The notes under the pieces are model-generated. The model saw only the letters and a program-made list of their open reading frames with translations. It was not told the origin of the DNA and did not search any database. This document shows, one piece after another, positions 1 through 64,000 of a DNA stretch of 64,000 nucleotides. Source of the stretch: Bacillus nitratireducens (GTDB taxonomy: Bacteria; Bacillota; Bacilli; Bacillales; Bacillaceae_G); contig NZ_MAOC01000026.1 of NCBI RefSeq assembly GCF_001884135.1, positions 1 through 64,000 of the forward strand, in the 5' to 3' direction. Numbering within the stretch: the first letter of the stretch is position 1; each line of letters begins with the position of its first letter. A program made the position numbers and the translations under genes.

Positions 1-143
1 TCCCATCAAGTAGCATAGCGAAAAATTTGAAACCCGTCAGGGTTTATTTGATTTGCCTACTTTTATGCTATCTATAAAAGATAATAAAAGACTACGTGAA
101 AAAACCACATTTTGTATAAAAGGATACCTTAAGTTGATGGATG
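1..143. mobile_element. Probable right end of an IS231-like (IS4 family) element
   Basis: Positions 129-140 read CTTAAGTTGATGG in context. This is the reverse complement of the inner part of the IS231 terminal inverted repeat as I remember it (CATGCCCATCAACTTAAG); the outermost bases differ. The match stops exactly where the GH1 reading frame at 141 begins without its normal N-terminus. The 1-130 stretch is non-coding and would be the region between transposase and terminal repeat. The transposase itself lies outside the window. The assignment rests on recalled terminal-repeat sequence and on the truncation of the neighbour. Confidence 0.5.
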
Positions 144-1496
144 TGGGGGGCTTCCACAAGTGCTTACCAAGTAGAAGGAGCCTATAATGAAGATGGGAAA
201 GGCCTTTCTGTTCAAGATGTGAAAGTTATTCCTGAAGGTACGTCAGATTTTAAAGTTTGTAGTGATCATTATCATCAATTTAAAGAAGATGTGAAGCTTT
301 TTTCTGAATTAGGGCTAAAAGTATATCGCTTTTCAATAGCTTGGACTCGAATTCTTCCAAATGGTACCGGCGAAGTGAATGAAAAAGGTATTACATTCTA
401 TAGCAATCTTATTGATGAATTGCTGAAGCATGATATCGTACCGTTAATAACGATGTATCATTTTGATTTGCCGTATGAATTAGAGAAAAAGGGTGGCTGG
501 AGTAACCGTGCTACGATTGATGCATTTGTTACATATTGTGAAATCCTTTTTGAACGTTTTGGAGATCGAGTAAAGAATTGGTTAACGATTAATGAACAGA
601 ATATGATGATCCTACATGGACAGGCCATTGGGACATCGATACTATCTCAAAAAGAGCTATATCAGCAAAATCATCATATGCTTTTAGCAGAGGCAAAGGT
701 AACAAACTTATGTCACGAGATGATACGTGATGCGAAAATTGGTCCAGCGCCAAATATTAGTTATGTGTATCCGAAAACATGTAAGCCGAATGATATAATT
801 GCAGCTCAAAATTGTAACGCAATTCGTAATTGGTTATATCTAGATATGGCTGTATATGGACGATATAACAATATAGCGTGGAATTTTATGAAAAGCAAAA
901 ATATCGAACCAGTCATTCTAGAAGGAGATATGGAGATTCTATCTAGTTCAAAACCAGATTATATAGCTTTTAACTACTATTCTTCTATTACTGTTAGTGA
1001 ATATGATGAGAACTTTGTAATTGATGATGCGGGTGATCAACAAATTGAAGTAGGTGAAGAAGGATTCTTCATGGGTGACGATAATGAACATCTAGAATTA
1101 ACCGATTTCGGTTGGGAAATCGACCCAATTGGCTTCCGAGTTACATTAAGAGAAGTGAATGATCGTTATAACTTGCCGATTATCGTTACAGAGAATGGGA
1201 TAGGTACTTACGACAAAGTAGATGAAGATGGATCAGTCCAAGATCACTACCGAATTGATTATTTGAAAAAACATATTGAACAGATGGAATTGGCAATTGC
1301 GGATGGAGTGGATGTAATTGGTTACTGTCCTTGGGCCGCAATCGATTTAATTTCTACGCATCAAGGTTTCAGAAAAAGATATGGTTTTATTTATATAAAT
1401 CGTGATGAAGACGATTTAAAAGATTTAAAAAGAATAAAGAAACAGAGCTTCTATTGGTATAAAGAAGTTATTTCATCAAATGGAAAAGAACGATAA
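141..1496 (+). pseudogene. Glycoside hydrolase family 1 (6-phospho-beta-glucosidase type), 5'-truncated
   Basis: The encoded 451-residue protein is a GH1 (beta/alpha)8 barrel that would hydrolyse beta-glucosides, probably 6-phosphorylated ones. The acid/base motif T-I-N-E is at residues 149-152 (E152, followed by Q rather than the usual P). The nucleophile motif VTENG has E351. Near the C-terminus, S-T-H-Q-G-F-R-K-R-Y resembles the S-K-Y phosphate clamp of 6-phospho-beta-glucosidases. Family members start 10-20 residues earlier, before the F-L-W-G motif; here the protein starts at M-W-G and an in-frame stop lies at 135. The missing part coincides with a probable IS231-like terminus, whose last bases appear to supply the ATG. 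No good ribosome binding site precedes 141, so expression is doubtful. Confident about the family and fairly confident it is broken. Confidence 0.75.
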
Positions 1497-1523
1497 CATA
1501 TAGTTTCAAAATTCACATCATAG

Positions 1524-1572
1524 AGTGCGTACCTCAAGGGAAAATTATTTAATTTGAGGTGCGCACTTTTTA
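1524..1572 (+). terminator. Rho-independent terminator after the GH1 gene
   Basis: A 14-bp stem (AGTGCGTACCTCAA at 1524-1537 with TTGAGGTGCGCACT at 1554-1567, one G-U type mismatch) is followed by a T run. Confidence 0.85.
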
Positions 1573-1753
1573 TATGAAATATACCAATACCTCTCACTAA
1601 ATGGAAAATGAAGCTGTTTGTACTGAAATGAATACCCTCAAAATGTATGAAAGAAATATATGTATTTCCTACACTATGTATATACAAAAACTTTTTGGAT
1701 ATAGATATAATTTATTTACAGAATATTAAAAAAGTTAGGTAGGGGGATGAAAG

Positions 1754-2608
1754 ATGTCGATTCAAACAATTGGTATTGTAGGTGCAGGATCTATGGGTTC
1801 TGGCATTGCAAATTTAGCTGCACTAAATGGATTTACAGTTATTTTACATGATATTGAAGAGCGTTATTTAGATAGTGCAATACAACGTATGAATGGTTTT
1901 ATGACTAAAAGTGTTACAAGAGGAAAGATGACGGAAGAAGATAAAGAAAAGGCGCTTGGCCGAATTCGACTCACTACAACATTAGAAGATATGAAAGATG
2001 CGGATGTAGTTATTGAAGCAGTGTTAGAGAAGTTAGATTTGAAGAGGGAAGTGTTTGCAGCTCTAGATCGAATCGTTCCTGAAGGGGTTATACTTGCAAC
2101 GAATACTTCATCTATGTCGATAACAGAGATTGCTTCAGCAACGAATCGTCCGGAACGTGTGGCAGGTATGCATTTCTTTAATCCTGCACAACTTATGAAA
2201 CTTGTAGAAGTTGTTCGTGGTTATCGAACGAGTGATGAAACAGTTGAAGAATTGAAAGCGTTATCTAAAAAGCTTTCGAAAGAACCAGTTGAAGTAAAGA
2301 AAGATTCTCCAGGATTTATTGTGAATCGAATAATGATTCCACAATTTATAGAGGCAATTAAATTGCTAGAAGATGGAGTTGCTTCTGCAGAAGATATTGA
2401 TAAGGCTGTTACACTAGGTCTTAATTATCCGATGGGGCCATTTACACTTCAAGATTTTGCAGGTGTAGACATTGGGTATCATGTGATGGAGTACTTCAAA
2501 GAAGAATTAAATAATGATCAATACGCGCCACCGCTTCTTTTAAAACAGCTAGTTAGAGCAGGTAGACATGGCAAAAAAACAGGCGCTGGTTTTTATGATT
2601 ATGAATAA
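1754..2608 (+). CDS. 3-hydroxybutyryl-CoA / 3-hydroxyacyl-CoA dehydrogenase
   Basis: This is an NAD-dependent L-3-hydroxyacyl-CoA dehydrogenase of 284 residues, the full length of the HBD/MmgB family. It oxidises 3-hydroxyacyl-CoA to 3-ketoacyl-CoA in the cytoplasm. The Rossmann motif GAGSMG is at residues 10-15. The catalytic-His segment M-H-F-F-N-P (H140) is present, and the C-terminal helical domain ends with G-A-G-F-Y-D-Y. AGGGGGA 7 nt before the ATG supports the start. It is the first gene of the cluster; the hydratase follows 18 nt later and the thiolase after that, giving a complete hydration-oxidation-thiolysis set without an acyl-CoA dehydrogenase. Because a ring-cleavage module follows, I infer an aromatic side-chain substrate, although short-chain fatty acyl-CoA would suit the family equally well. 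Confidence 0.93.
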   Translation: MSIQTIGIVGAGSMGSGIANLAALNGFTVILHDIEERYLDSAIQRMNGFMTKSVTRGKMTEEDKEKALGRIRLTTTLEDMKDADVVIEAVLEKLDLKREVFAALDRIVPEGVILATNTSSMSITEIASATNRPERVAGMHFFNPAQLMKLVEVVRGYRTSDETVEELKALSKKLSKEPVEVKKDSPGFIVNRIMIPQFIEAIKLLEDGVASAEDIDKAVTLGLNYPMGPFTLQDFAGVDIGYHVMEYFKEELNNDQYAPPLLLKQLVRAGRHGKKTGAGFYDYE

Positions 2609-2626
2609 AGAATGGGGGATTAAGTT

Positions 2627-3406
2627 ATGAATTATGAGTTTTTAATTTGTGAAATTGAAAATAGAGTTGCGATCGTTACAATTAATCGACCACCTGTAAA
2701 TCCATTGAATACACAAGTATTTAATGAACTTTCTAGTCTATTTGGTGAACTAGAAGCAAATGAAGAAGTGCGAGTAATCGTTCTTACGGGAAGCGGAAGG
2801 AAAGCATTTGTCGCGGGTGCTGATATAAATGAGATGGCAGCACTTGATCTTGTCGGTGTTAACAAAATGAATAAGACTTCACGAACGGTATTTAGCAAAA
2901 TTGAAAATATGTCAAAACCAGTTATTGGGGCGATAAATGGATTAGCTCTTGGCGGTGGTTTTGAACTCGCTCTCGCTTGTGACTTACGCATTTGTTCGGA
3001 TCAAGCAAAATTCGCTTTTCCAGAAGTCGGACTCGGAATTATTCCTGGAGGCGGAGGAACACAGCGTCTGCAAAAGATTGTCGGCCAGGGCATAGCGAAA
3101 GAATTACTTTATTTCGGAGACATGTTTGATGCGCAGCGTGCGTTCGATTTACATATTGTCAACAAGGTCGTACCTGCGGAAGAGTTGTTTGAGTTTGCAA
3201 AGGAATGGGCATATAAATTGGCAAAAAAACCACCAGTAGCACTTCAAATGTTAAAAACTGCGGTAAATGTAGGAAGTAATGCTGATCTTGAAACAGGCTT
3301 AATTATTGAAAGCACCTGTTTTGGAAATGCTTTCGCAACAGAGGATCGTAAAGAAGGATTACAAGCATTCGTTGAAAAAAGGAAACCAGTTTATTTAGGG
3401 AAATAA
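2627..3406 (+). CDS. Enoyl-CoA hydratase (crotonase family)
   Basis: This crotonase-fold hydratase of 259 residues adds water to trans-2-enoyl-CoA. The oxyanion-hole region A-G-A-D-I-N-E lies at residues 63-69. The two conserved catalytic glutamates are in G-G-G-F-E (E113) and F-P-E-V-G-L (E133), followed by the glycine-rich IPGGGGTQRL. Having both glutamates argues for a true hydratase rather than an isomerase or thioesterase of the same fold. It starts after GGGGGA and ends 15 nt before the thiolase start preferred here. In this cluster it would act on the CoA ester made by the ligase at 4708, which fits an alpha,beta-unsaturated acid such as a hydroxycinnamate. The substrate is inferred. 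Confidence 0.92.
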   Translation: MNYEFLICEIENRVAIVTINRPPVNPLNTQVFNELSSLFGELEANEEVRVIVLTGSGRKAFVAGADINEMAALDLVGVNKMNKTSRTVFSKIENMSKPVIGAINGLALGGGFELALACDLRICSDQAKFAFPEVGLGIIPGGGGTQRLQKIVGQGIAKELLYFGDMFDAQRAFDLHIVNKVVPAEELFEFAKEWAYKLAKKPPVALQMLKTAVNVGSNADLETGLIIESTCFGNAFATEDRKEGLQAFVEKRKPVYLGK

Positions 3407-3421
3407 TGAGGTGAAATGGAT

Positions 3422-4600
3422 ATGAAAGAAATTGTTTTGTTAGAGGGAGCGAGGACTCCGTTCGCTGAAATTTCGGGATCGTTCAAAGGATTAAATGCAA
3501 CAGATTTAGGGGCGATTGCCGCTAAGGAAGCAATACGAAAAGCTTCTATATCTGCAGAAGATATTAATCAAGTTGTATTTGGTAATGTTCAGCAGTCTAG
3601 TAAAGATGCACATTTATTGGCAAGGCATGTTGGTTTAAAAGCCGGAGCGCCTATTCATGTCCCAGCTTTGACGATTAATCGTCTTTGCGGAACTGGTGTT
3701 GAATCTATTTTAACGGCAGCTCGTTATATTCTATGCGGAGAAGCAGACGTTGCACTTGCCGGGGGAACGGAGAATATGAGCCAAGTTCCACATGTAATAC
3801 CTGGAATGAGATGGGGAAGTCCACTCGGCGGTCCGGCTATAGAAGATTGGTTATGGGATGGTCTGTATGATACGTATGGTAAATGTACGATGGGAGAAAC
3901 TGCAGAAAATTTGGCTGCAAAATATAACTTAACGAGAGAAGAAGTAGATCAGCATGCACTCTCTAGCCATGAACGAGCTCTTTTAGCAAGGGAGAAAGGG
4001 TATTTAAAAGAAGAGATTGTCCCAGTAACAGTGAAAGGAAGAAAAGGAGAACAGGTCATTGAAGAAGATGAGCATATCCGTCATACAAGCATAGAAAAAC
4101 TTGCAAAGCTAAAGCCACGCTTTGTGGAAAATGGTGTCGTAACTCCTGGTAGTGCAAGTGGGATGGTAGATGGTGCAGCGGCAGTTGTTTTAGCATCAAG
4201 CGATTATGCAAATGAAAGAGGATTAAAACCGATTGCTAAGCTCGTTTCTTGGGCTGTAGTTGGGGTAGAACCGAAGTATATGGGAATCGGACCGGTTCCG
4301 GCTATTCAAAGCGCATTAGAAAACGCAAATCTAAATCTAGCAGACTTAGACTTAATTGAAATTAATGAAGCATTCTCCGCGCAGTACTTAGCTTGTCAAA
4401 AAGAATTAGGATTCGATCTTAATAAAGCGAATGTAAATGGCGGGGCAATTGCGATCGGGCATCCACTTGCTGCGAGTGGAACGAGAATTTCTCTATCCTT
4501 AATTTATGAATTAAGAAGAAGAAATAAGAAGTACGGGGTATCCGCTGTTTGTATTGGCGGAGGGCAAGGAATTGCAGCGATTTGGGAAGCTTTGTATTAG
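3422..4600 (+). CDS. Acetyl-CoA acetyltransferase / 3-ketoacyl-CoA thiolase
   Basis: This thiolase-superfamily enzyme (392 residues from this start) cleaves 3-ketoacyl-CoA with CoA, releasing acetyl-CoA. The acylated cysteine lies in N-R-L-C-G-T-G, the N-E-A-F motif and G-H-P-L-A-A-S-G (catalytic His) are present, and the second cysteine is in C-I-G-G-G-Q-G near the C-terminus. An alternative ATG lies two codons upstream at 3416, but the GAGG at 3409-3412 is only 3 nt from it and 9 nt from 3422, so I prefer 3422. It completes the beta-oxidation trio. A hairpin at 4601-4628 separates it from the ligase, so the trio may be a separate or attenuated transcript. Confidence 0.92.
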   Translation: MKEIVLLEGARTPFAEISGSFKGLNATDLGAIAAKEAIRKASISAEDINQVVFGNVQQSSKDAHLLARHVGLKAGAPIHVPALTINRLCGTGVESILTAARYILCGEADVALAGGTENMSQVPHVIPGMRWGSPLGGPAIEDWLWDGLYDTYGKCTMGETAENLAAKYNLTREEVDQHALSSHERALLAREKGYLKEEIVPVTVKGRKGEQVIEEDEHIRHTSIEKLAKLKPRFVENGVVTPGSASGMVDGAAAVVLASSDYANERGLKPIAKLVSWAVVGVEPKYMGIGPVPAIQSALENANLNLADLDLIEINEAFSAQYLACQKELGFDLNKANVNGGAIAIGHPLAASGTRISLSLIYELRRRNKKYGVSAVCIGGGQGIAAIWEALY

Positions 4601-4630
4601 AAAAGCCAGGGGGATCCTTCCTGGTTTTCC
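4601..4630 (+). terminator. Terminator or attenuator after the thiolase gene
   Basis: AAAGCCAGG pairs with CCTGGTTTT around a loop containing GGATCC, and a T-rich tail follows. It lies between two genes that look functionally linked, so partial read-through is possible. Confidence 0.65.
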
Positions 4631-4707
4631 TACATCGTTTATCCGGCTATAAGTATGGGATAAAAAACTCGGGCTAGTTGGTAAGACGATAGAAAGTGAG
4701 TGAGAGA

Positions 4708-6264
4708 ATGAAAAAGGATAAAAACTTATTAGCGGTGTATGAGCTGATAGAATCTATTACTTCATCTTACGGTGAAAAAGAAGCAATATATGATTTAACG
4801 AGACGAATTACATACAAACAATTGAAAAACGAAGTAGATTGTTTGGCTACTGCATTTAAGAGACTAGGAATAGGTAAAGCAGACTGCATCGCCGTATCTC
4901 TACCAAACTGGTCCGAAACAGTAGTTATATATTTTGCAGCAGCAAAATTAGGAGCGACAATTGTTCCGTTTAATCCAAAATATAAATCATTTGAAATTGA
5001 ATATATATTGAAAAGTTCAGCTCCGAAGCTATTAATAGCTTCGGAAGAATTTGAAAAGAATTTTGGTTTTGAAAAAGTACTTAATATGGTACAAAAAGCT
5101 ATTACAGTAAGGTTTCCACAAGAGAATCTTAGTACGTATGAGGAGTTAATGCGTACGGAAATAATGGATATTGAACCAGTAAGTATAAATGTGAATGAAG
5201 ATTTGTTTTGTATATTATATACGTCAGGTACGACGGGAACCCCAAAAGGTGTAATGGTTACACACCGTGCTGTTGTACAATCCGCTCAAACGATAGGAAC
5301 AGAGCTACATTGTACACAAGATGATGTATTTATAATTTCAGCACCACTGTTTCATATTTTCGGTATGGCAATAAATATGCTTTGTGCTGTAGCGATGGGG
5401 GGACGAATCGTATTACAAGAAAAATTCCGTCCGCGAGAAACTTTACAATTAATTGAACAAGAAAAGGTAACCATCCAAAAAGGCGTACCAACCATGTTTA
5501 TAAAGGAACTAGAATTAGAGGACTTTGATAAATATGATTTATCTTCATTACGTGCCGGATTAGTTGGTGCAGCACCTATTCCAGCAAAAACAGTGACGGA
5601 GATACGAGAACGGATGGGGATTAACCTTTGTCAATCATTTGGGATAACTGAAACGGTTTCTATTACGATGACCTCGTATGATGATACAAATCAGAACATA
5701 ACAGAAACTCTCGGAAAGGCAATCCCAGGAGTAACATTGAAAATTGTAGATGAAAATAGAGTGGCGCTCCCGCCCGGAGAAGTAGGAGAAATCGCCGTTA
5801 ATGGATTTGGAGTAATGAAAGGTTATTATAATATGCCTGAACAGACAAAGCAGGTTTTAGATAATGAAAATTGGTATTATTCAGGAGATTTAGGCACCCT
5901 AGATGATCAAGGTTATTTAAGGTTCGTAGGGCGAAAGAAAGAGATGATAATACGAGGAGGGTTAAATGTTTATCCTCAAGAAATTGAGGCAGTCATTATG
6001 AAACATCCAAAAGTAATCGAAGCAGCAGTTGTGGGACTTCCAGATAAAGTGCTAGGGGAAGTTGCATGTGCGGTCATACGGTTAAAGAATGGGGAAGTAA
6101 GTACAGAAGAAGAAATAAAATTCTATCTTAAAGAGAGAATGGCAATTTATAAACTGCCAGAGAAAGTGATCTTTACTAATGAATTTCCTGTAACAGCAAG
6201 TGGGAAAATTCAAAAGTTGAAACTGAGAGAACAAGTATCTTCTAATATTAGTCCAACAGTTTGA
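4708..6264 (+). CDS. Acyl-CoA synthetase (AMP-dependent ligase)
   Basis: This ANL-superfamily ligase activates a carboxylic acid through an acyl-adenylate and then forms the CoA thioester. Visible motifs: the P-loop Y-T-S-G-T-T-G-T-P-K-G about a third of the way in; Q-S-F-G-I-T-E-T; Y-S-G-D-L-G; the hinge segment G-R-K-K-E-M-I-I-R-G-G; and the C-terminal catalytic lysine in S-G-K-I-Q-K. About 518 residues is normal for this family. A GTG at 4696 is in frame, but the ATG at 4708 follows a better purine-rich stretch; neither start is strongly marked. It lies just upstream of the thioesterase and aromatic hydroxylase. The natural substrate cannot be read from sequence; an aromatic acid is inferred from context, and a medium- or long-chain fatty acid is the alternative. 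Confidence 0.88.
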   Translation: MKKDKNLLAVYELIESITSSYGEKEAIYDLTRRITYKQLKNEVDCLATAFKRLGIGKADCIAVSLPNWSETVVIYFAAAKLGATIVPFNPKYKSFEIEYILKSSAPKLLIASEEFEKNFGFEKVLNMVQKAITVRFPQENLSTYEELMRTEIMDIEPVSINVNEDLFCILYTSGTTGTPKGVMVTHRAVVQSAQTIGTELHCTQDDVFIISAPLFHIFGMAINMLCAVAMGGRIVLQEKFRPRETLQLIEQEKVTIQKGVPTMFIKELELEDFDKYDLSSLRAGLVGAAPIPAKTVTEIRERMGINLCQSFGITETVSITMTSYDDTNQNITETLGKAIPGVTLKIVDENRVALPPGEVGEIAVNGFGVMKGYYNMPEQTKQVLDNENWYYSGDLGTLDDQGYLRFVGRKKEMIIRGGLNVYPQEIEAVIMKHPKVIEAAVVGLPDKVLGEVACAVIRLKNGEVSTEEEIKFYLKERMAIYKLPEKVIFTNEFPVTASGKIQKLKLREQVSSNISPTV

Positions 6265-6284
6265 TAGATAGGAGGGAAGACATA

Positions 6285-6701
6285 ATGGAAGAATATGCTT
6301 TTCAAGTAAGGTGGGGAGACACAGATGCTGCGGGCATTGTGTATTATCCTAATTTTTATAAATGGATGGACGAAGCAACCCATGAATACTTTAAAAAAAT
6401 TGGTTATCCTTCAGTCGAACTTTACGAAGAACAACAAATTGGTTTGCCCTTACTAGAAGCAAAATGCCAATTTAAGTCGCCTCTTCGTTTTGAAGACCAA
6501 GTAGTTGTGAAAAGTACTGTGAATGAATTGCATAATAAAGTTTTTACAATTCAACATGTTTTTGTAAAAGGCGAACAGGTCGTGGCAGAAGGTTATGAAA
6601 CGCGTGCATGGACTTCTTTTAAAGAAAAAGTGAAAGCGCAACCAATACCTGAATATATTCGGCAGAAGATGATGCCGGAGATCAAAACTGTGGAAAGTTA
6701 A
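6285..6701 (+). CDS. Hot-dog fold acyl-CoA thioesterase (4-hydroxybenzoyl-CoA thioesterase type)
   Basis: This 138-residue single-domain hot-dog protein carries the 4-HBT signature V-R-W-G-D-T-D-A-A-G-I-V-Y-Y-P, in which the aspartate is the catalytic residue of the Pseudomonas-type enzymes. It hydrolyses acyl-CoA to free acid. The ATG at 6285 follows GGAGGGAAG at ideal distance; an in-frame TTG at 6261 has no ribosome binding site and is rejected. Position between ligase and ring hydroxylase suggests it frees a hydroxybenzoate from its CoA ester, or releases gentisate from gentisyl-CoA if the hydroxylase acts on the thioester as in salicylyl-CoA pathways. Both readings are inference. Confidence 0.86.
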   Translation: MEEYAFQVRWGDTDAAGIVYYPNFYKWMDEATHEYFKKIGYPSVELYEEQQIGLPLLEAKCQFKSPLRFEDQVVVKSTVNELHNKVFTIQHVFVKGEQVVAEGYETRAWTSFKEKVKAQPIPEYIRQKMMPEIKTVES

Positions 6702-6756
6702 AGAAGGACGAGCAAAGATATCGTAACTAGAAATTGTTAATAAAGGGGAGATATTG

Positions 6757-7985
6757 ATGGGAAAAGAAAAAAATATGATGCCATTGTTGTTGGTGCGGGA
6801 CCAGTTGGACTTGTAGCAGGACTTGCATTACAAAAGAAGGGAATATCAACGTTAGTAATAGAGGCAGATTCATTCGGAAGACCCCGTCCAGGAAGCAGAG
6901 CAATTTATTTGCACAGTGCTTCGTTAAAACTACTGGAGGAGACTGCCGAAGGTCTTGGTTTTACACTTGCTCATAACGGAATTATTTGGCCTGTAAAACG
7001 AACATTTTATAAAGGTAAAGAAGTATATGTAAGAAATTATGGTAAGGATGAAAACCTTAAGTTCAACAGATTGCCTCATTTCACAGCTCTTCACCAAGAT
7101 GAGATTGAAAAGCATATGTATGAGGCTTGTATAAATACGGGCGTTGAATTCCTTTGGGATGCTCCAGTTAAAAAGTTACACATTACAGACTCTGGAGTAG
7201 AAGTAACAATTACAAATGACGAAATTTTAAAGGCGCAGTATGTAATTGGATGTGATGGAGCACGTTCAATTGTAAGAGAGCAAGCGGGATTAACGTTTGA
7301 AGGTCCGCGCACAGCAGATACTTTTATCGTCGTAGATGCGAAAGAAGATGAAACAGATCCACTTCCTTTAGAAAGAATATTCCATTATCAGCATCCAGCT
7401 ATGGAGGGAAGAAATGTAATGTTTGTTCCGTTTAAAGGGGGATGGCGTATCGATTTACAACTGCTTGAGTCAGATAACCCAGATGATTATACAAATATTG
7501 AAAGTGTTAAGAAATGGTTACCGAAAGTCATGGATGCTAAGTACGCTGAGAGGATTACGTGGGTGTCTTCCTATCGTTTCCATCAAGTAGTGGCAAATTC
7601 ATTTACTGACGAAAAACGTCGTGTTCTTCTAGCTGGGGAAGCAGCGCACTTATTCGCCCCATTCGGAGCACGTGGATTAAACTCTGGAATTCCAGATGCT
7701 GTTCTCGCTGCGAGAGGTATTGAGAAGGCGCTACAATCTAACTCTGAAGAAGAGCGGATAAACGCGATTGAAGCAGCTGCAAACGAACGCCGAATTGCAG
7801 CTAAATGGAACCGAGATGCTTCAACTACTGCGCTTCATCACCTTCAGGGGAACTCTCCTGAAATGAACATGAAACGCGACATTGCTGCTTCAATGGTATC
7901 TATCGTTCCAAGGCTTGGAAGATGGCTTGATGAGGGGCCATACGGACCGAAATTTGGACCTCCTGAACTGACAACGAAATATTAA
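6757..7985 (+). pseudogene. FAD-dependent aromatic hydroxylase (PheA/TfdB/MhpA type), 5' frameshift in an A7 tract
   Basis: The gene encodes a class A flavoprotein monooxygenase of about 409 residues if intact, probably producing gentisate from a hydroxybenzoate with NAD(P)H and O2. The ATG at 6757 has a good ribosome binding site (GGGGAG at 6745-6750), but this frame runs only 19 codons. The dinucleotide-binding segment V-G-A-G-P-V-G and the rest of the protein are in the next frame from 6774. One extra A in the run at 6767-6773 would join them as M-G-K-E-K-K-Y-D-A-I-V-V-G-A-G. Further motifs downstream are intact: G-C-D-G-A-R-S (NAD(P)H/FAD) and L-L-A-G-E-A-A-H, a variant of the usual GDAAH. 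The only usable start in the long frame is TTG at 6909, which would omit the FAD Rossmann motif. Possible explanations are a mutation, slippage at the A tract, or a base-calling error. Confidence 0.82.
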
Positions 7986-8040
7986 AAGTATAAAAATATT
8001 TAGATGGGTAACATGAACGATATGAAAGGAGCGATAAGAA

Positions 8041-8598
8041 ATGGCTTTGTCTCAATTCATGAGTGAAGAAAAATATGGTTCTCATGCACGTTCTACAAAT
8101 GGAATGATTGAACGGTTAATGACGATGAACTGGTATTGCAACATTGGACAGCAAAATGTAGAAGCTGAGAAGAAAATGGATCAATTTATGAGTTCTCTAA
8201 ACATTAGTGAATATGAAATCAAATGGATTTCAAGAAAACAATTAAATGAAACAATTGAGCGGATTTCATTTGAAGATAACGATTTATGGGGGGCACTAGC
8301 AGCAGCACCTGATCAATTGAAAGAAAAAATTGAGCGCGCTGATAACGAAAAACTTCTTGTAGATGTAGTAGATAAAGTACCAGAAGCAATCTTTCATGGC
8401 GTTTTTAAAGAAGCTTTCAAGCATTTTGGAGAGGAAAAGACAGTGAAATTTCTCGTTGGGCATGCGATGTACATAAGTGTTGTTGCATGTGCCGCTGAAT
8501 TAGCTGAAGAAAAAAATGTATTTCTGCCAATTGTAGAGTTATTAGAATTGGGACATATACCACTTGGTCCAGAGGGAAATACTTTCTATCTTTTATAA
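8041..8598 (+). CDS. Unrecognised 185-aa protein in the gentisate cluster
   Basis: I do not recognise a family. The protein is soluble, with no signal peptide or membrane segment. It looks mostly alpha-helical, is rich in charged residues through the middle, and has a hydrophobic stretch near residues 135-155 (F-L-V-G-H-A-M-Y-I-S-V-V-A-C-A-A). The start is well supported by AAAGGAGCG. It lies 55 nt after the hydroxylase and before the FAH hydrolase, all in one direction, so a role in the pathway (accessory to the hydroxylase, isomerase or regulatory) is plausible but unproven. No cofactor motif is visible, and no cysteine or histidine cluster suggests metal binding. Confidence 0.85.
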   Translation: MALSQFMSEEKYGSHARSTNGMIERLMTMNWYCNIGQQNVEAEKKMDQFMSSLNISEYEIKWISRKQLNETIERISFEDNDLWGALAAAPDQLKEKIERADNEKLLVDVVDKVPEAIFHGVFKEAFKHFGEEKTVKFLVGHAMYISVVACAAELAEEKNVFLPIVELLELGHIPLGPEGNTFYLL

Positions 8599-8612
8599 CA
8601 AAAAGTGGGCTG

Positions 8613-8663
8613 GAAAGTTATACGCTACTATCGTTCTCGATTATTTGAGAAGGTAGAACTTTC
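8613..8663 (+). other. Nested hairpin between the 185-aa gene and the FAH hydrolase gene
   Basis: GAAAGTT at 8613-8619 pairs with AACTTTC at 8657-8663. An inner stem (CTATCGTTCTC-like arm with GAGAA-GGTAG) lies between them. There is no T run, so it is more likely an RNA processing or stability element inside the operon than a terminator. Confidence 0.5.
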
Positions 8664-8690
8664 AATCATTTAAAGGAAAGGGAGATAAAT

Positions 8691-9635
8691 ATGAAACTTG
8701 TTACTTTTACACATAATGGAGAAGCGAGAATTGCTGCCTTAGAGAATGGAAAATTGATTGATTTGCATGCTGCTTATAAAACGAAATTGACCAGCGAAGG
8801 AAACATTCGGGCCGCTCAAATTGCAGAGGCGTATATACCAAAGGATATGAATGGATTTTTACAAGGTGGAACAGAAAGCATGAATTTAGCAAAAGATGCG
8901 ATTGCTTATGCACTTATGAAAAATCATGAAGATAAATTGGTATTTGAAGAAGGTGAAGTGAAAATAGAAGCTCCAGTACCGGCGCCAGGAAAAATTATAT
9001 GTGTAGGTCACAATTATCGTGAGCATATTTTGGAAATGAAACGAGAATTACCTGCATTTCCGGTCATCTTTGCGAAGTTTGCGAATACAGTAATCGGTCC
9101 AGAAGATGATATTCCGTATTATCCGATTTCTGAACAACTAGATTACGAAGCCGAATTTGCTTTTGTAATCGGAAAGCGTGCTCGAAATATTTCAGAAGGA
9201 GATGCCCTCGAATATGTAGCAGGTTACACAATTGCAAATGATATTACTTATCGTGATATTCAGCGCCGTACGATTCAATGGCTTCAAGGTAAGACAGTTG
9301 AAGGAAGTGCCCCAATGGGACCGTGGTTAATTACATCAGATGAATTAACGAACCCGTCTGGTTTGGAAATCGTTTTAACGGTAAATGGAGAGACACGTCA
9401 GCAATCTAATACTGCTAATCTAGTATTCTCGGTACAATATCTCGTTTCGTTTTTATCTGGTTTAATGACACTAGAGCCAGGGGATGTCATTTTAACAGGT
9501 ACGCCAGGTGGGGTAGGTGTTGCACGTAATCCGCAAGTATTTCTTAAAGATGGAGATATCGTTCGTATTGAAGTTGATGGAGTAGGCGTACTTGAAAATA
9601 AAGTAAGACAAACAGTAGAGGTGCCAGTACTATGA
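8691..9635 (+). CDS. Fumarylacetoacetate hydrolase family protein, probable fumarylpyruvate hydrolase
   Basis: FAH-superfamily hydrolase of 314 residues with an N-terminal FAA-hydrolase-type segment (1-90) followed by the catalytic domain. Motifs include C-V-G-H-N-Y-R-E-H, the acidic metal ligands in L-D-Y-E-A-E-F-A, N-D-I-T-Y-R-D-I-Q, and G-D-V-I-L-T-G-T-P-G-G-V-G. These enzymes cleave C-C bonds in 2,4-diketo acids using Mg2+ or Mn2+. Next to gentisate 1,2-dioxygenase, the expected reaction is fumarylpyruvate to fumarate plus pyruvate. AAGGGAG precedes the ATG. It overlaps the next gene by 4 nt (ATGA), indicating translational coupling. Family assignment is firm; the exact substrate is inferred from neighbours. 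Confidence 0.9.
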   Translation: MKLVTFTHNGEARIAALENGKLIDLHAAYKTKLTSEGNIRAAQIAEAYIPKDMNGFLQGGTESMNLAKDAIAYALMKNHEDKLVFEEGEVKIEAPVPAPGKIICVGHNYREHILEMKRELPAFPVIFAKFANTVIGPEDDIPYYPISEQLDYEAEFAFVIGKRARNISEGDALEYVAGYTIANDITYRDIQRRTIQWLQGKTVEGSAPMGPWLITSDELTNPSGLEIVLTVNGETRQQSNTANLVFSVQYLVSFLSGLMTLEPGDVILTGTPGGVGVARNPQVFLKDGDIVRIEVDGVGVLENKVRQTVEVPVL

Positions 9636-10132
9636 CGAAAAGTTTGCAAATCCACGCAGCCGAATCTGTTTATGAATCAATCGATAAGATCAAGACTATT
9701 GTTAAGCCTTTGCCAGAGGAAATCATCTATTGGAAACCTTCAGAAGATGAATGGTCAATTATGCAAATTATTACACATGTAGCGGAAGCTGTCCCGTATT
9801 GGGCAAAAGAAATTAACAATATTAAATTGAACCATGAAAACTTATGGGGGCGTGGTTTAACAGATGAAGTACGTCTACAAGCAGTATCAGAAGAGAATAT
9901 TAATAATCAGTCTATAGAAGAAGTCATAGAGCAGTTGTATTCTATACCACTTATCATAGAAAATGTACTAAACACATTAACAGACGAAGAGTTAAATATT
10001 CAGGCTCCAAGTCGCAATCCCCGATTTAACAATAAGTCGATTGACTTTATCGTGAATCACCTCATCGTAGAACATACAGAAAAACATTATAAACAAATCG
10101 AGCGGAATTTATGTAAATTTAATGAACGATAA
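9632..10132 (+). CDS. DinB-fold protein, candidate thiol-dependent maleylpyruvate isomerase
   Basis: This 166-residue DinB/YfiT-like four-helix protein shows the family pattern W-S-I-M-Q-I-I-T-H-V near residue 47 and H-L-I-V-E-H-T-E-K-H near residue 140, which would supply the metal-binding histidines. Mycothiol-dependent maleylpyruvate isomerases of Actinobacteria belong to this fold, and Bacillus uses bacillithiol instead. Here the gene is translationally coupled to the FAH hydrolase (4-nt overlap) and lies 14 nt before gentisate dioxygenase, the place expected for the isomerase that converts maleylpyruvate to fumarylpyruvate. The fold is well supported; the isomerase activity and bacillithiol dependence are inferred. 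Confidence 0.78.
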   Translation: MTKSLQIHAAESVYESIDKIKTIVKPLPEEIIYWKPSEDEWSIMQIITHVAEAVPYWAKEINNIKLNHENLWGRGLTDEVRLQAVSEENINNQSIEEVIEQLYSIPLIIENVLNTLTDEELNIQAPSRNPRFNNKSIDFIVNHLIVEHTEKHYKQIERNLCKFNER

Positions 10133-10146
10133 AGGGGGCAAATAAA

Positions 10147-11259
10147 ATGGCGGAAAAAAATGCTTTTTTTGAAAGTACACTCGTACAAGATTTCAACCGT
10201 GATATAGAACAATATCATCTCGGACCACTTTGGAACGCGATTCCAGATTTAATGAAACATACACCTGAACCTCATGCACAAGCGTACCTTTGGAAAGCTG
10301 AATTGCTTCAAAAGAAGTTAACGGAGGCGACGCAAATATTTACACCAGACCGCGGGGGAGAACGCCGGGCCATCTACTTTCAAAATCCTGGACTTAATTA
10401 TAGAAAACCTTGGGGATGGGCATCGACCACCCAAACATTATATGCAGCGGTTCAATTGATACAACCTGGAGAAACCGCTCCGTCACATCGGCATGTTCAA
10501 AATGCGTTACGTTTCGTTATGGAAGGAGAAGGGGCTTATTCAATTGTGCAAGGAGAGCGTATTTTCATGGAACGAGGAGACTTTTTAACAACTCCAAATG
10601 GACTGTGGCATGGACATGGTCACACAGGTGACAAACCGATGATTTGGATGGATTGCCTTGATATTCCGACCATTTATTATCTCGGCGGTACGTTCTTTGA
10701 GCCGTATCCAGAAAAAATTGAACAGCCAAACGTACCAGACAATTATACCGCTCAGCGTTATGCAGGTGGAATGGTTCGCCCGGTTTCAGACCGATATGCA
10801 AAGAAAGCACCACTTAGTTCCTACAAATGGGCAGGGACGGAAGCTGCACTTAACGGATTAAGTCGTTTTGAGCCAGATGCGTTTGATGGTTATGCGGTTG
10901 AATATATCAATCCATCGAACGGTGAAACAGCGTGTCCAACGATTGCAGCTTGGATGCAAAAACTGCCGAAGGGATTCAAAGGAAAAGCGCATCGCCATAC
11001 ACATGCATCAATCTATCATGTACATGAAGGAGCAGGATATACGATTATTAATGGTGTTCGCTTCGACTGGTCTAAAGGCGACTTCTTTGTTGTACCAAAC
11101 TGGGCATGGCACGAACACGTTGCGCTAGAAAATAGTTATGTATTTTCAACAAATGACCTGCCTATTTTAGAAAAGTTCGGATTAGAGCGGAAGCAGGAAT
11201 ATGAGAATAATAACGGATATCAAACAATCACAGGAGAGTTTGAACCAGCTTTACCTTAA
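10147..11259 (+). CDS. Gentisate 1,2-dioxygenase
   Basis: This bicupin non-haem iron dioxygenase of 370 residues opens gentisate with O2 to give maleylpyruvate. The first cupin has P-S-H-R-H-V-Q-N-A-L-R-F, the iron-binding HxH followed by the R-F-V-M-E-G-E-G turn, and then H-G-H-G-H. The second cupin repeats the pattern weakly with K-A-H-R-H-T-H and W-H-E-H. The N-terminal G-P-L-W and the segment N-P-G-L-N-Y-R-K-P-W-G-W fit gentisate and 1-hydroxy-2-naphthoate dioxygenases; the cluster context favours gentisate. It is the last gene of the cluster, preceded by AAAGGGGGC and followed by a strong terminator. Confidence 0.9.
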   Translation: MAEKNAFFESTLVQDFNRDIEQYHLGPLWNAIPDLMKHTPEPHAQAYLWKAELLQKKLTEATQIFTPDRGGERRAIYFQNPGLNYRKPWGWASTTQTLYAAVQLIQPGETAPSHRHVQNALRFVMEGEGAYSIVQGERIFMERGDFLTTPNGLWHGHGHTGDKPMIWMDCLDIPTIYYLGGTFFEPYPEKIEQPNVPDNYTAQRYAGGMVRPVSDRYAKKAPLSSYKWAGTEAALNGLSRFEPDAFDGYAVEYINPSNGETACPTIAAWMQKLPKGFKGKAHRHTHASIYHVHEGAGYTIINGVRFDWSKGDFFVVPNWAWHEHVALENSYVFSTNDLPILEKFGLERKQEYENNNGYQTITGEFEPALP

Positions 11260-11270
11260 TTTGGCTTACA

Positions 11271-11309
11271 AAAAAGCGCCCACATATCATACTAGTGGGC
11301 GCTTTTTTT
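11271..11309. terminator. Bidirectional terminator between the dioxygenase and the ribosomal-protection gene
   Basis: AAAAAGCGCCCAC pairs with GTGGGCGCTTTTTTT around an 11-nt loop. The A and T runs on the two sides serve the two convergent genes. Confidence 0.92.
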
Positions 11310-11323
11310 GTTATTTATATGAT

Positions 11324-13267
11324 TTAATAAGCCTTCAGCACATGAAGTAAATAATCCTTACGATTCAGCGGATTATAATCAACACGTTTTCGAGTAGGGA
11401 AGGGAGCCGTAAGTTTTGTAAAACCACCTGGCCTTGTTGCAAAGATTCCTTCTCCTTCAGTAAATGAATGGAGCATTCTTTTAAAATCCTCTGTTTTCGC
11501 AACAGGTAATGATCCTGTTAAATGGTAGGAGTCATTATATAATTTAGGCTCTCTAAAAGTTGCTGAAATAGCAGCAAGCTTATACATTGCGGTACTAATT
11601 GCGTGCTCTGGTACAGTTAATTCAAATTCGTTTAATGGCTCATATACACATGTTTCAGCTTGCTTTAAAGAATTCATAAATACGAGTGGTGTTAAGTTTC
11701 TAAAGTCACTCGCTGTTGTAACAGGGCTTGCATAACCAGTATGGGCTAGCGTAACGATAATATCGGTAACTTCCCATCCGTATAATCCTTGTTTTATCGT
11801 CTGAAATACAGTATCTTCAATTGCTTTATGAAATGCTAAAGGCAGTGATCCAAGTTCAACACCTAACTTATACGTTATACCAGAATTAAGTTCACCAGGT
11901 TCCACTTTGAAGCCGATTGTTGCGTAAAATGGATTCGCTTTTTCACCCATTACTTCAACGCTATTACCTACGCCAATTGGTTTCTCAATACATACAACTC
12001 GTGTATTTGAGAAAGTGACCTGCAAATTATACTTCTCACAAAGTGTTGTTTCAATAACCTCTTTTTGTACTTCACCGAATAGGCGAATGTACAGTTCATT
12101 ATGAATATCGTCTTTCCACACTTTAATGAGCGGATCTTCTTCGCATAGTTCCATAAGAGCTACATATAAATCATGAGTTCTTTCTTTAGGCATTGCTTCA
12201 ATAGCCGCTTCCATTTGTGGTTCGGCAAAGCGAATATCCTTTATATAATCCGTCCGCTCACCGATAATATCACCAATTTTTATATTACTCAGTCCCCACA
12301 CTTTGCAAAACTCTCCGCTTTGAACAGTAGAAGATTGAACGGCATCTCCATTATGAAACATGCACATTTTTTTAATCTTTTCTTTATGTGATAGAAACTC
12401 TCCGCGCTGTATATCAACATATTTTCTAACGTGTAAACTACCAGAAAAAACTCTTATATAAGCAACCTTTTCTCCAGAAGGTTCGCGTTCAATTTTAAAA
12501 ACAACACCAGATAATGTTTCATCTTGTGCCGATGTATTAGCTGGAATTAGGGCCGGAAGTTTTTCAAGTAGTTCAGTTACGCCCATACCTGTCATGGCTG
12601 AGCCGAAAAAGATTGGATACACATTAGCTTGCTGTATTTGTTTTTCTAGTTCTTTTCTTAATAGTGAGTCCGGTATTATTTCATTATTTACATATGACGC
12701 AAGCAATGATTCATTGTATGGTATTAATCGCTCTATACAGTCTTCATATGATCTATATTCAAAAATACGAGCTTCCTTTGTTCCTTCGTTTTGGACAGAG
12801 TAGAAGGGGAATGCTTCATTTGAAAGGATTGTTTTTATTTGTTTTACAACTTTTTCAGTATTTGCACCACTACGATCAATTTTATTAACAAATAAAATTG
12901 TCGGTATGTTTAGTTTCTGTAATGTCCGCATTAAAATCTTTGTTTGTGCTTGCACACCTTCAACGGCAGAGATAACTAAAATCGCACCGTCTAAAACCCG
13001 GAATGATCGCTCCACTTCAGCTATAAAGTCAGCGTGTCCAGGTGTATCAATGACATTTACTTTTAAACTGTCAATAAAGAAAGAAACGACAGATGCTTTA
13101 ATCGTAATTCCGCGCTGTCTTTCTAATTCCATTGAGTCAGTTTGCGTATTGCCACTATCTACTCGGCCAACTTCTTTAATCACATTCGTTTCATAAAGAA
13201 TACGCTCAGTCAAACTCGTCTTGCCGGCGTCTACGTGCGCGACAATCCCTATATTTATTGTTGTCAT
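11324..13267 (-). CDS. EF-G-like GTPase, tetracycline-resistance ribosomal-protection type
   Basis: This 647-residue translational GTPase has an N-terminal G domain with G1 AHVDAGKT, switch motif R-G-I-T-I, G3 DTPGH and G4 NKID. EF-G domains II-V follow. Its length and the N-R-K-D-Y-L end fit Tet(M)/Tet(P)-type proteins better than EF-G (about 690 residues). These proteins bind the ribosome, displace tetracycline and hydrolyse GTP. Chromosomal homologues in Bacillus may give only low-level resistance. The gene has its own GAGG 10 nt before ATG, and an out-of-frame upstream ORF overlaps its start. A -10 TATAAT on the minus strand at 13365-13370 gives a leader of about 90 nt. Confidence 0.87.
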   Translation of the reverse strand: MTTINIGIVAHVDAGKTSLTERILYETNVIKEVGRVDSGNTQTDSMELERQRGITIKASVVSFFIDSLKVNVIDTPGHADFIAEVERSFRVLDGAILVISAVEGVQAQTKILMRTLQKLNIPTILFVNKIDRSGANTEKVVKQIKTILSNEAFPFYSVQNEGTKEARIFEYRSYEDCIERLIPYNESLLASYVNNEIIPDSLLRKELEKQIQQANVYPIFFGSAMTGMGVTELLEKLPALIPANTSAQDETLSGVVFKIEREPSGEKVAYIRVFSGSLHVRKYVDIQRGEFLSHKEKIKKMCMFHNGDAVQSSTVQSGEFCKVWGLSNIKIGDIIGERTDYIKDIRFAEPQMEAAIEAMPKERTHDLYVALMELCEEDPLIKVWKDDIHNELYIRLFGEVQKEVIETTLCEKYNLQVTFSNTRVVCIEKPIGVGNSVEVMGEKANPFYATIGFKVEPGELNSGITYKLGVELGSLPLAFHKAIEDTVFQTIKQGLYGWEVTDIIVTLAHTGYASPVTTASDFRNLTPLVFMNSLKQAETCVYEPLNEFELTVPEHAISTAMYKLAAISATFREPKLYNDSYHLTGSLPVAKTEDFKRMLHSFTEGEGIFATRPGGFTKLTAPFPTRKRVDYNPLNRKDYLLHVLKAY

Positions 13268-13331
13268 ATGTGAATATCCTCATTTCATTTTCCATTTTTA
13301 TTTCCTCATTTCTATTTGTGTATTGCCGCAT
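13206..13331 (-). CDS. Candidate regulatory upstream ORF (41 codons) overlapping the ribosomal-protection gene
   Basis: It starts at ATG 13331-13329 with GGAGAG 8 nt upstream, a better ribosome binding site than that of the main gene. It runs through the main start codon in another frame and stops 62 nt inside the gene. The peptide begins M-R-Q-Y-T-N-R-N-E-E and ends in an arginine-rich stretch that is only the shadow of the GTPase P-loop region, so the peptide is unlikely to have its own function. Its translation could affect initiation of the main gene, in the way short leader ORFs act upstream of drug-resistance genes. Seen in sequence; role inferred. Confidence 0.4.
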   Translation of the reverse strand: MRQYTNRNEEIKMENEMRIFTYDNNKYRDCRARRRRQDEFD

Positions 13332-13440
13332 TACAATCACTCTCCAGTCATTTAAATTAGTACTATTATAGTGCAATTAACATTTTTTGTAACGCGACAA
13401 AGCGCCTTAATTTGGAAAAATAAAAATGTAAACAAAATGC

Positions 13441-13500
13441 TTGCATTCTAAATCGATATAGATTATATTAATTGACATATCAACTATTGATACATCAAAC
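13441..13500 (+). promoter_or_regulatory. Promoter and paired palindromic operator of the marR operon
   Basis: -35 TTGCAT (13441-13446), 17-bp spacer, -10 TATATT (13464-13469). Two 12-bp palindromes of form TTGA-N4-TCAA lie directly after it: TTGACATATCAA at 13472-13483 and TTGATACATCAA at 13487-13498, with centres 15 bp apart over the likely transcription start. The placement suggests autorepression by the MarR protein. Confidence 0.65.
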
Positions 13501-13532
13501 GTTTTTTGTTTTTCATGTAAAGGAGGGGTAAT

Positions 13533-13961
13533 TTGACAAGTTCATGCTCAAAAGAAGCAATAATTTTATATAAATTACACTTTCTCAACAAAGAAGTAAG
13601 TTCGAAATTTGAAGGGTGTACGGGTATGAGTCAATCTAGACTAGAGCTTATACTTCAGTTATATGAAGTAGATGAAATTAGTCAAAAAGCACTTCAGCAA
13701 GAAGTGAATATTGATAATGCCGCGATTACGAGGCATTTAAAACAGCTGGAAGCAAACGGAATGATTACAAGACGTAAAAATCCAGATGATAACAGAATTA
13801 CGTTAGTTTCTCTTACAGAAGAGGGGCGAAATAAAATTCAAGTGTATCAAGAGGAAAAAGAGCGTTTCGCTACTTCAGCATTTAAAGGATTAAGTGAAGA
13901 AGAGCGCGACAATCTTTTAACGATGTTAGACCGCATTCAAGAAAATATAAAAGAACTTTAA
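13533..13961 (+). CDS. MarR family transcriptional regulator
   Basis: This 142-residue winged-helix regulator has L-I-L-Q-L-Y-E-V-D-E-I-S-Q-K-A-L-Q-Q-E followed by the recognition helix N-A-A-I-T-R-H-L-K-Q-L-E and the wing R-R-K-N-P-D-D-N-R-I. The start is a TTG preceded by AGGAGGGG at ideal distance; the first ATG in frame comes 31 codons later and would remove the first dimerisation helix. Cysteines at positions 5 and 28 could make it redox-sensitive, as in OhrR-like members. It lies upstream of a nitroreductase and an ABM monooxygenase, which it probably controls together with itself. Confidence 0.88.
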   Translation: MTSSCSKEAIILYKLHFLNKEVSSKFEGCTGMSQSRLELILQLYEVDEISQKALQQEVNIDNAAITRHLKQLEANGMITRRKNPDDNRITLVSLTEEGRNKIQVYQEEKERFATSAFKGLSEEERDNLLTMLDRIQENIKEL

Positions 13962-13978
13962 AAAGGGAGAATACAACT

Positions 13979-14617
13979 ATGACTAACTCAGTAAAAACAA
14001 ATGATTTTAACGAAATTTTAACAGGACGCCGTTCAATTCGTAAGTACGATCCTTCAGTGAAAATTAGTAAAGAAGAAATGACAGAAATCCTTACAGAAGC
14101 AACACTTGCACCATCATCTGTAAACATGCAACCATGGAGATTCCTTGTTATTGAAAGTGACGAAGCAAAAGCAACACTTGCGCCACTTGCGAAATTCAAT
14201 CAATCTCAAGTAGAAACATCTTCAGCGATGATTGCTGTATTTGGTGACTTAAACAACTTTGATAACGCAGAAGAAATTTACGGTACAGCAGTTGAACGTG
14301 GTTTAATGCCAGCTGAAGTAAAAGAAGATCAAATGCAAAAACTTTCAGGTTACTTCTCAATGGTTACACCAGAAGTAATGAAAGATACTGTTTTAATTGA
14401 TGGTGGTCTTGTAGCAATGCAATTTATGCTAGCAGCTCGTGCTCACGGTTATGACACTTGCCCAATTGGTGGATTTGAAAAAGACCAAATCGCAGAAGCA
14501 TTCGGATTAGACAAAGAGCGTCACGTACCAGTAATGTTAATTTCAATCGGAAAAGCAGCAGACAGTGGTTACCAATCAGTACGTCTTCCAGTTGAAAAAG
14601 TTGCTGAGTGGAAGTAA
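13979..14617 (+). CDS. Nitroreductase family protein
   Basis: This FMN-dependent oxidoreductase of 212 residues has the family opening G-R-R-S-I-R-K-Y, then E-A-T-L-A-P-S-S-V-N-M-Q-P-W-R-F and the FMN-phosphate loop I-G-G-F near residue 160. Such enzymes reduce nitro, quinone or azo compounds with NAD(P)H. It is 17 nt downstream of the MarR gene with AAAGGGAG, so it is surely co-transcribed. The codon bias (caa, gaa, cca dominated) looks like that of a well-expressed gene. The physiological substrate is unknown; quinone or electrophile detoxification is the usual inference. Confidence 0.9.
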   Translation: MTNSVKTNDFNEILTGRRSIRKYDPSVKISKEEMTEILTEATLAPSSVNMQPWRFLVIESDEAKATLAPLAKFNQSQVETSSAMIAVFGDLNNFDNAEEIYGTAVERGLMPAEVKEDQMQKLSGYFSMVTPEVMKDTVLIDGGLVAMQFMLAARAHGYDTCPIGGFEKDQIAEAFGLDKERHVPVMLISIGKAADSGYQSVRLPVEKVAEWK

Positions 14618-14661
14618 TTTTATAAATACAGAAATAAGTGAGATATGAGAGGGGAAACACC

Positions 14662-14955
14662 ATGATTATTATTCACGGAATATTTCAAGTAGATCCAGCA
14701 AAACAACAATCATTTTTAGAAGAAATTCAGCCACTACTTCATGGTTCAAGAGAAGAAAGTGGAAATGTATCTTATGATCTTTATAAAGATACGGAAAAAG
14801 AAAGTGTTTATACGATGGTAGAAGTATGGAAAGATGAAGCAGCAGTTGCGAGTCATAATACGAGTGAACACTTTACATCTTTCGTTAGCAAAGCACCACA
14901 ATTTTTAACTGCTCCACTTGATATAAAAGTTTATAGTGGTGAACTAGTAAAATAA
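14662..14955 (+). CDS. Antibiotic biosynthesis monooxygenase (ABM) domain protein
   Basis: This small dimeric alpha/beta protein of 97 residues has the ferredoxin-like ABM fold: M-I-I-I-H-G-I-F-Q-V-D-P at the start, G-N-V-S-Y-D-L-Y, V-E-V-W-K-D-E, and S-E-H-F in the last helix region. Members oxidise quinols or similar small molecules without cofactors. The ATG at 14662 follows GAGAGGGG; an upstream in-frame GTG at 14638 lacks a ribosome binding site. It is the third gene of the marR operon, consistent with quinone or electrophile stress. Confidence 0.85.
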   Translation: MIIIHGIFQVDPAKQQSFLEEIQPLLHGSREESGNVSYDLYKDTEKESVYTMVEVWKDEAAVASHNTSEHFTSFVSKAPQFLTAPLDIKVYSGELVK

Positions 14956-14963
14956 TTAGGTAG

Positions 14964-15004
14964 AAAAAGATGACTTTAGCATATGGCTGAGGTTATCTTT
15001 TTTA
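14964..15004 (+). terminator. Terminator of the marR operon
   Basis: AAAAAGATGAC pairs with GTTATCTTTTT (one G-U), with an inner AGC/GCT pairing and a T-rich tail. Confidence 0.8.
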
Positions 15005-15100
15005 TTTTGATAGGAATATATTTACTTCTAACGTAATGTGTTATAATTTGGAAAATAAATATTCTTAATTTTAAAAATATTTAAAGGGGTAGTGAAATGT

Positions 15101-16033
15101 ATGAACATATTAAAGAAAATCACTAACAATATTTCAAAGGTCATTATAGGAAAAGATGAATCGATTGAACTCGCAGCGATAGCCCTTATAGCAAGAGGAC
15201 ATGTTTTATTAGAAGATGTACCTGGGACGGGAAAAACAACATTAGCGAAAAGTTTGGCTAAAAGTGTAGACGCTAAATTTCAAAGAATTCAATTCACAGC
15301 GGATACTTTGCCTGGAGATGTTATTGGTCTCGAATATTTTGATGTGAAGGAATCAGATTTTAAAACGAGGTTAGGGCCTATTTTTGCAAATATAGTATTA
15401 GTGGATGAAATTAATCGAGCTGTACCGAGAACACAATCGTCGTTACTTGAGGTTATGGAAGAACGTACTGTTACAATTGCGAAACAGACACATTCATTAC
15501 CAGAACCTTTTTTAGTAATTGCAACGCAAAATCCTCTTGAATCGGCTGGTACATTTCCTTTACCTGATGCTCAATTAGACCGATTTTTACTTACTATACG
15601 ACAAGGTTATCCTACGAGGGAAGCAGAAAAGGAAATGATGAATCGCTTTCAAACGAATGATCCATTAGAAACGCTACATTCTATTATTTCGAGTGAAGAA
15701 ATAATAAATATACAAAAACGTGCAAGGGAAGTGTTAGTAGGGAATGATGTGCAAGATTATCTTCTTGAAATTATTGAAGCAACTCGTAAGCATGAGTTAA
15801 TTGAAATTGGTGTAAGCCCGCGAGGCACATTGGCATTTATGCGGGCAATCCAAGCACGAGCAATATTAAATGAAAGAGATTACTGTACACCAGATGATAT
15901 AAAACTACTAGCTGCATCCGTTTGTGCTCATCGTTTAACGCTAACGATTGAAGGGGAGATGAAAACGACGAAAGAACAAATCATGAAAGAAATTCTTCAT
16001 ACGATTAGTGTGCCAGTGGAGAATGTACGATGA
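15101..16033 (+). CDS. MoxR-type AAA+ ATPase (copy 1)
   Basis: This MoxR-family AAA+ chaperone of about 310 residues has Walker A E-D-V-P-G-T-G-K-T, Walker B I-V-L-V-D-E-I-N-R-A and sensor region A-T-Q-N-P-L-E, followed by the C-terminal lid. MoxR ATPases help assemble or activate partner proteins, often VWA or membrane proteins. The ATG at 15101 lies 11 nt after AAAGGGG; a GTG at 15092 sits almost on the ribosome binding site and is less likely. It overlaps the DUF58 gene by 4 nt. A second, clearly homologous copy is encoded at 32980-33909 on the other strand. Target unknown. Confidence 0.9.
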   Translation: MNILKKITNNISKVIIGKDESIELAAIALIARGHVLLEDVPGTGKTTLAKSLAKSVDAKFQRIQFTADTLPGDVIGLEYFDVKESDFKTRLGPIFANIVLVDEINRAVPRTQSSLLEVMEERTVTIAKQTHSLPEPFLVIATQNPLESAGTFPLPDAQLDRFLLTIRQGYPTREAEKEMMNRFQTNDPLETLHSIISSEEIINIQKRAREVLVGNDVQDYLLEIIEATRKHELIEIGVSPRGTLAFMRAIQARAILNERDYCTPDDIKLLAASVCAHRLTLTIEGEMKTTKEQIMKEILHTISVPVENVR

Positions 16034-17139
16034 ATCAACAGCTTGTGTATACACCTTTAGCGGAGCCTTTCGTAATAGGAGTTATGTCAGTTGTAGCCGT
16101 TATTTTATGTGTATTTTCAAGTAATCTACTCATATTATCTCTCGTATTTTTGTATTTAATTTTAATAGGCGCTACGCATATATATATTCGGAAAGTATCT
16201 CGCGTTAACTGGAAATACAATCAAGGTAATTCGAACGTTTTTATAGGTGAAACAAATATGTGCAAATTGAAAATTTCAAACAAGTCGATATTTCCTATTT
16301 TCAATATCGTATTTCGATTTAAATGTGAAAACAAGCTAACTTGGAATCATGATGAACTAAACAAAAATCATAGTACAGGTTCAAATTATTATTTGAATTT
16401 CAATATAAAAGGTGGAGGGACCGTTTCATTTGATTTACAAGCTGTAGCATTAAAAAGAGGTATCGCGAAATGGGAAGAAGTTGAAATTGTTATTACTGAT
16501 CCATTTGGATTCATAACGAAACATATAACATATAAACAAGTTGATACGCCGTCCTATTTAGTTTTACCAGCCGTTCCGAAAATGCAAGTTCCTGAATTAC
16601 AAGAATGGTCACGTGGATTTCGAAAAGCGATGTCTTCTCCGCTATATGATGAAACGAAAGTAATGGGAGTGAAGTCTTATGAAAATGAAGATTTTCGTTC
16701 TATCCATTGGAGTGCAACGGCAAAAACAGGGACGATAACTGCGAAAAAATATGAACGAACACAATCTGATAAATATGCGATTTATCTCAATTTACAAAAT
16801 AAAAATGGCGTTTCTTTACGAAATGATATTGAAGAGCTTATTGAATTAACCGCAGGCATATGCAAACAACTGCTCATGCAAGAGTGTTCATTTGAATTAT
16901 GGATTAACAGCGTGAAAGATAACGGATTATTGCATATAAAGAACGGGGATAATCGGAAACATTTGCAAAATGTATTAAAGGTACTTGCCTCAATATCGGA
17001 CCAAGATACGCCTGTATCTTCTTCTTATTTTTACACAGCTGGCTTTCGTCGCAAGGAATTGGATGCGGTTCCTTTAATTCTTGGTACTTCTCCAAGGAAA
17101 TATAGTAGAACGAATAAATGGATTGTAATTAAAGAATAA
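16030..17139 (+). CDS. DUF58 domain protein (copy 1)
   Basis: This 369-residue protein has two N-terminal membrane segments (about residues 15-52), a beta-rich stretch, and the DUF58 core with the signature Y-E-N-E-D-F-R-S-I-H-W-S-A-T-A-K-T-G. DUF58 proteins contain a degenerate VWA-like region and usually accompany MoxR ATPases and a transglutaminase-like or DUF4129 membrane protein. It is translationally coupled to the MoxR gene (4-nt overlap) and 15 nt from the next gene. Function is unknown beyond this partnership; an envelope role is the usual inference. Confidence 0.88.
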   Translation: MNQQLVYTPLAEPFVIGVMSVVAVILCVFSSNLLILSLVFLYLILIGATHIYIRKVSRVNWKYNQGNSNVFIGETNMCKLKISNKSIFPIFNIVFRFKCENKLTWNHDELNKNHSTGSNYYLNFNIKGGGTVSFDLQAVALKRGIAKWEEVEIVITDPFGFITKHITYKQVDTPSYLVLPAVPKMQVPELQEWSRGFRKAMSSPLYDETKVMGVKSYENEDFRSIHWSATAKTGTITAKKYERTQSDKYAIYLNLQNKNGVSLRNDIEELIELTAGICKQLLMQECSFELWINSVKDNGLLHIKNGDNRKHLQNVLKVLASISDQDTPVSSSYFYTAGFRRKELDAVPLILGTSPRKYSRTNKWIVIKE

Positions 17140-17154
17140 GAAAGGGCTTATGTT

Positions 17155-17889
17155 ATGTTGAATAAAAAGCGGCATATGAAGGTGAAGTTTTGGAGTGTAA
17201 GAGTTTTAATACTACTTTTCTTTGTGGTTAGTGCGATCACGTTATCACAAGGTATTGTGCATGTACAAGACATAGTAAAAGAGCGTTTTTTTAGTGAAAA
17301 GAAACCTAAAGAAATTTATAAGGAAACAATAAACAATGAAAATAATGAAGATTATGGCAGACCTTTGGAAGAGACAAAGGTAGGAGATAATGGGAATAGA
17401 ACGACAACGGGTAAAAAATTTAAAGGTTTTGAAAGGGAAAGTTCATGGGGAGACGTATTTTCTATGCTCTCAAGCTCATGGATTAGTATAGCTTTTTATG
17501 TGATTATTGTAATGTCAATTATATATTCCATCTACAAGTACATTAGGAAAAGGTTGACGAAAACTGAAATAATACAGGAGAAAGAATCGGTCACAAAGCA
17601 AACTGTGGTAAGAACTATAAAAGATGAAAAAATCATTGATCAGTCAGAAAAGTCATTGCCTACTGATACGATAAGGAAAACGTTAGTTGAATGGGAAAGA
17701 ACTTTACCATTTCACGAACAGCGAAGGTCTTATGAAACGATGCAACAGTGGTTAAGCAGAATCTGTAGAACACGAGATATTATTCCGATATATGAGTCTG
17801 TTCGATATGGTGAAAAGACGTATACGGAGTTAGATGTTAAGAAGACTATGCGGTGGATAGAGCGGGATGGAAAAGGACGACATGAATAA
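17155..17889 (+). CDS. Membrane protein with DUF4129-like tail (copy 1)
   Basis: This 244-residue protein has a membrane segment at about residues 12-30, a charged linker, a second membrane segment at about 105-127 (S-W-I-S-I-A-F-Y-V-I-I-V-M-S) and a cytoplasmic tail. The tail shares E-T-x3-W-L-x-R-I and Y-x-x-V-R-Y spacing with the tail of the protein at 30736-31866, so the two are third genes of sister operons. It is much shorter than that paralogue (376 residues) and lacks most of its N-terminal membrane segments. No transglutaminase catalytic triad is visible. Domain assignment is moderate. Confidence 0.78.
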   Translation: MLNKKRHMKVKFWSVRVLILLFFVVSAITLSQGIVHVQDIVKERFFSEKKPKEIYKETINNENNEDYGRPLEETKVGDNGNRTTTGKKFKGFERESSWGDVFSMLSSSWISIAFYVIIVMSIIYSIYKYIRKRLTKTEIIQEKESVTKQTVVRTIKDEKIIDQSEKSLPTDTIRKTLVEWERTLPFHEQRRSYETMQQWLSRICRTRDIIPIYESVRYGEKTYTELDVKKTMRWIERDGKGRHE

Positions 17890-18201
17890 TAGAAGATGTA
17901 CTATAATGAAATAAAAAAGATGGCGGATATAACAAGTAGATAAGTAAATAAAATTAACTGTAAATTAATTTTATTTACTTATATTTAATTACGTGGTAGT
18001 GTATACTTACTTTTTTATATCGCTACCAATGGGAAAAGGTTGCCTTAGTAGAGTATTGCGCGTTAAATTCTTTATGAGATTATGTTTGTTTCATTAGTAT
18101 AGAATGAAAAAGTGATGTACTAGAGTTAAAGAATTAATGGGTAGCATATAAATAAAAAATTATATTTTATTATTAAATTTTTGTAAGGGTGTGAAAATAG
18201 A
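17890..18201. other. 312-nt intergenic region with an AT-rich perfect hairpin
   Basis: It holds a perfect 16-bp inverted repeat, AAGTAAATAAAATTAA at 17942-17957 with its complement at 17965-17980 around a 7-nt loop. The stem has almost no GC and no clean T run, so it could be a weak terminator for the MoxR operon. A looser GGTAG/CTACC pair lies further on (about 17995-18028). No ORF with a start and ribosome binding site is seen. Confidence 0.6.
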
Positions 18202-18708
18202 ATGAAACCGGTATTGAAAAACATACTTCTTTCCTTTATTTTTTCTGCAGCAGGGATGTGTTGGTTTCTGTTTATGTTAGTTAGAGGAGGCGGAGACTGG
18301 TTATTGTCTTGGGTAGGTGTATTAATGGCATTTTTATCTTTATACACATTAATAGATTTATATTGTAAGTATACATACGATAAAAAATTAAGTAAATTGT
18401 TTATCAAAGCAACAGTTACTACCTTTAGTTTTGGAGTATTAGGAATCATATTTGGTATAATACACGAGCTATTAACACCATGGAGTCTCAGTTTAATGGT
18501 TTGGTATTGGTTGTTAGTGTTACTTTTATTTGTAACGACCATAATATTATTAGTTTTTGTAGTATTTGTTAATCGTAAAAATTATAATATCCCTGGAAGA
18601 TATAGAATACTTATATTGCTAAATCTATTTCTTACGTTAGGGCCAGTACTATGGCCACTACTTCTTACTATTATCGGAAATGGTATAAACGCTAGTGCAG
18701 GATGGTAA
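18202..18708 (+). CDS. Small integral membrane protein, unknown function
   Basis: This 168-residue protein is almost entirely hydrophobic, with about five predicted membrane helices (roughly 8-27, 35-52, 70-90, 98-122 and 140-160) and short loops containing K-Y-T-Y-D-K-K-L-S-K. I recognise no family motif. The start follows AAGGGTG. It stands alone, with a long upstream gap and a strong terminator downstream. The adjacent export system at 18931 has its own promoter region. Confidence 0.75.
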   Translation: MKPVLKNILLSFIFSAAGMCWFLFMLVRGGGDWLLSWVGVLMAFLSLYTLIDLYCKYTYDKKLSKLFIKATVTTFSFGVLGIIFGIIHELLTPWSLSLMVWYWLLVLLLFVTTIILLVFVVFVNRKNYNIPGRYRILILLNLFLTLGPVLWPLLLTIIGNGINASAGW

Positions 18709-18753
18709 AAGTGAATGAAATAAAAAGTTGATATAGGGTTTTAAGTATGTAAG

Positions 18754-18791
18754 AGAACGTGTTTTCATAAATTGAAAACACGTTCTTTTTT
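18754..18791 (+). terminator. Terminator after the small membrane protein gene
   Basis: Perfect 14-bp stem AGAACGTGTTTTCA / TGAAAACACGTTCT with a 5-nt loop and T run. Confidence 0.9.
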
Positions 18792-18820
18792 ATTGTTAAT
18801 CTTTATACGAACTTCTTATA

Positions 18821-18862
18821 TTAAGAAAAACTTAAGAAAACATACGAGAAATTATTAAGAAA
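18821..18862 (+). promoter_or_regulatory. Direct repeats upstream of the export operon
   Basis: Three copies of TTAAGAAA start at 18821, 18832 and 18855. The first two are 11 bp apart, about one helical turn, as in OmpR/PhoB-type response regulator boxes. No response regulator gene is present in the window, so the controlling factor is unknown. Confidence 0.45.
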
Positions 18863-18930
18863 CCAAATATATACTAAAAATCGTCTTCTCCAAAAGAAGA
18901 AATAAAAGTATATGAAAAGGTGACATGTAG

Positions 18931-20034
18931 ATGAAAAAGAAAAAGAAAGTATTACTTATCGGTGTATTAATTGCCGGGATTGGGGCTGGAACATATTTTG
19001 GTTTAGCAGGTAGTAGTCCGGAAGTAGCGATGGCATATGATACGTATAAAATTACAGAGAAAAAAATTGAAAATGCTCAGAAATTTGGGGGAGAAGTTAT
19101 TCCGAATGGTATTGAAATGATTGCGTTCGATCTATCAAAAGGGAATTATGAGCTCGCAGTGAAAAAAGGTGATGAAGTAAAAAAAGGACAGTTACTTTTT
19201 AAATACAGTGATGCATCTATAAAACTAGAAAAAAGTGAAGCAGATACGCAAAAAAAGTTAGCTGAAAAAGAAGTAGCGTTACTGCAGAAGCAAATTGATA
19301 ATGCGAAACAAAAGCTGCAAAAGGATAAAGCAAGTGGTGTAGAAAAAGCGATGCTACAAGCAGCTGAGCAAGAAATGCAAGGACAGGAAACACAACTTGA
19401 AATGAAGAAGTTTGAAGTTGAAAAGGCTAATCAAATGATACAGGCAATTAAAGAAAAGACGAATGCTTTAGCGGTTACTAGTCCTGCTGATGGTGTGATT
19501 GAAGAGATTAGCAAAGAAGCAGATGGGAAAGCAGGAATGAGCGGAGTTACGATTCGAACAGCTGGTTCTTTGAAAGTGAAAGGTCAACTATCTGAATATG
19601 AATTATCTCAAGTGAAAGTCGGACAAGAGGTTTCTATTACGTCAAAAATAATAAAAGATAAAGCGTGGACAGGAGCTGTGACGGAAATTGGCACAACACC
19701 AATAAAAAGTGCGGATGAGAATAACACAATTTCTAATTATCCATTTGTTGTTACACTAAACAACTCTGAAGAATTACAAACGGGTTTTCATGTCAATGTA
19801 ATAAGTAAAACCGGCGAAGCAAACGGAACAGTGATTCCGAAAAGCAGCATCGTGAAAAAGGGTGATAAAAACGTTGTATTTATTGTGAAAGACGGTAAAG
19901 CAAAGGAACAACCTATCAATATTGATTTTGAAACAGACAACGAGGCGAAGGTTTCTGGTGTGAAAAAAGATGATCAAATTATTTCTAAACCGGAAAAGGA
20001 TATGGTTGATGGTATGGAGGTTACCACTCAATGA
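18931..20034 (+). CDS. Efflux adaptor subunit (HlyD/MacA/YknX type)
   Basis: This 367-residue membrane fusion protein has an N-terminal membrane anchor (about residues 6-25), a lipoyl-like half, a long lysine- and glutamine-rich coiled coil (roughly 105-175, repeats such as K-Q-I-D-N-A-K-Q-K-L-Q), then the second lipoyl half (S-P-A-D-G-V-I-E-E-I) and beta-barrel domains. It is coupled to the ATPase by a 4-nt overlap, which together with the permease gives the MacAB/YknXYZ architecture. In Bacillus such systems protect against toxic peptides such as SDP or other envelope-active compounds; the substrate here is unknown. Confidence 0.9.
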   Translation: MKKKKKVLLIGVLIAGIGAGTYFGLAGSSPEVAMAYDTYKITEKKIENAQKFGGEVIPNGIEMIAFDLSKGNYELAVKKGDEVKKGQLLFKYSDASIKLEKSEADTQKKLAEKEVALLQKQIDNAKQKLQKDKASGVEKAMLQAAEQEMQGQETQLEMKKFEVEKANQMIQAIKEKTNALAVTSPADGVIEEISKEADGKAGMSGVTIRTAGSLKVKGQLSEYELSQVKVGQEVSITSKIIKDKAWTGAVTEIGTTPIKSADENNTISNYPFVVTLNNSEELQTGFHVNVISKTGEANGTVIPKSSIVKKGDKNVVFIVKDGKAKEQPINIDFETDNEAKVSGVKKDDQIISKPEKDMVDGMEVTTQ

Positions 20035-20705
20035 TCGAATTAAAAGACATTACGAAATCTTTTCAAAATGGGGAAGAAACAGTTGAAATATTACATGGTA
20101 TAAATGTAACACTTAACGAAGGGGAATTTACTTCGATTATGGGTCCGTCTGGTTCAGGGAAATCCACGCTTATGAATATTATTGGTTGTTTAGATAAACC
20201 GACGGCTGGGATTTATTCATTAGCGGGTCAAAATATATCAAGCATGTCTGAAACAAAATTAGCACACATTCGAAATGAAGAAATTGGCTTTGTGTTCCAA
20301 AATTTCATGTTACTTCCGCGCTTAACAGCATTACAAAATGTGGAGTTGCCCCTTATTTATGCAGGGGTAGATAAAAAAGAAAGGCGTGAACGTGCATTAG
20401 CAGCCCTAACGAAAGTAGGACTTGCCGAACGATCAAACCATCTTCCAAATGAACTATCAGGCGGGCAAAAGCAGCGTGTCGCTGTTGCTCGAGCGATTGT
20501 AAATAATCCGAAATTTATATTAGCTGACGAACCAACTGGTGCACTTGATACGAAAACAAGTAAACAAATTATGAGCCTCTTTTACGAATTAAATAAACAG
20601 GGCGCAACAATTATTATCATTACCCATGATCGTGAAATTGGGGAAGCGGCAGCGCGCCAAATTGTAATTCGTGACGGAAATATTGTTCAAGATTGGAGAG
20701 GATAA
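20031..20705 (+). CDS. ABC transporter ATP-binding protein (MacB/YknY type)
   Basis: This 224-residue ATPase of the LolD/MacB/FtsE class has Walker [11 protein letters not shown] loop [13 protein letters not shown], signature LSGGQKQR, Walker [13 protein letters not shown] and the switch histidine in I-T-H-D. It powers export driven by the FtsX-type permease that follows. The ATG overlaps the adaptor stop codon (ATGA). The ribosome binding site of the permease gene lies inside its 3' end. Confidence 0.94.
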
Positions 20706-20707
20706 AT

Positions 20708-21886
20708 TTGAATATAAGTGAAAATATACGCATGGCTATATCTTCTATCTTTGCACATAAAATGCGCTCTATATTAACGATGCTCGGAATCATAATTGGA
20801 ATTAGTGCAATTATCACAATTATTTCAATGGGCGATGGATCGAATGAGAAGCTGAAAGCAGAGTTAAGCCAAGGGAAAGATGATGAAGTAACCATCTTTT
20901 ACGAAAATCTTGATTACGGTACAGAGAATGCAAAAATTACCCCTGAAATGATAAAGCGGATCGAGCCCGTTCAAGGAGTAAAGGCTGTGTATCCGAATGT
21001 AAGTATGGACGTGAAAGTATTTTCTAGTGCAAAAGGAACAAAATTAAGTTTAAATGGTGGAACAGGTAATTTTATGGAGGATAATAAACTAACAATTACC
21101 CATGGACGAGAGTTAAATGATCGAGAGTTAGAACAACCAACGCCAGTTGTAATTATAAACGAAGCGGCATTTACAAAATTATTTCATGAGTGGGAAGATG
21201 ATCTGTACATTGATATAAAAGGAAAACCTTATAAAATTATTGGAGTTTACAAAAGTGAAGAAAGGTTTATTTCTCCAAGTCCTGCAGGGTATACATCACT
21301 TGAAAATACGCCACTAATTTCAGGAGTAAGTGAATACGATACAATCACAGTAAAATTACATACTAGAGAGGATCGAGAAAGTGTTGGAAAAGAAGCAGTG
21401 GCACGAATAAATGAAATCAAATCGCCAAAATTTGAACATAAATTCAAAGCTTCAGAAGATGGAGACGAATTTATGGGAGATTTAGACGAATCTACGAATA
21501 TGATGAAAATGGTTTTTGGTGGAATTGCTGGAATCTCATTATTAGTAGGTGGCATCGGTGTTATGAATATAATGCTTGTATCTGTAACAGAACGTACGCG
21601 TGAAATTGGTATCCGAAAGGCACTTGGTGCAACGCGTAGTAAAGTATTAATGCAATTTCTTATTGAATCTTGTATTTTAACAGCATTAGGTGGCTTAATC
21701 GGATTTATACTTGGCGTATTCTTTGCATGGTTAATTGCGATTTTTGCAGAGTGGCCTTTAATCGTTTCAGTAAACTTAGGACTAATGTCGGTTGGGATAT
21801 CTATGTTTATCGGTATTGTATTTGGTATATTACCAGCAAATAAGGCGGCCAAATTAGATCCAATTGAGTGTTTACGATATGAATAA
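20708..21886 (+). CDS. ABC transporter permease (FtsX/MacB/YknZ type)
   Basis: This permease has one N-terminal membrane helix (M-R-S-I-L-T-M-L-G-I-I-I-G-I-S), a large extracellular MacB-like domain (about residues 45-270), and three C-terminal helices including G-G-I-G-V-M-N-I-M-L-V-S and the R-T-R-E-I-G-I-R-K-A-L-G-A-T coupling motif. I place the start at TTG 20708, 7 nt after GGAGAGG; an in-frame TTG at 20693 overlaps the ATPase gene and lacks a ribosome binding site. It forms a mechanotransmission-type exporter with the two preceding proteins. Confidence 0.9.
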   Translation: MNISENIRMAISSIFAHKMRSILTMLGIIIGISAIITIISMGDGSNEKLKAELSQGKDDEVTIFYENLDYGTENAKITPEMIKRIEPVQGVKAVYPNVSMDVKVFSSAKGTKLSLNGGTGNFMEDNKLTITHGRELNDRELEQPTPVVIINEAAFTKLFHEWEDDLYIDIKGKPYKIIGVYKSEERFISPSPAGYTSLENTPLISGVSEYDTITVKLHTREDRESVGKEAVARINEIKSPKFEHKFKASEDGDEFMGDLDESTNMMKMVFGGIAGISLLVGGIGVMNIMLVSVTERTREIGIRKALGATRSKVLMQFLIESCILTALGGLIGFILGVFFAWLIAIFAEWPLIVSVNLGLMSVGISMFIGIVFGILPANKAAKLDPIECLRYE

Positions 21887-21893
21887 GTTGAGG

Positions 21894-21926
21894 AGAGAAT
21901 ATAACTTTTGTTATGTTCTCTTTTTA
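21894..21926 (+). terminator. Terminator of the export operon
   Basis: AGAGAATATAAC pairs with GTTATGTTCTCT (one G-U) around a 4-nt loop, followed by T5. Confidence 0.85.
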
Positions 21927-21970
21927 TATTTGGATAAACGCTTTTTCTCAGCCGATCGTATCAAATTTTG

Positions 21971-22020
21971 AACGTAAGTATTTCGTAAGGAATGGATAAG
22001 AAAAAAGAGAGTTTTATCAT
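21971..22020 (+). promoter_or_regulatory. Promoter-proximal block with 11-bp phased GTAAG-type repeats (copy 1)
   Basis: CGTAAG at 21973, CGTAAG at 21984 and GATAAG at 21995 are exactly 11 bp apart and are followed by AAAAAAGAGA. The 50-bp block is 40/50 identical to 48951-49000 upstream of the desaturase gene, counted by eye. The phasing suggests tandem binding of a response regulator on one face of the DNA. Confidence 0.6.
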
Positions 22021-22076
22021 ATAGGATGAAAGTATAGCTTGAATCAATATGATATGAATAGAGGAGAGAAAGCCTT

Positions 22077-23243
22077 ATGAAAAAATGTTATTCTATTAAG
22101 TTAGCGAGTTTGGCAATTTTATTAGCGGGTACTACTTTATTCACACCAGGTTTTACTGTAAAAGCAGAGTCTACTCAAAATATTTCTAGTTCGTCAGAAG
22201 CGCAGGATCAAAAGAATCGGAATGGTTGGAAACAAGTCATGCAGGAAACAATCCAAATTGGAGCGCCAGGGGTACTAGCTAAGACGTATAATAATGGAAA
22301 AATTAGTAGTTATAATGCTGGCGTCGCGGATTTAAGTACAAAGAAATCGATGAAATCAGATTATCGCTTTCGGATTGCTAGTGTGACGAAGACTTTTACT
22401 GCTACGACTGTTCTTCAATTAGTAGGAGAAAATCGCGTGCAACTTGACGATCCAATTGAAAAATGGTTACCGGGTCTCGTAAAAGGAAATGGGTATGATG
22501 GCAATCAAATTACGATACGTCAACTTTTGAATCATACGAGTGGTATAGCTGAATACTTAAAGTCAAAAGACGCGGACTTTACGAATACAAGAAAATCGTA
22601 TACAGCTGAAGAATTAGTGAAAATTGGACTTTCTTATCCACAAGATTTTTCACCAGGTAAGGGATGGTCATATTCAAACACAGGATACGTAATACTAGGA
22701 ATGCTTATTGAAAAAATAACTGGAAATAGTTATGCGGAAGAAATTGAAAAGAGAATTATTGAACCTCTGGACTTGTCAAACACATTTTTACCAGGGAATT
22801 CAACCGTTATTCCAGGAAATAATCATGCTCGAGGGTATTTGAAAATTGACGGAACGAGTGAGCTGAAAGACGTAACCTATTATAATCCGAGTATAGGTAG
22901 TTCAGCTGGAGATATGATTTCTAATGCGGACGATTTAAATAAATTCTTTTCATCTTTACTCGGTGGTAAGTTACTGAAGGAACGTGAGCTAAAAGAAATG
23001 CTTACTACAGTTCCTACAGAAGGAGAAGGTGTTGGTGATGCATATGGCCTTGGAATCTATGAGACTAAACTTCCAAACGGTATTTCAGTTTGGGGTCACG
23101 GAGGAGCAATTCCTGGGTTTATGACTTTTGCTGGCGGAGTAATTGGAGGCAAGCATACATTTGCTGTCAATGTTAACTCTTTAGGTCCGGTTGATATTCT
23201 TAAACAGTTTAATAAAATGATGCAAATAGAATTTAAGAAATAG
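22077..23243 (+). CDS. Secreted serine hydrolase, class C beta-lactamase / D,D-peptidase family
   Basis: This 388-residue protein has an N-terminal signal peptide (hydrophobic core residues 8-27, cleavage probably after V-K-A). The penicillin-binding fold follows: S-V-T-K (nucleophile S102, K105), Y-S-N at 199-201, and W-G-H-G-G-A-I-P-G replacing the KTG box. HxG-type third motifs are typical of D,D-carboxypeptidases and esterases of this family rather than potent beta-lactamases. It is exported and probably acts on cell-wall peptides or D-amino-acid peptides. It stands alone, behind the GTAAG-repeat promoter block shared with the desaturase gene, with its own terminator. Confidence 0.88.
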   Translation: MKKCYSIKLASLAILLAGTTLFTPGFTVKAESTQNISSSSEAQDQKNRNGWKQVMQETIQIGAPGVLAKTYNNGKISSYNAGVADLSTKKSMKSDYRFRIASVTKTFTATTVLQLVGENRVQLDDPIEKWLPGLVKGNGYDGNQITIRQLLNHTSGIAEYLKSKDADFTNTRKSYTAEELVKIGLSYPQDFSPGKGWSYSNTGYVILGMLIEKITGNSYAEEIEKRIIEPLDLSNTFLPGNSTVIPGNNHARGYLKIDGTSELKDVTYYNPSIGSSAGDMISNADDLNKFFSSLLGGKLLKERELKEMLTTVPTEGEGVGDAYGLGIYETKLPNGISVWGHGGAIPGFMTFAGGVIGGKHTFAVNVNSLGPVDILKQFNKMMQIEFKK

Positions 23244-23334
23244 ATGAAAAGAATGCAAATGGCATCCTGCTTTAAAGGAAAGTATTAGCATTCATAGTAT
23301 GACATCAAGTGTAATTCAACCTTATAGTTTAGTA

Positions 23335-23370
23335 TAAAAAAGGATGTCAGTTACACGACATCCTTTTTTA
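23335..23370 (+). terminator. Terminator of the serine hydrolase gene
   Basis: AAAAAAGGATGTC pairs with GACATCCTTTTTT around an 8-nt loop. Confidence 0.92.
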
Positions 23371-23537
23371 TTGAGGATCAAAGAGAGTTTATAATTCTGA
23401 AAATTGTTATTTTTATAATCATTTCATATAATGAAAGGTATAGGGCTATACAGGGGAGTAATGAATGGAGAATACTTTAGTTAGTTAATTGTTTTTATTT
23501 TAATAAATAAAAGTAAATTGATTTGGAGTGAAATTCA

Positions 23538-25292
23538 TTGGGAGAAAATCAGTTTAGATGGAGTAACAAGCAATTAAGAGAACATGTTGAAGTAATAGAT
23601 GGCAAAAGAAGTCCGCACATTTTGTTCAAGAATGCAACATATTTAAATTCCTATATGCGCGAGTGGGTGCAAGCAAATATTTGGATCTATGATGACCGCA
23701 TTATATATGTAGCAGAAAAACTACCAGAGCAACTACACGAATGTGAAGTCATTGATTGTGATGGAAAGTATATAGTTCCAAGTTACATAGAACCGCATGC
23801 ACATCCATATCAATTATATAATCCTGAAACTTTAGCAAATTATGCGATGCAATTTGGGACGACGACGTTTATTAATGATAATTTAACTTTATTTTTCACA
23901 TTACAACGTGAAGAAGCATTTCGTGTATTAGATGAATTTGAAAAGATTCCAGCAAGTATGTATTGGTGGTGTCGTTTTGATGGGCAAACTGAATTGCAAA
24001 ACGGCGAATCTTTATTTAATCGTGAAGAAATAATAGGGTGGCTTAAGCATAAAGCAGTTCTTCAAGGCGGTGAGCTAACGGCGTGGCCAAAGTTATTACA
24101 TGGCGATGATGAAATGTTATATTGGGTGCAGGAAACGAAACGATTACATAAAAAAGTGGAAGGGCATTTTCCAGGAGCATCTGAAACGACTTTAGCAAAG
24201 TTAAAGCTGTTAGGTACAGATTGTGATCATGAAGCGATGACAGGGCAGGAAGCTTTCGCTCGTCTTATGCAAGGTTACACTGTTTCCCTTAGGAATTCTT
24301 CAATCCGCCCAGATTTAGAAGTTTTACTGAAAGAATTGCTAGAACTAGGAGTAAAGCAGTTTGATAGATTCATTCTCACTACAGACGGCTCACATCCGTC
24401 ATTTTATGAAAATGGAATGACGAATAGGATGATAGAAATAGCGATAAAGCAAGGGGTTCCAGTAATTGATGCTTATCATATGGCAAGCTATAATATTGCT
24501 CGTTATTATAATGTGGAGCATTTACATGGTTCAATTGCGACAGGTAGAATTGCTAATATTAATATTTTGGAAAGTAAAGAAAATCCGATTCCAATAAGTG
24601 TAATTGCAAAGGGGAAATGGATGAAGCGTGACGGAATAAACAAAAATGCATCATTACATATAGACTGGAGTAAATTCAAAGTAACGCCATTATTATTAAA
24701 CTGGTCCATAGAAAAAGAGGATATGATTTTTTCTCATAAAATGGGTATACAATTATTAAATAACGTTATAACAAAACCATATATGAGTGAAATCGATTTA
24801 AACCGTGATGAACTTTCTCTAAATCATGATGAGTGTTTTCTTATGATGATTGCTCGTGATGGTACGTGGCGAGTGAATACAGTTGTAAAAGGCTTTGCAA
24901 AAAAATTAGGAGGCCTTGCTAGCACTTATTCTGGTACAGGTGACATCATTCTTATTGGGAAGAATAAAGAAGATATGCTTACAGCTTTTCATAGAGTAAA
25001 AGAGCTTGGCGGGGGAATGGTAATAGCTGAAAAGAATGAAGTATTACACGAAATTGCATTACCATTGCTCGGGATTATGTCTAATTTGAAAATGAATGAA
25101 TTAATACAGGAAGAGAAACAGATGGTGAAATTATTGCAAGAGCGTGGCTACGCATATGACGATCCGGCATTTACCATTTTATTCTTTTCTGCGACGCACC
25201 TGCCTTTTATACGGGTAACGCCTATAGGACTATATGATGTGAAAAATAGTAAGGTAGTGGCTTCACCGGTGAATTTGATAAAGCAATGTTAA
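23538..25292 (+). CDS. Adenine deaminase family amidohydrolase (YerA-like)
   Basis: This amidohydrolase-superfamily protein of 584 residues matches adenine deaminase in length and plan. It has a metal-binding P-H-A-H-P-Y-Q in place of the usual EGHIH-type motif, D-C-D-H-E-A-M-T-G, the barrel aspartate in T-D-G-S-H-P-S-F, and a C-terminal adenine deaminase domain with V-K-G-F-A and G-G-G-M-V. It would convert adenine to hypoxanthine; YerA-type members are divergent, and their activity is less certain than that of true Ade. The start is TTG with GGAGTG 7 nt upstream. Monocistronic, followed by a strong terminator. Confidence 0.82.
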   Translation: MGENQFRWSNKQLREHVEVIDGKRSPHILFKNATYLNSYMREWVQANIWIYDDRIIYVAEKLPEQLHECEVIDCDGKYIVPSYIEPHAHPYQLYNPETLANYAMQFGTTTFINDNLTLFFTLQREEAFRVLDEFEKIPASMYWWCRFDGQTELQNGESLFNREEIIGWLKHKAVLQGGELTAWPKLLHGDDEMLYWVQETKRLHKKVEGHFPGASETTLAKLKLLGTDCDHEAMTGQEAFARLMQGYTVSLRNSSIRPDLEVLLKELLELGVKQFDRFILTTDGSHPSFYENGMTNRMIEIAIKQGVPVIDAYHMASYNIARYYNVEHLHGSIATGRIANINILESKENPIPISVIAKGKWMKRDGINKNASLHIDWSKFKVTPLLLNWSIEKEDMIFSHKMGIQLLNNVITKPYMSEIDLNRDELSLNHDECFLMMIARDGTWRVNTVVKGFAKKLGGLASTYSGTGDIILIGKNKEDMLTAFHRVKELGGGMVIAEKNEVLHEIALPLLGIMSNLKMNELIQEEKQMVKLLQERGYAYDDPAFTILFFSATHLPFIRVTPIGLYDVKNSKVVASPVNLIKQC

Positions 25293-25296
25293 TATG

Positions 25297-25335
25297 AAAG
25301 GCCCTATAAAAGTCCAATTTATAGGGCCTTTCACA
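25297..25335 (+). terminator. Terminator of the adenine deaminase gene
   Basis: Perfect 14-bp stem AAAGGCCCTATAAA / TTTATAGGGCCTTT. The T tract is short, as part of it is in the stem. Confidence 0.85.
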
Positions 25336-25404
25336 TTGTTAGCATAAGAATATTGCAAGCCTCAAATAATATAGTATCTAAGTTACTTGAGGTGAAACGT
25401 AAGT

Positions 25405-25932
25405 ATGAAAAAAATATTGTATATTTTAAGTGTATTTATATTATGTGTATCTATTCAACAAGTTGTACATTCTCAAACAGATGCACCAGAGCTATCTTCT
25501 GATTGTCTTGAAAAAAGGAAAATTCGAGATGACAAGCATGTGAAAAATATAATAAGTGATATTAAATCCACATTTAATTTAAAAATTGATGAACATAGTT
25601 TTTGGGAAGTAAGTAAAAGAGATCTGGAGGCTGCGCATTTGATGTATGGTGGGTGGGAAAATGATTCTTATTATAATTCGCTAACTAAAATTTATGATAG
25701 TGGTGGATTTAGCGAGCAGCCTAGCTTATTCATGAGGGTACAAGAAGCATTTTTACTTTATAAAGAAAAAGATAATATCAATGTAATGAAACACTTAAAC
25801 CTAGATGTTGAAAAAGGGGAATGGATCGTTATAGAAACGAAAAAGAAGAAAGGGAAAAAAGTGAAATTCAAGCCGTTACAATGTGAAAAAAAATATTTGA
25901 AAAAGAGAAATGAGTACCATAATCTAAAATGA
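25405..25932 (+). CDS. Secreted protein of unknown function
   Basis: This 175-residue protein has a clear signal peptide (M-K-K-I-L-Y-I-L-S-V-F-I-L-C-V-S; predicted cleavage after V-H-S). The mature part has two cysteines (about residues 33 and 167) that could form a disulfide. The C-terminus is very basic (K-K-K-K-G-K-K). I do not recognise a family. It resembles the many small exported proteins of the B. cereus group in size and style. GAGGTG lies upstream of the ATG, and it converges on the catalase gene. Confidence 0.75.
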   Translation: MKKILYILSVFILCVSIQQVVHSQTDAPELSSDCLEKRKIRDDKHVKNIISDIKSTFNLKIDEHSFWEVSKRDLEAAHLMYGGWENDSYYNSLTKIYDSGGFSEQPSLFMRVQEAFLLYKEKDNINVMKHLNLDVEKGEWIVIETKKKKGKKVKFKPLQCEKKYLKKRNEYHNLK

Positions 25933-26011
25933 AATAACGGAATTTTGAATGCGGAAAATTTCGTTAATAATTGTAAATAAAGTGGTTGGAATTCCTAGTA
26001 ATTTCGCCATA

Positions 26012-26047
26012 AAAAAACGTCATTTTTTATTTTAAAATGACGTTTTT
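26012..26047. terminator. Bidirectional terminator between the secreted protein gene and the catalase gene
   Basis: AAAACGTCATTTT pairs with AAAATGACGTTTT with flanking A and T runs on both sides. Confidence 0.9.
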
Positions 26048-26052
26048 TATAC

Positions 26053-27432
26053 TTAAAGCTTTTGCATCGCACTTTCAATCCTCTTCACCAAATCAGTTGA
26101 CACTTTATGAAAATACCCTAAAACGACCTTTCTAATATCATCGGAGATAACTTTCAAATCACTAGCTAAGTTTTTAGCAAGATGTTCTTTTTCAATCGGT
26201 TTTAACTTCGCATAAAATTCACTAGGCTGCGTAAAGTCATCCTGTTTCGTAATAGAAGTTCTTTCAAGTTTACCTTCAACGTATCTTCCGTCACCGCTCG
26301 TTATTTGATTAGCAGGTGTCCAATTTTGCTGTTGGTTAATTGTTATTTTGCGAAATTCAGGTCCAATTCTTCTTCTTTGTGAATCACTATAAATGTTAGC
26401 GCGTCCTTGCAGCATTTTATCATCTGATAATTCAGCGCCGTCTAGTAAATTAGAAGGGGAGAAAGCGACTTTTTCTACTTCTTCCATATAATTTTCAGGA
26501 TTTTTATTTAATATCATTTTGCCGACTGGTATAAGAGGATACGACTTTTCATCCCATACCTTTGTATCATCTAAAGGGTCATAAGAAAGATGTGCTTCAT
26601 CTTTCGGATCCATGAGCTGGACATATAAACCATATTCCACTGGTTTACCATTTGCAATTGCATCATATAAATCTTTCCCGCTATAATCAGGGTTTTCGGC
26701 AGCCAGTTTATTTGCTTCCTCACTAGTAATGAATTGTACACCTTCAAATGGGTACCAATGATACTTTACATACTTTCGAGTACCTTCTGCATTTCTCCAA
26801 ACATATGTATTAACACTATGTCCTGGGATGTGGCGAAGACTTTTGGCCGTACCAGCATCAGAGTATAAATGGACAACGAAATGAATGGATTCAGGTGCTC
26901 TAGCGACAAATCTCCAAAATCTATTCGGGTCTATTAAGTTATTTATAGGTGAAGGTAACAACGCTTGAATCGTTTCAGGGAAACGCATCGGATCACGAAC
27001 AGAAAAGACAGGAATGTGATTACATAAAAGATCGAAAATGCCTTCCTTTGTATAAAACTTTGTAGAAAAACCGCGTACATTTCTAGAAGTGTCAGGTGTT
27101 CCTTTCGTACTAACAGCTAATGAAAATCGAACCATAACAGGAACTTTCTCATTAGAATTTTGTAGAAAACTTAACTTTGTATGTTCTGACATTGGATAGA
27201 TCGTTTGAAAATAACCGAACGCACCAAATCCTTTTACATGAACAGGTCTTTCTAAAATTTTTTCGTGAATAAATTCTTGTAACGTCTCGTGAAGTACACT
27301 ATCTTGCTTTAAAATAGGTCCACGTGAACCAACTGTTTGAGAGTGATGTTTGGCTGGTTCATTAAGTTCTCGATTGATATTAAAGGATTCTCCTAATAAA
27401 GATTCCCGCTGTTTATCATGTTTTTCATCCAT
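26053..27432 (-). CDS. Haem catalase (clade of KatX/KatA-like monofunctional catalases)
   Basis: This monofunctional haem catalase decomposes H2O2. The distal histidine is in R-P-V-H-V-K-G (H65 from this start), the distal asparagine in L-L-C-N-H-I-P-V-F (N138), and the proximal tyrosine in I-Y-S-D-S-Q-R-R-R-I-G. I set the start at 27432: GGAGG lies 8 nt upstream, giving 459 residues. The frame is open for 24 more codons upstream, but the ATG at 27462 and the extreme start have no ribosome binding site. It could be the spore-type enzyme (KatX) or a general stress enzyme; I could not identify a convincing sporulation promoter. Confidence 0.9.
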   Translation of the reverse strand: MDEKHDKQRESLLGESFNINRELNEPAKHHSQTVGSRGPILKQDSVLHETLQEFIHEKILERPVHVKGFGAFGYFQTIYPMSEHTKLSFLQNSNEKVPVMVRFSLAVSTKGTPDTSRNVRGFSTKFYTKEGIFDLLCNHIPVFSVRDPMRFPETIQALLPSPINNLIDPNRFWRFVARAPESIHFVVHLYSDAGTAKSLRHIPGHSVNTYVWRNAEGTRKYVKYHWYPFEGVQFITSEEANKLAAENPDYSGKDLYDAIANGKPVEYGLYVQLMDPKDEAHLSYDPLDDTKVWDEKSYPLIPVGKMILNKNPENYMEEVEKVAFSPSNLLDGAELSDDKMLQGRANIYSDSQRRRIGPEFRKITINQQQNWTPANQITSGDGRYVEGKLERTSITKQDDFTQPSEFYAKLKPIEKEHLAKNLASDLKVISDDIRKVVLGYFHKVSTDLVKRIESAMQKL

Positions 27433-27703
27433 CGATATAGCCTCCAAATCTTTTTTGTCCATTGTTACTAAATATGATTTTATAGCGTTGATTATGTATG
27501 ACACGCAAAGTTCAAACTAGTAACAGACCGCTAGATGAAAAAAACACGTATGTAGTGGACCTGTTGAAATAGAAGAAATTATGGAAAAATGAATATCGGG
27601 AAGAAAATTCCTATTAAAATATTAATCTGAAAAATGAATTTATACATGAATTTATAGAGAATGAACATAAATAAACAGGGGAAATAACTAGGAGGAATTT
27701 AAA

Positions 27704-28918
27704 ATGTCGGATTGGTTTCAATTAGATAAAGAATACATTATGCCTACGTATTGTCGTACGGAGGTTGCGATAGAAAGAGGAGAAGGAAGTAAACTTTATG
27801 ATGTAGATAGTAAAGAGTATTTAGATTTATTTTCTGGTGTAGGAGTAAACGTATTAGGATACAATCACCCTAAAATTGTGCAAACAACAATGGAACAAGT
27901 TACGAAATCGTTGCATCTTCCATTTCATTTTTTAAATCCAGTTGCGATTGAGTATGCAAAGAAATTAGTTGATTGCTCTTTAAAAAACGGAAAGGTCTTT
28001 TTTACAAACTCTGGTACGGAAGCGACAGAAACGACGTTAAAATTAATTGATAAATATAAATCTATTACGAATGAAGAACGTGACGGAGTAGTTGTGCTGA
28101 AAGATAGTTTCCACGGGCGAACATTAGGGGCGTTACATTTTACGAGACAAGAAAATGTATATCAAAATTTCCCTAAAACATCGATTCCTGTATATGAAGT
28201 GGAACGTGAAAATATAGAACAATTAGAAGAAATAATTATTAACGAAAATCCCATTGCAATTATGTTAGAGCCTGTTTTAGGAAGCGGGGGGATCTATCCT
28301 TTATCAAGTGAATATTTACATGGTGTTCAATATCTATGTGATAAATATAATGTACTTCTCATAGTCGATGAAGTACAAAGTGGTATGGGGAGAACAGGAA
28401 AACTATTCGCTTATCAAAATTTCAATATTACACCCGATATTATTCAAATTGGCAAAGGAGCAGGAGGCGGGATACCGCTAGGGGGAATTATTGTAGGTGA
28501 AAAATTATGTGATGTATTTGCACCAGGAGATCACGGCACAACGTTTGCTCATTCTTCAATGGGAACCGCTTTAGGGTTAACGGTTTTAAATACATTGATT
28601 GACGATGGTTTAATGCAAGAAGCGTATGAAACGTCACACTATCTAAATGATAAATTGCAAGAAATTCAGAAAGAAAATTCTTATTATATTCAGGAAGTAC
28701 GCCATGCTGGTATGATGTTTGGAATTAGTTTGAATGATACGAATGAAAACGTAAAGAAATTACAGGTAAAGCTAATGGAGAAAGGGATGTTAGTTGACGT
28801 TACACAAGGGAACATCATCCGTTTACTTCCGCCATATATAATTACAAAAGAAGAAATCGATACATTTGTTAATGAGTTTATCTCTTGTATGCATAGTTTA
28901 GCAGCTACAAGCGTTTAA
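27704..28918 (+). CDS. Class III PLP aminotransferase (acetylornithine aminotransferase-like)
   Basis: This fold-type I PLP enzyme of 404 residues has N-S-G-T-E-A near residue 105, S-F-H-G-R-T, the PLP aspartate in V-D-E-V-Q-S-G-M-G-R-T-G, and the Schiff-base lysine in I-G-K-G-A-G-G-G-I-P-L-G. It is closest in look to ArgD (acetylornithine / succinyl-diaminopimelate aminotransferases). It stands alone with no arginine genes nearby, so the substrate could be ornithine, GABA or another omega-amino acid. TAGGAGG precedes the ATG. Confidence 0.85.
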   Translation: MSDWFQLDKEYIMPTYCRTEVAIERGEGSKLYDVDSKEYLDLFSGVGVNVLGYNHPKIVQTTMEQVTKSLHLPFHFLNPVAIEYAKKLVDCSLKNGKVFFTNSGTEATETTLKLIDKYKSITNEERDGVVVLKDSFHGRTLGALHFTRQENVYQNFPKTSIPVYEVERENIEQLEEIIINENPIAIMLEPVLGSGGIYPLSSEYLHGVQYLCDKYNVLLIVDEVQSGMGRTGKLFAYQNFNITPDIIQIGKGAGGGIPLGGIIVGEKLCDVFAPGDHGTTFAHSSMGTALGLTVLNTLIDDGLMQEAYETSHYLNDKLQEIQKENSYYIQEVRHAGMMFGISLNDTNENVKKLQVKLMEKGMLVDVTQGNIIRLLPPYIITKEEIDTFVNEFISCMHSLAATSV

Positions 28919-29220
28919 AAACTTTAATGAAAAATCACCTTATTTTTAATGCAAATAGGAAGAAAATAGTGGTAAAAAAATAAAATTACGTAAAAAAATA
29001 AAAAGCTGAAAAAGGTACTCATATAGCGCCTTCTTCAGCTTTTTATAATACTAAAATTAATTAACCTAAGGAGCATCTCATTGGACAAATAATTAATTAT
29101 GTGAAACAATAATAACAGATAAGGAGACATTAATTTTCCTTAAGTGCTTCTAATTAATTTTATTCAATAAGAGAAGGTGTGCTTAAAGAAGTTAAATTAA
29201 ATAAGGAGCTGTTTTATTAT
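28919..29220. other. Intergenic region holding one terminator
   Basis: After the aminotransferase gene the sequence is AT-rich and non-coding. It contains the hairpin at 29001-29044 and then about 170 nt leading to the MFS gene. Several AAGGAG-like sequences occur (29067, 29120, 29203), but only the last is followed by the MFS start. Confidence 0.6.
29001..29048 (+). terminator. Terminator downstream of the aminotransferase gene
   Basis: AAAAGCTGAA with extension pairs with TTCAGCTTTT around a loop of roughly 14-20 nt, with a T tract. Confidence 0.85.
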
Positions 29221-30678
29221 ATGCAACAAAATAATGATTTGAATTTTGAACCTCAAGACGTTAATATTGTCAATCCTAAACAAGCCAGGAAAGCAGTAAT
29301 TGCTACTGGTATAGGGAATGCAATGGAGTGGTTTGACTTCGGATTATACGCGTATTTAGCGGTTATCTTAAGTCAATTATTCTTCTCAGGTGTTAATAAT
29401 AGTGGATTGCAACTTGTACTTACATTCGGTACATTTGCAGCAGCCTTTCTCGTTCGACCAATCGGAGGTGTATTCTTTGGTAGAATAGGAGATAAGTACG
29501 GCCGAAAAATCGTGTTAAGTACTACTATTATTTTAATGGCACTTTCTACATTATTCATCGCATTACTACCAACCTATGAACAAATTGGTGTATGGGCACC
29601 AATACTACTTTTAGTTGCCAGAATGATTCAAGGCTTCTCTACAGGCGGCGAATATTCAGGTGCAATGGTTTATATCGCAGAATCTTCTCCAGATAAAAAG
29701 CGTGGTATACTCGGTAGTGGTCTTGAAATTGGAACACTCTCAGGTTACATTGCTGCATCGGTAATTGTTACCATTTTGACGTTATTGTTAACAGATGAAC
29801 AAATGCTCAGCTGGGGCTGGCGTATTCCTTTCTTAATAGCTGCACCAATTGGTTTGGTCGGTTTATATTTACGCCGTCATTTAGATGAATCTCCCATCTT
29901 TGAAGAGATGGAAAAAGCACAAGAGGAATCTGAAGACAACGAACAATTTTCATTTATGGATATATTAAAATATCACAAAAAAGACTTCTTATTAAGCACA
30001 GTTATTGTCGCCTTCTTTAATATTACAAATTATATGATTCTTTCGTATATTCCTTCTTATCTAACTCAAGTACTTAAAGTCAAAGAAACAACTGGCTTAT
30101 TAATTATTTCTATTACGATGGCACTTATGATTCCACTGGCCCTTTATTTCGGTAAATTAAGTGATAAAATTGGTAATAAACGTGTCGTGCAAATTGGTTT
30201 ACTTGGTTTAACAGTATTTGCAATTCCAGCATTTTTACTAATAGGTAATGGACATATTGCAGCTATATTTGCAGGTATTTTCATTTTAGGATTCTTCCTA
30301 AGTGTATATGAAGGAACACTACCTTCATTATTACCATCACTATTTTTCACCGATGTACGTTATCGAGCACTTTCGATCTCATTTAATATTTCTGTATCGA
30401 TATTCGGTGGAACAACACCGCTCGTATGTTCATACTTAGTTCATGCAACCGGTAACCCGCTTGCACCGGCATTTTATTTAGCAGGTGTAAGTATTATTGG
30501 ATTAGTTGCATTTAGTGTATTATTCGTTACAACTTCAGGACGTGCACTTAAAGGTTCATATCCTACAGTTGAAACGAAAAAGGAAGCACACCTAATCGCT
30601 AAAGAAGACCCTGAAGAAACACTTTGGTGGCATGAAGAGTCGTTAGAAATTGAAGCAGGGAAAAATGCTTCAATTTAA
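29221..30678 (+). CDS. MFS metabolite:proton symporter (ProP-like)
   Basis: This 12-helix MFS transporter of the metabolite:H+ symporter group (485 residues from this start) has G-N-A-M-E-W-F-D-F-G in the first helix, R-P-I-G-G-V-F-F-G-R-I-G-D-K-Y-G-R-K between helices 2 and 3, and G-F-S-T-G-G-E-Y-S-G in helix 4. These match ProP and related proline/betaine or dicarboxylate carriers. A soluble C-terminal tail (last 50 residues, charged) is present. A GTG at 29179 would add 14 residues but sits directly on its purine stretch, so the ATG at 29221 after AAGGAG is preferred. Substrate inferred: compatible solute. Confidence 0.86.
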   Translation: MQQNNDLNFEPQDVNIVNPKQARKAVIATGIGNAMEWFDFGLYAYLAVILSQLFFSGVNNSGLQLVLTFGTFAAAFLVRPIGGVFFGRIGDKYGRKIVLSTTIILMALSTLFIALLPTYEQIGVWAPILLLVARMIQGFSTGGEYSGAMVYIAESSPDKKRGILGSGLEIGTLSGYIAASVIVTILTLLLTDEQMLSWGWRIPFLIAAPIGLVGLYLRRHLDESPIFEEMEKAQEESEDNEQFSFMDILKYHKKDFLLSTVIVAFFNITNYMILSYIPSYLTQVLKVKETTGLLIISITMALMIPLALYFGKLSDKIGNKRVVQIGLLGLTVFAIPAFLLIGNGHIAAIFAGIFILGFFLSVYEGTLPSLLPSLFFTDVRYRALSISFNISVSIFGGTTPLVCSYLVHATGNPLAPAFYLAGVSIIGLVAFSVLFVTTSGRALKGSYPTVETKKEAHLIAKEDPEETLWWHEESLEIEAGKNASI

Positions 30679-30696
30679 AAAGTAACTTAGAAGTAT

Positions 30697-30731
30697 AAAA
30701 AGACTCCTATGAAAATAGGAGTCTTTTTTGT
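30697..30731. terminator. Bidirectional terminator between the MFS gene and MoxR operon 2
   Basis: AAAAAGACTCCTAT pairs with ATAGGAGTCTTTTTT around GAAA. Confidence 0.93.
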
Positions 30732-30735
30732 TATG

Positions 30736-31866
30736 TTATTTCTTTCTTTTCTTCAAACTCTTCTGATACAAGTAAAGTTTATGAATCTCTTCCTTAAATT
30801 CTTGAAGTAGTATCATATCCTCACGATTCGAATATCTTACTGCATTATAAGCATCTATAATAATATGACTCTGAATATTTGCACCTTCTTCAAGATTTAT
30901 TCTTTCTAACCAAGCCTCAACCGTTTCTCCTCGCTCTCGGTTTAAAGGGGGGGATAGTTTGCTCTCGAGTTTGAAAATTTCTTTCCGAATTTCGTTATTT
31001 GGTGGTTTATTTCGTTTGAACCGTTTTTGACCTGTTCCTTCTTTATCAGCAATGATAGTAGATTCGAAGATAGGCATATTTGGTAAACTTAAATGTTTTC
31101 GTTTTTTTACTATTTTCCAAACGACGTAAATAGCGATGGCTGTACATGCTATTATTGTAATGCTATTAATGAGAGTTGGATCAAAAGGACGCTGCCCCAA
31201 TTCCTCTTTAATTTGTGGATCTTTTAAATTTCCTTTATTCGACCAAAAGTCGTCTGTATCTTTTAATGCAGCTGCCGAGAACAATGGATTTAAAGCATAA
31301 CCAAATCCTAAGGCAACTACTTGTATGATATAAGAAAAAAGAAGCCGAATATAAGGAAATACCGGAATAAGTAAAGCGCTAATTATTCCAATCGTAATAA
31401 TAGAAGTGAAACGTAATAGCTGTTGATTGCGATTGGAACCTGTTAACCAAAATGTAATCATTATGTGTAAAGTTAATAGTAACAATTTCCACAATGGCGG
31501 AAAGGGGGCATAAAATATAGCTGAAACGACAAACCATACAATACCGCCTAACGATTTTTGTACTGGATATCCCGGTCCAACAGAGTGTACGATAAAGAAA
31601 AACAGTGGTAATAATATTGTGCCTAAAATAGAGAAAGGTAGAAATAAAGAACAACCGATTATTTGAATAACTAACAGTAGTACAAAACCTGTTGTTTTCT
31701 TATTCATAAATTTATGAATAAGAAATACTCCTACATAACCGGTCACTAAAAATATAGCAATACCAATGAGTTCATCTCTTTCCGTTAATAATGAAAGAAG
31801 GATGAGCAGAATAAAGTCATTAACGTGATAGAGCCAAGTTTTCAAGCTTTTCCACCATCCCTTCAT
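30736..31866 (-). CDS. Multi-pass membrane protein with DUF4129-like tail (copy 2)
   Basis: This 376-residue protein has about seven hydrophobic helices in the first 210 residues, one more near 250-270 (S-I-T-I-I-A-C-T-A-I-A-I-Y-V-V), and a basic cytoplasmic tail with E-T-V-E-A-W-L-E-R-I and Y-N-A-V-R-Y. The tail matches that of the protein at 17155-17889. I chose the methionine of M-K-G-W-W-K-S-L as start; the frame is open to 31923 but the earlier part overlaps the DUF58 gene further. Even so, it overlaps the DUF58 stop by about 47 nt, suggesting coupled translation. Third gene of the second MoxR operon. Confidence 0.8.
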   Translation of the reverse strand: MKGWWKSLKTWLYHVNDFILLILLSLLTERDELIGIAIFLVTGYVGVFLIHKFMNKKTTGFVLLLVIQIIGCSLFLPFSILGTILLPLFFFIVHSVGPGYPVQKSLGGIVWFVVSAIFYAPFPPLWKLLLLTLHIMITFWLTGSNRNQQLLRFTSIITIGIISALLIPVFPYIRLLFSYIIQVVALGFGYALNPLFSAAALKDTDDFWSNKGNLKDPQIKEELGQRPFDPTLINSITIIACTAIAIYVVWKIVKKRKHLSLPNMPIFESTIIADKEGTGQKRFKRNKPPNNEIRKEIFKLESKLSPPLNRERGETVEAWLERINLEEGANIQSHIIIDAYNAVRYSNREDMILLQEFKEEIHKLYLYQKSLKKRKK

Positions 31867-32983
31867 TATTAATGAGAAACGTAGGCTGAGATAGAAGAGG
31901 AAGCTCATTCTTCTGCAAACCAATGTATATCATTGTAGACGAGCGTTCCCTTTTTCTCGTTACATAGTGAAGAAATCCTTGTTTCGGAAGTAACGTACTA
32001 TCATCTGAAATACGTGCTAATTCCTCTAAAGCCTTCCCGTAATGTGTTTGTCCTTCGTTTAATGGTAAATGCAATGCACCAACTTCTGCTAAAACACTAA
32101 TAAATAACTCAAACGGAATTTGATGCTTCGTTGCGAATTGACAAATGTACGTTGTGAATGAAACAAGGTCTTCTACATTTTCTTTCCAACCGAATCCGCG
32201 ATCAGCAGCTAAAGAAAGACAAATCGTCCAACTATAATTTTTTACAGGTTCATATTGCTTCGCTTGTAACGCCTGCATTTTAGCAGATGCTTTCCAATGA
32301 ATAGAGCGGAAAGATTCACGTTCATATCGTTTAACACCGATAATGGATGTTTCATCATTGTAAAAAGAGAAATTCGTTCGATACGAACCTGTTAATAGTT
32401 GCTGGAGTTCTTGTAAACCGGCTACTTCTTTAGGAGTAGGGTATACAATAATTTCAGTCTTTAATTTATCGAAAACAGGTAAATGTACAGTTAATAAATG
32501 AAAAGGGTCTTTTAAAACACATTCGAACTGTTCAATTTGAAACACACCACGCTTCGTTGCGGTTAATGTTAAATCCCATTTTTGCGCTGAATGAGCAGGT
32601 TGTGAAAATGGGAAAGAAAATAACGTTTTCGATATTTGTTCAATCCCTTGATCCTTATGCGGTATAAGGGACGAATTTAAATGAAAATAACAAATGCCGT
32701 TAACGAGTGGTATATTTGCTCCATTTTTTAAATGAATAAAAAACTGTCCAGATTCATCAGGGAAAAGCCGAGTTGTTTGTTTTTCATTTATAACTTGAAA
32801 TCTTTTCTCTATGTAAGCGACATATTTATAAATGAAAATCGCAAATAAATAGTAGAAGAAAAAGAGAAACATAATAATTCGTTGCGGCAGAAAAAACGTA
32901 AATAGTATAGCACCTGGCACAGTTAATTGAATAATATGGAGTTGAAAAAATAAAGGTACAGTTACAACGCGCTGTCCATTCAT
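31820..32983 (-). CDS. DUF58 domain protein (copy 2)
   Basis: This 387-residue paralogue of the protein at 16030-17139 has two N-terminal membrane segments (about residues 10-50) and the DUF58 core with Y-E-R-E-S-F-R-S-I-H-W-K-A-S-A-K. It overlaps the upstream MoxR gene by 4 nt. As in copy 1, the gene order MoxR-DUF58-membrane protein is kept, so the protein probably works with its own ATPase at the membrane. Confidence 0.88.
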   Translation of the reverse strand: MNGQRVVTVPLFFQLHIIQLTVPGAILFTFFLPQRIIMFLFFFYYLFAIFIYKYVAYIEKRFQVINEKQTTRLFPDESGQFFIHLKNGANIPLVNGICYFHLNSSLIPHKDQGIEQISKTLFSFPFSQPAHSAQKWDLTLTATKRGVFQIEQFECVLKDPFHLLTVHLPVFDKLKTEIIVYPTPKEVAGLQELQQLLTGSYRTNFSFYNDETSIIGVKRYERESFRSIHWKASAKMQALQAKQYEPVKNYSWTICLSLAADRGFGWKENVEDLVSFTTYICQFATKHQIPFELFISVLAEVGALHLPLNEGQTHYGKALEELARISDDSTLLPKQGFLHYVTRKRERSSTMIYIGLQKNELPLLSQPTFLINNEGMVEKLENLALSR

Positions 32984-33909
32984 GCTTGTTCAATCTCCAC
33001 AGGTACGTCAACTTCTTTTAAAATCCTTTGCGTGATTTCATTTTTTGTCGTGCGTAAGGCACCTTCCATTGATAAGACGATACGGTGATTCCAAACGGAA
33101 GGAACTAAAAATTGTATATCTTCAGGTGTGCAATATTCTCTGCCGCGTAAAAAGGCTAATGCTTGAACGGCACGTACTAAAGCTAATGTAGCACGCGGGC
33201 TTACACCGTTAGCAATGTAATCATGATTTCTTGTAGCGTGAGCAAGTTTAATAATGTAATGTTCTAACGGTTCTGATACGAAAATTCCTTTCACTTGTTT
33301 CTGCGCTTTTAAAATGTCTTCTAAAGAAATGACTGATGTGACGCTTTCTAAAGGTGTATTGTTACGAAAACGACGCATCATTTTTAATTCATCTTCAGGA
33401 GCCGGATAACCAATTGAAATCGTCATTAAAAAGCGATCAAGTTGTGCATCTGGAAGAGGAAAAGTTCCTTGTGATTCAATCGGGTTTTGCGTCGCAATAA
33501 CAAAGAATGGTTTCGGAAGAGGAGTAGACTGCTTTTCAAGCGTTACTTGTCGTTCTTCCATAGCTTCTAACAAACTAGATTGTGTTCTCGGCATCGCGCG
33601 GTTAATTTCATCTGCAAGTAGTATATTTGTCATAATTGGTCCAAGTCTTAATTCGAATTCACTAGTTTTTGGATTGAAATATTCAATACCTGTTACATCA
33701 CTCGGAAGTACATCAGGGGTAAATTGAACGCGAGAAAAATTACCACCAATGCTTTTTGAAATTGTTTTTGCAAGTAATGTTTTTCCGGTGCCAGGCACAT
33801 CTTCGAGTAGTACATGTCCATCAGCAAGCAATGAAACGAGTAATAGATCTATAACATTGTCTTTACCGACAAAAACGGACCTTATGTTATCTTTCAATTT
33901 ATTTATCAT
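32980..33909 (-). CDS. MoxR-type AAA+ ATPase (copy 2)
   Basis: This 309-residue paralogue of the ATPase at 15101-16033 has Walker A E-D-V-P-G-T-G-K-T, Walker B I-L-L-A-D-E-I-N-R-A, and A-T-Q-N-P-I-E. Start choice: AAAGGA is 9 nt before the ATG at 33909, whereas the ATG at 33918 and TTG at 33927 overlap or abut it. It heads the three-gene operon reading towards 30.7 kb. Presence of two complete copies within 20 kb suggests either an old duplication or two envelope assemblies under different control. Confidence 0.9.
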   Translation of the reverse strand: MINKLKDNIRSVFVGKDNVIDLLLVSLLADGHVLLEDVPGTGKTLLAKTISKSIGGNFSRVQFTPDVLPSDVTGIEYFNPKTSEFELRLGPIMTNILLADEINRAMPRTQSSLLEAMEERQVTLEKQSTPLPKPFFVIATQNPIESQGTFPLPDAQLDRFLMTISIGYPAPEDELKMMRRFRNNTPLESVTSVISLEDILKAQKQVKGIFVSEPLEHYIIKLAHATRNHDYIANGVSPRATLALVRAVQALAFLRGREYCTPEDIQFLVPSVWNHRIVLSMEGALRTTKNEITQRILKEVDVPVEIEQA

Positions 33910-34023
33910 ATGTATCATTCCTTTCAAAATATAAACGGATATTTCTATATTTTAACAAATTATTCAGAAAATTGATATGATTTTTTAATTTAAAGAAATA
34001 GATATTAAGTTATTAAATTACTC

Positions 34024-34101
34024 TTGCATATTTTGGAATATGATTATACAATATCGATATACGATGTATCGTTAGTCGATATATCATGAAGCGATGTATC
34101 G
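34024..34101 (+). promoter_or_regulatory. padR promoter with three phased palindromes
   Basis: -35 TTGCAT (34024-34029), 17-bp spacer, -10 TACAAT (34047-34052). The 10-mers CGATGTATCG, CGATATATCA and CGATGTATCG start at 34062, 34077 and 34092, exactly 15 bp apart. The last runs into the GGAGG ribosome binding site. The arrangement predicts autorepression by PadR. Confidence 0.7.
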
Positions 34102-34113
34102 GAGGTAGTTATA

Positions 34114-34431
34114 ATGAATGCGAAAGCGCAAAAATATATTCCGTTAACTGAAGCAACCTATTACATATTATTGTCACTTGTGAAGCCAATGCACGGTTAC
34201 GGAATTATGCAAATGGTAGAAGAGATGACAAATGGGGAAGTAAAACTAGGTCCTGGTACTTTATATGGGAATACGACGAAGTTACTAAAAGAAAAGTTAA
34301 TAGTCGAAGTTGCCTCTACGGACAGAAAGAAGTGCTACGAATTAACTCCATTTGGTAGAGAAGTGTTAGAGCTAGAGTATAACAGATTGCAAAGATCTGT
34401 AAGGAATGGAAACAGTATATTAGGGGAGTGA
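34114..34431 (+). CDS. PadR family transcriptional regulator
   Basis: This 105-residue winged-helix protein has the PadR pattern L-T-E-A-T-Y-Y-I-L-L-S-L, G-Y-G-I-M-Q, G-P-G-T-L-Y-G and Y-E-L-T-P-F-G. It is the short PadR-s2 form, without a long C-terminal dimerisation helix pair. The start follows GGAGG within the third operator palindrome. It is followed 7 nt later by a DUF2812 membrane protein; PadR-DUF2812 pairs are a recurring arrangement in Firmicutes, usually a regulator with its own controlled membrane partner. Confidence 0.9.
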   Translation: MNAKAQKYIPLTEATYYILLSLVKPMHGYGIMQMVEEMTNGEVKLGPGTLYGNTTKLLKEKLIVEVASTDRKKCYELTPFGREVLELEYNRLQRSVRNGNSILGE

Positions 34432-34438
34432 ATGGAAG

Positions 34439-34975
34439 ATGGAGACAAAGAAGATATTCAAACCTTTCGCGGTATGGAGCTTAGAAAAAGAAGAAGCTTT
34501 TTTACGGAATATGCACCAACAAGGCTGGGCATTACAAAAATATAATATAATGTATACGTTTAAGAAAACTAAGCCGAAAGATGTAGTATATAAAGCGGAT
34601 TTTAGATTGGATTATAAAGATTCAAAGGAAAAACAAAAAGAATATATTGAAATATATGAAATGTGTGGATGGAAACATGTAACGAGTTTTGCAAAATGGA
34701 ATTATTTTTGTAAAGATGTAGAAGAGGAAAAAGAGTTGCCTGATATTTATTCAGAAAAGGAAACGAAGGTACAAAAAATGAAGGAATTACTACAATTTTT
34801 TGCCTTTATTTCAATAACTATATTACCCTCAATGTATAACGCATTTTTAAGTTCAACAGAATCAAGAGTGCCAATTTGGGCGAAAGTTATGCTGGGGTTT
34901 GTTGGTTGTATGTATATGTATCTCTTTATAAGGCTCTCTTGGAAAATTAAGAAATTGAAAAGCGAAATATTATAA
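34439..34975 (+). CDS. DUF2812 domain membrane protein
   Basis: This 178-residue protein begins with a conserved soluble part (F-A-V-W-S-L-E-K-E-E-A-F-L, M-H-Q-Q-G-W-A-L, F-A-K-W-N-Y-F) typical of DUF2812 and ends with two membrane helices (about residues 118-136 and 150-168). Function is unknown. Co-transcription with the PadR regulator is clear from the 7-nt spacing. Confidence 0.85.
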   Translation: METKKIFKPFAVWSLEKEEAFLRNMHQQGWALQKYNIMYTFKKTKPKDVVYKADFRLDYKDSKEKQKEYIEIYEMCGWKHVTSFAKWNYFCKDVEEEKELPDIYSEKETKVQKMKELLQFFAFISITILPSMYNAFLSSTESRVPIWAKVMLGFVGCMYMYLFIRLSWKIKKLKSEIL

Positions 34976-34994
34976 TAAAGAGTGGATTTTAAAA

Positions 34995-35038
34995 GAAGAT
35001 GATTTCGTAGATAATTATACTGGAATCATCTTCTTTCA
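34995..35038 (+). terminator. Terminator of the padR operon
   Basis: GAAGATGATT pairs with AATCATCTTC around a 19-nt loop, T-rich tail. Confidence 0.75.
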
Positions 35039-35106
35039 TTTCTATGTAATTTTATTTTGTTCACTCTTTTTTACATAATAAAAGACTATATATTTAAGGA
35101 ATATAA

Positions 35107-35391
35107 CTAACAGTTACAAAGAATATTACTAGTAATAATACCTAAAAAAATCATAAATAATGAAGAAACGATTAATAATAATGAACTACTGATTAATACT
35201 ATTTTATTAGAGTTTTGATGTTTAAAGTGGTAATAAAGTAAAAAGCCGCAAACAGTAGAAACAGTCCATATAGCTAGACTGTAAGGAGTTGTTATCTTCT
35301 TCCAATCGAAAATCCAAAAGTAGAGTATGATCATGTGGCAAACTAATAGTAGTAATGCGGATGGAATCATTAATCTGTTATTAAATATCAT
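35107..35391 (-). CDS. Small membrane protein, unknown function
   Basis: This 94-residue protein has three hydrophobic helices (about 8-27, 36-56, 66-88). AGAGGTG precedes the ATG. No family recognised. It lies alone between the convergent padR operon and the zinc-ribbon gene. Confidence 0.65.
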   Translation of the reverse strand: MIFNNRLMIPSALLLLVCHMIILYFWIFDWKKITTPYSLAIWTVSTVCGFLLYYHFKHQNSNKIVLISSSLLLIVSSLFMIFLGIITSNILCNC

Positions 35392-35489
35392 TTATTTCAC
35401 CTCTCTTATGTAAATATTACTAAAAGAGTATGGAGTTTAAAATATAATATGGAAGAAATACGTTTTGTACTACCGCATTAAAAGGAAAA

Positions 35490-35524
35490 ATCCCTTATAG
35501 AAAAATCTATTTCTATAAGGGATA
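35490..35524 (-). terminator. Terminator of the zinc-ribbon gene
   Basis: ATCCCTTATAGA pairs with TCTATAAGGGAT; read on the minus strand it is followed by T5. Confidence 0.85.
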
Positions 35525-35533
35525 GTAATGATT

Positions 35534-35782
35534 TTATGAAAAAGACTGATTTTGAGCAGGTTTAATAAATTGTTCTGGATTTTCAACAAGCCCGCATACA
35601 GCACATTGGACACGGTAAGTAGGTCCTTGATAAGCCATATGAAAAGCATTCATCGTTTCATTTGTGTATTCTTCTTCTACTTGACCAGTTTGTGGATTTA
35701 ATTTGACTGGTTTTACTTGTTGCTCAAGAATATTAAAGCGAGTACGGTTCGTTTTACAGCTTGGACATAGCATTGGTTCCAT
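35534..35782 (-). CDS. Small zinc-ribbon protein, unknown function
   Basis: This 82-residue protein has two CxxC knuckles, C-P-S-C near the N-terminus and C-A-V-C about residue 62, likely binding one zinc. Between them is a hydrophilic stretch (V-K-L-N-P-Q-T-G-Q-V-E-E-E). The start is fixed by GGAGGTG in front of M-E-P-M-L-C-P-S-C; the open frame continues upstream but that part is hydrophobic and has no ribosome binding site. Function not recognised. Confidence 0.8.
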   Translation of the reverse strand: MEPMLCPSCKTNRTRFNILEQQVKPVKLNPQTGQVEEEYTNETMNAFHMAYQGPTYRVQCAVCGLVENPEQFIKPAQNQSFS

Positions 35783-35895
35783 ATGTATACACCTCCATTT
35801 GTAGCATTTCTTAAGCAGTATGATTTTATGCAAGTAAAAAAACTTTCTCAATATAAATAGGTGTTTAATGTATTTAAAATTCAGAAAAAATAAAA

Positions 35896-35996
35896 TATAA
35901 TAAAAGTACGAACTGGTTATGTCCAAACCAAATCTCCTGTTTTATGCCAATAAGCTGGGGGGCCGAGAAATCGGCCTCATTTTTTTGTGCTCGGCT
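35896..35996 (+). ncRNA. Attenuator-like leader RNA upstream of the VOC operon
   Basis: A -10 like TATAAT lies at 35896-35901 (no good -35). From about 35908 the sequence can form TGGTT/AACCA, then a clear intrinsic terminator GGCCGA-GAAA-TCGGCC (35961-35976) with T7. GCCGAG at 35962-35967 can alternatively pair with CTCGGC at 35990-35995, which would break the terminator. No gene precedes it on this strand, so it is either a small RNA of about 80 nt or a regulatory leader for 36065-37599. It matches no riboswitch class that I recognise. Confidence 0.45.
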
Positions 35997-36064
35997 TTAT
36001 GAGGTACAAGGTTTTTAAAAACATTTGTCGAATTTTTAGAGGTGAAGGTAAAGGGGGAATAATT

Positions 36065-36448
36065 ATGAACTTAAAAATGAAATACATTATTTTATATGTA
36101 GAAAAGTTTGAACAATGTCTTCAGTTTTATAAAGAAATTTTAAAATTACCAATAAGAGCTGAACACGGTACATATATTGAATTTGAAACGGGAGCAACAA
36201 TTTTAGCGATGAATACACGAGAGGATGTTAAGGCGTTAACGGGACTACCTCTTACAGAAGGTGTACTACAATCTTCTCATTTTGAGTTAGGGTTTGTTGT
36301 AGAGAATGTAAAGGAAACGATTGAGAAATTAAAAGAACAAGGGGTTAAAGTTCTAGTTGAGCCAATCGTAAAACCGTGGGGACAAACTATTGCTTACATT
36401 GCTGATCCAGACGGTAATTATATTGAAATTTGTAGTTCATTAGAATAG
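36065..36448 (+). CDS. VOC superfamily (glyoxalase-like) protein
   Basis: This 127-residue vicinal-oxygen-chelate protein has two beta-alpha-beta-beta-beta halves: K-Y-I-I-L-Y-V-E-K-F-E-Q at the start, and I-A-Y-I-A-D-P-D-G-N-Y-I-E-I at the end, whose glutamate is the usual metal ligand. AAAGGGGG precedes the ATG. Possible roles are thiol-transfer resistance or lyase activity; substrate unknown. It is 15 nt upstream of a GNAT acetyltransferase, downstream of the leader RNA described above. Confidence 0.86.
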   Translation: MNLKMKYIILYVEKFEQCLQFYKEILKLPIRAEHGTYIEFETGATILAMNTREDVKALTGLPLTEGVLQSSHFELGFVVENVKETIEKLKEQGVKVLVEPIVKPWGQTIAYIADPDGNYIEICSSLE

Positions 36449-36463
36449 AGGGAGAAAAAGAGG

Positions 36464-37006
36464 ATGGGGTTTCCAAAATTAGAAACAGAACGTTTACTAT
36501 TAAGAGAACTTACACTATTAGATGCAGAAGCGATGTTCCATTATTTTTCAAAAGAATCTGTTATTCGTTATTTCGGAATGGACTCTTTCGAAAATATTGA
36601 GCAAGCGAAAACGACTATTCAAACGTTTAGAAAGCGAAATGAAGAGGGAAATGTGTTTCGCTGGGGGATAGAGAAGAAAGGCACGGATCAATTAATCGGT
36701 ACGTGTGGGTTTCATTTAATTAACAATCACCATAAACGAGCTGAAATTGGCTATGAGCTAGATGATACATATTGGGGACAAGGATACGCAACCGAAGCAC
36801 TGCAAGCAATGCTAGCTTACGGATTTGAAACGTTGCACTTTATAAGAATTGCAGCTGTCGTATATATAGAAAATGAAGCTTCCCGTAATTTATTAAAAAA
36901 ATCTGGGTTTCAAGAAGAAGGATTACTTCGAAAATATATGATTCAAAATGATGTTGCTCATGACACGGTCGTTTATTCATTATTAAAAGAAGATTGGCAA
37001 AAGTAA
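36464..37006 (+). CDS. GNAT acetyltransferase (RimJ/RimL type)
   Basis: This 180-residue N-acetyltransferase shows L-E-T-E-R-L-L-L-R-E-L, G-T-C-G-F-H, A-E-I-G-Y-E-L, and the acetyl-CoA loop Y-W-G-Q-G-Y-A-T-E-A. N-E-A-S-R-N-L-L-K-K-S-G-F closes the domain. The family acetylates ribosomal protein N-termini, amino groups of metabolites or drugs. Its stop overlaps the next start (TAATG), showing coupling to the kinase-like gene. Confidence 0.9.
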   Translation: MGFPKLETERLLLRELTLLDAEAMFHYFSKESVIRYFGMDSFENIEQAKTTIQTFRKRNEEGNVFRWGIEKKGTDQLIGTCGFHLINNHHKRAEIGYELDDTYWGQGYATEALQAMLAYGFETLHFIRIAAVVYIENEASRNLLKKSGFQEEGLLRKYMIQNDVAHDTVVYSLLKEDWQK

Positions 37007-37599
37007 TGAGCACAAATGAAATAATGAAAGTTATTCAGGAACATAAAGATGAGCGATTTATACTAGGTATAGACGGACTAAGTCGTTCGGGTAAAACAAC
37101 ATTGGTTAAAAAATTAGAAGAAAATATGAAACGAAGTGGAATCTCGTTTCATATTTTTCATATTGATGATCACATTACCGAGCGAAATAAGCGATATAAT
37201 ACTGGATTTGCAGAGTGGTACGAGTACTATAACCTTCAATGGGATATTGATTGGTTGCTGCGAAACCTTTTTCAAAAGTTACAAAGCGACATTGAATTAG
37301 AATTACCTTTTTATCATGATGAAACAGATTCATGTGAAATGAAAGAAATACATCTTCCTTTAGTAGGTGTAATAATTGTAGAAGGAGTTTTTCTACAGCG
37401 AAAAGAATGGAGAGATTTCTTTCATTATATGGTGTACTTGGATTGCCCAAGAGAGAAAAGATTTCTGAGAGAAAGCGAAGAGACACGAAAGAAACTTTCG
37501 AAGTTTCAAAATAGGTATTGGAGAGCAGAGGATTATTATTTGGAGATGGAATTGCCGAAGGATGGGGCGGATTTAGTAATATGTAACGATATTAAATAG
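37006..37599 (+). CDS. P-loop kinase, uridine kinase-like
   Basis: This 197-residue P-loop protein has G-I-D-G-L-S-R-S-G-K-T-T-L as Walker A near residue 20, H-I-D-D-H as the acceptor-site acidic motif, and V-I-I-V-E-G-V-F-L as the central strand. It ends with Y-L-D-C-P-R-E-K-R-F. The overall plan is the uridine kinase / phosphoribulokinase family. The acceptor is unknown. Last gene of the three-gene unit, followed by a terminator. Confidence 0.82.
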   Translation: MSTNEIMKVIQEHKDERFILGIDGLSRSGKTTLVKKLEENMKRSGISFHIFHIDDHITERNKRYNTGFAEWYEYYNLQWDIDWLLRNLFQKLQSDIELELPFYHDETDSCEMKEIHLPLVGVIIVEGVFLQRKEWRDFFHYMVYLDCPREKRFLRESEETRKKLSKFQNRYWRAEDYYLEMELPKDGADLVICNDIK

Positions 37600-37653
37600 A
37601 AGGTGTAAGAAATGAGGTTTTCAAGTAGTTATTTATAAAGAACTATCAATTTT

Positions 37654-37700
37654 AATAAAGACTGTATCTTTCAATTTAAAGGTACAGTCTTTATTTTCTA
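37654..37700 (+). terminator. Terminator of the VOC-GNAT-kinase operon
   Basis: AATAAAGACTGTA pairs with TACAGTCTTTATT, extended by four more weak pairs, and T-rich tail. Confidence 0.88.
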
Positions 37701-38130
37701 TATACTTCCATACGTTATTTCCCCCCTGTATTCAACAAGTTATACATAAAATGAGTATAGTAATAAATAATGTAAAATGAAGTGTAGCTGATAGGTTTAG
37801 TAAGAGTGTCTATCGTGGTTGTTAGCTAAGGGAAGAAAGAAACATTAATTACCATAATTATAGTAATTAATAAATCGGAAATTATGATTTGAGTAAAGAT
37901 GTTTTTACAAGAGGTGTGGAAACACCAAATTAAAAACTTATCCGATAGAAAGCACTGATTATTCTTATTGCATGGGTACATGGCTTTTTGTTTTTAGAAC
38001 AACTCTTTGGTGGCTCTTTTATTATGTGAAAATTATATAAGCTATGTGAGAGTTGAAAAAATAGCATAGTATCTTTCTCGATGTACATATTAAGTGAAGT
38101 GCTTCATATGTACATAAAAGGCGGGATAAT
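37701..38130. other. 430-nt non-coding region with a compound palindrome
   Basis: AT-rich sequence without a supported gene. It contains GGTGT-GGAA-ACACC (37912-37925) and, right before the small ORF at 38131, an outer inverted repeat ATGTACATAT (38081-38090) / ATATGTACAT (38106-38115) that encloses the palindrome GAAGTGCTTC (38096-38105). The compound palindrome is a candidate operator or 5'-UTR structure. Confidence 0.5.
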
Positions 38131-38298
38131 ATGGATAAAAATAAGAGGAATGAAGAATTGGATGAGTTTAAGAAACGGTGGTTTAATGAAGATAATCAAC
38201 CAATAGCTGGTATAGAGTTAGCTTTGCCACCTGATATTGGAAGCATGTTAGACTCGAAACCCATTAATGATGAAAGTAGAGAAAGTAAAAATGAATAA
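38131..38298 (+). CDS. Small hydrophilic protein, 55 aa
   Basis: ATG after AAAGGCGGG, reading M-D-K-N-K-R-N-E-E-L-D-E-F-K-K and ending S-R-E-S-K-N-E. It is highly charged, with a short hydrophobic middle (I-A-G-I-E-L-A-L-P-P). No family recognised. The compound palindrome just upstream suggests it is a real, regulated gene. Confidence 0.55.
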   Translation: MDKNKRNEELDEFKKRWFNEDNQPIAGIELALPPDIGSMLDSKPINDESRESKNE

Positions 38299-38350
38299 CT
38301 TTTATCTAAGCATCCATTCGGGTGCTTTTTATTTTGGAGGAGAAAGTAAA

Positions 38351-38510
38351 GTGGAACTAACTAAACAAGAACAAATAGTTATTATCGGTAGGTTAATTAT
38401 ACGTATGAAAAGGGTATACGTCACCGTAACAAGTGTGTTGTTAATTTTGTAGCGTTATATGTTCCAGGGGAAAATGGGATAATTGCTGCAGAAGTATCTG
38501 TTTTTTTTTA
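38351..38510 (+). pseudogene. Small frameshifted ORF
   Basis: GTG with GGAGGAG 8 nt upstream opens M-E-L-T-K-Q-E-Q-I-V-I-I-G-R-L-I-I-R and stops at 38450. From about 38400 another frame gives a coding-like stretch (K-C-V-V-N-F-V-A-L-Y-V-P-G-E-N-G) to a stop at 38510. One indel near 38390-38415 would join them into a protein of about 53 residues. Low confidence; family unknown. Confidence 0.35.
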
Positions 38511-38571
38511 ACCAAATTATGGTTATTCATGCTAATATGAACTTATAGCTATATAGAAGGGGTGGGTAATT

Positions 38572-38883
38572 ATGAAAACAGAAATAGTTCCCAAGAAGAA
38601 GTATAGCATAATAAGTTATGTATCTTTACTCATCGGGATTATGTGTTTTTTATTTGTTTTTATAACTCCGACGAGGATAGCGAATGCGGGTAATATAGTG
38701 GGAGATTATATTACAATTGCTCTGACAGGCGTAGGTATTATTCTTTCCAGCATTGGAATTGCGAAACAAACAGAGAAGAAGGCAATTGTAATTATCTCAT
38801 TAATACTTTCCTCATCTTTCTTCATTTTTTGGATTATCGCGATTATCTTATTGTTTACTGGGCAAATAAGTTTTGCGCCTTAA
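38572..38883 (+). CDS. Small membrane protein, unknown function
   Basis: This 103-residue protein has three hydrophobic segments (about 11-30, 43-61 and 67-95) and short basic loops. GGGGTGG precedes the ATG. It resembles small DUF-type membrane proteins of bacilli, but I cannot name the family. Confidence 0.7.
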   Translation: MKTEIVPKKKYSIISYVSLLIGIMCFLFVFITPTRIANAGNIVGDYITIALTGVGIILSSIGIAKQTEKKAIVIISLILSSSFFIFWIIAIILLFTGQISFAP

Positions 38884-38891
38884 TGAGCAAT

Positions 38892-38927
38892 AAAAAGAGT
38901 CCTTCATTAATAGAAGGACTCTTTTTA
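38892..38927. terminator. Bidirectional terminator
   Basis: Perfect stem AAAAAGAGTCCTTC / GAAGGACTCTTTTT with a 7-nt loop, between convergent genes. Confidence 0.93.
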
Positions 38928-39140
38928 TTCGGTATCTTCAGGTTGATATTCTAAAATATCCCCAGGTTGGCATTCTAATGCTTTACAAATAGCATCTAAA
39001 GTTGAAATTCTAATTGCTTTTGCTTTTCCATTTTTTAATATAGAAAGGTTAGCCATTGTAATTCCAACCTTCTCTGAAAGCTCTGTTACGCTCATTTTTC
39101 TTTTAGCTAACATTACATCAATATTAATTATTATTGCCAT
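38925..39140 (-). CDS. Cro/CI-type HTH regulator (YozG-like)
   Basis: This 71-residue protein is little more than a helix-turn-helix: M-L-A-K-R-K-M-S-V-T-E-L-S-E-K-V-G-I-T-M-A-N-L-S. It ends in the C-Q-P-G-D-I-L-E-Y motif common to YozG-type regulators. I place the start at ATG 39140, 6 nt after GAGGTG; the GTG at 39149 lies in that ribosome binding site. It is paired with a DUF2975 membrane protein gene 10 nt upstream, a frequent pairing. Confidence 0.88.
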   Translation of the reverse strand: MAIIINIDVMLAKRKMSVTELSEKVGITMANLSILKNGKAKAIRISTLDAICKALECQPGDILEYQPEDTE

Positions 39141-39150
39141 GTTATTCACC

Positions 39151-39633
39151 TCAGACCGTTAAATCATTTTCTGATTTTATATCTATCGCATCTTTTAAAA
39201 GTCTTTGGAGAACGGCAGCAAAGACTGCGATAACCATTGAAGCAAAGATTAGAAGCATCCCAAGTATAATAATACCAGGTGCGTCATCTCTCTCTGCCAC
39301 AAGATAGAAGAGTGGCATGCCTACTACATATAATATACTAATTGTTACTGCGCAGTGTTTTATCTTCTTTAAAGCCCTAACAGATAATTTCGAGAAGGCG
39401 TTACCCTTGTCAATGTAGCTTACAAGTTTAAAGGCTTGATATAGAGCAAAATAAAAAGGTATCACTGTTGCATATAGAGTAAGTAACACCAGATATTTTA
39501 TTAATGCAAAATCGGGGTACAATTCCGCTGCATAATTCCCTATGTCAGGAACTAAAAATATACATAAAGCAAGAACAGGAATACCGATAAGGATAATAGC
39601 TGTCTTTAAAAAGAGTGTGGATCCTTGTTTCAT
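39151..39633 (-). CDS. DUF2975 membrane protein
   Basis: This 160-residue protein has four membrane helices (about 9-30, 44-68, 93-113 and 122-146) and the DUF2975 pattern F-S-K-L-S-V-R-A-L-K-K-I-K-H-C-A. GAGGTG precedes the ATG. Co-transcribed with the HTH gene; the pair probably forms a membrane-sensing regulatory unit, but the signal is unknown. Confidence 0.85.
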   Translation of the reverse strand: MKQGSTLFLKTAIILIGIPVLALCIFLVPDIGNYAAELYPDFALIKYLVLLTLYATVIPFYFALYQAFKLVSYIDKGNAFSKLSVRALKKIKHCAVTISILYVVGMPLFYLVAERDDAPGIIILGMLLIFASMVIAVFAAVLQRLLKDAIDIKSENDLTV

Positions 39634-39994
39634 TTAAAGCACCTCATTTATTAATTATCTATTAAATCTAACATGAAATTTATCGTTTAACAATAAATTA
39701 TTATTTATTTTAATCGTGTTTTTATTGATAAGTAAATTTCAATTTTAGATGAAAATAAAAAGTACTGCTCTTTATAAAAAAGGGCACCAAACAAATAGAC
39801 TTCCTGTAATAAAAAAGTATGGTGAATATATAACAAGGTGATATAAATCATTGTTCCTATGACGATATATAGAAAAGATAATCGTTCCTTCTTTCTGTAA
39901 ATGATGTTATGTTAAAAGTAACGATTCAGTCTTTCTTATAATAAGAGTTTTTAGAAAATCAATATTTTGCGTAATTTGACGAGGTGTTAATGAA
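39634..39994. other. 361-nt divergent intergenic region
   Basis: It must hold the promoters of the DUF2975 operon (minus) and the deoR gene (plus). A -10-like TATAAT is at about 39937. A 30-codon ORF (39749-39841, beginning M-K-I-K-S-T-A-L-Y-K-K-G) lacks a clear ribosome binding site. Nothing else is recognised. Confidence 0.45.
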
Positions 39995-40783
39995 ATGAAA
40001 TCGTACACACAATTTGAAAGAAGAAAATACATACTAGATGAATTAGAAAAGTATAACCGAGTAATGGTAAATGATTTAGCGAAGGTATTAAATGTTACAA
40101 CGGAAACGATACGAAGAGATTTAGATATGATGCATAAGGAAGGGACCCTTACTAAAATACATGGTGGTGCACTTAAGAAAAAAGATCAAACACTAGAATT
40201 TCATTTTGATAAGCGACGATCTGAGAATATTGAAGAGAAACGAAAAATTGCAATGGAAGCGAGTAAGCTCGTAGAAGATAATGATATAATCGCTATTGAA
40301 ATTGGGACAACAACTATGCAAATTTTAGATTACATACACGATAAAAAGAATTTGACGATTTTAACAAACTCGATACCAGCTGTTAATAAAATTATTGAGC
40401 TGAAAGAACAGTATGATTCCTTTGATTGCAGGTTAATAGTCATTGGAGGAATATTGAATACAAATTCATTAGCATTGTCTGGAGAAATGACGTTAAACTA
40501 TCTTGACCATTTTACTGTTAATAAGTTATTTGCTTCTTGTGATGGAATTTCTTTAGAAAAAGAACTAACATGTTCGTATATTGAAGATGCACAAATATAT
40601 AAGCAGTTAAAGAATAATGCAAAACAAGTTGTAATGATGGCAGATGAGTCAAAGTTTAATTTAACAAAGTTTTATAAAAGCGGGAATTTTAGTGATATAG
40701 ATGCATTATATACAAACGCTAAGCTCGATGAGGCGTGGCAAAATGTATTAGCAAGTAATGGGGTAGAAGTAATAATAGTATAG
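39995..40783 (+). CDS. DeoR family transcriptional regulator
   Basis: This 262-residue regulator has an N-terminal DeoR HTH (V-N-D-L-A-K-V-L-N-V-T-T-E-T-I-R-R-D-L, then the signature T-K-I-H-G-G-A) and a C-terminal sugar-phosphate sensor domain (D-N-D-I-I-A-I-E-I-G-T-T-T, M-A-D-E-S-K-F). DeoR proteins normally repress sugar or sugar-phosphate genes and release DNA on binding a phosphorylated intermediate. It lies just upstream of the ABC importer operon and has its own terminator. Repeated TTGTTAA/TTAACAA sequences at 40864-40910 in front of the importer are likely its operator. Confidence 0.9.
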   Translation: MKSYTQFERRKYILDELEKYNRVMVNDLAKVLNVTTETIRRDLDMMHKEGTLTKIHGGALKKKDQTLEFHFDKRRSENIEEKRKIAMEASKLVEDNDIIAIEIGTTTMQILDYIHDKKNLTILTNSIPAVNKIIELKEQYDSFDCRLIVIGGILNTNSLALSGEMTLNYLDHFTVNKLFASCDGISLEKELTCSYIEDAQIYKQLKNNAKQVVMMADESKFNLTKFYKSGNFSDIDALYTNAKLDEAWQNVLASNGVEVIIV

Positions 40784-40790
40784 AATAACC

Positions 40791-40842
40791 AAAAGAAGAA
40801 GACTATTTCTTAGCAAATTGAGAAGTAGTCTTCTTCTTTTTG
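40791..40842 (+). terminator. Terminator of the deoR gene
   Basis: AAAAGAAGAAGACTA pairs with TAGTCTTCTTCTTTT, followed by T's. Confidence 0.9.
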
Positions 40843-40863
40843 TTTGTTTATGTGTTGTTTTAC

Positions 40864-40935
40864 TTTGTTAATTCGTTGTTTTTACAATTAGTTAACAAAT
40901 TAACAACATTGTGTTAATAATATACTCGTACAATA
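40864..40935 (+). promoter_or_regulatory. Candidate DeoR operator and promoter of the importer operon
   Basis: Several TTGTTAA/TTAACAA half-sites occur: TTGTTAA near 40864, GTTGTT 40875-40880, TTAACAA from 40892, AACAAC 40902-40907 and GTTAA near 40913. GTTGTT and AACAAC form an inverted pair. -10-like TATACT (40921) and TACAAT (40929) follow. The dense repetition directly upstream of the first ABC gene suggests an operator for the neighbouring DeoR protein. Confidence 0.55.
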
Positions 40936-40955
40936 TGAATTAGGAGGTGGCAAGA

Positions 40956-41822
40956 ATGCAAATAAAACTATCAAAAGCTGTGTTCTTTTTAATACCAGTT
41001 GGAATACCTCTAATATTGTTTTGGATTATTCCGAATTTCATTAGTTTAGGTATTAGTTTTACTGATTGGGATTTTATGACGAATGATTTTAACTTTGTTG
41101 GTTTAGAAAACTATTTCAATTTATTTACACAAGATTCTTTTATGCAAGCATTGCTAAATACGTTTTATTTCGGAATTGGAACAGTGATTCCAACGATTGC
41201 ATTAGGTTTAGGATTCGCATTATTCTTCCGAAAAAAATTCAAAGGTTCCGCATTGTACCAATTAATGATTTTTTCACCTTGGGTAACGCCAACAATAGCT
41301 GTATCTATTGTGTGGTCACTTTTATATGAACCTCAATTTGGAGTTATTAATAAAGTTCTAAACTTTTTCGGGGTACCAGGTTTGGACTGGCTTCAGAGTA
41401 GTCAAACAGCGATGTTAGCAGTCATTATTGTGACAGTTTGGAAATTAGTTGGTTGGACGATGATCTTCTATATCGGCGCATTAGAAAAAGTTCCAGATAG
41501 TTTATATGAAGCAGCTAGTATTGATGGAGCAAATTCATGGCAGAAATTTCGATATGTAACACTGCCAATGGTTTCATCAACAACTTTCTTCTTAGTTGTT
41601 GTCAATACAATTTCTTCAGTGCAGGCTTACGATCAAATAAAAATTTTAACACAAGGTGGACCTAGTGGTTCGACGCGTACGTTACTTTATTTATTCTTCC
41701 AACAAGGCTTTGAACAATTTGATATGGGATCTGCAACAGCGATCGCATTTATCATACTTATCATTACAATTCTACTATCTGTTATAAACAAAATAATAGG
41801 TGACAAGTGGGTGAACTATTAA
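40956..41822 (+). CDS. Sugar-type ABC transporter permease 1 (UgpA/MalF class)
   Basis: This 288-residue inner-membrane permease has six helices. The coupling loop reads E-A-A-S-I-D-G-A-N-S-W-Q-K-F-R-Y-V-T-L-P-M, the EAA motif of binding-protein-dependent importers. The ATG at 40956 follows TAGGAGGTGG; the GTG at 40947 lies inside that sequence. It pairs with the permease encoded 10 nt downstream. Confidence 0.92.
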   Translation: MQIKLSKAVFFLIPVGIPLILFWIIPNFISLGISFTDWDFMTNDFNFVGLENYFNLFTQDSFMQALLNTFYFGIGTVIPTIALGLGFALFFRKKFKGSALYQLMIFSPWVTPTIAVSIVWSLLYEPQFGVINKVLNFFGVPGLDWLQSSQTAMLAVIIVTVWKLVGWTMIFYIGALEKVPDSLYEAASIDGANSWQKFRYVTLPMVSSTTFFLVVVNTISSVQAYDQIKILTQGGPSGSTRTLLYLFFQQGFEQFDMGSATAIAFIILIITILLSVINKIIGDKWVNY

Positions 41823-41832
41823 GGTGAATAAT

Positions 41833-42651
41833 ATGAAAAAAGGTCCATTAGTCGTAAAGCATCTCTTTCTAGCGTTATCAAGTATACTATTTGTTTTTCC
41901 ATTTATATGGATGGTACTTGGTTCGTTTAAAACATCTAGTGAAGTGTTACAAGGAGGTTTTTGGCCTAAGGAATTTCACTGGGAAAATTATCGGCAAGTA
42001 TTAGATATACTTCCATTTAGCACATATTTATTTAATAGCTTCTATACTTCTTTCATCATTACTATATATGTACTTGTTTCGTCAGCGCTTTTTGCTTATA
42101 TGTTGGCATTTTATAAGTTTAAAGGCAAGAATATTACGTTTAGTGTTGTGATGGCAACCTATATGATCCCTGGAGCTGTTTCGTATGTTCCTGTATATGT
42201 AATGTTAGGGAAGTTTGGTTTACTTGATTCACATTTTGGATATATGATTTCTATGGCTGTTAGCGTATTCGGTATTTTCTATTTAAAACAAACGTTCCAC
42301 AAAGTTGGTTTTGAAATAGTAGAAGCAGCCAAAATTGATGGAGCAAGTGATTGGCGTATTCTTTGGAAGATTATTTTCCCGATGACACGATCATCATTTG
42401 TAACATTAGGATTGGTCACATTTATTGGTAACTATAATAATTACATTTGGCCAGCTCTTATTTTGAAAGATAATACGCAAAAGTTAATCACGAATGGAAT
42501 TGCTGATTATTTCATTAATAGTTCTTTAGGACGAGATTGGTCACACATTATGGTTGCAAGTACAATCGCAACAGTGCCACTTTTACTCGTATTTTTAATT
42601 CTACAAAAATGGTTCTTATCCGGTGTTACTGATTCAGGAATAAAGGGGTAA
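41833..42651 (+). CDS. Sugar-type ABC transporter permease 2 (UgpE/MalG class)
   Basis: This 272-residue permease has six helices and the EAA loop E-A-A-K-I-D-G-A-S-D-W-R-I-L-W-K-I-I-F-P. The start at ATG 41833 follows AAGGTG; the in-frame GTG at 41824 overlaps that ribosome binding site. It forms the heterodimeric channel with permease 1. Confidence 0.92.
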   Translation: MKKGPLVVKHLFLALSSILFVFPFIWMVLGSFKTSSEVLQGGFWPKEFHWENYRQVLDILPFSTYLFNSFYTSFIITIYVLVSSALFAYMLAFYKFKGKNITFSVVMATYMIPGAVSYVPVYVMLGKFGLLDSHFGYMISMAVSVFGIFYLKQTFHKVGFEIVEAAKIDGASDWRILWKIIFPMTRSSFVTLGLVTFIGNYNNYIWPALILKDNTQKLITNGIADYFINSSLGRDWSHIMVASTIATVPLLLVFLILQKWFLSGVTDSGIKG

Positions 42652-42676
42652 TTAAATAGTAAAGGAGATACGTGGG

Positions 42677-44038
42677 ATGAAAAAACTATTCATGCTTCTA
42701 ACAGTTTTAACATTGTTTGTTAGTGCACTTGCGGGTTGTTCAGGCGGAAAAGGAAGTACGGTTAAAGCAAGTAAAGAAGGCGAGAAGGTTGTTGTTCCAT
42801 TCATAAATGGAGTGGGTGGTTCTCTTGCAGACCGTGTAGACACAATCGTGGAAGAATACAATAAAAGTCAGGACAAATATGTAGTGAAAACGACGAAAGC
42901 AGGTAACTACGATGAGTCTTATCAAAAGCTACAAAGTGGCTTTGCAGCGAATAACCAAGAAGCAATCGCATTACTAGGCTCAGACGTCATTCAAGAATAT
43001 GTTAAAAAACAGTTAATCGTACCTTTAGATGAATCTGTTAAAAATGATACTGATTTTAAAAAGGAAGATTACGGAAAAGGTTTTATGGAGCAAGCAACAA
43101 TTGACGGAAAATTATATGGAATTCCGTTTTACGGTACAACGCAAATCTTTTATTACAATAAAAAAGCATTAGCGGAAAATGGCTTTACAAAAGAGGATTT
43201 AAAGACGTGGGAAGGTGTAGAAAGAGTAGCAAAAACAGTCGCAAAACGTGGTGAAAATGGAAATGTTTCATATGCGGGCTGGATGCCAATGTGGGGGACG
43301 TCAAACTTAATTGATGCGGTCCGCAGTGCTGGCGGCAATGTATTAAGTGAAGATGGTAAAAAAGTGTTAATTAACGATGATACTTGGGTTACGGTATGGG
43401 AGAAATTCCGGACATGGCTTCATGAAGATAAAATTATGAAAATACATTCAGGCGGTACTGGATGGGAGTATTGGGATAAAACAGTAATTGATTTAGTTGA
43501 AGGTAGAACGCTAGGATTTACAGGATCATCTGGTGACCAAGCATTTGTTTTTAAATCATTAGGTAAAGGAATGAATGAAGAAGAACGCCTAAACACATTT
43601 GAAGCTTTACCACAACCAGCTTGGGGTAATAATAAACCAGCGCCAAAATTAGAAACATATTTATTCACATTAACGAGAAATATTGACCCAGAAGTAGCAA
43701 AGGGTGCATATGACTTTATGAATTTTGCGACCAGCACTGAAAAAACGGCTGAATGGTCAATGGCAACAGGCTATATTCCTGTTCGTAACAACGTAACAGA
43801 GTACGGTCCATATGCTGAATTTGTTAAAAAACAACCACAAGCACTAGTTCCATTAGAACAAGCTAACAATAATGGAGTGGGACCATTTGTAGATCCAACG
43901 GGCGGGAAAATCAATGACGCTTTAAATGTAGCGAAAGATAAAGTAGAGATTGAAGGAGTTCCAGCAAAGAAAGCATTAGATGAAGCAGCTAAAGTTGCGC
44001 AAGAAGAATTAGATAAAGTTTTGAAAAAGAAGAAGTAA
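42677..44038 (+). CDS. ABC transporter substrate-binding lipoprotein (extracellular solute-binding family 1)
   Basis: This 453-residue lipoprotein has a signal peptide ending in L-A-G-C (lipidated cysteine 21). The mature protein has the family 1 solute-binding fold: G-I-P-F-Y-G-T-T-Q-I-F-Y-Y-N-K-K, G-F-T-G-S-S-G, and A-Y-D-F-M-N-F-A-T-S near the C-terminus. These features resemble UgpB (glycerol-3-phosphate and glycerophosphodiester binding) and oligosaccharide-binding proteins. The phosphoesterase and phosphatase genes downstream favour a phosphorylated ligand, but this is inference. The C-terminus is lysine-rich. Confidence 0.88.
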   Translation: MKKLFMLLTVLTLFVSALAGCSGGKGSTVKASKEGEKVVVPFINGVGGSLADRVDTIVEEYNKSQDKYVVKTTKAGNYDESYQKLQSGFAANNQEAIALLGSDVIQEYVKKQLIVPLDESVKNDTDFKKEDYGKGFMEQATIDGKLYGIPFYGTTQIFYYNKKALAENGFTKEDLKTWEGVERVAKTVAKRGENGNVSYAGWMPMWGTSNLIDAVRSAGGNVLSEDGKKVLINDDTWVTVWEKFRTWLHEDKIMKIHSGGTGWEYWDKTVIDLVEGRTLGFTGSSGDQAFVFKSLGKGMNEEERLNTFEALPQPAWGNNKPAPKLETYLFTLTRNIDPEVAKGAYDFMNFATSTEKTAEWSMATGYIPVRNNVTEYGPYAEFVKKQPQALVPLEQANNNGVGPFVDPTGGKINDALNVAKDKVEIEGVPAKKALDEAAKVAQEELDKVLKKKK

Positions 44039-44127
44039 ACCTGTTTGTAGTACGAACGTGAGGTGCTTTTTAACGAAGGAAGTGCTTCTAAAATTCCTTC
44101 ATTAAAACTTAAAAAGGTGTGAGAACT

Positions 44128-45555
44128 ATGATCGAAATAACAAGTACGATAACACTTTCTCCATTCGTAAAAAATAAACACTGTTTCCGAATGGATGAAA
44201 CTGATATTACAAACTTTACATTAACTATTAATCAAGGGGATAGCCGAAAGATTCCGCTTTTACTAATTTTGAGAGATCCTAACGGTTATGTACGTATACA
44301 ATATCAAACTCCAATTGTAAATGAAAAACTAGTCGTTTCGAAAGATTCAAAGTTTTGCTCGGCTGGTTGTATTGGAGGAGCAATACAGTCAGGTAATTGG
44401 GAATTAGAAGTCGTATATATCCCTCATTGTGCAAAGAAAGTAGTGAAATTTTCTGGGGGAAAAGTTGACTATACAATAAATATTGAAGTGAATGATCAGT
44501 TGGAACGAAAGTATAATAGAGAGCATTTTTGTAAGGGAAATGTTTTTATCGATGAAGACCGTTTTAATAAGGTAGTAAATGAAGAACATCGTTGGTATAA
44601 AGGGGATTTTCATGAACATACAGATTTAACAGATGGCGAGATAGATGATGAACTTGGAATGAGAGTATGTGAAAAACAAGAATTAGATTTTTTATATGCG
44701 ACGGAGCACAATATTGTTATGCCATCTTATGAAAAAGGAAACACATTGATTATACCATCCATGGAACTTACAACTCCTTTCGGTCATTACAACATATTTG
44801 GTATAAGAGAATTCATTGATTTTACAGAGTATGTAGATGAATCATTTAGTGCTGAAAAAATGAATACACTATTTTCACTCATGAAAGAAAAAGGTTATTT
44901 ATTGAGTGTGAATCATCCGTTTATGAAGCCTTGGGCGAACCAAGTTAATATTAACTTAGAAAATGTTCATACGATGGAAATTATGTGTGATCCAACTTAT
45001 AAAAAAAGTAAATCATCTACTTTAGAAGCGTTACGTTGTTTCGATCAAATGTGGTCAAATGGTCTTAAAATCTGGGGAATAGGAGGAAGTGATTCTCATT
45101 TACATCCATCTAAAACATTCCCAGGATCAAAAGACCCATCAATTTACGGTGATCCAGGAACATATGTATTATGTAACGGTTTATCTATTAATAACTTAAA
45201 GTTTGCGATCAAAAACGGAAGAATTTATTTCTCTCGATTTAGAAAACTAGCTATAGATATTCAAAACGAAGGTGAAACGATTTATGTCGGCGATGAGGTT
45301 AAAGGAAATATTATTTATAACGTTCAAACAGATAAACCGTGTGAGTGGAGATTACTTATAAAGGGACGAACGATTGAAAAAGAATACGGCAGCGATGTAA
45401 CCTTTGCATTCTCTTTAAGTGAAGGGGAATACGCTAGAGTTGAGGGATGGGAAGAGGACGAATTAGTAGCATTTATTAATCCTATTCATAATAAAGTTCA
45501 GAATAAAAATATGAAAACATGGAATGAAGTTATAGGGGGAATAAAAGGTGAATAA
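44128..45555 (+). CDS. PHP-domain phosphoesterase (CehA/McbA-like)
   Basis: This protein of about 475 residues has an N-terminal beta-rich domain (about 1-160) and a PHP metallohydrolase domain. Motif 1 is G-D-F-H-E-H-T-D-L-T-D-G, motif 2 A-T-E-H-N, then the glutamate in P-S-M-E-L-T, V-N-H-P-F, and G-S-D-S-H, giving the usual trinuclear metal site. A C-terminal beta domain follows. CehA/McbA-type members hydrolyse phosphoesters or carbamates. It sits inside the importer operon, between the binding protein and a HAD phosphatase, so it probably processes the imported phosphodiester or glycoside. It lacks a signal peptide, so it acts in the cytoplasm. ATG 44128 is preferred over GTG 44119. Confidence 0.82.
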   Translation: MIEITSTITLSPFVKNKHCFRMDETDITNFTLTINQGDSRKIPLLLILRDPNGYVRIQYQTPIVNEKLVVSKDSKFCSAGCIGGAIQSGNWELEVVYIPHCAKKVVKFSGGKVDYTINIEVNDQLERKYNREHFCKGNVFIDEDRFNKVVNEEHRWYKGDFHEHTDLTDGEIDDELGMRVCEKQELDFLYATEHNIVMPSYEKGNTLIIPSMELTTPFGHYNIFGIREFIDFTEYVDESFSAEKMNTLFSLMKEKGYLLSVNHPFMKPWANQVNINLENVHTMEIMCDPTYKKSKSSTLEALRCFDQMWSNGLKIWGIGGSDSHLHPSKTFPGSKDPSIYGDPGTYVLCNGLSINNLKFAIKNGRIYFSRFRKLAIDIQNEGETIYVGDEVKGNIIYNVQTDKPCEWRLLIKGRTIEKEYGSDVTFAFSLSEGEYARVEGWEEDELVAFINPIHNKVQNKNMKTWNEVIGGIKGE

Positions 45556-46255
45556 AGCGATTATTTTTGATAAGGATGGAACATTGATACAGTTAGATTC
45601 AGTTTGGTACAAAATTGTGCATCGTGTATTAGATGATATATTCCAAACGTATCCAAATGAAAAAAATAAACGAGATGACTACTTAACGATTATTGGTATG
45701 AATGATAACGATTTTGAGAGTACGAGTTTACTAGCTTGTCGCACAAATTACTTTATTGCGGCTGCATGGTATTCGTTGTTAGAAAATCAATATGTGGATA
45801 AAGAAGATTTTATTCAAAAAGTATGTCTTTTATTCAAAAAGCATTCTACTGCAGATGATCTTGTATTTACAGAAGTGGAAGGTGCAAAGGAAACGTTACG
45901 ATATTTAAAAGACAATGAATATATTATTGGAGTTGTTACGGCAGACGATGTTGATGCAGCTATTCATTCTCTAAAAATGACAGAGTTATATGATTATGTA
46001 GATTTTTTAGGTGCAGATGATGGTGTGAATAGAACAAAACCTGAAAGTGATTTTTATCATATGTTTAAAGAAAAATTTTCACTAACTGAAGAAGATGTGC
46101 TTATGGTAGGTGATACATTAACAGACGTTACATTTGCAAGAAATAGTAACATTAAAGTAGTCGGCGTCTTATCGGGTGCGAGCAGGAAGGGAGATTTAGA
46201 AGGGAAAGCGGATTATATTTTAGACAGTATGAAGGATATTTCAAAGATTTTATAA
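45548..46255 (+). CDS. HAD-family phosphatase (phosphoglycolate phosphatase-like)
   Basis: This 235-residue HAD hydrolase has motif I I-F-D-K-D-G-T-L, a helical cap, motif II V-V-T-A-D-D, lysine in T-K-P-E-S-D, and motif IV V-G-D-T-L-T-D-V. It removes phosphate from small metabolites. It overlaps the PHP gene by 8 nt, so the two are coupled, as expected for consecutive steps: phosphodiester to phosphomonoester to free alcohol. Confidence 0.9.
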   Translation: MNKAIIFDKDGTLIQLDSVWYKIVHRVLDDIFQTYPNEKNKRDDYLTIIGMNDNDFESTSLLACRTNYFIAAAWYSLLENQYVDKEDFIQKVCLLFKKHSTADDLVFTEVEGAKETLRYLKDNEYIIGVVTADDVDAAIHSLKMTELYDYVDFLGADDGVNRTKPESDFYHMFKEKFSLTEEDVLMVGDTLTDVTFARNSNIKVVGVLSGASRKGDLEGKADYILDSMKDISKIL

Positions 46256-46316
46256 TTCATGTCATCATAATTTTTAGCAATATCTATAAATATAGCTCAA
46301 ATTCTAGGAGGATATT

Positions 46317-47417
46317 ATGGCTCAACTATCATTCAAAAACATTTACAAAAAATATGATCATGATGTGACTATCGTAAAAGATTTTAACCTAGAAGTAAAT
46401 GATGGAGAATTTATCGTTTTGGTTGGTCCTTCAGGGTGTGGGAAATCTACAACGTTACGTATGATTGCAGGACTTGAGGAAATTTCAGAGGGTGACTTTT
46501 ATATTGACGGAAAGCGTGTAAATGATATTACACCGAAAGATAGAGATATTGCAATGGTATTTCAAAACTATGCGCTTTATCCGCATATGAGTGTTTATGA
46601 AAATATGGCATTTGGATTAAAGCTACGAAAATATAGTAAAGAAGAAATTGATAAACGTGTACAACACGCAGCAAAAATTCTTGGGCTTGAGCAGTATTTA
46701 AGCCGAAAGCCAAAAGCACTTTCAGGTGGACAGCGTCAGCGAGTTGCCTTAGGCCGAGCGATTGTTCGAAATGCAAAAGTATTTTTAATGGACGAGCCTT
46801 TATCAAATTTAGATGCGAAGTTACGTGTGCAAATGCGTGCTGAAATTACAAAATTACACAAAAAGCTGCAAACAACAACTGTGTATGTTACACACGATCA
46901 AATAGAAGCTATGACGATGGCAACGCGTCTAGTTGTGCTAAAAGATGGTATTGTACAACAAGTCGGTACACCGAAAGAAGTGTATGATAATCCAGAGAAT
47001 GTATTTGTCGGCGGATTCATTGGTTCTCCTGGAATGAATTTTTTCAAAGGAGTATTAACAGATAATGCAGTTATGATTGATAAGTGGAAAATTGAAGTGC
47101 CAGAAGAGAAGATGAAAGGCTTGCGAAATAACGGATATACGAATAAAGAAATCATAATAGGAATACGTCCAGAAGACTTTTATTATGGAAAAGAAATCGA
47201 GACTTTACCATATAACGCAAAAGTAACGGTATCTATTGATGTAGCAGAATTAATGGGGGCAGAAACATATCTATATTCTAACATTAATGAACAATCTTTT
47301 GTTGCACGTGTGGACACATCTTTAGATGTGCAAAGTCAATCTAATATAGATTTAGTTTTGAATATGGATAAAGTTCATTATTTCGAATCTAAAACTGAGA
47401 AGCGAATTATTTTATAG
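46317..47417 (+). CDS. ABC transporter ATP-binding protein (UgpC/MsmX class)
   Basis: This 366-residue ATPase has Walker A GPSGCGKST, signature LSGGQRQR, Walker B VFLMDEPLSNLDAKLR and a C-terminal TOBE-like regulatory domain (about 240-366, I-G-I-R-P-E-D-F). It energises the two permeases at 40956-42651. Unlike many Bacillus sugar importers that share MsmX, this operon has its own ATPase. AGGAGG precedes the ATG. Confidence 0.93.
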   Translation: MAQLSFKNIYKKYDHDVTIVKDFNLEVNDGEFIVLVGPSGCGKSTTLRMIAGLEEISEGDFYIDGKRVNDITPKDRDIAMVFQNYALYPHMSVYENMAFGLKLRKYSKEEIDKRVQHAAKILGLEQYLSRKPKALSGGQRQRVALGRAIVRNAKVFLMDEPLSNLDAKLRVQMRAEITKLHKKLQTTTVYVTHDQIEAMTMATRLVVLKDGIVQQVGTPKEVYDNPENVFVGGFIGSPGMNFFKGVLTDNAVMIDKWKIEVPEEKMKGLRNNGYTNKEIIIGIRPEDFYYGKEIETLPYNAKVTVSIDVAELMGAETYLYSNINEQSFVARVDTSLDVQSQSNIDLVLNMDKVHYFESKTEKRIIL

Positions 47418-47872
47418 ATAATAATTAATATGATTATACCCTTAGAATTTCTTCAACTACTACAAATAAATGAATAGTAAAAAGCCGATTATCCTTTAGA
47501 TTATAGGAAATCGGCTTTTTTATATAAAAGATCGCCTAGCGTACGAAAATCGTTTTTTTGTTGGCAGTGCCCTGTCACAATCAAGTTGAGAAAATTCTTA
47601 ATTTGATGGATGTGTGATGCTACTCCTATGTTAAGGTTCGAGTCATTTGAAACAGCAACTTTTATATTGAGTAGTGTTAAAGCGACGTATATGATAAAAA
47701 AAATGTATCGCTTGTGAAAAAATTGTATCACCTTTGAATGAGCTAATACGACAAGAATTCGTGTCAGGCCTAATTAGGGAATGCAGTACAAATCATTATA
47801 TAGTATACAAGCATTCCCTTTCTTTAAATACGATATGTTTTTAATATAATTAAAAGAAAATTTTTGTGTTCT
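47418..47872. other. 455-nt intergenic region after the importer operon
   Basis: It contains the importer terminator (47479-47520) and then about 340 nt without a supported gene. GGGAATGC / GCATTCCC form an inverted repeat around 47779-47820. One minus-strand frame (47501-47731) stays open but lacks a ribosome binding site and natural composition, so I treat it as spurious or as a decayed gene. Confidence 0.45.
47479..47523 (+). terminator. Terminator of the importer operon
   Basis: AAAAAGCCGATT pairs with AATCGGCTTTTT, with inner TCCT/AGGA pairing and a T run. Confidence 0.9.
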
Positions 47873-48463
47873 TTAATATGATGTGACATAATACCAGTTT
47901 TTTTCTATTTTTGTGATCTCTTTATATTCATTATTAAAGTCGTATTTGTTTGGTCTTGTATCATTTGGTGTGTAAATAAATCCTGAAAAATTATCTAATA
48001 TACCACGATAAGTAAAAAAGAAAACAGAAATATCATTTTTATTTTGTTGAATAATTACATCCCCACCGTTTTTGGAAGTGGATGCAAACTGTTTAGGTAA
48101 ATGAATTTGTCTACTATCATAATGAACATTAGGAGTTAACTCTTTATGTTCTATAAGTGCTATAACTTTTTCACGGTCTTCTTTATAGATAATAAAATCT
48201 AAATTTATATAAATCTCATAAAATGGTATACATATCCAAGTAATTACTATGATTAGTTGAATAATTAACGGTTTCCAATTTTTGTATTTAATGAGATGTA
48301 TGATTGTGAAAATTAATATTAAGAAAAACAATCCATGAACTATTATTGAAAGAAATGGCATAACAAATGGGGTAAGGAATTCAACTAAATACCATTTGAA
48401 AAAATGATAAAGTATAAGAGCGATACCGCTTATTAATGTAATTTTGGTTAAATTCTTATTCAA
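47873..48463 (-). CDS. Membrane protein of unknown function
   Basis: This 196-residue protein has three to four hydrophobic helices in the first 90 residues and then a soluble region (about 95-196) of beta-rich character with K-F-D/Y-D-F-N-N-E-Y-K-E-I near the end. It carries no motif I recognise. GGAG lies upstream of the start. It is flanked by long non-coding stretches on both sides. Confidence 0.7.
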   Translation of the reverse strand: MNKNLTKITLISGIALILYHFFKWYLVEFLTPFVMPFLSIIVHGLFFLILIFTIIHLIKYKNWKPLIIQLIIVITWICIPFYEIYINLDFIIYKEDREKVIALIEHKELTPNVHYDSRQIHLPKQFASTSKNGGDVIIQQNKNDISVFFFTYRGILDNFSGFIYTPNDTRPNKYDFNNEYKEITKIEKNWYYVTSY

Positions 48464-49091
48464 ATTTTGAATCTCCTTTCTATACTAAAAACTATGTGAT
48501 TTTAGTATGAATATAAAATATGTTTTTTCATAAATTTCCCTTAGTTTCATTTTATTAACTTTGTGTGATTAATATTTTGAATATATCATAGATTTGAAAT
48601 TAAATAAACGGACATTAAATTTTTACATTTTATATAGAATAAAAGTTAAATAAAAGTGAGGGAAGTTTTCAAAATAGACTAGTTTTTTATTTGAAATGTA
48701 ATTTGATTAGTTTCATGAAATAGATCCAGTTCCGGTAAAATCAGTTGCAACAAGTGAACATTACGAGACTAAGAGGATCATATCAAAGTCGGTGACACCG
48801 ACTTATGGGACAGTTCACTTCTGATTGTGGAAACGGGGCAGTACAGAAGTGAAAAAATTCTGTGTTTCTTTTTAATTAATATATTTATTGAGAAAACTTC
48901 GAAATTTCCGGCGCAAATGCTCCTTCTTTCCTATAATAGAAGCTATACTGGACGTAAGCAATTTGTAAGGGATGAGTAAGAAAAAAGAGATTTTTATATT
49001 ATAAAATATTTATTATACCTACATATAACACCTACTACTAATAATGTGTTATAATACGAATTAGCAACAAAAAGGAAAGGAATTAGAAAAA
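48464..49091. other. 628-nt intergenic region: gene remnant, nested inverted repeats, desaturase promoter
   Basis: 48711-48824 is an open stretch of 37 codons without a start (H-E-I-D-P-V-P-V-K-S-V-A) that reads like coding sequence. It coincides with nested inverted repeats: AAGTGAAC 48752 / GTTCACTT 48813; AAGTCGGTG / CACCGACTT at 48785-48803; TTCACTTCTG 48814 / CAGAAGTGAA 48844; and ACAGAA / TTCTGT with T-rich tail at 48843-48870. The GTAAG-repeat block of the desaturase gene follows at 48951-49000. Confidence 0.5.
48951..49000 (+). promoter_or_regulatory. Promoter-proximal block with 11-bp phased GTAAG repeats (copy 2)
   Basis: CGTAAG at 48953, TGTAAG at 48964 and AGTAAG at 48975, exactly 11 bp apart, then AAAAAAGAGA, as in the block at 21971-22020. 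It lies about 90 nt upstream of the desaturase start. Cold-responsive two-component regulation of desaturases is known in bacilli (DesKR, CasKR), and this block is a candidate target. Confidence 0.6.
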
Positions 49092-50123
49092 ATGAACTTA
49101 CAAAATACTAAAAATTTAAAAAAACAAGTTGCTCCTTTTGAAAAATCAACGGCAAAAAAAAGTATTTGGCAAATCATCAATACGGTAGTGCCATTTATTA
49201 TCTTATGGTACCTTGCTTATAAAAGTTTGTCCGTTTCTTATTGGTTAACATTAGTTCCATCACTGTTAGCCGCTGGATTTATGACACGGATTTTCATTAT
49301 TTTTCATGATTGTACCCATCATTCTTTTTTTAAAAGTCGCCGTGTAAATAGAATAGTAGGGACGTGTATGGGTGTTTTAACTTTATTCCCGTTTGATCAA
49401 TGGGGGCATGAGCATTCCGTTCATCATGCTACAAGTGGTAATTTGGATAAGCGAGGTACAGGAGATATTTGGACGCTTACAGTGAATGAATATTTAGCAG
49501 CACCATTTAGACTCCGTTTAGCGTATCGTTTATATCGCAATCCGTTGGTTATGTTTGGATTAGGTCCGATTTATGTTTTCCTTCTTAAAAATAGATTTAA
49601 CAGAAAAGGTGCTAGAAAGAAAGAACGCATGAACACTTATTTGACGAATGTTTTAATTGTTGCTTTAATAGGGGTACTTTGCTGGGCAATCGGATGGCAA
49701 TCGTTTCTATTAGTACATGGTACGATATTCTTAATAGCAGGTTCAGTAGGTATTTGGCTGTTTTACGTACAGCACACATTTGAAGATTCTTATTTTGAAG
49801 AAGATAAAGAGTGGGAATATGTGAAAGCGGCAGTGGAAGGAAGTTCATTTTATAAACTTCCAAAAATCCTGCAATTTTTAACTGGTAATATTGGATTTCA
49901 TCATGTTCACCATTTGAGTCCGAGAGTACCTAACTATAAATTAGAAGAAGCACACAATAATACGCTTCCTTTAAAAAATGTACCAACGATTACTCTTGCT
50001 ACAAGCTTGCGTTCAATTCGTTTCCGTCTTTGGGATGAGCAAAGTAACAATTTTGTTACCTTTAAAGACGTCAAAAATTTAATTAAAAACAATGTTTCTG
50101 TTCGAGTTAAATCTGAATTATAA
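49092..50123 (+). CDS. desA: Membrane fatty acid desaturase (DesA-like)
   Basis: This 343-residue integral membrane di-iron desaturase introduces a double bond into membrane phospholipid acyl chains. Three histidine boxes are present: H-D-C-T-H-H (72-77), H-E-H-S-V-H-H (106-112) and H-H-V-H-H (about 275), with four hydrophobic helices between them. The N-terminus is basic. GGAAAGGA precedes the ATG. Monocistronic, with a strong terminator. The symbol desA is given because the protein fits the B. cereus acyl-lipid desaturase; which of the two desaturases (DesA or DesB) is meant is not decided by the sequence I can inspect. Confidence 0.9.
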   Translation: MNLQNTKNLKKQVAPFEKSTAKKSIWQIINTVVPFIILWYLAYKSLSVSYWLTLVPSLLAAGFMTRIFIIFHDCTHHSFFKSRRVNRIVGTCMGVLTLFPFDQWGHEHSVHHATSGNLDKRGTGDIWTLTVNEYLAAPFRLRLAYRLYRNPLVMFGLGPIYVFLLKNRFNRKGARKKERMNTYLTNVLIVALIGVLCWAIGWQSFLLVHGTIFLIAGSVGIWLFYVQHTFEDSYFEEDKEWEYVKAAVEGSSFYKLPKILQFLTGNIGFHHVHHLSPRVPNYKLEEAHNNTLPLKNVPTITLATSLRSIRFRLWDEQSNNFVTFKDVKNLIKNNVSVRVKSEL

Positions 50124-50141
50124 CTTCATCATATTTAACTG

Positions 50142-50180
50142 ACTCCCCTTAATCATTTTTGATTTAAGGGGAGTTTTTGT
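50142..50180 (+). terminator. Terminator of the desaturase gene
   Basis: ACTCCCCTTAA pairs with TTAAGGGGAGT, followed by T5. Confidence 0.93.
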
Positions 50181-50263
50181 TTAAATAGTAGATGTCCGAT
50201 ATGGAGAAAATTTAAATGAAAATGATGATTTTGCACCTGAGCGGTTTGTTATAAATAAATGAA

Positions 50264-50292
50264 AAAGAATCAAGTTTACTTATTCTTGAGAT
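50264..50292 (-). terminator. Terminator of the 67-aa gene
   Basis: On the minus strand AAGAATAAG / CTTGATTCTT around TAAA, followed by T's. Confidence 0.65.
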
Positions 50293-50306
50293 TTTTTCGT
50301 TGCAAT

Positions 50307-50510
50307 TTACTTTTTGTTTGTTGTTCTTTCTACATCTGAAATGGGTAAGTCTGTGCCATATAGGTCTTGTGTAATATCTTTATTGTTGTCGAGGGATTGT
50401 TTCTCTTGAGATGACGTTTCTAGCATTTGTTCTTGGGCTTTACTAGGGGTATTCAGAGCATCCGATGGGATGTGATTAATCGGTTGGTCTAATAGATTTT
50501 CTTTGTCCAT
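50307..50510 (-). CDS. Small hydrophilic protein, 67 aa
   Basis: The start at M-D-K-E-N-L-L-D-Q is fixed by AAGGAGC. It is acidic, rich in N, Q, D, S and T, with no cysteine and no hydrophobic core, so probably disordered or spore-associated in style. I recognise no family. The open frame continues upstream as a hydrophobic stretch without a ribosome binding site. Confidence 0.6.
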   Translation of the reverse strand: MDKENLLDQPINHIPSDALNTPSKAQEQMLETSSQEKQSLDNNKDITQDLYGTDLPISDVERTTNKK

Positions 50511-50878
50511 GTTATGTAGCTCCTTTTTTATTATGATAAAAATAATGTAAGTATAAATGATCACTTAAATATTTTGTGTTTTTGAATGATATTATATACA
50601 AAGCTTATTTTGCAAAGTTAACTAAATGAAAAATGAATAATTATTAAGATGCACAAAATCAAAATTCTTAATAAAAACTAAAAAGAGCACCACACACAAG
50701 CGCTCTTTAACATAATATCTAGCCCAGTACCTTTTTCTGTTCGGTATTGGATACAGTGTACTGATAAACGACACCTAAAATATCAAGATGGTCTTTTCGT
50801 CCATTTTTCGGTGAATTATGGATATAAATTTATCTTAGGTCGATAGTGATGTGCTGGCACCCCTATTTGATAGAATAA
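50511..50878. other. 368-nt intergenic region with a possible decayed gene end
   Basis: A hairpin AAAGAGC / GCTCTTT lies at 50682-50709. On the minus strand 50719-50829 is an open 36-codon stretch (N-G-R-K-D-H-L-D-I-L-G-V-V-Y-Q-Y) after a stop codon and without a start. It reads like the end of a gene lost upstream, but a chance open frame of this length is not rare. Confidence 0.35.
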
Positions 50879-52129
50879 TTATGTCGTTGTATGATCGGGA
50901 AAATGATCATTTCTAAACTGCCTGGGGGTTAAACCAGTGTATTTTTTAAAGATTTTTATAAAATAACTTTGATCGTTGAAATTCAGCCACATGCTGATGT
51001 CTAAAATCGAATAATTAGTTAAAAGTAATAGTTTTTTTGCTTCGTCAACTCGTTGCCGTTGGATGTATTCACTTAGTGGTGTACCAACCTCTTTTTTAAA
51101 AAGTGAGGATAAGTAATTTGGGCTTAAATGACACAATTGTGCAAGGTGATCAAGTTTGATGTCGTCGTAAAGATGGTCATAAATATAATGTTGACAAGCT
51201 GTAATTGTTGCAGAATATTTTTCTACATTTAATTGGTGCACACGATTGGTAAAGTCCATTATGGCTTCTTCCATTAATTTTAAAATTCCTTTTAAGCTTC
51301 TTAATTCCTCGAGTTGTTGAATATAGAAATCACTTAAGGTAAAGGCTGTTTCATTATTTAAACCACCTTCAATAGCCGCTCTGCAAACAAGAGCAATTCC
51401 AGTTATCATTAAATTTTTTTCACTTCTTAGGCGATTTCGTTTCGATAATAACCCTAATTCCGCCTCACCGACAATAGAGTAATCGAAGATATCCTTTATT
51501 TTATTTATTTGTCCTTTTTTTACATAATCAAGCAAAACTCTTTCATACGAAAGGTTGGAATGGAAAATGAAATTCCTTCTTCCTTTTGAAAGCTCAAGAT
51601 CCGGATGCTCTAATTTAATCATATCAAGGGTCAGCGCTTTATTGTTTTGGGTAACCATCGTTTTATCAAGCTTTTTATGATAGATCAAATAATAAACTAA
51701 TAGACTAATCGTTAAGAATTGTTGATTATCAATAATGGGGATGGAACGATAGTATTCAATGAGTTTCCTTTTATTCAGGTTTCCTTTAAAAGCATCAAGG
51801 ATCTTGCTAATATTTTCATCACATATTTCTGACTCAAGGGTAGGGCCTAAAATAATGGTACCTAAAAATCGGTTCGCTTTTTTTAGATTGACAAAGAAAA
51901 AGCTCAAATTTGAATTTGAAAAGAAGATAGGAAAATCCTTTGAATTCTCTTCGTAAGTATAGACACTGATTTGCTCTTTAAACTGGTTGTAATATGAATG
52001 CCCCTGTAAGTCTCTACTTGAAAATTCGTATTCAATCTCACCAAATTGATTGACATAATAAACAGGTATTTGATGAGCTTCATAAATAAGCTCACATATA
52101 TATTGTAAATCTAGTATAACTATCTCCAT
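50879..52129 (-). CDS. AraC family transcriptional regulator (paralogue A)
   Basis: This 416-residue regulator has an N-terminal sensor half (about 1-300; begins with L-D-L-Q-Y-I-C-E-L-I-Y-E-A-H) and a C-terminal AraC/XylS domain with two helix-turn-helix units: L-A-Q-L-C-H-L-S-P-N-Y-L-S-S-L-F-K-K and S-I-L-D-I-S-M-W-L-N-F-N-D-Q-S-Y-F. It is clearly homologous along its full length to the protein at 55799-57031. It is divergent from the SDR gene at 52277, its likely target. The N-terminal domain has no motif that I can name with confidence. Confidence 0.88.
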   Translation of the reverse strand: MEIVILDLQYICELIYEAHQIPVYYVNQFGEIEYEFSSRDLQGHSYYNQFKEQISVYTYEENSKDFPIFFSNSNLSFFFVNLKKANRFLGTIILGPTLESEICDENISKILDAFKGNLNKRKLIEYYRSIPIIDNQQFLTISLLVYYLIYHKKLDKTMVTQNNKALTLDMIKLEHPDLELSKGRRNFIFHSNLSYERVLLDYVKKGQINKIKDIFDYSIVGEAELGLLSKRNRLRSEKNLMITGIALVCRAAIEGGLNNETAFTLSDFYIQQLEELRSLKGILKLMEEAIMDFTNRVHQLNVEKYSATITACQHYIYDHLYDDIKLDHLAQLCHLSPNYLSSLFKKEVGTPLSEYIQRQRVDEAKKLLLLTNYSILDISMWLNFNDQSYFIKIFKKYTGLTPRQFRNDHFPDHTTT

Positions 52130-52276
52130 ATTTTGTAAACTCCGTTCATTTTTAGAATTAGCTAAATTTTTATAATGCTTAAATAAATACTATTATTCGT
52201 AAGATAATACAATATATCTTTTTATACAAGCAATAAAATGATTGATGTAAGGAATTATTAACAGGGGGGATTAAAC

Positions 52277-53035
52277 ATGGAATTATCAAATAAAATAGCT
52301 GTTATAACTGGTGCGGGAAGTGGAATCGGAAGAGCAAGCAGTTTGAAACTTGCTAGTAACGGTGCAACAGTTGTATTGGTCGATTTCAATCAGGAAACAG
52401 GAGAAGAAACGTTAAAACTTGTGAAAGAACAAGGGGGAGAAGGCATCTTCGTCCAGGCCGATGTCTCGAAAACTGAAGATGTGCAAAACTATGTAAAGAA
52501 AGCAGTCGAAACATATGGACGTATCGACATATTTTTCAACAATGCAGGTGTTATCCAAAAGTTCGCACCTTTCACTTCAATAGAAGAATCCGAATTTGAC
52601 CGCATTATGTCTATCAATGTAAAAGGGGTCTTTCTTGGAATGAAATATGTGTTAAAAGTGATGGAGGAGCAAGGAAGTGGCTCAATTATTAATACAGCTT
52701 CTACTGCAGGGGTTCGTCCTGAACATAGTGTAGCTGCATATTCTGCAAGCAAACATGCGGTTGTAGGCTTAACTAAGGTTGCTGCATTAGAATATACGAA
52801 AAAAGGAATTCGTATTAATGCACTTTGTCCTGGCGGTGTGAAAACAGCATTAACGACAAGTGTGGAAGCTCAATTTGCAAAAGGTGGATACGTTCCAGAA
52901 GAGATTTCCAATATGAGAATGGGTCGTTATGCTGATCCGAAAGAACTCGCTGAAATGGTTGCTTACTTAGCGACAGACAAGGCAAGCTATATGTCCGGTT
53001 CAATTGTTCTTGTAGATGGCGGGCTAACTTTATAG
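52277..53035 (+). CDS. SDR family oxidoreductase
   Basis: This classical short-chain dehydrogenase of 252 residues has T-G-A-G-S-G-I-G (cofactor loop, residues 11-18), aspartate in V-D-F-N that favours NAD(H), N-N-A-G, catalytic serine in N-T-A-S-T-A-G, Y-S-A-S-K, and the C-terminal G-S-I-V-L-V-D-G-G. AGGGGGG lies upstream of the ATG. It stands alone, divergent from an AraC-type regulator. Sugar, sterol or 3-oxoacyl substrates are all possible; none is shown by the sequence. Confidence 0.92.
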   Translation: MELSNKIAVITGAGSGIGRASSLKLASNGATVVLVDFNQETGEETLKLVKEQGGEGIFVQADVSKTEDVQNYVKKAVETYGRIDIFFNNAGVIQKFAPFTSIEESEFDRIMSINVKGVFLGMKYVLKVMEEQGSGSIINTASTAGVRPEHSVAAYSASKHAVVGLTKVAALEYTKKGIRINALCPGGVKTALTTSVEAQFAKGGYVPEEISNMRMGRYADPKELAEMVAYLATDKASYMSGSIVLVDGGLTL

Positions 53036-53477
53036 TCAATAAAAGCATCGAGTAGGGTTTTTCCCATTTTATAATTAGGGGCAGTTATGACTGTCCCTAA
53101 TTTATTTTTTTAAACCTGACTCAATCATTCATGTGTGCTGTTTGTGTTATGTAATGATTTTTCAGCAAGCCTGTCGATGCAGCTGACTCCCTATATGTAA
53201 TTTTGTAAGCAATAATATCGCCGGTATTGTATCGTTAAAATAAAGTTAGAATTCTAATATGCAGCCTGCGAGATGTTTACAATTAATTGTACAACGATTA
53301 TGAGAAGTTAATTGGTTCAATATACGAGTATACATTTTGACAAGAATTTCCCAAAATGTAATTTAATATCTTGCAAAATTATTATTGTGATACAATTAAA
53401 AGTGAAGATCATAGTGAAAATATTATATATTTAATATATTGAAACAAAACAGTGAATATAAGGGGAGTTACAAATTT
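53036..53477. other. 442-nt intergenic region
   Basis: It holds the SDR terminator (53073-53103) and then about 370 nt. On the minus strand 53121-53231 is open and coding-like (D-I-I-A-Y-K-I-T-Y-R-E-S) but has no start codon. The promoter of the SLH protein should lie in the last 120 nt, where several TTGACA- and TACAAT-like sequences occur (about 53338 and 53392) without clean spacing. Confidence 0.4.
53073..53110 (+). terminator. Terminator of the SDR gene
   Basis: AATTAGGGGCAG pairs with CTGTCCCTAATT (one mismatch), then T-rich tail. Confidence 0.85.
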
Positions 53478-55643
53478 ATGAACAGCACTAAAATTACTAT
53501 AGCTGGACTTGTAATATTTACAACTCTAGCAATACCGACGTCATCTTTTGCAGAACACGAAAAACAAAAGCAAGATGCAATTCAAAATCAAGTTAAAGAG
53601 TATAGTGATAATCAATCTGCTGTGATTATTTCTCCAAAAGAACAATCAAAGACACAAACAAATAACAATGCAGTTAATTCCACGAGCAAAGGTTCCGATA
53701 GTCAAAATCATGATAATAATGCTCTCAACAAAGAGATAAAAAATAATATAGAGAGTCCTCATAACAATAGTAATAATACGCAAGTAAAGGTAGAGGATAA
53801 GATAGAGGAAAATAGCACGGATACAATTAAAGATAATGATAAAATTATACATGATGAAACACAGCAAGAAATCCTACAAAATTCAAAACTTGAAAGTGCT
53901 CAACAACATATTGATAATAATGAAACACCTGAAGTAAATGAGGAAAGTAAAGAAAATGATATAAAAATAAATAATACGTATCGAAACATAACACCACCCA
54001 ATTTTACTGATGTACCAAACTGGGCAAAAGACGCAGTTAACTATTTAGTAGGTAGAGGTGTGATAAACGGTTATCCAGACGGAAGATTCGCACCGTATGA
54101 TACACTTACACGTGCCCAAGCAGCAACGATAATAGCAAAGTCGTTAGGATTGCATATAGATCCATCAGCAAAACCTTCTTTTGATGATTCGCAAAATAAT
54201 TGGGCTACACCTTATATTGCAGCAGTTGAAAAAGCTGGTGTAATTGTTGGTGACGGCAAAGGTAAATACAACCCGGATGGAGAAATCACTCGAGCTTCAA
54301 TGGCAAGTATTTTAGTGAAAGCGTATAACTTGGGTAAAGATATGAATAATTCTAATTTCCCAACTGCTTTTCCTGATTTAAAGGAGCATTGGGGAGAAGA
54401 ATACGCTAATATACTAGTTGCCTACGGTATTTCTAACGGGATTGATGATTCGAGTTGGTTACCTAATAAATCAGTTACACGAGCTGAAGGAGCGCAATTT
54501 GTTGCAAATGTAGAAAGAAATACTGGAATAAAGGTAAAAAAAGAATATATAAATAGAGAATTCTATACTTATAATGCACCATCATTGTCATCTGGGATTA
54601 CGGGTTCATACGGACCACAAATAATGAATATTTATGAAGAAAAAGGAAATTGGATTAAAGTGGCTACACACCTTGGTCTTCGTTGGATGCCTAGAAATGA
54701 AATTACTAGTACAATAGATAGAAATTTTGTTACATTTGACCAGCCTTCTCGTAGTGCGAGCGCTTTAGGTACATGGGGGCCTCAACCAGTAACTGTAGTA
54801 GAAGAACGTGGTAGCTGGATACGAATCAAAACGTATTTAGGTTTGCAATGGGTAGATAAAAAGCCGGAAAATCAGTACATTTCAAAAGTATTTTTTGCAT
54901 ACGATGAACCAAATTATTCTTCCCGTGTTTCATTTAAATACGCACCACAGAATGTGGTAGTTGAACAAGAAATGCACAATGGGTGGAGCAGAGTCCAAAC
55001 AGGAAATGGGTTGAAATGGGTGAATATCAATAATATTAATGCTCAAAAAGTTGTTTTAGATGTACCAGCCCATCGCCAACTTCCTGAGTTATACAACGGA
55101 TGTGAAGTAGTTTCATTGCAAATGTTGATAGAATACAATAATGGTATTGCTTTAAATAAAGTAAATTTCGCATACGAAATGCCTTTTGACCGCACACCTA
55201 TACAAAGAGATAAAAATAAAAAAATCATAGTATGGGGTGACCCTGATGTCGGATTTGTAGGAAATGTAACTGGCAAGGGCGCACCTGGATTTGCCATTAA
55301 CCCAGGACCATTAAAAACATTGCTAGACAGGTATGCCCGTGGAACTAACTTAACAGGACAAAGTTTTTCTGTACTTGAAAATTACGTTAGAAATGGGAAA
55401 CCGGTAGTAGCATGGATTACTGAAGACCTTACATATCCTGAATCTCCTACTGTTTGGAAAACTCCAAAAGGGAAAACAATATATGCAAGAATGAATACCC
55501 ATGCAGTTACTATAACAGGCGTGGATGCAAATAGCGTTTACTATAACGATCCAATTACAGGCCAAAAAAATGCACGCGCTGATAAAGAATGGTTTACTAA
55601 TATATATAATCAAATGGGAAATAAAGCATTAAGTATCGATTAG
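53478..55643 (+). CDS. Surface protein: SLH repeats, SH3-like repeats, C39-like peptidase domain
   Basis: This exported protein of about 721 residues has a signal peptide (cleavage probably after S-S-F-A), then a long asparagine-, serine- and acid-rich linker to about residue 160. Three SLH motifs follow (about 165-340; F-T-D-V-P-N-W-A-K-D-A-V, G-V-I-N-G-Y-P-D-G-R-F, L-T-R-A-Q-A-A) for binding pyruvylated cell-wall polymer. Next are three SH3b-like repeats (about 355-540; Y-N-A-P-S, F-D-Q-P-S and Y-D-E-P-N units). The C39-type peptidase fold at the end has cysteine in N-G-C-E-V-V-S, histidine in N-T-H-A-V-T, and aspartate in Y-Y-N-D-P. The start at 53478 follows AGGGGAG. Probable S-layer-associated cysteine protease or amidase; the target is unknown. 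Confidence 0.88.
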   Translation: MNSTKITIAGLVIFTTLAIPTSSFAEHEKQKQDAIQNQVKEYSDNQSAVIISPKEQSKTQTNNNAVNSTSKGSDSQNHDNNALNKEIKNNIESPHNNSNNTQVKVEDKIEENSTDTIKDNDKIIHDETQQEILQNSKLESAQQHIDNNETPEVNEESKENDIKINNTYRNITPPNFTDVPNWAKDAVNYLVGRGVINGYPDGRFAPYDTLTRAQAATIIAKSLGLHIDPSAKPSFDDSQNNWATPYIAAVEKAGVIVGDGKGKYNPDGEITRASMASILVKAYNLGKDMNNSNFPTAFPDLKEHWGEEYANILVAYGISNGIDDSSWLPNKSVTRAEGAQFVANVERNTGIKVKKEYINREFYTYNAPSLSSGITGSYGPQIMNIYEEKGNWIKVATHLGLRWMPRNEITSTIDRNFVTFDQPSRSASALGTWGPQPVTVVEERGSWIRIKTYLGLQWVDKKPENQYISKVFFAYDEPNYSSRVSFKYAPQNVVVEQEMHNGWSRVQTGNGLKWVNINNINAQKVVLDVPAHRQLPELYNGCEVVSLQMLIEYNNGIALNKVNFAYEMPFDRTPIQRDKNKKIIVWGDPDVGFVGNVTGKGAPGFAINPGPLKTLLDRYARGTNLTGQSFSVLENYVRNGKPVVAWITEDLTYPESPTVWKTPKGKTIYARMNTHAVTITGVDANSVYYNDPITGQKNARADKEWFTNIYNQMGNKALSID

Positions 55644-55694
55644 ATTTCGATTTAAAGTATTAGAAATATATTTTCGTTAAATTATTACAGAAAT

Positions 55695-55727
55695 AAAAAT
55701 CCCCTCAAAGTGAAGGGGATTTTTATT
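55695..55727. terminator. Terminator between the SLH protein gene and AraC paralogue B
   Basis: AAAAATCCCCT pairs with AGGGGATTTTT around a short loop, with A and T runs on both sides. Confidence 0.9.
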
Positions 55728-55798
55728 AATAATATAAAGCAACTAACTAAATCTATTGGTCGAACGAAGGAAGACTGCTCTTAGTAGTACGATAAACA

Positions 55799-57031
55799 TT
55801 AAAAACATCCATTTTTAAATTGTTTAGGTGAAACACCAGTATGTTTTTTGAAGACCTTTGTAAAATGGCTCTGATCATGGAAATTTAATAATGTAGAAAT
55901 TTCAGATATAGAATGTCTCGTATAAGTCATTAAACTTTTTGACTCATCAATCTTAGCGCGCTGTATATATTCGCCTAGTGAAATTCCAATTTCTTTTTTG
56001 AAAAGGGAAGATAGATAACTAGGATTTAATGCGACTATTTCGGCTAGATGGGATAGCGTGATTTCTTCATAAAGATGAGTAAATATATAATTTTGACATA
56101 CGTTTATAGGTTTTGAATGTTTTTGCATCGTCCCATTTTTAACTCGTTCTGAGAACTCAAGTAAAGCATTCTCCAAAAATGGAGAAATGGCTTCACTTTT
56201 ATTTATTTCTTCGAGTTTTTGAATAAATAAATCACTGAGGGTATATGCGATTTCAGGGAATAGTCCACCATCTATAGCTGATCTAGTCGCAAGTGTAATT
56301 GCGGCGATGGCAGAATTTTTCTGGCTTCGCAAATGACTTGTTTTTGACAACACCCCAAGATCCCCTGATTCAGGCAATTTCTTTAGATTTTTAATTAAAT
56401 CATCCTTTTTCCCCAGCTTAATACACTCGAAAATTTCCCTTTCAATTAGTGGATCGATATGAGTTAATGTACTTTGACGTTGCTCTGATATTTGTACGTC
56501 AGGCTGCTCTATTTCAAATTCTGCCTTTTTTACAAGTATATTTTTTTGCAGAATATCAGCAATGTCTAATTTTTGTTGATACAGCATGTAATAAAGAACC
56601 ATACTCACATTTAAAAAATTCAAATTACTTAAGATGGGGAGAGAATGATAATATCGAATCATTTTCTCTTTGTCTATTTTTAGTTGAAGATCATTAATGA
56701 GTCCTTTAATTGAAGTTTCTGATAACCTGGAATAAAGGACTGGTCCAACGATGATATTCCCACTCAGTTGATCGTTTAAACGCAAGTTAATTGAGAAAAA
56801 ATTTTCAAGAAAAGAAGTCTCTTCAAGTACCGGAAAAGTATAGGGAGGATTGTCCCTAAATACTTGGTTAAGCAACTCCTCTTTTGAAGAATACAAAGGG
56901 TTATGCTGAAAATTTGGAGAGATTTCAAATGCTAAATTTCCTTTGTCATCAATGAAAAAGATAGGTGTTTTATGTATGTCAAAGACTAGCTTACAAATAT
57001 AATATAAATCTTCTAGTTTGGAGCAATTCAT
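55799..57031 (-). CDS. AraC family transcriptional regulator (paralogue B)
   Basis: This 410-residue regulator is homologous over its whole length to the one at 50879-52129: start L-E-D-L-Y-Y-I-C-K-L-V-F-D-I-H, middle G-V-L-S-K-T-S-H-L-R-S-Q-K-N-S, HTH units L-A-E-I-V-A-L-N-P-S-Y-L-S-S-L-F-K-K and S-I-S-E-I-S-T-L-L-N-F-H-D-Q-S-H-F. It is divergent from the GH3 beta-glucosidase gene. A near-perfect 22-bp direct repeat lies on both sides of the intergenic region (57057 and 57167), probably its operators, so it likely activates the glucosidase gene and controls itself. Confidence 0.9.
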   Translation of the reverse strand: MNCSKLEDLYYICKLVFDIHKTPIFFIDDKGNLAFEISPNFQHNPLYSSKEELLNQVFRDNPPYTFPVLEETSFLENFFSINLRLNDQLSGNIIVGPVLYSRLSETSIKGLINDLQLKIDKEKMIRYYHSLPILSNLNFLNVSMVLYYMLYQQKLDIADILQKNILVKKAEFEIEQPDVQISEQRQSTLTHIDPLIEREIFECIKLGKKDDLIKNLKKLPESGDLGVLSKTSHLRSQKNSAIAAITLATRSAIDGGLFPEIAYTLSDLFIQKLEEINKSEAISPFLENALLEFSERVKNGTMQKHSKPINVCQNYIFTHLYEEITLSHLAEIVALNPSYLSSLFKKEIGISLGEYIQRAKIDESKSLMTYTRHSISEISTLLNFHDQSHFTKVFKKHTGVSPKQFKNGCF

Positions 57032-57056
57032 TATTTTAACCTCTATTCATTAAACA

Positions 57057-57188
57057 TTAGCCAATATATTTACAAGTAAAAGGCAACATAAAATCCTCTC
57101 TTAAGCAATGGTTTCACAATAAGAGGGTACATCTTATGTTACTCTGCAAAGTAATCATAAATATAATAAGCCAAAATTTTTACAAGTA
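57057..57188. promoter_or_regulatory. Paired 22-bp direct repeat, likely AraC paralogue B operators
   Basis: The 22-mers at 57057-57078 and 57167-57188 agree at 19 positions. Both contain AGCCAA, a T/A-rich centre and TTTACAAGTA, in the same orientation and 110 bp apart. The first lies 26 bp upstream of the AraC start codon, the second about 60 bp before the expected start of GH3 transcription. A related sequence with one missing base lies at 52158-52179 in front of paralogue A. Spacing suits activation plus DNA looping, as in the arabinose system. Confidence 0.65.
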
Positions 57189-57226
57189 TTCTAAAGAATA
57201 TACCATAATATCTAAAAAATAATAAC

Positions 57227-57253
57227 TATAATGACATTAAGAAAGCGTTTACT
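57227..57253 (+). promoter_or_regulatory. GH3 promoter -10 and CcpA cre site
   Basis: TATAAT at 57227-57232 with no good -35, consistent with an activator-dependent promoter. AGAAAGCGTTTACT at 57240-57253 agrees with the cre consensus TGAAARCGYTTWCN in 12 or 13 of 14 positions and covers the expected transcription start, so carbon catabolite repression by CcpA is likely. Confidence 0.75.
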
Positions 57254-57277
57254 TAATTGTTTTTTAGGAGGGCTATC

Positions 57278-59566
57278 ATGAAAAGAGATATTAAGAAAAT
57301 CATTTCACAAATGACGTTAGAAGAAAAGGCAAGTCTATGTTCTGGATTAGACTTTTGGAATACAAAAGGGATTGAGCGATTAGGAATTCCTTCTATTATG
57401 GTAACTGATGGACCACATGGGCTTAGAAAACAAGCAGAGGGAGCAGATCACTTAGGGATTTATAACAGTATTCCATCGACTTGTTTCCCATCAGCAGTAG
57501 GGTTAGCAAGTACATGGAATAAAGACTTAATAAATCAAGTAGGAGTTGCATTAGGAGAAGAATGTCAGGCTGAAAATGTAGGTGTTCTCCTTGGACCAGG
57601 TGCAAACATAAAACGTTCGCCGCTATGCGGAAGAAACTTTGAGTACTTTTCAGAGGACCCGTATTTATCATCTCAAATGGCTGCAAACCATGTGAAAGGC
57701 GTACAAAGTCAAGGGATTGGAACGTCATTAAAACATTTCGCTGCTAATAATCAGGAGCACCGCAGAATGTCTGTAGATGCAATTGTTGATGAAAGAACTT
57801 TGCGTGAAATCTATCTTGCTAGCTTTGAGGATGTCATTAAGGAAGCACAGCCTTGGACAGTGATGAGTGCTTACAACAAGATAAATGGTGAATATGCTTC
57901 GGAAAATAACTATTTATTAAATGATATTTTAAAAGATGAATGGGGATTTGAAGGTTTTGTCGTTTCTGATTGGGGTGCAGTAAATGAGCGTGTTGCAAGT
58001 TTAGCGAATGGCTTGGAGTTAGAAATGCCTTCAAGCTTTGGAATTGGTGAGAAGAAGATTGTTGATGCAGTTAATGGTGGTGAGCTATCTGTAGAAAAGC
58101 TTGATCAAACTGTAGAGCGTCTTCTTAACATTATTTTTAAAGCAGTGGATAACCAATTAGAAAACGCTGTGTATAGTAAGGACGCACATCATCAGCTTGC
58201 TAGAGAAGTTGCTAGTGAAAGTATGGTTATGTTAAAAAATGAAGATTCCATCCTTCCGCTGAAAAAAGAGGGGACAGTAGCGATAATTGGAGAATTTGCA
58301 AAGCAACCACGTTATCAAGGCGGCGGAAGCTCTCATATTAATCCAACAAAGCTTGAAAGTATTCTCGAAGAAATCGAAATGGTATCAGGTGAAAAAACAA
58401 ACATATTATTTGAACAAGGCTATAATCTTGCAAGCGATGATGTAGATGAAAACATGATTAATGAAGCAAAAAAGATTGCAGAAAGCGCAGATACAGTGGT
58501 CCTTTTTGTTGGACTTCCAGATCGTTATGAGTCAGAAGGTTTTGATCGAAAGCATTTACAGATGCCAGAAAATCACGTGCAATTAATTGAGGCTATTGCT
58601 GAAGTTCAAAGTAATATCGTTGTAGTTTTAAGTAATGGTGCTCCAATTGAAATGCCATGGATAGGTAAAGTAAAAGGAATACTTGAAGGCTATTTAGGTG
58701 GACAAGCATTAGGCGGAGCAATTGCTGATTTATTATTTGGTGATGCGAATCCAAGCGGGAAATTAGCAGAAACATTCCCGAAAGTTTTAAGCGATAATCC
58801 TTCTTACTTAAACTTCCCTGGTGAAGGTGACAAAGTAGAATACAAAGAAGGTGTCTTCGTCGGATACCGTTATTACGATAAAAAAAATGTTGAACCATTG
58901 TTCCCATTTGGTTTTGGGTTAAGCTATACAAACTTTGAGTATAGTAATCTTTCAGTAGATAAGAAAGAAATAAAGGATACGGAGACAGTTTCTGTAACTG
59001 TAAACGTGAAAAATATTGGTAGTACGGTAGGGAAAGAAATTGTTCAACTCTATATAAAAGATGTTGAAAGTACTATGATTCGTCCTGAAAAAGAATTAAA
59101 AGGATTTGAAAAAGTAGAATTGCAGCCGGGAGAAGAAAAAACGGTTAACTTTACTTTAAATAAAAGATCATTTGCTTATTATAATGTTGAATTGAAGGAC
59201 TGGCATGTTGAAACAGGTGAATTTGAGATTTTAGTAGGTAAGTCTTCAAGAGAGATCGTTTTACAAGATAACATGTATGTTCAATCAACGACTATAATTC
59301 AAAAAACAGTGCATCGTAATACTTTGCTAGGAGACATATTTGCAGACCCAATTTTAGCACCAATTGCAAAAGGGCTTATGGAAAAAGCATTAAAAGATAG
59401 CCCGTTTGGTAGTATGGCTGAAGGGGATAGTGATGTCTCTGAAATGATGGATGCTATGCTGAACTATATGCCATTACGAGCATTAGTAAACTTTAGCGCA
59501 GGTGCTTTTACAGAAGAAATGTTGAGTAAAATTATTGGGACTTTGAACGATGCGCAGATGAATTGA
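57278..59566 (+). CDS. Glycoside hydrolase family 3 beta-glucosidase
   Basis: This 762-residue GH3 enzyme has the N-terminal barrel (K-H-F-A-A-N-N-Q-E, and the nucleophile aspartate in G-F-V-V-S-D-W-G-A), the middle alpha/beta sandwich ([16 protein letters not shown]), and the C-terminal fibronectin III-like domain (I-V-Q-L-Y-I-K-D-V). No signal peptide, so cytoplasmic. The start is ATG 57278 after TTAGGAGGG; a TTG at 57257 in the same frame is upstream of this ribosome binding site. After the FnIII domain it has an extra C-terminal segment of about 80 residues seen in some Clostridium and Bacillus members. Controlled by the divergent AraC protein and CcpA. Confidence 0.92.
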
Positions 59567-59587
59567 TAAGTATGAATGAACTTTTTA

Positions 59588-59692
59588 TCACATATTAATG
59601 GCCCGGAAATGCCCGATTGGTTTGGGTTAATAATCAGTGGGGGATGGACAAAATCCCACTGATTTAAGTTTTATGTAGGACGTTTCTCCAAC
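59588..59692. repeat. Hairpin-containing intergenic sequence, possible B. cereus-group repeat
   Basis: AATCAGTGGG (59629-59638) pairs with the CCCACTGATT arm ending at 59665, preceded by a GGCCCGG/GCCCGATTGG segment and followed by GTAGGACGTTTCTCCAAC. I recall similar hairpins recurring downstream of genes in B. cereus-group chromosomes (bcr-type repeats), but cannot verify this here. It may simply be a first terminator. Confidence 0.35.
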
Positions 59693-59736
59693 AAAAAAAG
59701 AAAATGAGAGTTAGAATCTCATTTTCTTTTTTTTGT
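59693..59736. terminator. Bidirectional terminator between GH3 and DinB genes
   Basis: AAAGAAAATGAGA pairs with TCTCATTTTCTTT, with long A and T tracts on the sides. Confidence 0.92.
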
Positions 59737-59790
59737 ACTTATGCTGCTAAATATAGAAGCATTCGCTTGTCTATCATCTTTAATCATCAC

Positions 59791-60282
59791 TTATAAATAT
59801 GAACGATGAGCTGGCCATGAACCTTGGAGTTTACGAAGTTGTATAATTTGTCCTGTATGATAAGCATCGTGCAAAAGGATATTCATATATTGTTGCCAAA
59901 CAGGTAGAGAAGGACTTGGTTGATCCAGTTCTGCTTCTTGAAGGGATGTTAATGAAGATTGTAAGGCAGCATGTACTTGAAGCGTTCGCTTCACTGTTTG
60001 CTGCCAAGCATCCTCATCATTAGGTCCACCTTGGACAAACGTGTCATCATTATTTTGTGGAGCAACAAATGTGTCATCTTGATGTAAGCGAGAAAGTAAG
60101 CGCTCTTTAAAGGTTAGTAAATGGTTTGCATTTTCCCAAATCGTATTACTGGCCTTTCCTTCTGGTTGCCAACATGCTTGTGCAGCGGTAAGATTCTTTA
60201 ACGCTTCTGATATCGGTGGGTACCATTCTTCATCGTAAAAAACTTGTTTGACTCCATTTTGCAATATTTCTTTTTTACCCAT
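59791..60282 (-). CDS. DinB family protein
   Basis: This 163-residue four-helix DinB-like protein has the pattern W-E-N-A-N-H-L-L-T-F (first histidine region, about residue 50) and H-D-A-Y-H-T-G-Q-I (about residue 140), which would bind a divalent metal. The start at 60282 follows AAGGAGG; the frame continues upstream as part of a possible decayed gene. DinB proteins are thought to be metal- and thiol-dependent transferases; no substrate is suggested by the neighbours. It is a distant fold relative of the protein at 9632. Confidence 0.86.
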   Translation of the reverse strand: MGKKEILQNGVKQVFYDEEWYPPISEALKNLTAAQACWQPEGKASNTIWENANHLLTFKERLLSRLHQDDTFVAPQNNDDTFVQGGPNDEDAWQQTVKRTLQVHAALQSSLTSLQEAELDQPSPSLPVWQQYMNILLHDAYHTGQIIQLRKLQGSWPAHRSYL

Positions 60283-60295
60283 CCATATAGCCTCC

Positions 60296-60468
60296 TTAAC
60301 TATGAGATAGACCAACAATAAGTGTTAGAGAAATTAGGTACGTTTCTAAAAGAATAATATGACGCCGTTGTAGCAATTGCAGAAATAAACTTATGCTTTC
60401 TAACTCATTTTTCTTACTGCAATAAATTCTCCTTTCTCTTCAAGAAACCTGCCTCATAGTTGAACATG
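60296..60468 (-). pseudogene. Possible small frameshifted gene upstream of the DinB gene
   Basis: An ATG at 60468 opens M-F-N-Y-E-A-G-F-L and stops after 17 codons. One base shift near 60445 would continue as E-E-K-G-E-F-I-A-V-R-K-N-E-L-E-S and then a hydrophobic C-terminus (I-I-L-L-E-T-Y-L-I-S-L-T-L-I-V-G), ending just before the DinB ribosome binding site. No clear ribosome binding site for it. The remainder of the 318-nt gap (to 60600) is AT-rich promoter sequence for the ArsR gene. Confidence 0.3.
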
Positions 60469-60600
60469 AAAAGCAACTGCAGCTTAAATTTAAAAAATTG
60501 TAGTGAAATAAATTTCGGAATGTTTCAAAATTCTAAAAAAATAGAAGGTATAATTCGATAAATATAGAATTTATTACTTAGCAAATAAGGAGGGGATTAA

Positions 60601-61644
60601 ATGGAAGTCTTTCACGTAACGAGTAGAAAAAGGGAAACGTATAACGTTCAAATGAAGTATTCGATACTTTTCGAATGTGTACTTGGCATTGCAGCAATTA
60701 CTCATAAAAGGTTAATCGACACGCTTGAAAAGCCTCAAAGCGAATGGGAAGAAATTAGAAAATCTTTATCTCATGAAATGATAGAGCATTTGCAATTTGT
60801 CGAGAAGCACAATACGTGGAAAGCGTTGCTACAGTTACTGTATGATGGAGATTTTACGGATTTATCTCAGTTTGTTCATAATATCAATTCGCTATCGGAA
60901 GTAGATTTTAAATATGTGTGCTTACCGTTTTTAGGAGAAATCCATCAAGAAAAAAGACATTTAGCAGCTAGCGGAGAAGTTTCAGTAGCACAAGAACTAA
61001 TGGAATTAACACAGGAACATCAGTTTTTCTCTGCGTATATTGAGTTTATATGTAATACAGATATGCAAGTATTAAAAGCGCATTTAATCGCTGTTATGAC
61101 AGGATGGTATGAGAGTGTTATTAAGAAAGAGGAAGAGGAACTACTTTCTATACTAGAGCGAGATTATGAAGCGAAAAATGAAATGAATAAAAAGATGAAA
61201 CCGGAAGAGTTTGTCGAGTGGGCAACAGGTGGAGTTATATACATGCCAGAACCAAGTGTGCATCATGTACTTCTTATCCCGCAAATCACATACAGACCGT
61301 GGAACATAGAAGCAGATATTGAAGACACGAAAGTATTTCATTATCCGGTCGCAAATGAAAGTATTCATCCGGAAGATCCATATGAGCCGAGCTATTTTTT
61401 AGTACATAAACATAAGGCGCTTGGGGACGAGGCGAGATTGCGTATTGTAAAACTATTATTTGAACAAGAGCGTACACTGCAAGAAATAACGGAAAGATTA
61501 CAACTAGGAAAATCGACAGTACATCATCATTTGAAACTTTTACGTTCAGCAAAGTTAGTTGATATTCATGATGGGAAATATGTGTTAAGAAAGAAAGCAT
61601 TGCAGTCTTTAGCGAAAGAATTAGATGCATTTTTGAATAGATAG
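60601..61644 (+). CDS. ArsR-type winged-helix transcriptional regulator with long N-terminal domain
   Basis: This 347-residue protein has an unfamiliar alpha-helical N-terminal region of about 260 residues and a C-terminal ArsR HTH: L-G-D-E-A-R-L-R-I-V-K-L-L-F, then L-Q-E-I-T-E-R-L-Q-L-G-K-S-T-V-H-H-H-L-K-L-L. No metal-binding cysteine box is visible. AGGAGGGG precedes the ATG. It lies 57 nt upstream of an MFS exporter gene, which it probably regulates. Confidence 0.85.
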   Translation: MEVFHVTSRKRETYNVQMKYSILFECVLGIAAITHKRLIDTLEKPQSEWEEIRKSLSHEMIEHLQFVEKHNTWKALLQLLYDGDFTDLSQFVHNINSLSEVDFKYVCLPFLGEIHQEKRHLAASGEVSVAQELMELTQEHQFFSAYIEFICNTDMQVLKAHLIAVMTGWYESVIKKEEEELLSILERDYEAKNEMNKKMKPEEFVEWATGGVIYMPEPSVHHVLLIPQITYRPWNIEADIEDTKVFHYPVANESIHPEDPYEPSYFLVHKHKALGDEARLRIVKLLFEQERTLQEITERLQLGKSTVHHHLKLLRSAKLVDIHDGKYVLRKKALQSLAKELDAFLNR

Positions 61645-61701
61645 TATACAACGAGAATGTACATAAAGGGAGGAATTTAATAGAAAAGTTGGTGAGCTAT
61701 A

Positions 61702-62916
61702 GTGAATAGTGTATTGAAAAATCGTTCGTTCTTTTTTATGTGGATTGGCAGTGCAATTTCAGAATTAGGTGGGGCTTTCGGGACGTTATGTAATTCAATT
61801 CTTGTTTATGAATTAACAGGATCAAAAACAGCATTAAGTAGCATGTGGTTACTATATTTTATCCCGTCTCTCATATTGCAACTTATAAGCGGGCCATATA
61901 TTGATAAATGGAGCAGAAAGTGGATTATGATTTTTTCGCAATGGATGCGAGCTGTGGTTTTCTTATTGCCGTTAGTCATGTTAGTTACTAGTAGTATAGA
62001 AGTTTGGCATGTGTATGTCGTACAAATTATAATCGGGCTTATTACGCCGCTGTATACACCTGCAAGTCAGGCGATTACACCAAGTATTGTAAGTAAAGAG
62101 AACCTACAAGAAGCAAATGGATATATTGATGGAATGACTCGTCTTATGATGTTTCTGGGGCCCGTATTAGGTGGAGTAGTCATTCATTTTATTGGAACAG
62201 AACTTACATTATCTTTCGTATGTATTTGTCTATTTATTAGCGGTGCATTATTACTTAATATAAAAGAAAAAAGAACAACACAACCTATTCGGAAAACGTG
62301 GCTAGAACAGTTTCTTCACGGGTTTACATACTTTTTCACAAAACCAGTCATCGTTTGGCTCGGGGTATTTCTTACTTTCGTTCAATTTGGAGTAGGGGTA
62401 ACGATGGTCACAAACCTTCCGTATATAAAAGACGAGCTGTCAGCGGGATATGCGGAGTATGGCTATTTTATGGCAGGGTTCCCGCTTGGCTATGTAGTTG
62501 GCTCCATGTTAGTTGGGAAAGTGAAGAATAGAAGTCGTCGACTACTTATGCTTGGAGGATTATTCGTAGGGGGACTTACTTACATTTCACTAGGTTTAAA
62601 TAATAGTATTATTATTGCGATTGTAATCGAAGTAATTGCCGGTATATGTATTGCATTTTTCAATGTTCATAACACAACAATATGCCAACAAACTGTCCCA
62701 AATAATATGATAGGAAAAGTATTTTCAGTGCGACTCTTTTTCATACGATCAGCTATGCCATTAGGTGTGTTATTAGGAGGCATACTGAGTGAAATGTGGG
62801 GAGTGAGAGCACTATACTTTATCATCGGTACGATTATATGTGTCACTTCTTTAATAGGGATATTGCTACCGTATTTTAAATTTTTAGATGAGTCGATTGA
62901 GGAGAAGTCTGCATAA
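61702..62916 (+). CDS. MFS transporter (drug/macrolide-efflux-like)
   Basis: This 404-residue 12-helix MFS protein has W-I-G-S-A-I-S-E-L-G in helix 1, P-Y-I-D-K-W-S-R-K in the 2-3 loop, and P-A-S-Q-A-I-T-P in helix 4, matching the MefA/enterobactin-exporter-like MFS group. The start is GTG with GGTGAG upstream. It is co-oriented with the ArsR-type regulator. Export of a small lipophilic compound is inferred. Confidence 0.85.
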   Translation: MNSVLKNRSFFFMWIGSAISELGGAFGTLCNSILVYELTGSKTALSSMWLLYFIPSLILQLISGPYIDKWSRKWIMIFSQWMRAVVFLLPLVMLVTSSIEVWHVYVVQIIIGLITPLYTPASQAITPSIVSKENLQEANGYIDGMTRLMMFLGPVLGGVVIHFIGTELTLSFVCICLFISGALLLNIKEKRTTQPIRKTWLEQFLHGFTYFFTKPVIVWLGVFLTFVQFGVGVTMVTNLPYIKDELSAGYAEYGYFMAGFPLGYVVGSMLVGKVKNRSRRLLMLGGLFVGGLTYISLGLNNSIIIAIVIEVIAGICIAFFNVHNTTICQQTVPNNMIGKVFSVRLFFIRSAMPLGVLLGGILSEMWGVRALYFIIGTIICVTSLIGILLPYFKFLDESIEEKSA

Positions 62917-62941
62917 TTCTAAAAATTTGAAACTTTTTAAT

Positions 62942-62956
62942 TGAAAATAATTATCA
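62942..62956 (+). promoter_or_regulatory. Fur box upstream of the haem monooxygenase gene
   Basis: TGAAAAT-A-ATTATCA matches the Bacillus 7-1-7 Fur motif TGATAAT-N-ATTATCA with one mismatch. A second overlapping ATCATAATCAATTATAA half-match extends it downstream. It lies 57 nt before the ATG, so repression by Fur-Fe is expected. Confidence 0.8.
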
Positions 62957-63013
62957 TAATCAATTATAATAGGAGAATACTAGTATTGGTATTACAAAGA
63001 GGGAGTGGAATAT

Positions 63014-63340
63014 ATGTTTATCGAAACGAAGACATTTACAGTAAAAGAAGGTACATCAAATATAGTTGTGGAACGCTTCACTGGAGAAGGAATTATTGAA
63101 AAATTTGAAGGATTCATCGACTTAAGTGTTCTTGTGAAAAAAGTAAGACGCGGAGACGAAGAAGTTGTAGTTATGATTCGCTGGGAATCGGAAGAAGCAT
63201 GGAAAAACTGGGAAACGAGTGAAGAGCACTTAGCTGGACATAGAGCGGGCCGCGGTAAGCCAAAACCAGATCATATCATTAAGGTTGAGCACGGGGTTTA
63301 TTATGTGAAATCATCGAAATCGGCTTATCAACAGTCGTAA
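63014..63340 (+). CDS. hmoA: Haem-degrading monooxygenase (HmoA/IsdG family)
   Basis: This 108-residue ABM-fold protein has the features of HmoA: F-I-E-T-K-T-F-T-V-K-E-G, V-V-E-R-F, G-F-I-D-L-S-V-L-V, W-E-S-E-E-A-W-K-N-W-E and the haem-ligand histidine region E-H-L-A-G-H. HmoA/IsdG enzymes open haem to release iron in the cytoplasm. The ATG at 63014 follows GAGGGAG; the GTG at 63005 overlaps it. The Fur box upstream supports an iron-acquisition role. The symbol follows B. subtilis HmoA, to which the sequence appears close. Confidence 0.88.
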   Translation: MFIETKTFTVKEGTSNIVVERFTGEGIIEKFEGFIDLSVLVKKVRRGDEEVVVMIRWESEEAWKNWETSEEHLAGHRAGRGKPKPDHIIKVEHGVYYVKSSKSAYQQS

Positions 63341-63372
63341 AAATACATTTGTTTAATTATATTCTTTCGAAT

Positions 63373-63412
63373 AAATAACCATCTATCTGCTTACTGATAG
63401 ATGGTTATTTAT
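63373..63412 (+). terminator. Terminator after the haem monooxygenase gene
   Basis: Perfect 15-bp stem AAATAACCATCTATC / GATAGATGGTTATTT with an 8-nt loop. Confidence 0.88.
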
Positions 63413-63524
63413 ATTGAATAAAGAGAATGATTCGCATGTGATGTAAGGAGAATTAACGGACAGGTTAAAACTAGAAATGTTATAATATAAACTCGATCAG
63501 TGAGTAAGATTAGGAGGGACAATA

Positions 63525-63962
63525 ATGGTTCAATCGATAGTTCATATTGCATTAGTAGTAAAAGACTATGATGAGGCAATAGAATATTATACAAAGAAAC
63601 TAAATTTCACATTAGTTGAAGATATTTATCAGCCAGAAGAAAACAAACGTTGGGTAGTGGTATCTCCTCCAGGTTCAGTCGGCACCACAATATTATTAGC
63701 TAGGGCATCTAAACCAGAGCAAGAGCCCTTTATTGGTAATCAATCAGGTGGTAGAGTATTTCTTTTCTTAAATACTGACGATTTTTGGAGAGATTATAAT
63801 GAAATGATTTCAAGAGGAATAGAATTTGTGAGAGAACCGAAAGAGCAATCATATGGAATTGTGGCAGTATTTAAGGATTTATACGGGAATTTATGGGACC
63901 TGTTGCAACTAAAAGATGATCACCCAATTGCACAAAGAATTAATAGAAAGCAATGCGACTAA
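63525..63962 (+). CDS. VOC superfamily (glyoxalase-like) protein
   Basis: This 145-residue vicinal-oxygen-chelate protein has I-V-H-I-A-L-V-V-K-D-Y-D-E-A at the start with the usual metal histidine, then E-Y-Y-T-K-K-L-N-F. It ends in F-K-D-L-Y-G-N-L-W-D-L, where the common glutamate ligand is replaced by aspartate. GGAGGGAC precedes the ATG. A TATAAT at 63481-63486 could be its -10. Substrate unknown. Confidence 0.88.
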   Translation: MVQSIVHIALVVKDYDEAIEYYTKKLNFTLVEDIYQPEENKRWVVVSPPGSVGTTILLARASKPEQEPFIGNQSGGRVFLFLNTDDFWRDYNEMISRGIEFVREPKEQSYGIVAVFKDLYGNLWDLLQLKDDHPIAQRINRKQCD

Positions 63963-64000
63963 GCATTTCGCAAGTATGTAAAAATTAGCAGTGTTTATAA

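Follow-up and report, generated by a model that had tools for sequence, protein, structure and literature searches.

What would a bacterium degrade with beta-oxidation genes placed directly beside genes for gentisate cleavage, and do the two sets serve one pathway? The question is raised by Bacillus nitratireducens (GCF_001884135.1), of which we analyzed positions 1 to 64,000, forward strand, of contig NZ_MAOC01000026.1, a stretch referred to here as the window. Ten adjacent genes, all on the plus strand, occupy 1754 to 11259 and are enclosed by two terminator-like hairpins (Table 1); they are probably cotranscribed. The left hairpin has a fold z score of -8.6 and the right one -6.9, with 0 of 200 shuffles equally good in either case. 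A simple terminator scan listed neither, because it permits loops of at most 8. The gene products match Pfam or NCBIfam families of 3-hydroxyacyl-CoA dehydrogenases, enoyl-CoA hydratases, BktB-like thiolases, and AMP-binding ligases, as well as the 4HBT_2 thioesterase, FAD_binding_3 hydroxylase, FAA_hydrolase, DinB_2, and cupin/gentisate 1,2-dioxygenase families. All the genes named in an initial annotation of this DNA are in place on the plus strand, each with a matching family. Most of the NCBIfam equivalog scores fall under the curated cutoffs, so that the enzyme classes are clear but the exact substrate names are not.

Table 1. Features of the ten-gene locus and its borders (window coordinates)
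Feature	Description	Position	Strand	Family or note
Left hairpin	Hairpin plus T run; probable terminator of upstream glycosidase gene; left border of unit	1524-1567 (z score for 1522-1569)	+	
HBD	3-Hydroxyacyl-CoA dehydrogenase, side-chain beta-oxidation step 3	1754-2608	+	3HCDH_N/3HCDH
ECH	Enoyl-CoA hydratase, step 2	2627-3406	+	ECH_1
THL	BktB-like beta-ketothiolase, step 4	3416-4600	+	Thiolase_N/C
LIG	AMP-forming CoA ligase, step 1	4696-6264	+	AMP-binding
THIO	Hotdog thioesterase	6288-6701	+	4HBT_2
OX	Class A flavin monooxygenase	6744-7985	+	FAD_binding_3, 7e-50; 413-residue open frame
U185	Conserved 185-residue protein of unexplained function	8041-8598	+	In 29/40 related loci
FAH	FAH-family hydrolase, proposed fumarylpyruvate hydrolase	8691-9635	+	FAA_hydrolase, 4e-73
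DinB	DinB-fold protein, proposed thiol-dependent maleylpyruvate isomerase	9632-10132	+	DinB_2, 4.5e-12
GDO	Gentisate 1,2-dioxygenase	10147-11259	+	TIGR02272, 306 bits (cutoff, 442)
Right hairpin	Hairpin plus T run; probable terminator; right border, common to convergent gene	11268-11311	.	

The ten genes probably form a single catabolic unit. Its substrate would be a hydroxycinnamate, with p-coumarate the likeliest, and its route would run via 4-hydroxybenzoyl-CoA and an NIH shift to gentisyl-CoA. LIG would convert p-coumarate to coumaroyl-CoA, and ECH, HBD, and THL (the trio) would carry out a CoA-dependent, non-decarboxylating beta-oxidation to 4-hydroxybenzoyl-CoA and acetyl-CoA. The 4-hydroxybenzoyl-CoA would pass directly to OX, without free 4-hydroxybenzoate. 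OX would hydroxylate the carbon bearing the carboxyl thioester, which would move to the neighboring carbon (the NIH shift) to give gentisyl-CoA, and THIO would hydrolyze this to gentisate. GDO would then open the ring to maleylpyruvate, to be isomerized by DinB and converted by FAH to fumarate and pyruvate. We infer every substrate in this scheme, along with the position at which OX attacks the ring; gene content and order, conserved catalytic residues, and conserved linkage were observed. A single, complete pathway that starts with an aromatic side chain activated by CoA and leads through gentisate to central metabolism had already been suggested, and our analysis supports it. The two half-pathways are known separately; a literature search found no gene cluster joining hydroxycinnamate beta-oxidation with an NIH-shift gentisate route.

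Turning to the side-chain genes, the ligase, hydratase, dehydrogenase, and thiolase are all present in the window with conserved catalytic residues, namely, H140 and E152 in HBD (at least 95% of 22 alignment rows), E113 and E133 in ECH (at least 95% of 24 rows), and C91, H349, and C379 in THL. The best NCBIfam match of THL is the BktB subfamily (462.6 bits versus a cutoff of 565), and it is proposed to release acetyl-CoA and leave the aroyl-CoA. LIG, the putative activator of the hydroxycinnamate, has PDB sequence matches that include 4-coumarate-CoA ligases at 1.6e-74, with other ligases scoring equally; neither these matches nor the fold matches of OX discriminate among substrates, and the family scores of the side-chain genes do not separate aromatic from short-chain ones. 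As the window holds no PaaK-like or second ligase, LIG is the only ligase candidate. A tblastn search of the window with the FadE-type gene of relatives found no acyl-CoA dehydrogenase, which fits an acid that is already unsaturated and distinguishes the trio from the fatty-acid (fad) beta-oxidation set. The phd and cou systems are examples of CoA-dependent hydroxycinnamate beta-oxidation, and the window resembles such systems in its ligase, hydratase, dehydrogenase, and thiolase and in the proposed release of acetyl-CoA. In those systems, however, a thioesterase frees 4-hydroxybenzoate; in the scheme proposed here, the ring hydroxylase would receive the aroyl-CoA directly. A passage of PMC6307125 names CoA-dependent beta-oxidation of hydroxycinnamates to hydroxybenzoate as a proposal.

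Are the two gene sets coupled, or are they merely neighbors? We compared 40 OX loci, comprising 32 from a first search (with L006 replaced by its extension, L062) and L048 to L055. A gene was counted as present if tblastn reached the set identity over half of the query (at least 50% identity for HBD). HBD is present in 21 of the 40 loci, or in 20 within standard flanks. The difference is L062: L006 was the sole trio-free locus to be extended, after a distant dehydrogenase was spotted in that genome. All 21 carry HBD on the same strand as OX, 18 of the 40 have the whole trio, and 19 lack it. Several loci end at contig ends (e.g., L010, L019, L024, L026, and L029), and the set includes near-copy pairs (L001/L002, L008/L009, and L027/L028), relatedness that Fisher values ignore. 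Within one family of 43 genomes, full-length OX (E ≤ 1e-80) occurs in 3, and HBD is found at 84 to 85% in the same 3. An acyl-CoA dehydrogenase is encoded in 11 of the 40 loci and a FadE-type one in 10 of the 21 with the trio, which also points to saturated arylpropionates. The initial annotation had asked whether relatives keep the trio and the gentisate genes together and in order. The answer is mixed and counts in part against that annotation: the trio-ligase module and the gentisate-hydroxylase module each occur without the other, yet HBD accompanies OX as often as just described, and the shared strand is constant, but the complete trio is not and some orders are interleaved.

One could instead picture two units side by side, a fatty-acid or phenylalkanoate beta-oxidation set and a 4-hydroxybenzoate (phg) set, sharing no intermediate and with LIG acting on 4-hydroxybenzoate. 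Trio-ligase-thioesterase modules without OX but with a PucR regulator and an acyl-CoA dehydrogenase (L060 and L061) fit that picture, as do the trio-free OX loci and the intergenic gaps of 95 bp (4601 to 4695) and 92 bp (8599 to 8690). The picture is decidedly unlikely, however, given the shared strand, the presence of OX and HBD together in 3 of the 43 genomes, and the interleaving of the sets: OX, THIO, GDO, and FAH separate ECH from THL in L048 and L049, THL lies beyond OX in L005, and L024, L027, and L028 are mixed too. LIG, moreover, tracks the trio, being present in 20 of 21 loci with it versus 6 of 19 without it. Four of those six combine a thiolase-like gene with a gene for a 687-amino-acid ECH/HBD protein, and a fifth has ECH and THL, so that beta-oxidation genes accompany LIG in 25 of 26 LIG-bearing loci. 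The coupling of the beta-oxidation and gentisate/hydroxylase gene sets is thus supported.

What happens in OX loci that lack the trio? There, the OX family adjoins a second, PaaK-like aryl-CoA ligase. On an OX tree of 40 rows (L026 and L032 left out; context labels assigned without the length rule of the locus counts, so that L030 is labeled PaaK despite failing it, and L006 labeled "none"), 8 changes of the trio label are needed, and well-supported branches require every one of them. Shuffled labels need 13.2, and only 3 of 500 shuffles were as low, meaning that the label also follows ancestry. One Brevibacillus genome has sister OX copies (support, 100/99), one beside the trio and the other beside a PaaK-like ligase. 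Peribacillus butanolivorans (L002) and Brevibacillus fluminis each carry both types of module. Because OX stays the same while its neighbors are exchanged in this way, the best explanation is a common intermediate, a hydroxybenzoyl-CoA, and because both halves also occur apart, they are exchangeable modules whose linkage is not obligatory. A second trio set in genome G002, 14 to 17 kb from its second hydroxylase, was counted as unlinked. We give even chances to a broader reading, in which beta-oxidation and NIH-shift hydroxylation are joined at one CoA thioester, avoiding free 4-hydroxybenzoate and needing one ATP-consuming activation. The arrangement would have arisen repeatedly within Bacillota by combining interchangeable entry modules (the trio, LIG, and a PucR regulator, or a PaaK-like ligase and IclR regulators), with U185 as a helper traveling with the hydroxylase.

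The identity of the acid hinges on OX. Its AlphaFold model (pLDDT, 85.9) has p-nitrophenol 4-monooxygenase PnpA as its best PDB fold (TM, 0.76). OX shares 80% identity with Peribacillus relatives, and a Brevibacillus genome holds two relatives at 60 to 61%; the best PDB sequence match is only 8e-20, with no characterized close relative in that database. According to the account of Zhao (2018) in PMC7862547, phgABC convert 4-hydroxybenzoate to gentisate by CoA ligation, hydroxylation with a thioester shift, and hydrolysis. PMC7581956 mentions gentisate formation from 4-hydroxybenzoate by Bacillus (Brevibacillus) laterosporus PHB-7a and degradation of 4-coumarate via 4-hydroxybenzoate and gentisate by Bacillus sp. 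B-1. The window, like phgABC of PHB-7a, combines a CoA ligase, a flavin hydroxylase, and a thioesterase leading toward gentisate in Bacillales, here co-located with the gentisate genes; it differs in that LIG is not a PaaK-like ligase such as trio-free loci have, and hydratase, dehydrogenase, and thiolase genes precede it. We propose that OX is a PhgB-type 4-hydroxybenzoyl-CoA 1-hydroxylase acting with a carboxyl NIH shift, a likeness drawn from gene context and the described reaction rather than sequence identity. Since the OX family adjoins a PaaK-like ligase in trio-free loci, it is most easily read as PhgB type, which makes p-coumarate the likely acid. The published B-1 physiology and phgABC enzymology would fit such a pathway. 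A coumarate-type substrate had been anticipated, and we retain the hydroxycinnamate part of that idea, but o- and m-coumarate now seem less likely than the para isomer.

The same unit might nonetheless act on m-coumarate, giving 3-hydroxybenzoyl-CoA that OX would hydroxylate at C6 to gentisyl-CoA with no shift; in relatives with an acyl-CoA dehydrogenase, 3-hydroxyphenylpropionate might be the substrate. Such a route spares any rearrangement, it makes no difference to the side-chain enzymes where the ring is substituted, and the remoteness of OX from characterized PDB proteins leaves room for it. Plant-derived p-coumarate is far commoner, though. In addition, the accounts just cited document both the PhgB-type reaction and 4-coumarate breakdown via 4-hydroxybenzoate and gentisate in Bacillales, and a literature search gave no comparable report for 3-hydroxybenzoyl-CoA, making this isomer unlikely. 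Far less probable still is a start from salicylate or o-coumarate, with OX as an SdgC-like salicylyl-CoA 5-hydroxylase, LIG as a salicylate ligase, and the trio serving another purpose, an alternative that the initial annotation had raised and that gains no positive support here. As described in PMC13215587, SdgABC degrade salicylate via salicylyl-CoA and gentisyl-CoA, SdgC linking these two thioesters, and the likeness would lie in a ring hydroxylase that turns an aroyl-CoA into gentisyl-CoA. The position of attack differs, however, sequence support is lacking in the window, and no salicylyl-CoA 5-hydroxylase model is among the best 25 of the 62 NCBIfam families matched. The company that LIG keeps also argues that the trio is no bystander.

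Returning to p-coumarate and the PhgB-type reaction, can this strain itself run the pathway? The OX frame contains no ATG, GTG, or TTG ahead of TTG 6909, which sits downstream of the FAD-binding motif, and ATG 6757, which has a good ribosome-binding site, is in a different frame. The copy in the window may thus be broken or misread, and the strain may not run the pathway. That OX is a pseudogene here and the cluster is being lost is possible, though we lean against it; such decay would not conflict with our preferred reading of the family. In its favor, genome G425 (L063) retains only the final 109 residues of OX, and the OX gene of Heyndrickxia coagulans 36D1 (L032) is split. Nevertheless, a single frame change near the start codon could equally be a sequencing or assembly error, and the remainder of the frame and all neighboring genes are open.

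THIO is most likely a gentisyl-CoA (or hydroxybenzoyl-CoA) thioesterase. Its best PDB match, at an E value of 6e-40, is 5wh9, an entry named 4-hydroxybenzoyl-CoA thioesterase; the next match reaches 2e-13. As the thioesterase in L060 and L061 belongs to the trio, THIO may hydrolyze aroyl-CoA instead of gentisyl-CoA.

The gene after OX encodes U185, which is absent from the gene list of the initial annotation. At thresholds of E ≤ 0.001 for Pfam (best match, 0.11) and 1e-5 for NCBIfam, U185 matches no family, and a Foldseek comparison of its predicted structure (pLDDT, 90.5) with PDB gave nothing at E ≤ 0.001. Its shared occurrence with OX across loci leads us to propose it as a partner of the hydroxylase. 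If the scheme is correct, it has several implications. (i) The 2003 Bacillus observation of 4-coumarate breakdown via 4-hydroxybenzoate and gentisate gains candidate genes. (ii) The carboxyl NIH shift, recently solved for free 4-hydroxybenzoate, is extended to one of the major plant phenolics. (iii) Trio-only strains are predicted to do better on p-coumarate than on 4-hydroxybenzoate. (iv) U185 represents an unstudied protein family tied to the hydroxylase.

A related arrangement extends beyond the Bacillota. By the title of Fairley (2002), as cited in PMC6486533, haloarchaea have a 4-hydroxybenzoate route with an NIH shift. A Halorussus locus (L033) resembles ours in grouping a related hydroxylase (46%), a cupin dioxygenase, an FAH protein, a thioesterase, and an IclR regulator. 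It differs in carrying an annotated acetate-CoA-ligase-family protein and a CoA-binding protein instead of an AMP-forming ligase, and HBD and ECH queries found no match in it.

Finally, the gentisate genes are themselves instructive. DinB has no PDB sequence match at E < 0.2; its H49, H148, and H152 are conserved in at least 95% of 19 alignment rows, as are the metal-site residues H114, H116, and H155 of GDO in at least 95% of 24. The pairing of DinB with the type of GDO is strict and speaks for the proposed route, DinB being present in 17 of 17 loci with this type and in 0 of 14 with the other, so that gentisate cleavage cassettes fall into two types, with and without DinB.

Ten plus-strand open reading frames, read from the ORF list and from domain and family searches, occupy 1754 to 11259 and are tightly packed, with intergenic spacing of 9 to 95 bp and one 4-bp overlap. 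Both border hairpins fold far better than shuffled sequence (0 of 200 as good, each); a simple terminator scan, limited to short loops, lists neither. Alignments show that the expected catalytic residues are kept among relatives of the cluster proteins, and their catalytic roles are presumably those familiar from each family.

Features of the gene cluster and of the remaining window
Feature	Position	Strand	Remarks
Hairpin and T run	1524-1567		Behind upstream glycosidase; folding vs shuffles
Ten-gene cluster	1754-11259	+	Dehydrogenase, hydratase, thiolase, ligase, thioesterase, flavin hydroxylase, 185-residue unknown, FAH hydrolase, DinB protein, gentisate dioxygenase
Open hydroxylase frame	6744-7985	+	
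185-residue protein	8041-8598	+	Conserved, no named family; in 29/40 related loci
Hairpin and T run	about 11268-11311		Behind gentisate dioxygenase; folding vs shuffles
GTPase	11324-13267	-	Ribosomal-protection type; just downstream of cluster
Look-alike sets	15092-17889 and 30736-33927	Opposite orientations	
DinB-like protein	59791-60318	-	

How firmly are the side-chain beta-oxidation genes tied to the gentisate genes? With the window hydroxylase as bait, 32 related loci were drawn from genome contigs, and further loci bring the distinct set to 40. The hydroxylase gene is rare and patchy, since whole-genome searches match it in 11 of 398 Bacilli genomes, 3 of 43 in the family of genome G001, and 3 of 39 in the Brevibacillus family. 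Among the 40 loci, the 3-hydroxyacyl-CoA dehydrogenase (at least 50% identity) occurs in 21, the enoyl-CoA hydratase in 21, the thiolase in 19, and all three (the trio) in 18; ligase is found in 26, thioesterase in 30, gentisate dioxygenase and FAH in 31 each, and DinB in 18. Dehydrogenase and hydroxylase share a strand in 21 of 21 loci, 0.9 to 15.8 kb apart, one locus being counted only after extension, its gene having already been seen 16 kb away. In the G001 family, the three hydroxylase-bearing genomes, and no others of the 43, have a dehydrogenase of 84 to 85% identity; a 68% paralogue is carried by one of the three and by genome G425. Gene order varies widely; in L005, L048, and L049 the sets interleave, and in L024, L027, and L028 they are mixed. 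All this speaks for selection for togetherness rather than simple inheritance of one old order.

The initial annotation had read the cluster as a candidate pathway from a CoA-activated aromatic side chain through gentisate to central metabolism, and the separation that would count against this is half present: complete trio-ligase-thioesterase modules lie without an adjoining hydroxylase in L060 and L061, and the trio is absent from 19 of 40 hydroxylase loci. The two halves are therefore modules, not an inseparable unit.

What replaces the trio where it is missing? In counts that take no account of relatedness, 21 trio loci differ from 19 trio-free loci in PucR-type regulators (12 versus 0), IclR-type regulators (7 versus 14), FadE-type acyl-CoA dehydrogenases (10 versus 1), PaaK-like ligases (3 versus 11), and AMP-forming ligases (20 versus 6). 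In four of those last six, a thiolase-like gene accompanies a 687-residue protein with matches to the hydratase as well as the dehydrogenase; a fifth has a hydratase and a thiolase, and L012 has none of these. The AMP-forming ligase thus tracks beta-oxidation. The PaaK-like ligase, not found in the window, where the ligase is AMP-forming, is likely the activator of free hydroxybenzoate. In the halophilic relatives L015, L017, L018, and L022, the trio's place is taken by the 687-residue protein and a different thiolase-like gene, with the neighboring ligase and hydroxylase family unchanged.

On a tree of 40 hydroxylases, the trio label changes 8 times, each change forced by supported branches, versus 13.2 times for shuffled labels (3 of 500 shuffles as low as 8), so the label partly follows ancestry yet switches repeatedly. 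Brevibacillus fluminis carries two sister hydroxylases (support 100/99), one adjoining a trio (L023) and the other a PaaK-like ligase (L055). If the neighbors can be swapped with the enzyme unchanged, both entry types must deliver the same thioester, which we infer to be a hydroxybenzoyl-CoA.

Which isomer enters? According to PMC7862547, phgABC form gentisate from 4-hydroxybenzoate in three steps: CoA ligation, a hydroxylation that shifts the thioester (the NIH shift), and hydrolysis. A review (PMC7581956) describes Bacillus laterosporus PHB-7a as forming gentisate from 4-hydroxybenzoate and then using a glutathione-independent gentisate pathway, and Bacillus sp. B-1 as degrading 4-coumaric acid through 4-hydroxybenzoic and gentisic acids. 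Because the window cluster has the genes such a route requires, including a candidate glutathione-independent DinB isomerase, p-coumarate as substrate with an NIH shift as ring step is the favored reading by analogy. Fold and sequence matches place the hydroxylase among class A flavin hydroxylases, with no finer assignment. A Streptomyces relative (44%; L034), clustered with pabB and several AMP-binding proteins, is perhaps an aminobenzoyl-thioester hydroxylase.

DinB is present in 17 of 17 loci whose dioxygenase is at least 50% identical to the window's and in 0 of 14 with only the 38 to 50% type; among 9 loci without a countable dioxygenase, L016 has DinB and a dioxygenase cut by the locus end. 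This pairing supports DinB as the putative isomerase partner of the dioxygenase and suggests that the DinB-free cassette may hydrolyze maleylpyruvate directly. That cassette, a second type of gentisate-dioxygenase/FAH pair (about 40%/35% identity), is seen in L001 to L005, L048, and L049, among others. The window's second DinB-like protein was recognized by eye.

The first ATG, GTG, or TTG of the hydroxylase frame, at 6909, lies behind the FAD-binding motif, and an ATG at 6757 with a well-placed ribosome-binding site is in another frame. In relatives, most of the loci listed show a start codon further upstream that shares the motif's frame. The gene in the window is possibly disrupted, if this is not simply a reading error. 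Damaged copies occur in Heyndrickxia coagulans 36D1 (L032; two overlapping matches in different frames) and G425 (L063; residues 305 to 413 only), where the 185-residue gene is retained behind the remnant. That protein has a copy in 10 of 10 genomes searched, nine of them picked for having the hydroxylase. Its model is confident (pLDDT 90.5, pTM 0.87), and Foldseek gave no match reaching E 0.001; our guess is a hydroxylase helper.

In open-licence literature, from which subscription journals are mostly missing, no cluster joining coumarate beta-oxidation with an NIH-shift gentisate route was found; one may already be in print. The GTPase is a borderline candidate for a tetracycline resistance protein by sequence score (NCBIfam tet_protect, 774.2 bits; cut-off, 775). 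Each look-alike set, as read from the ORF list, comprises an AAA ATPase, a second protein, and a membrane protein.
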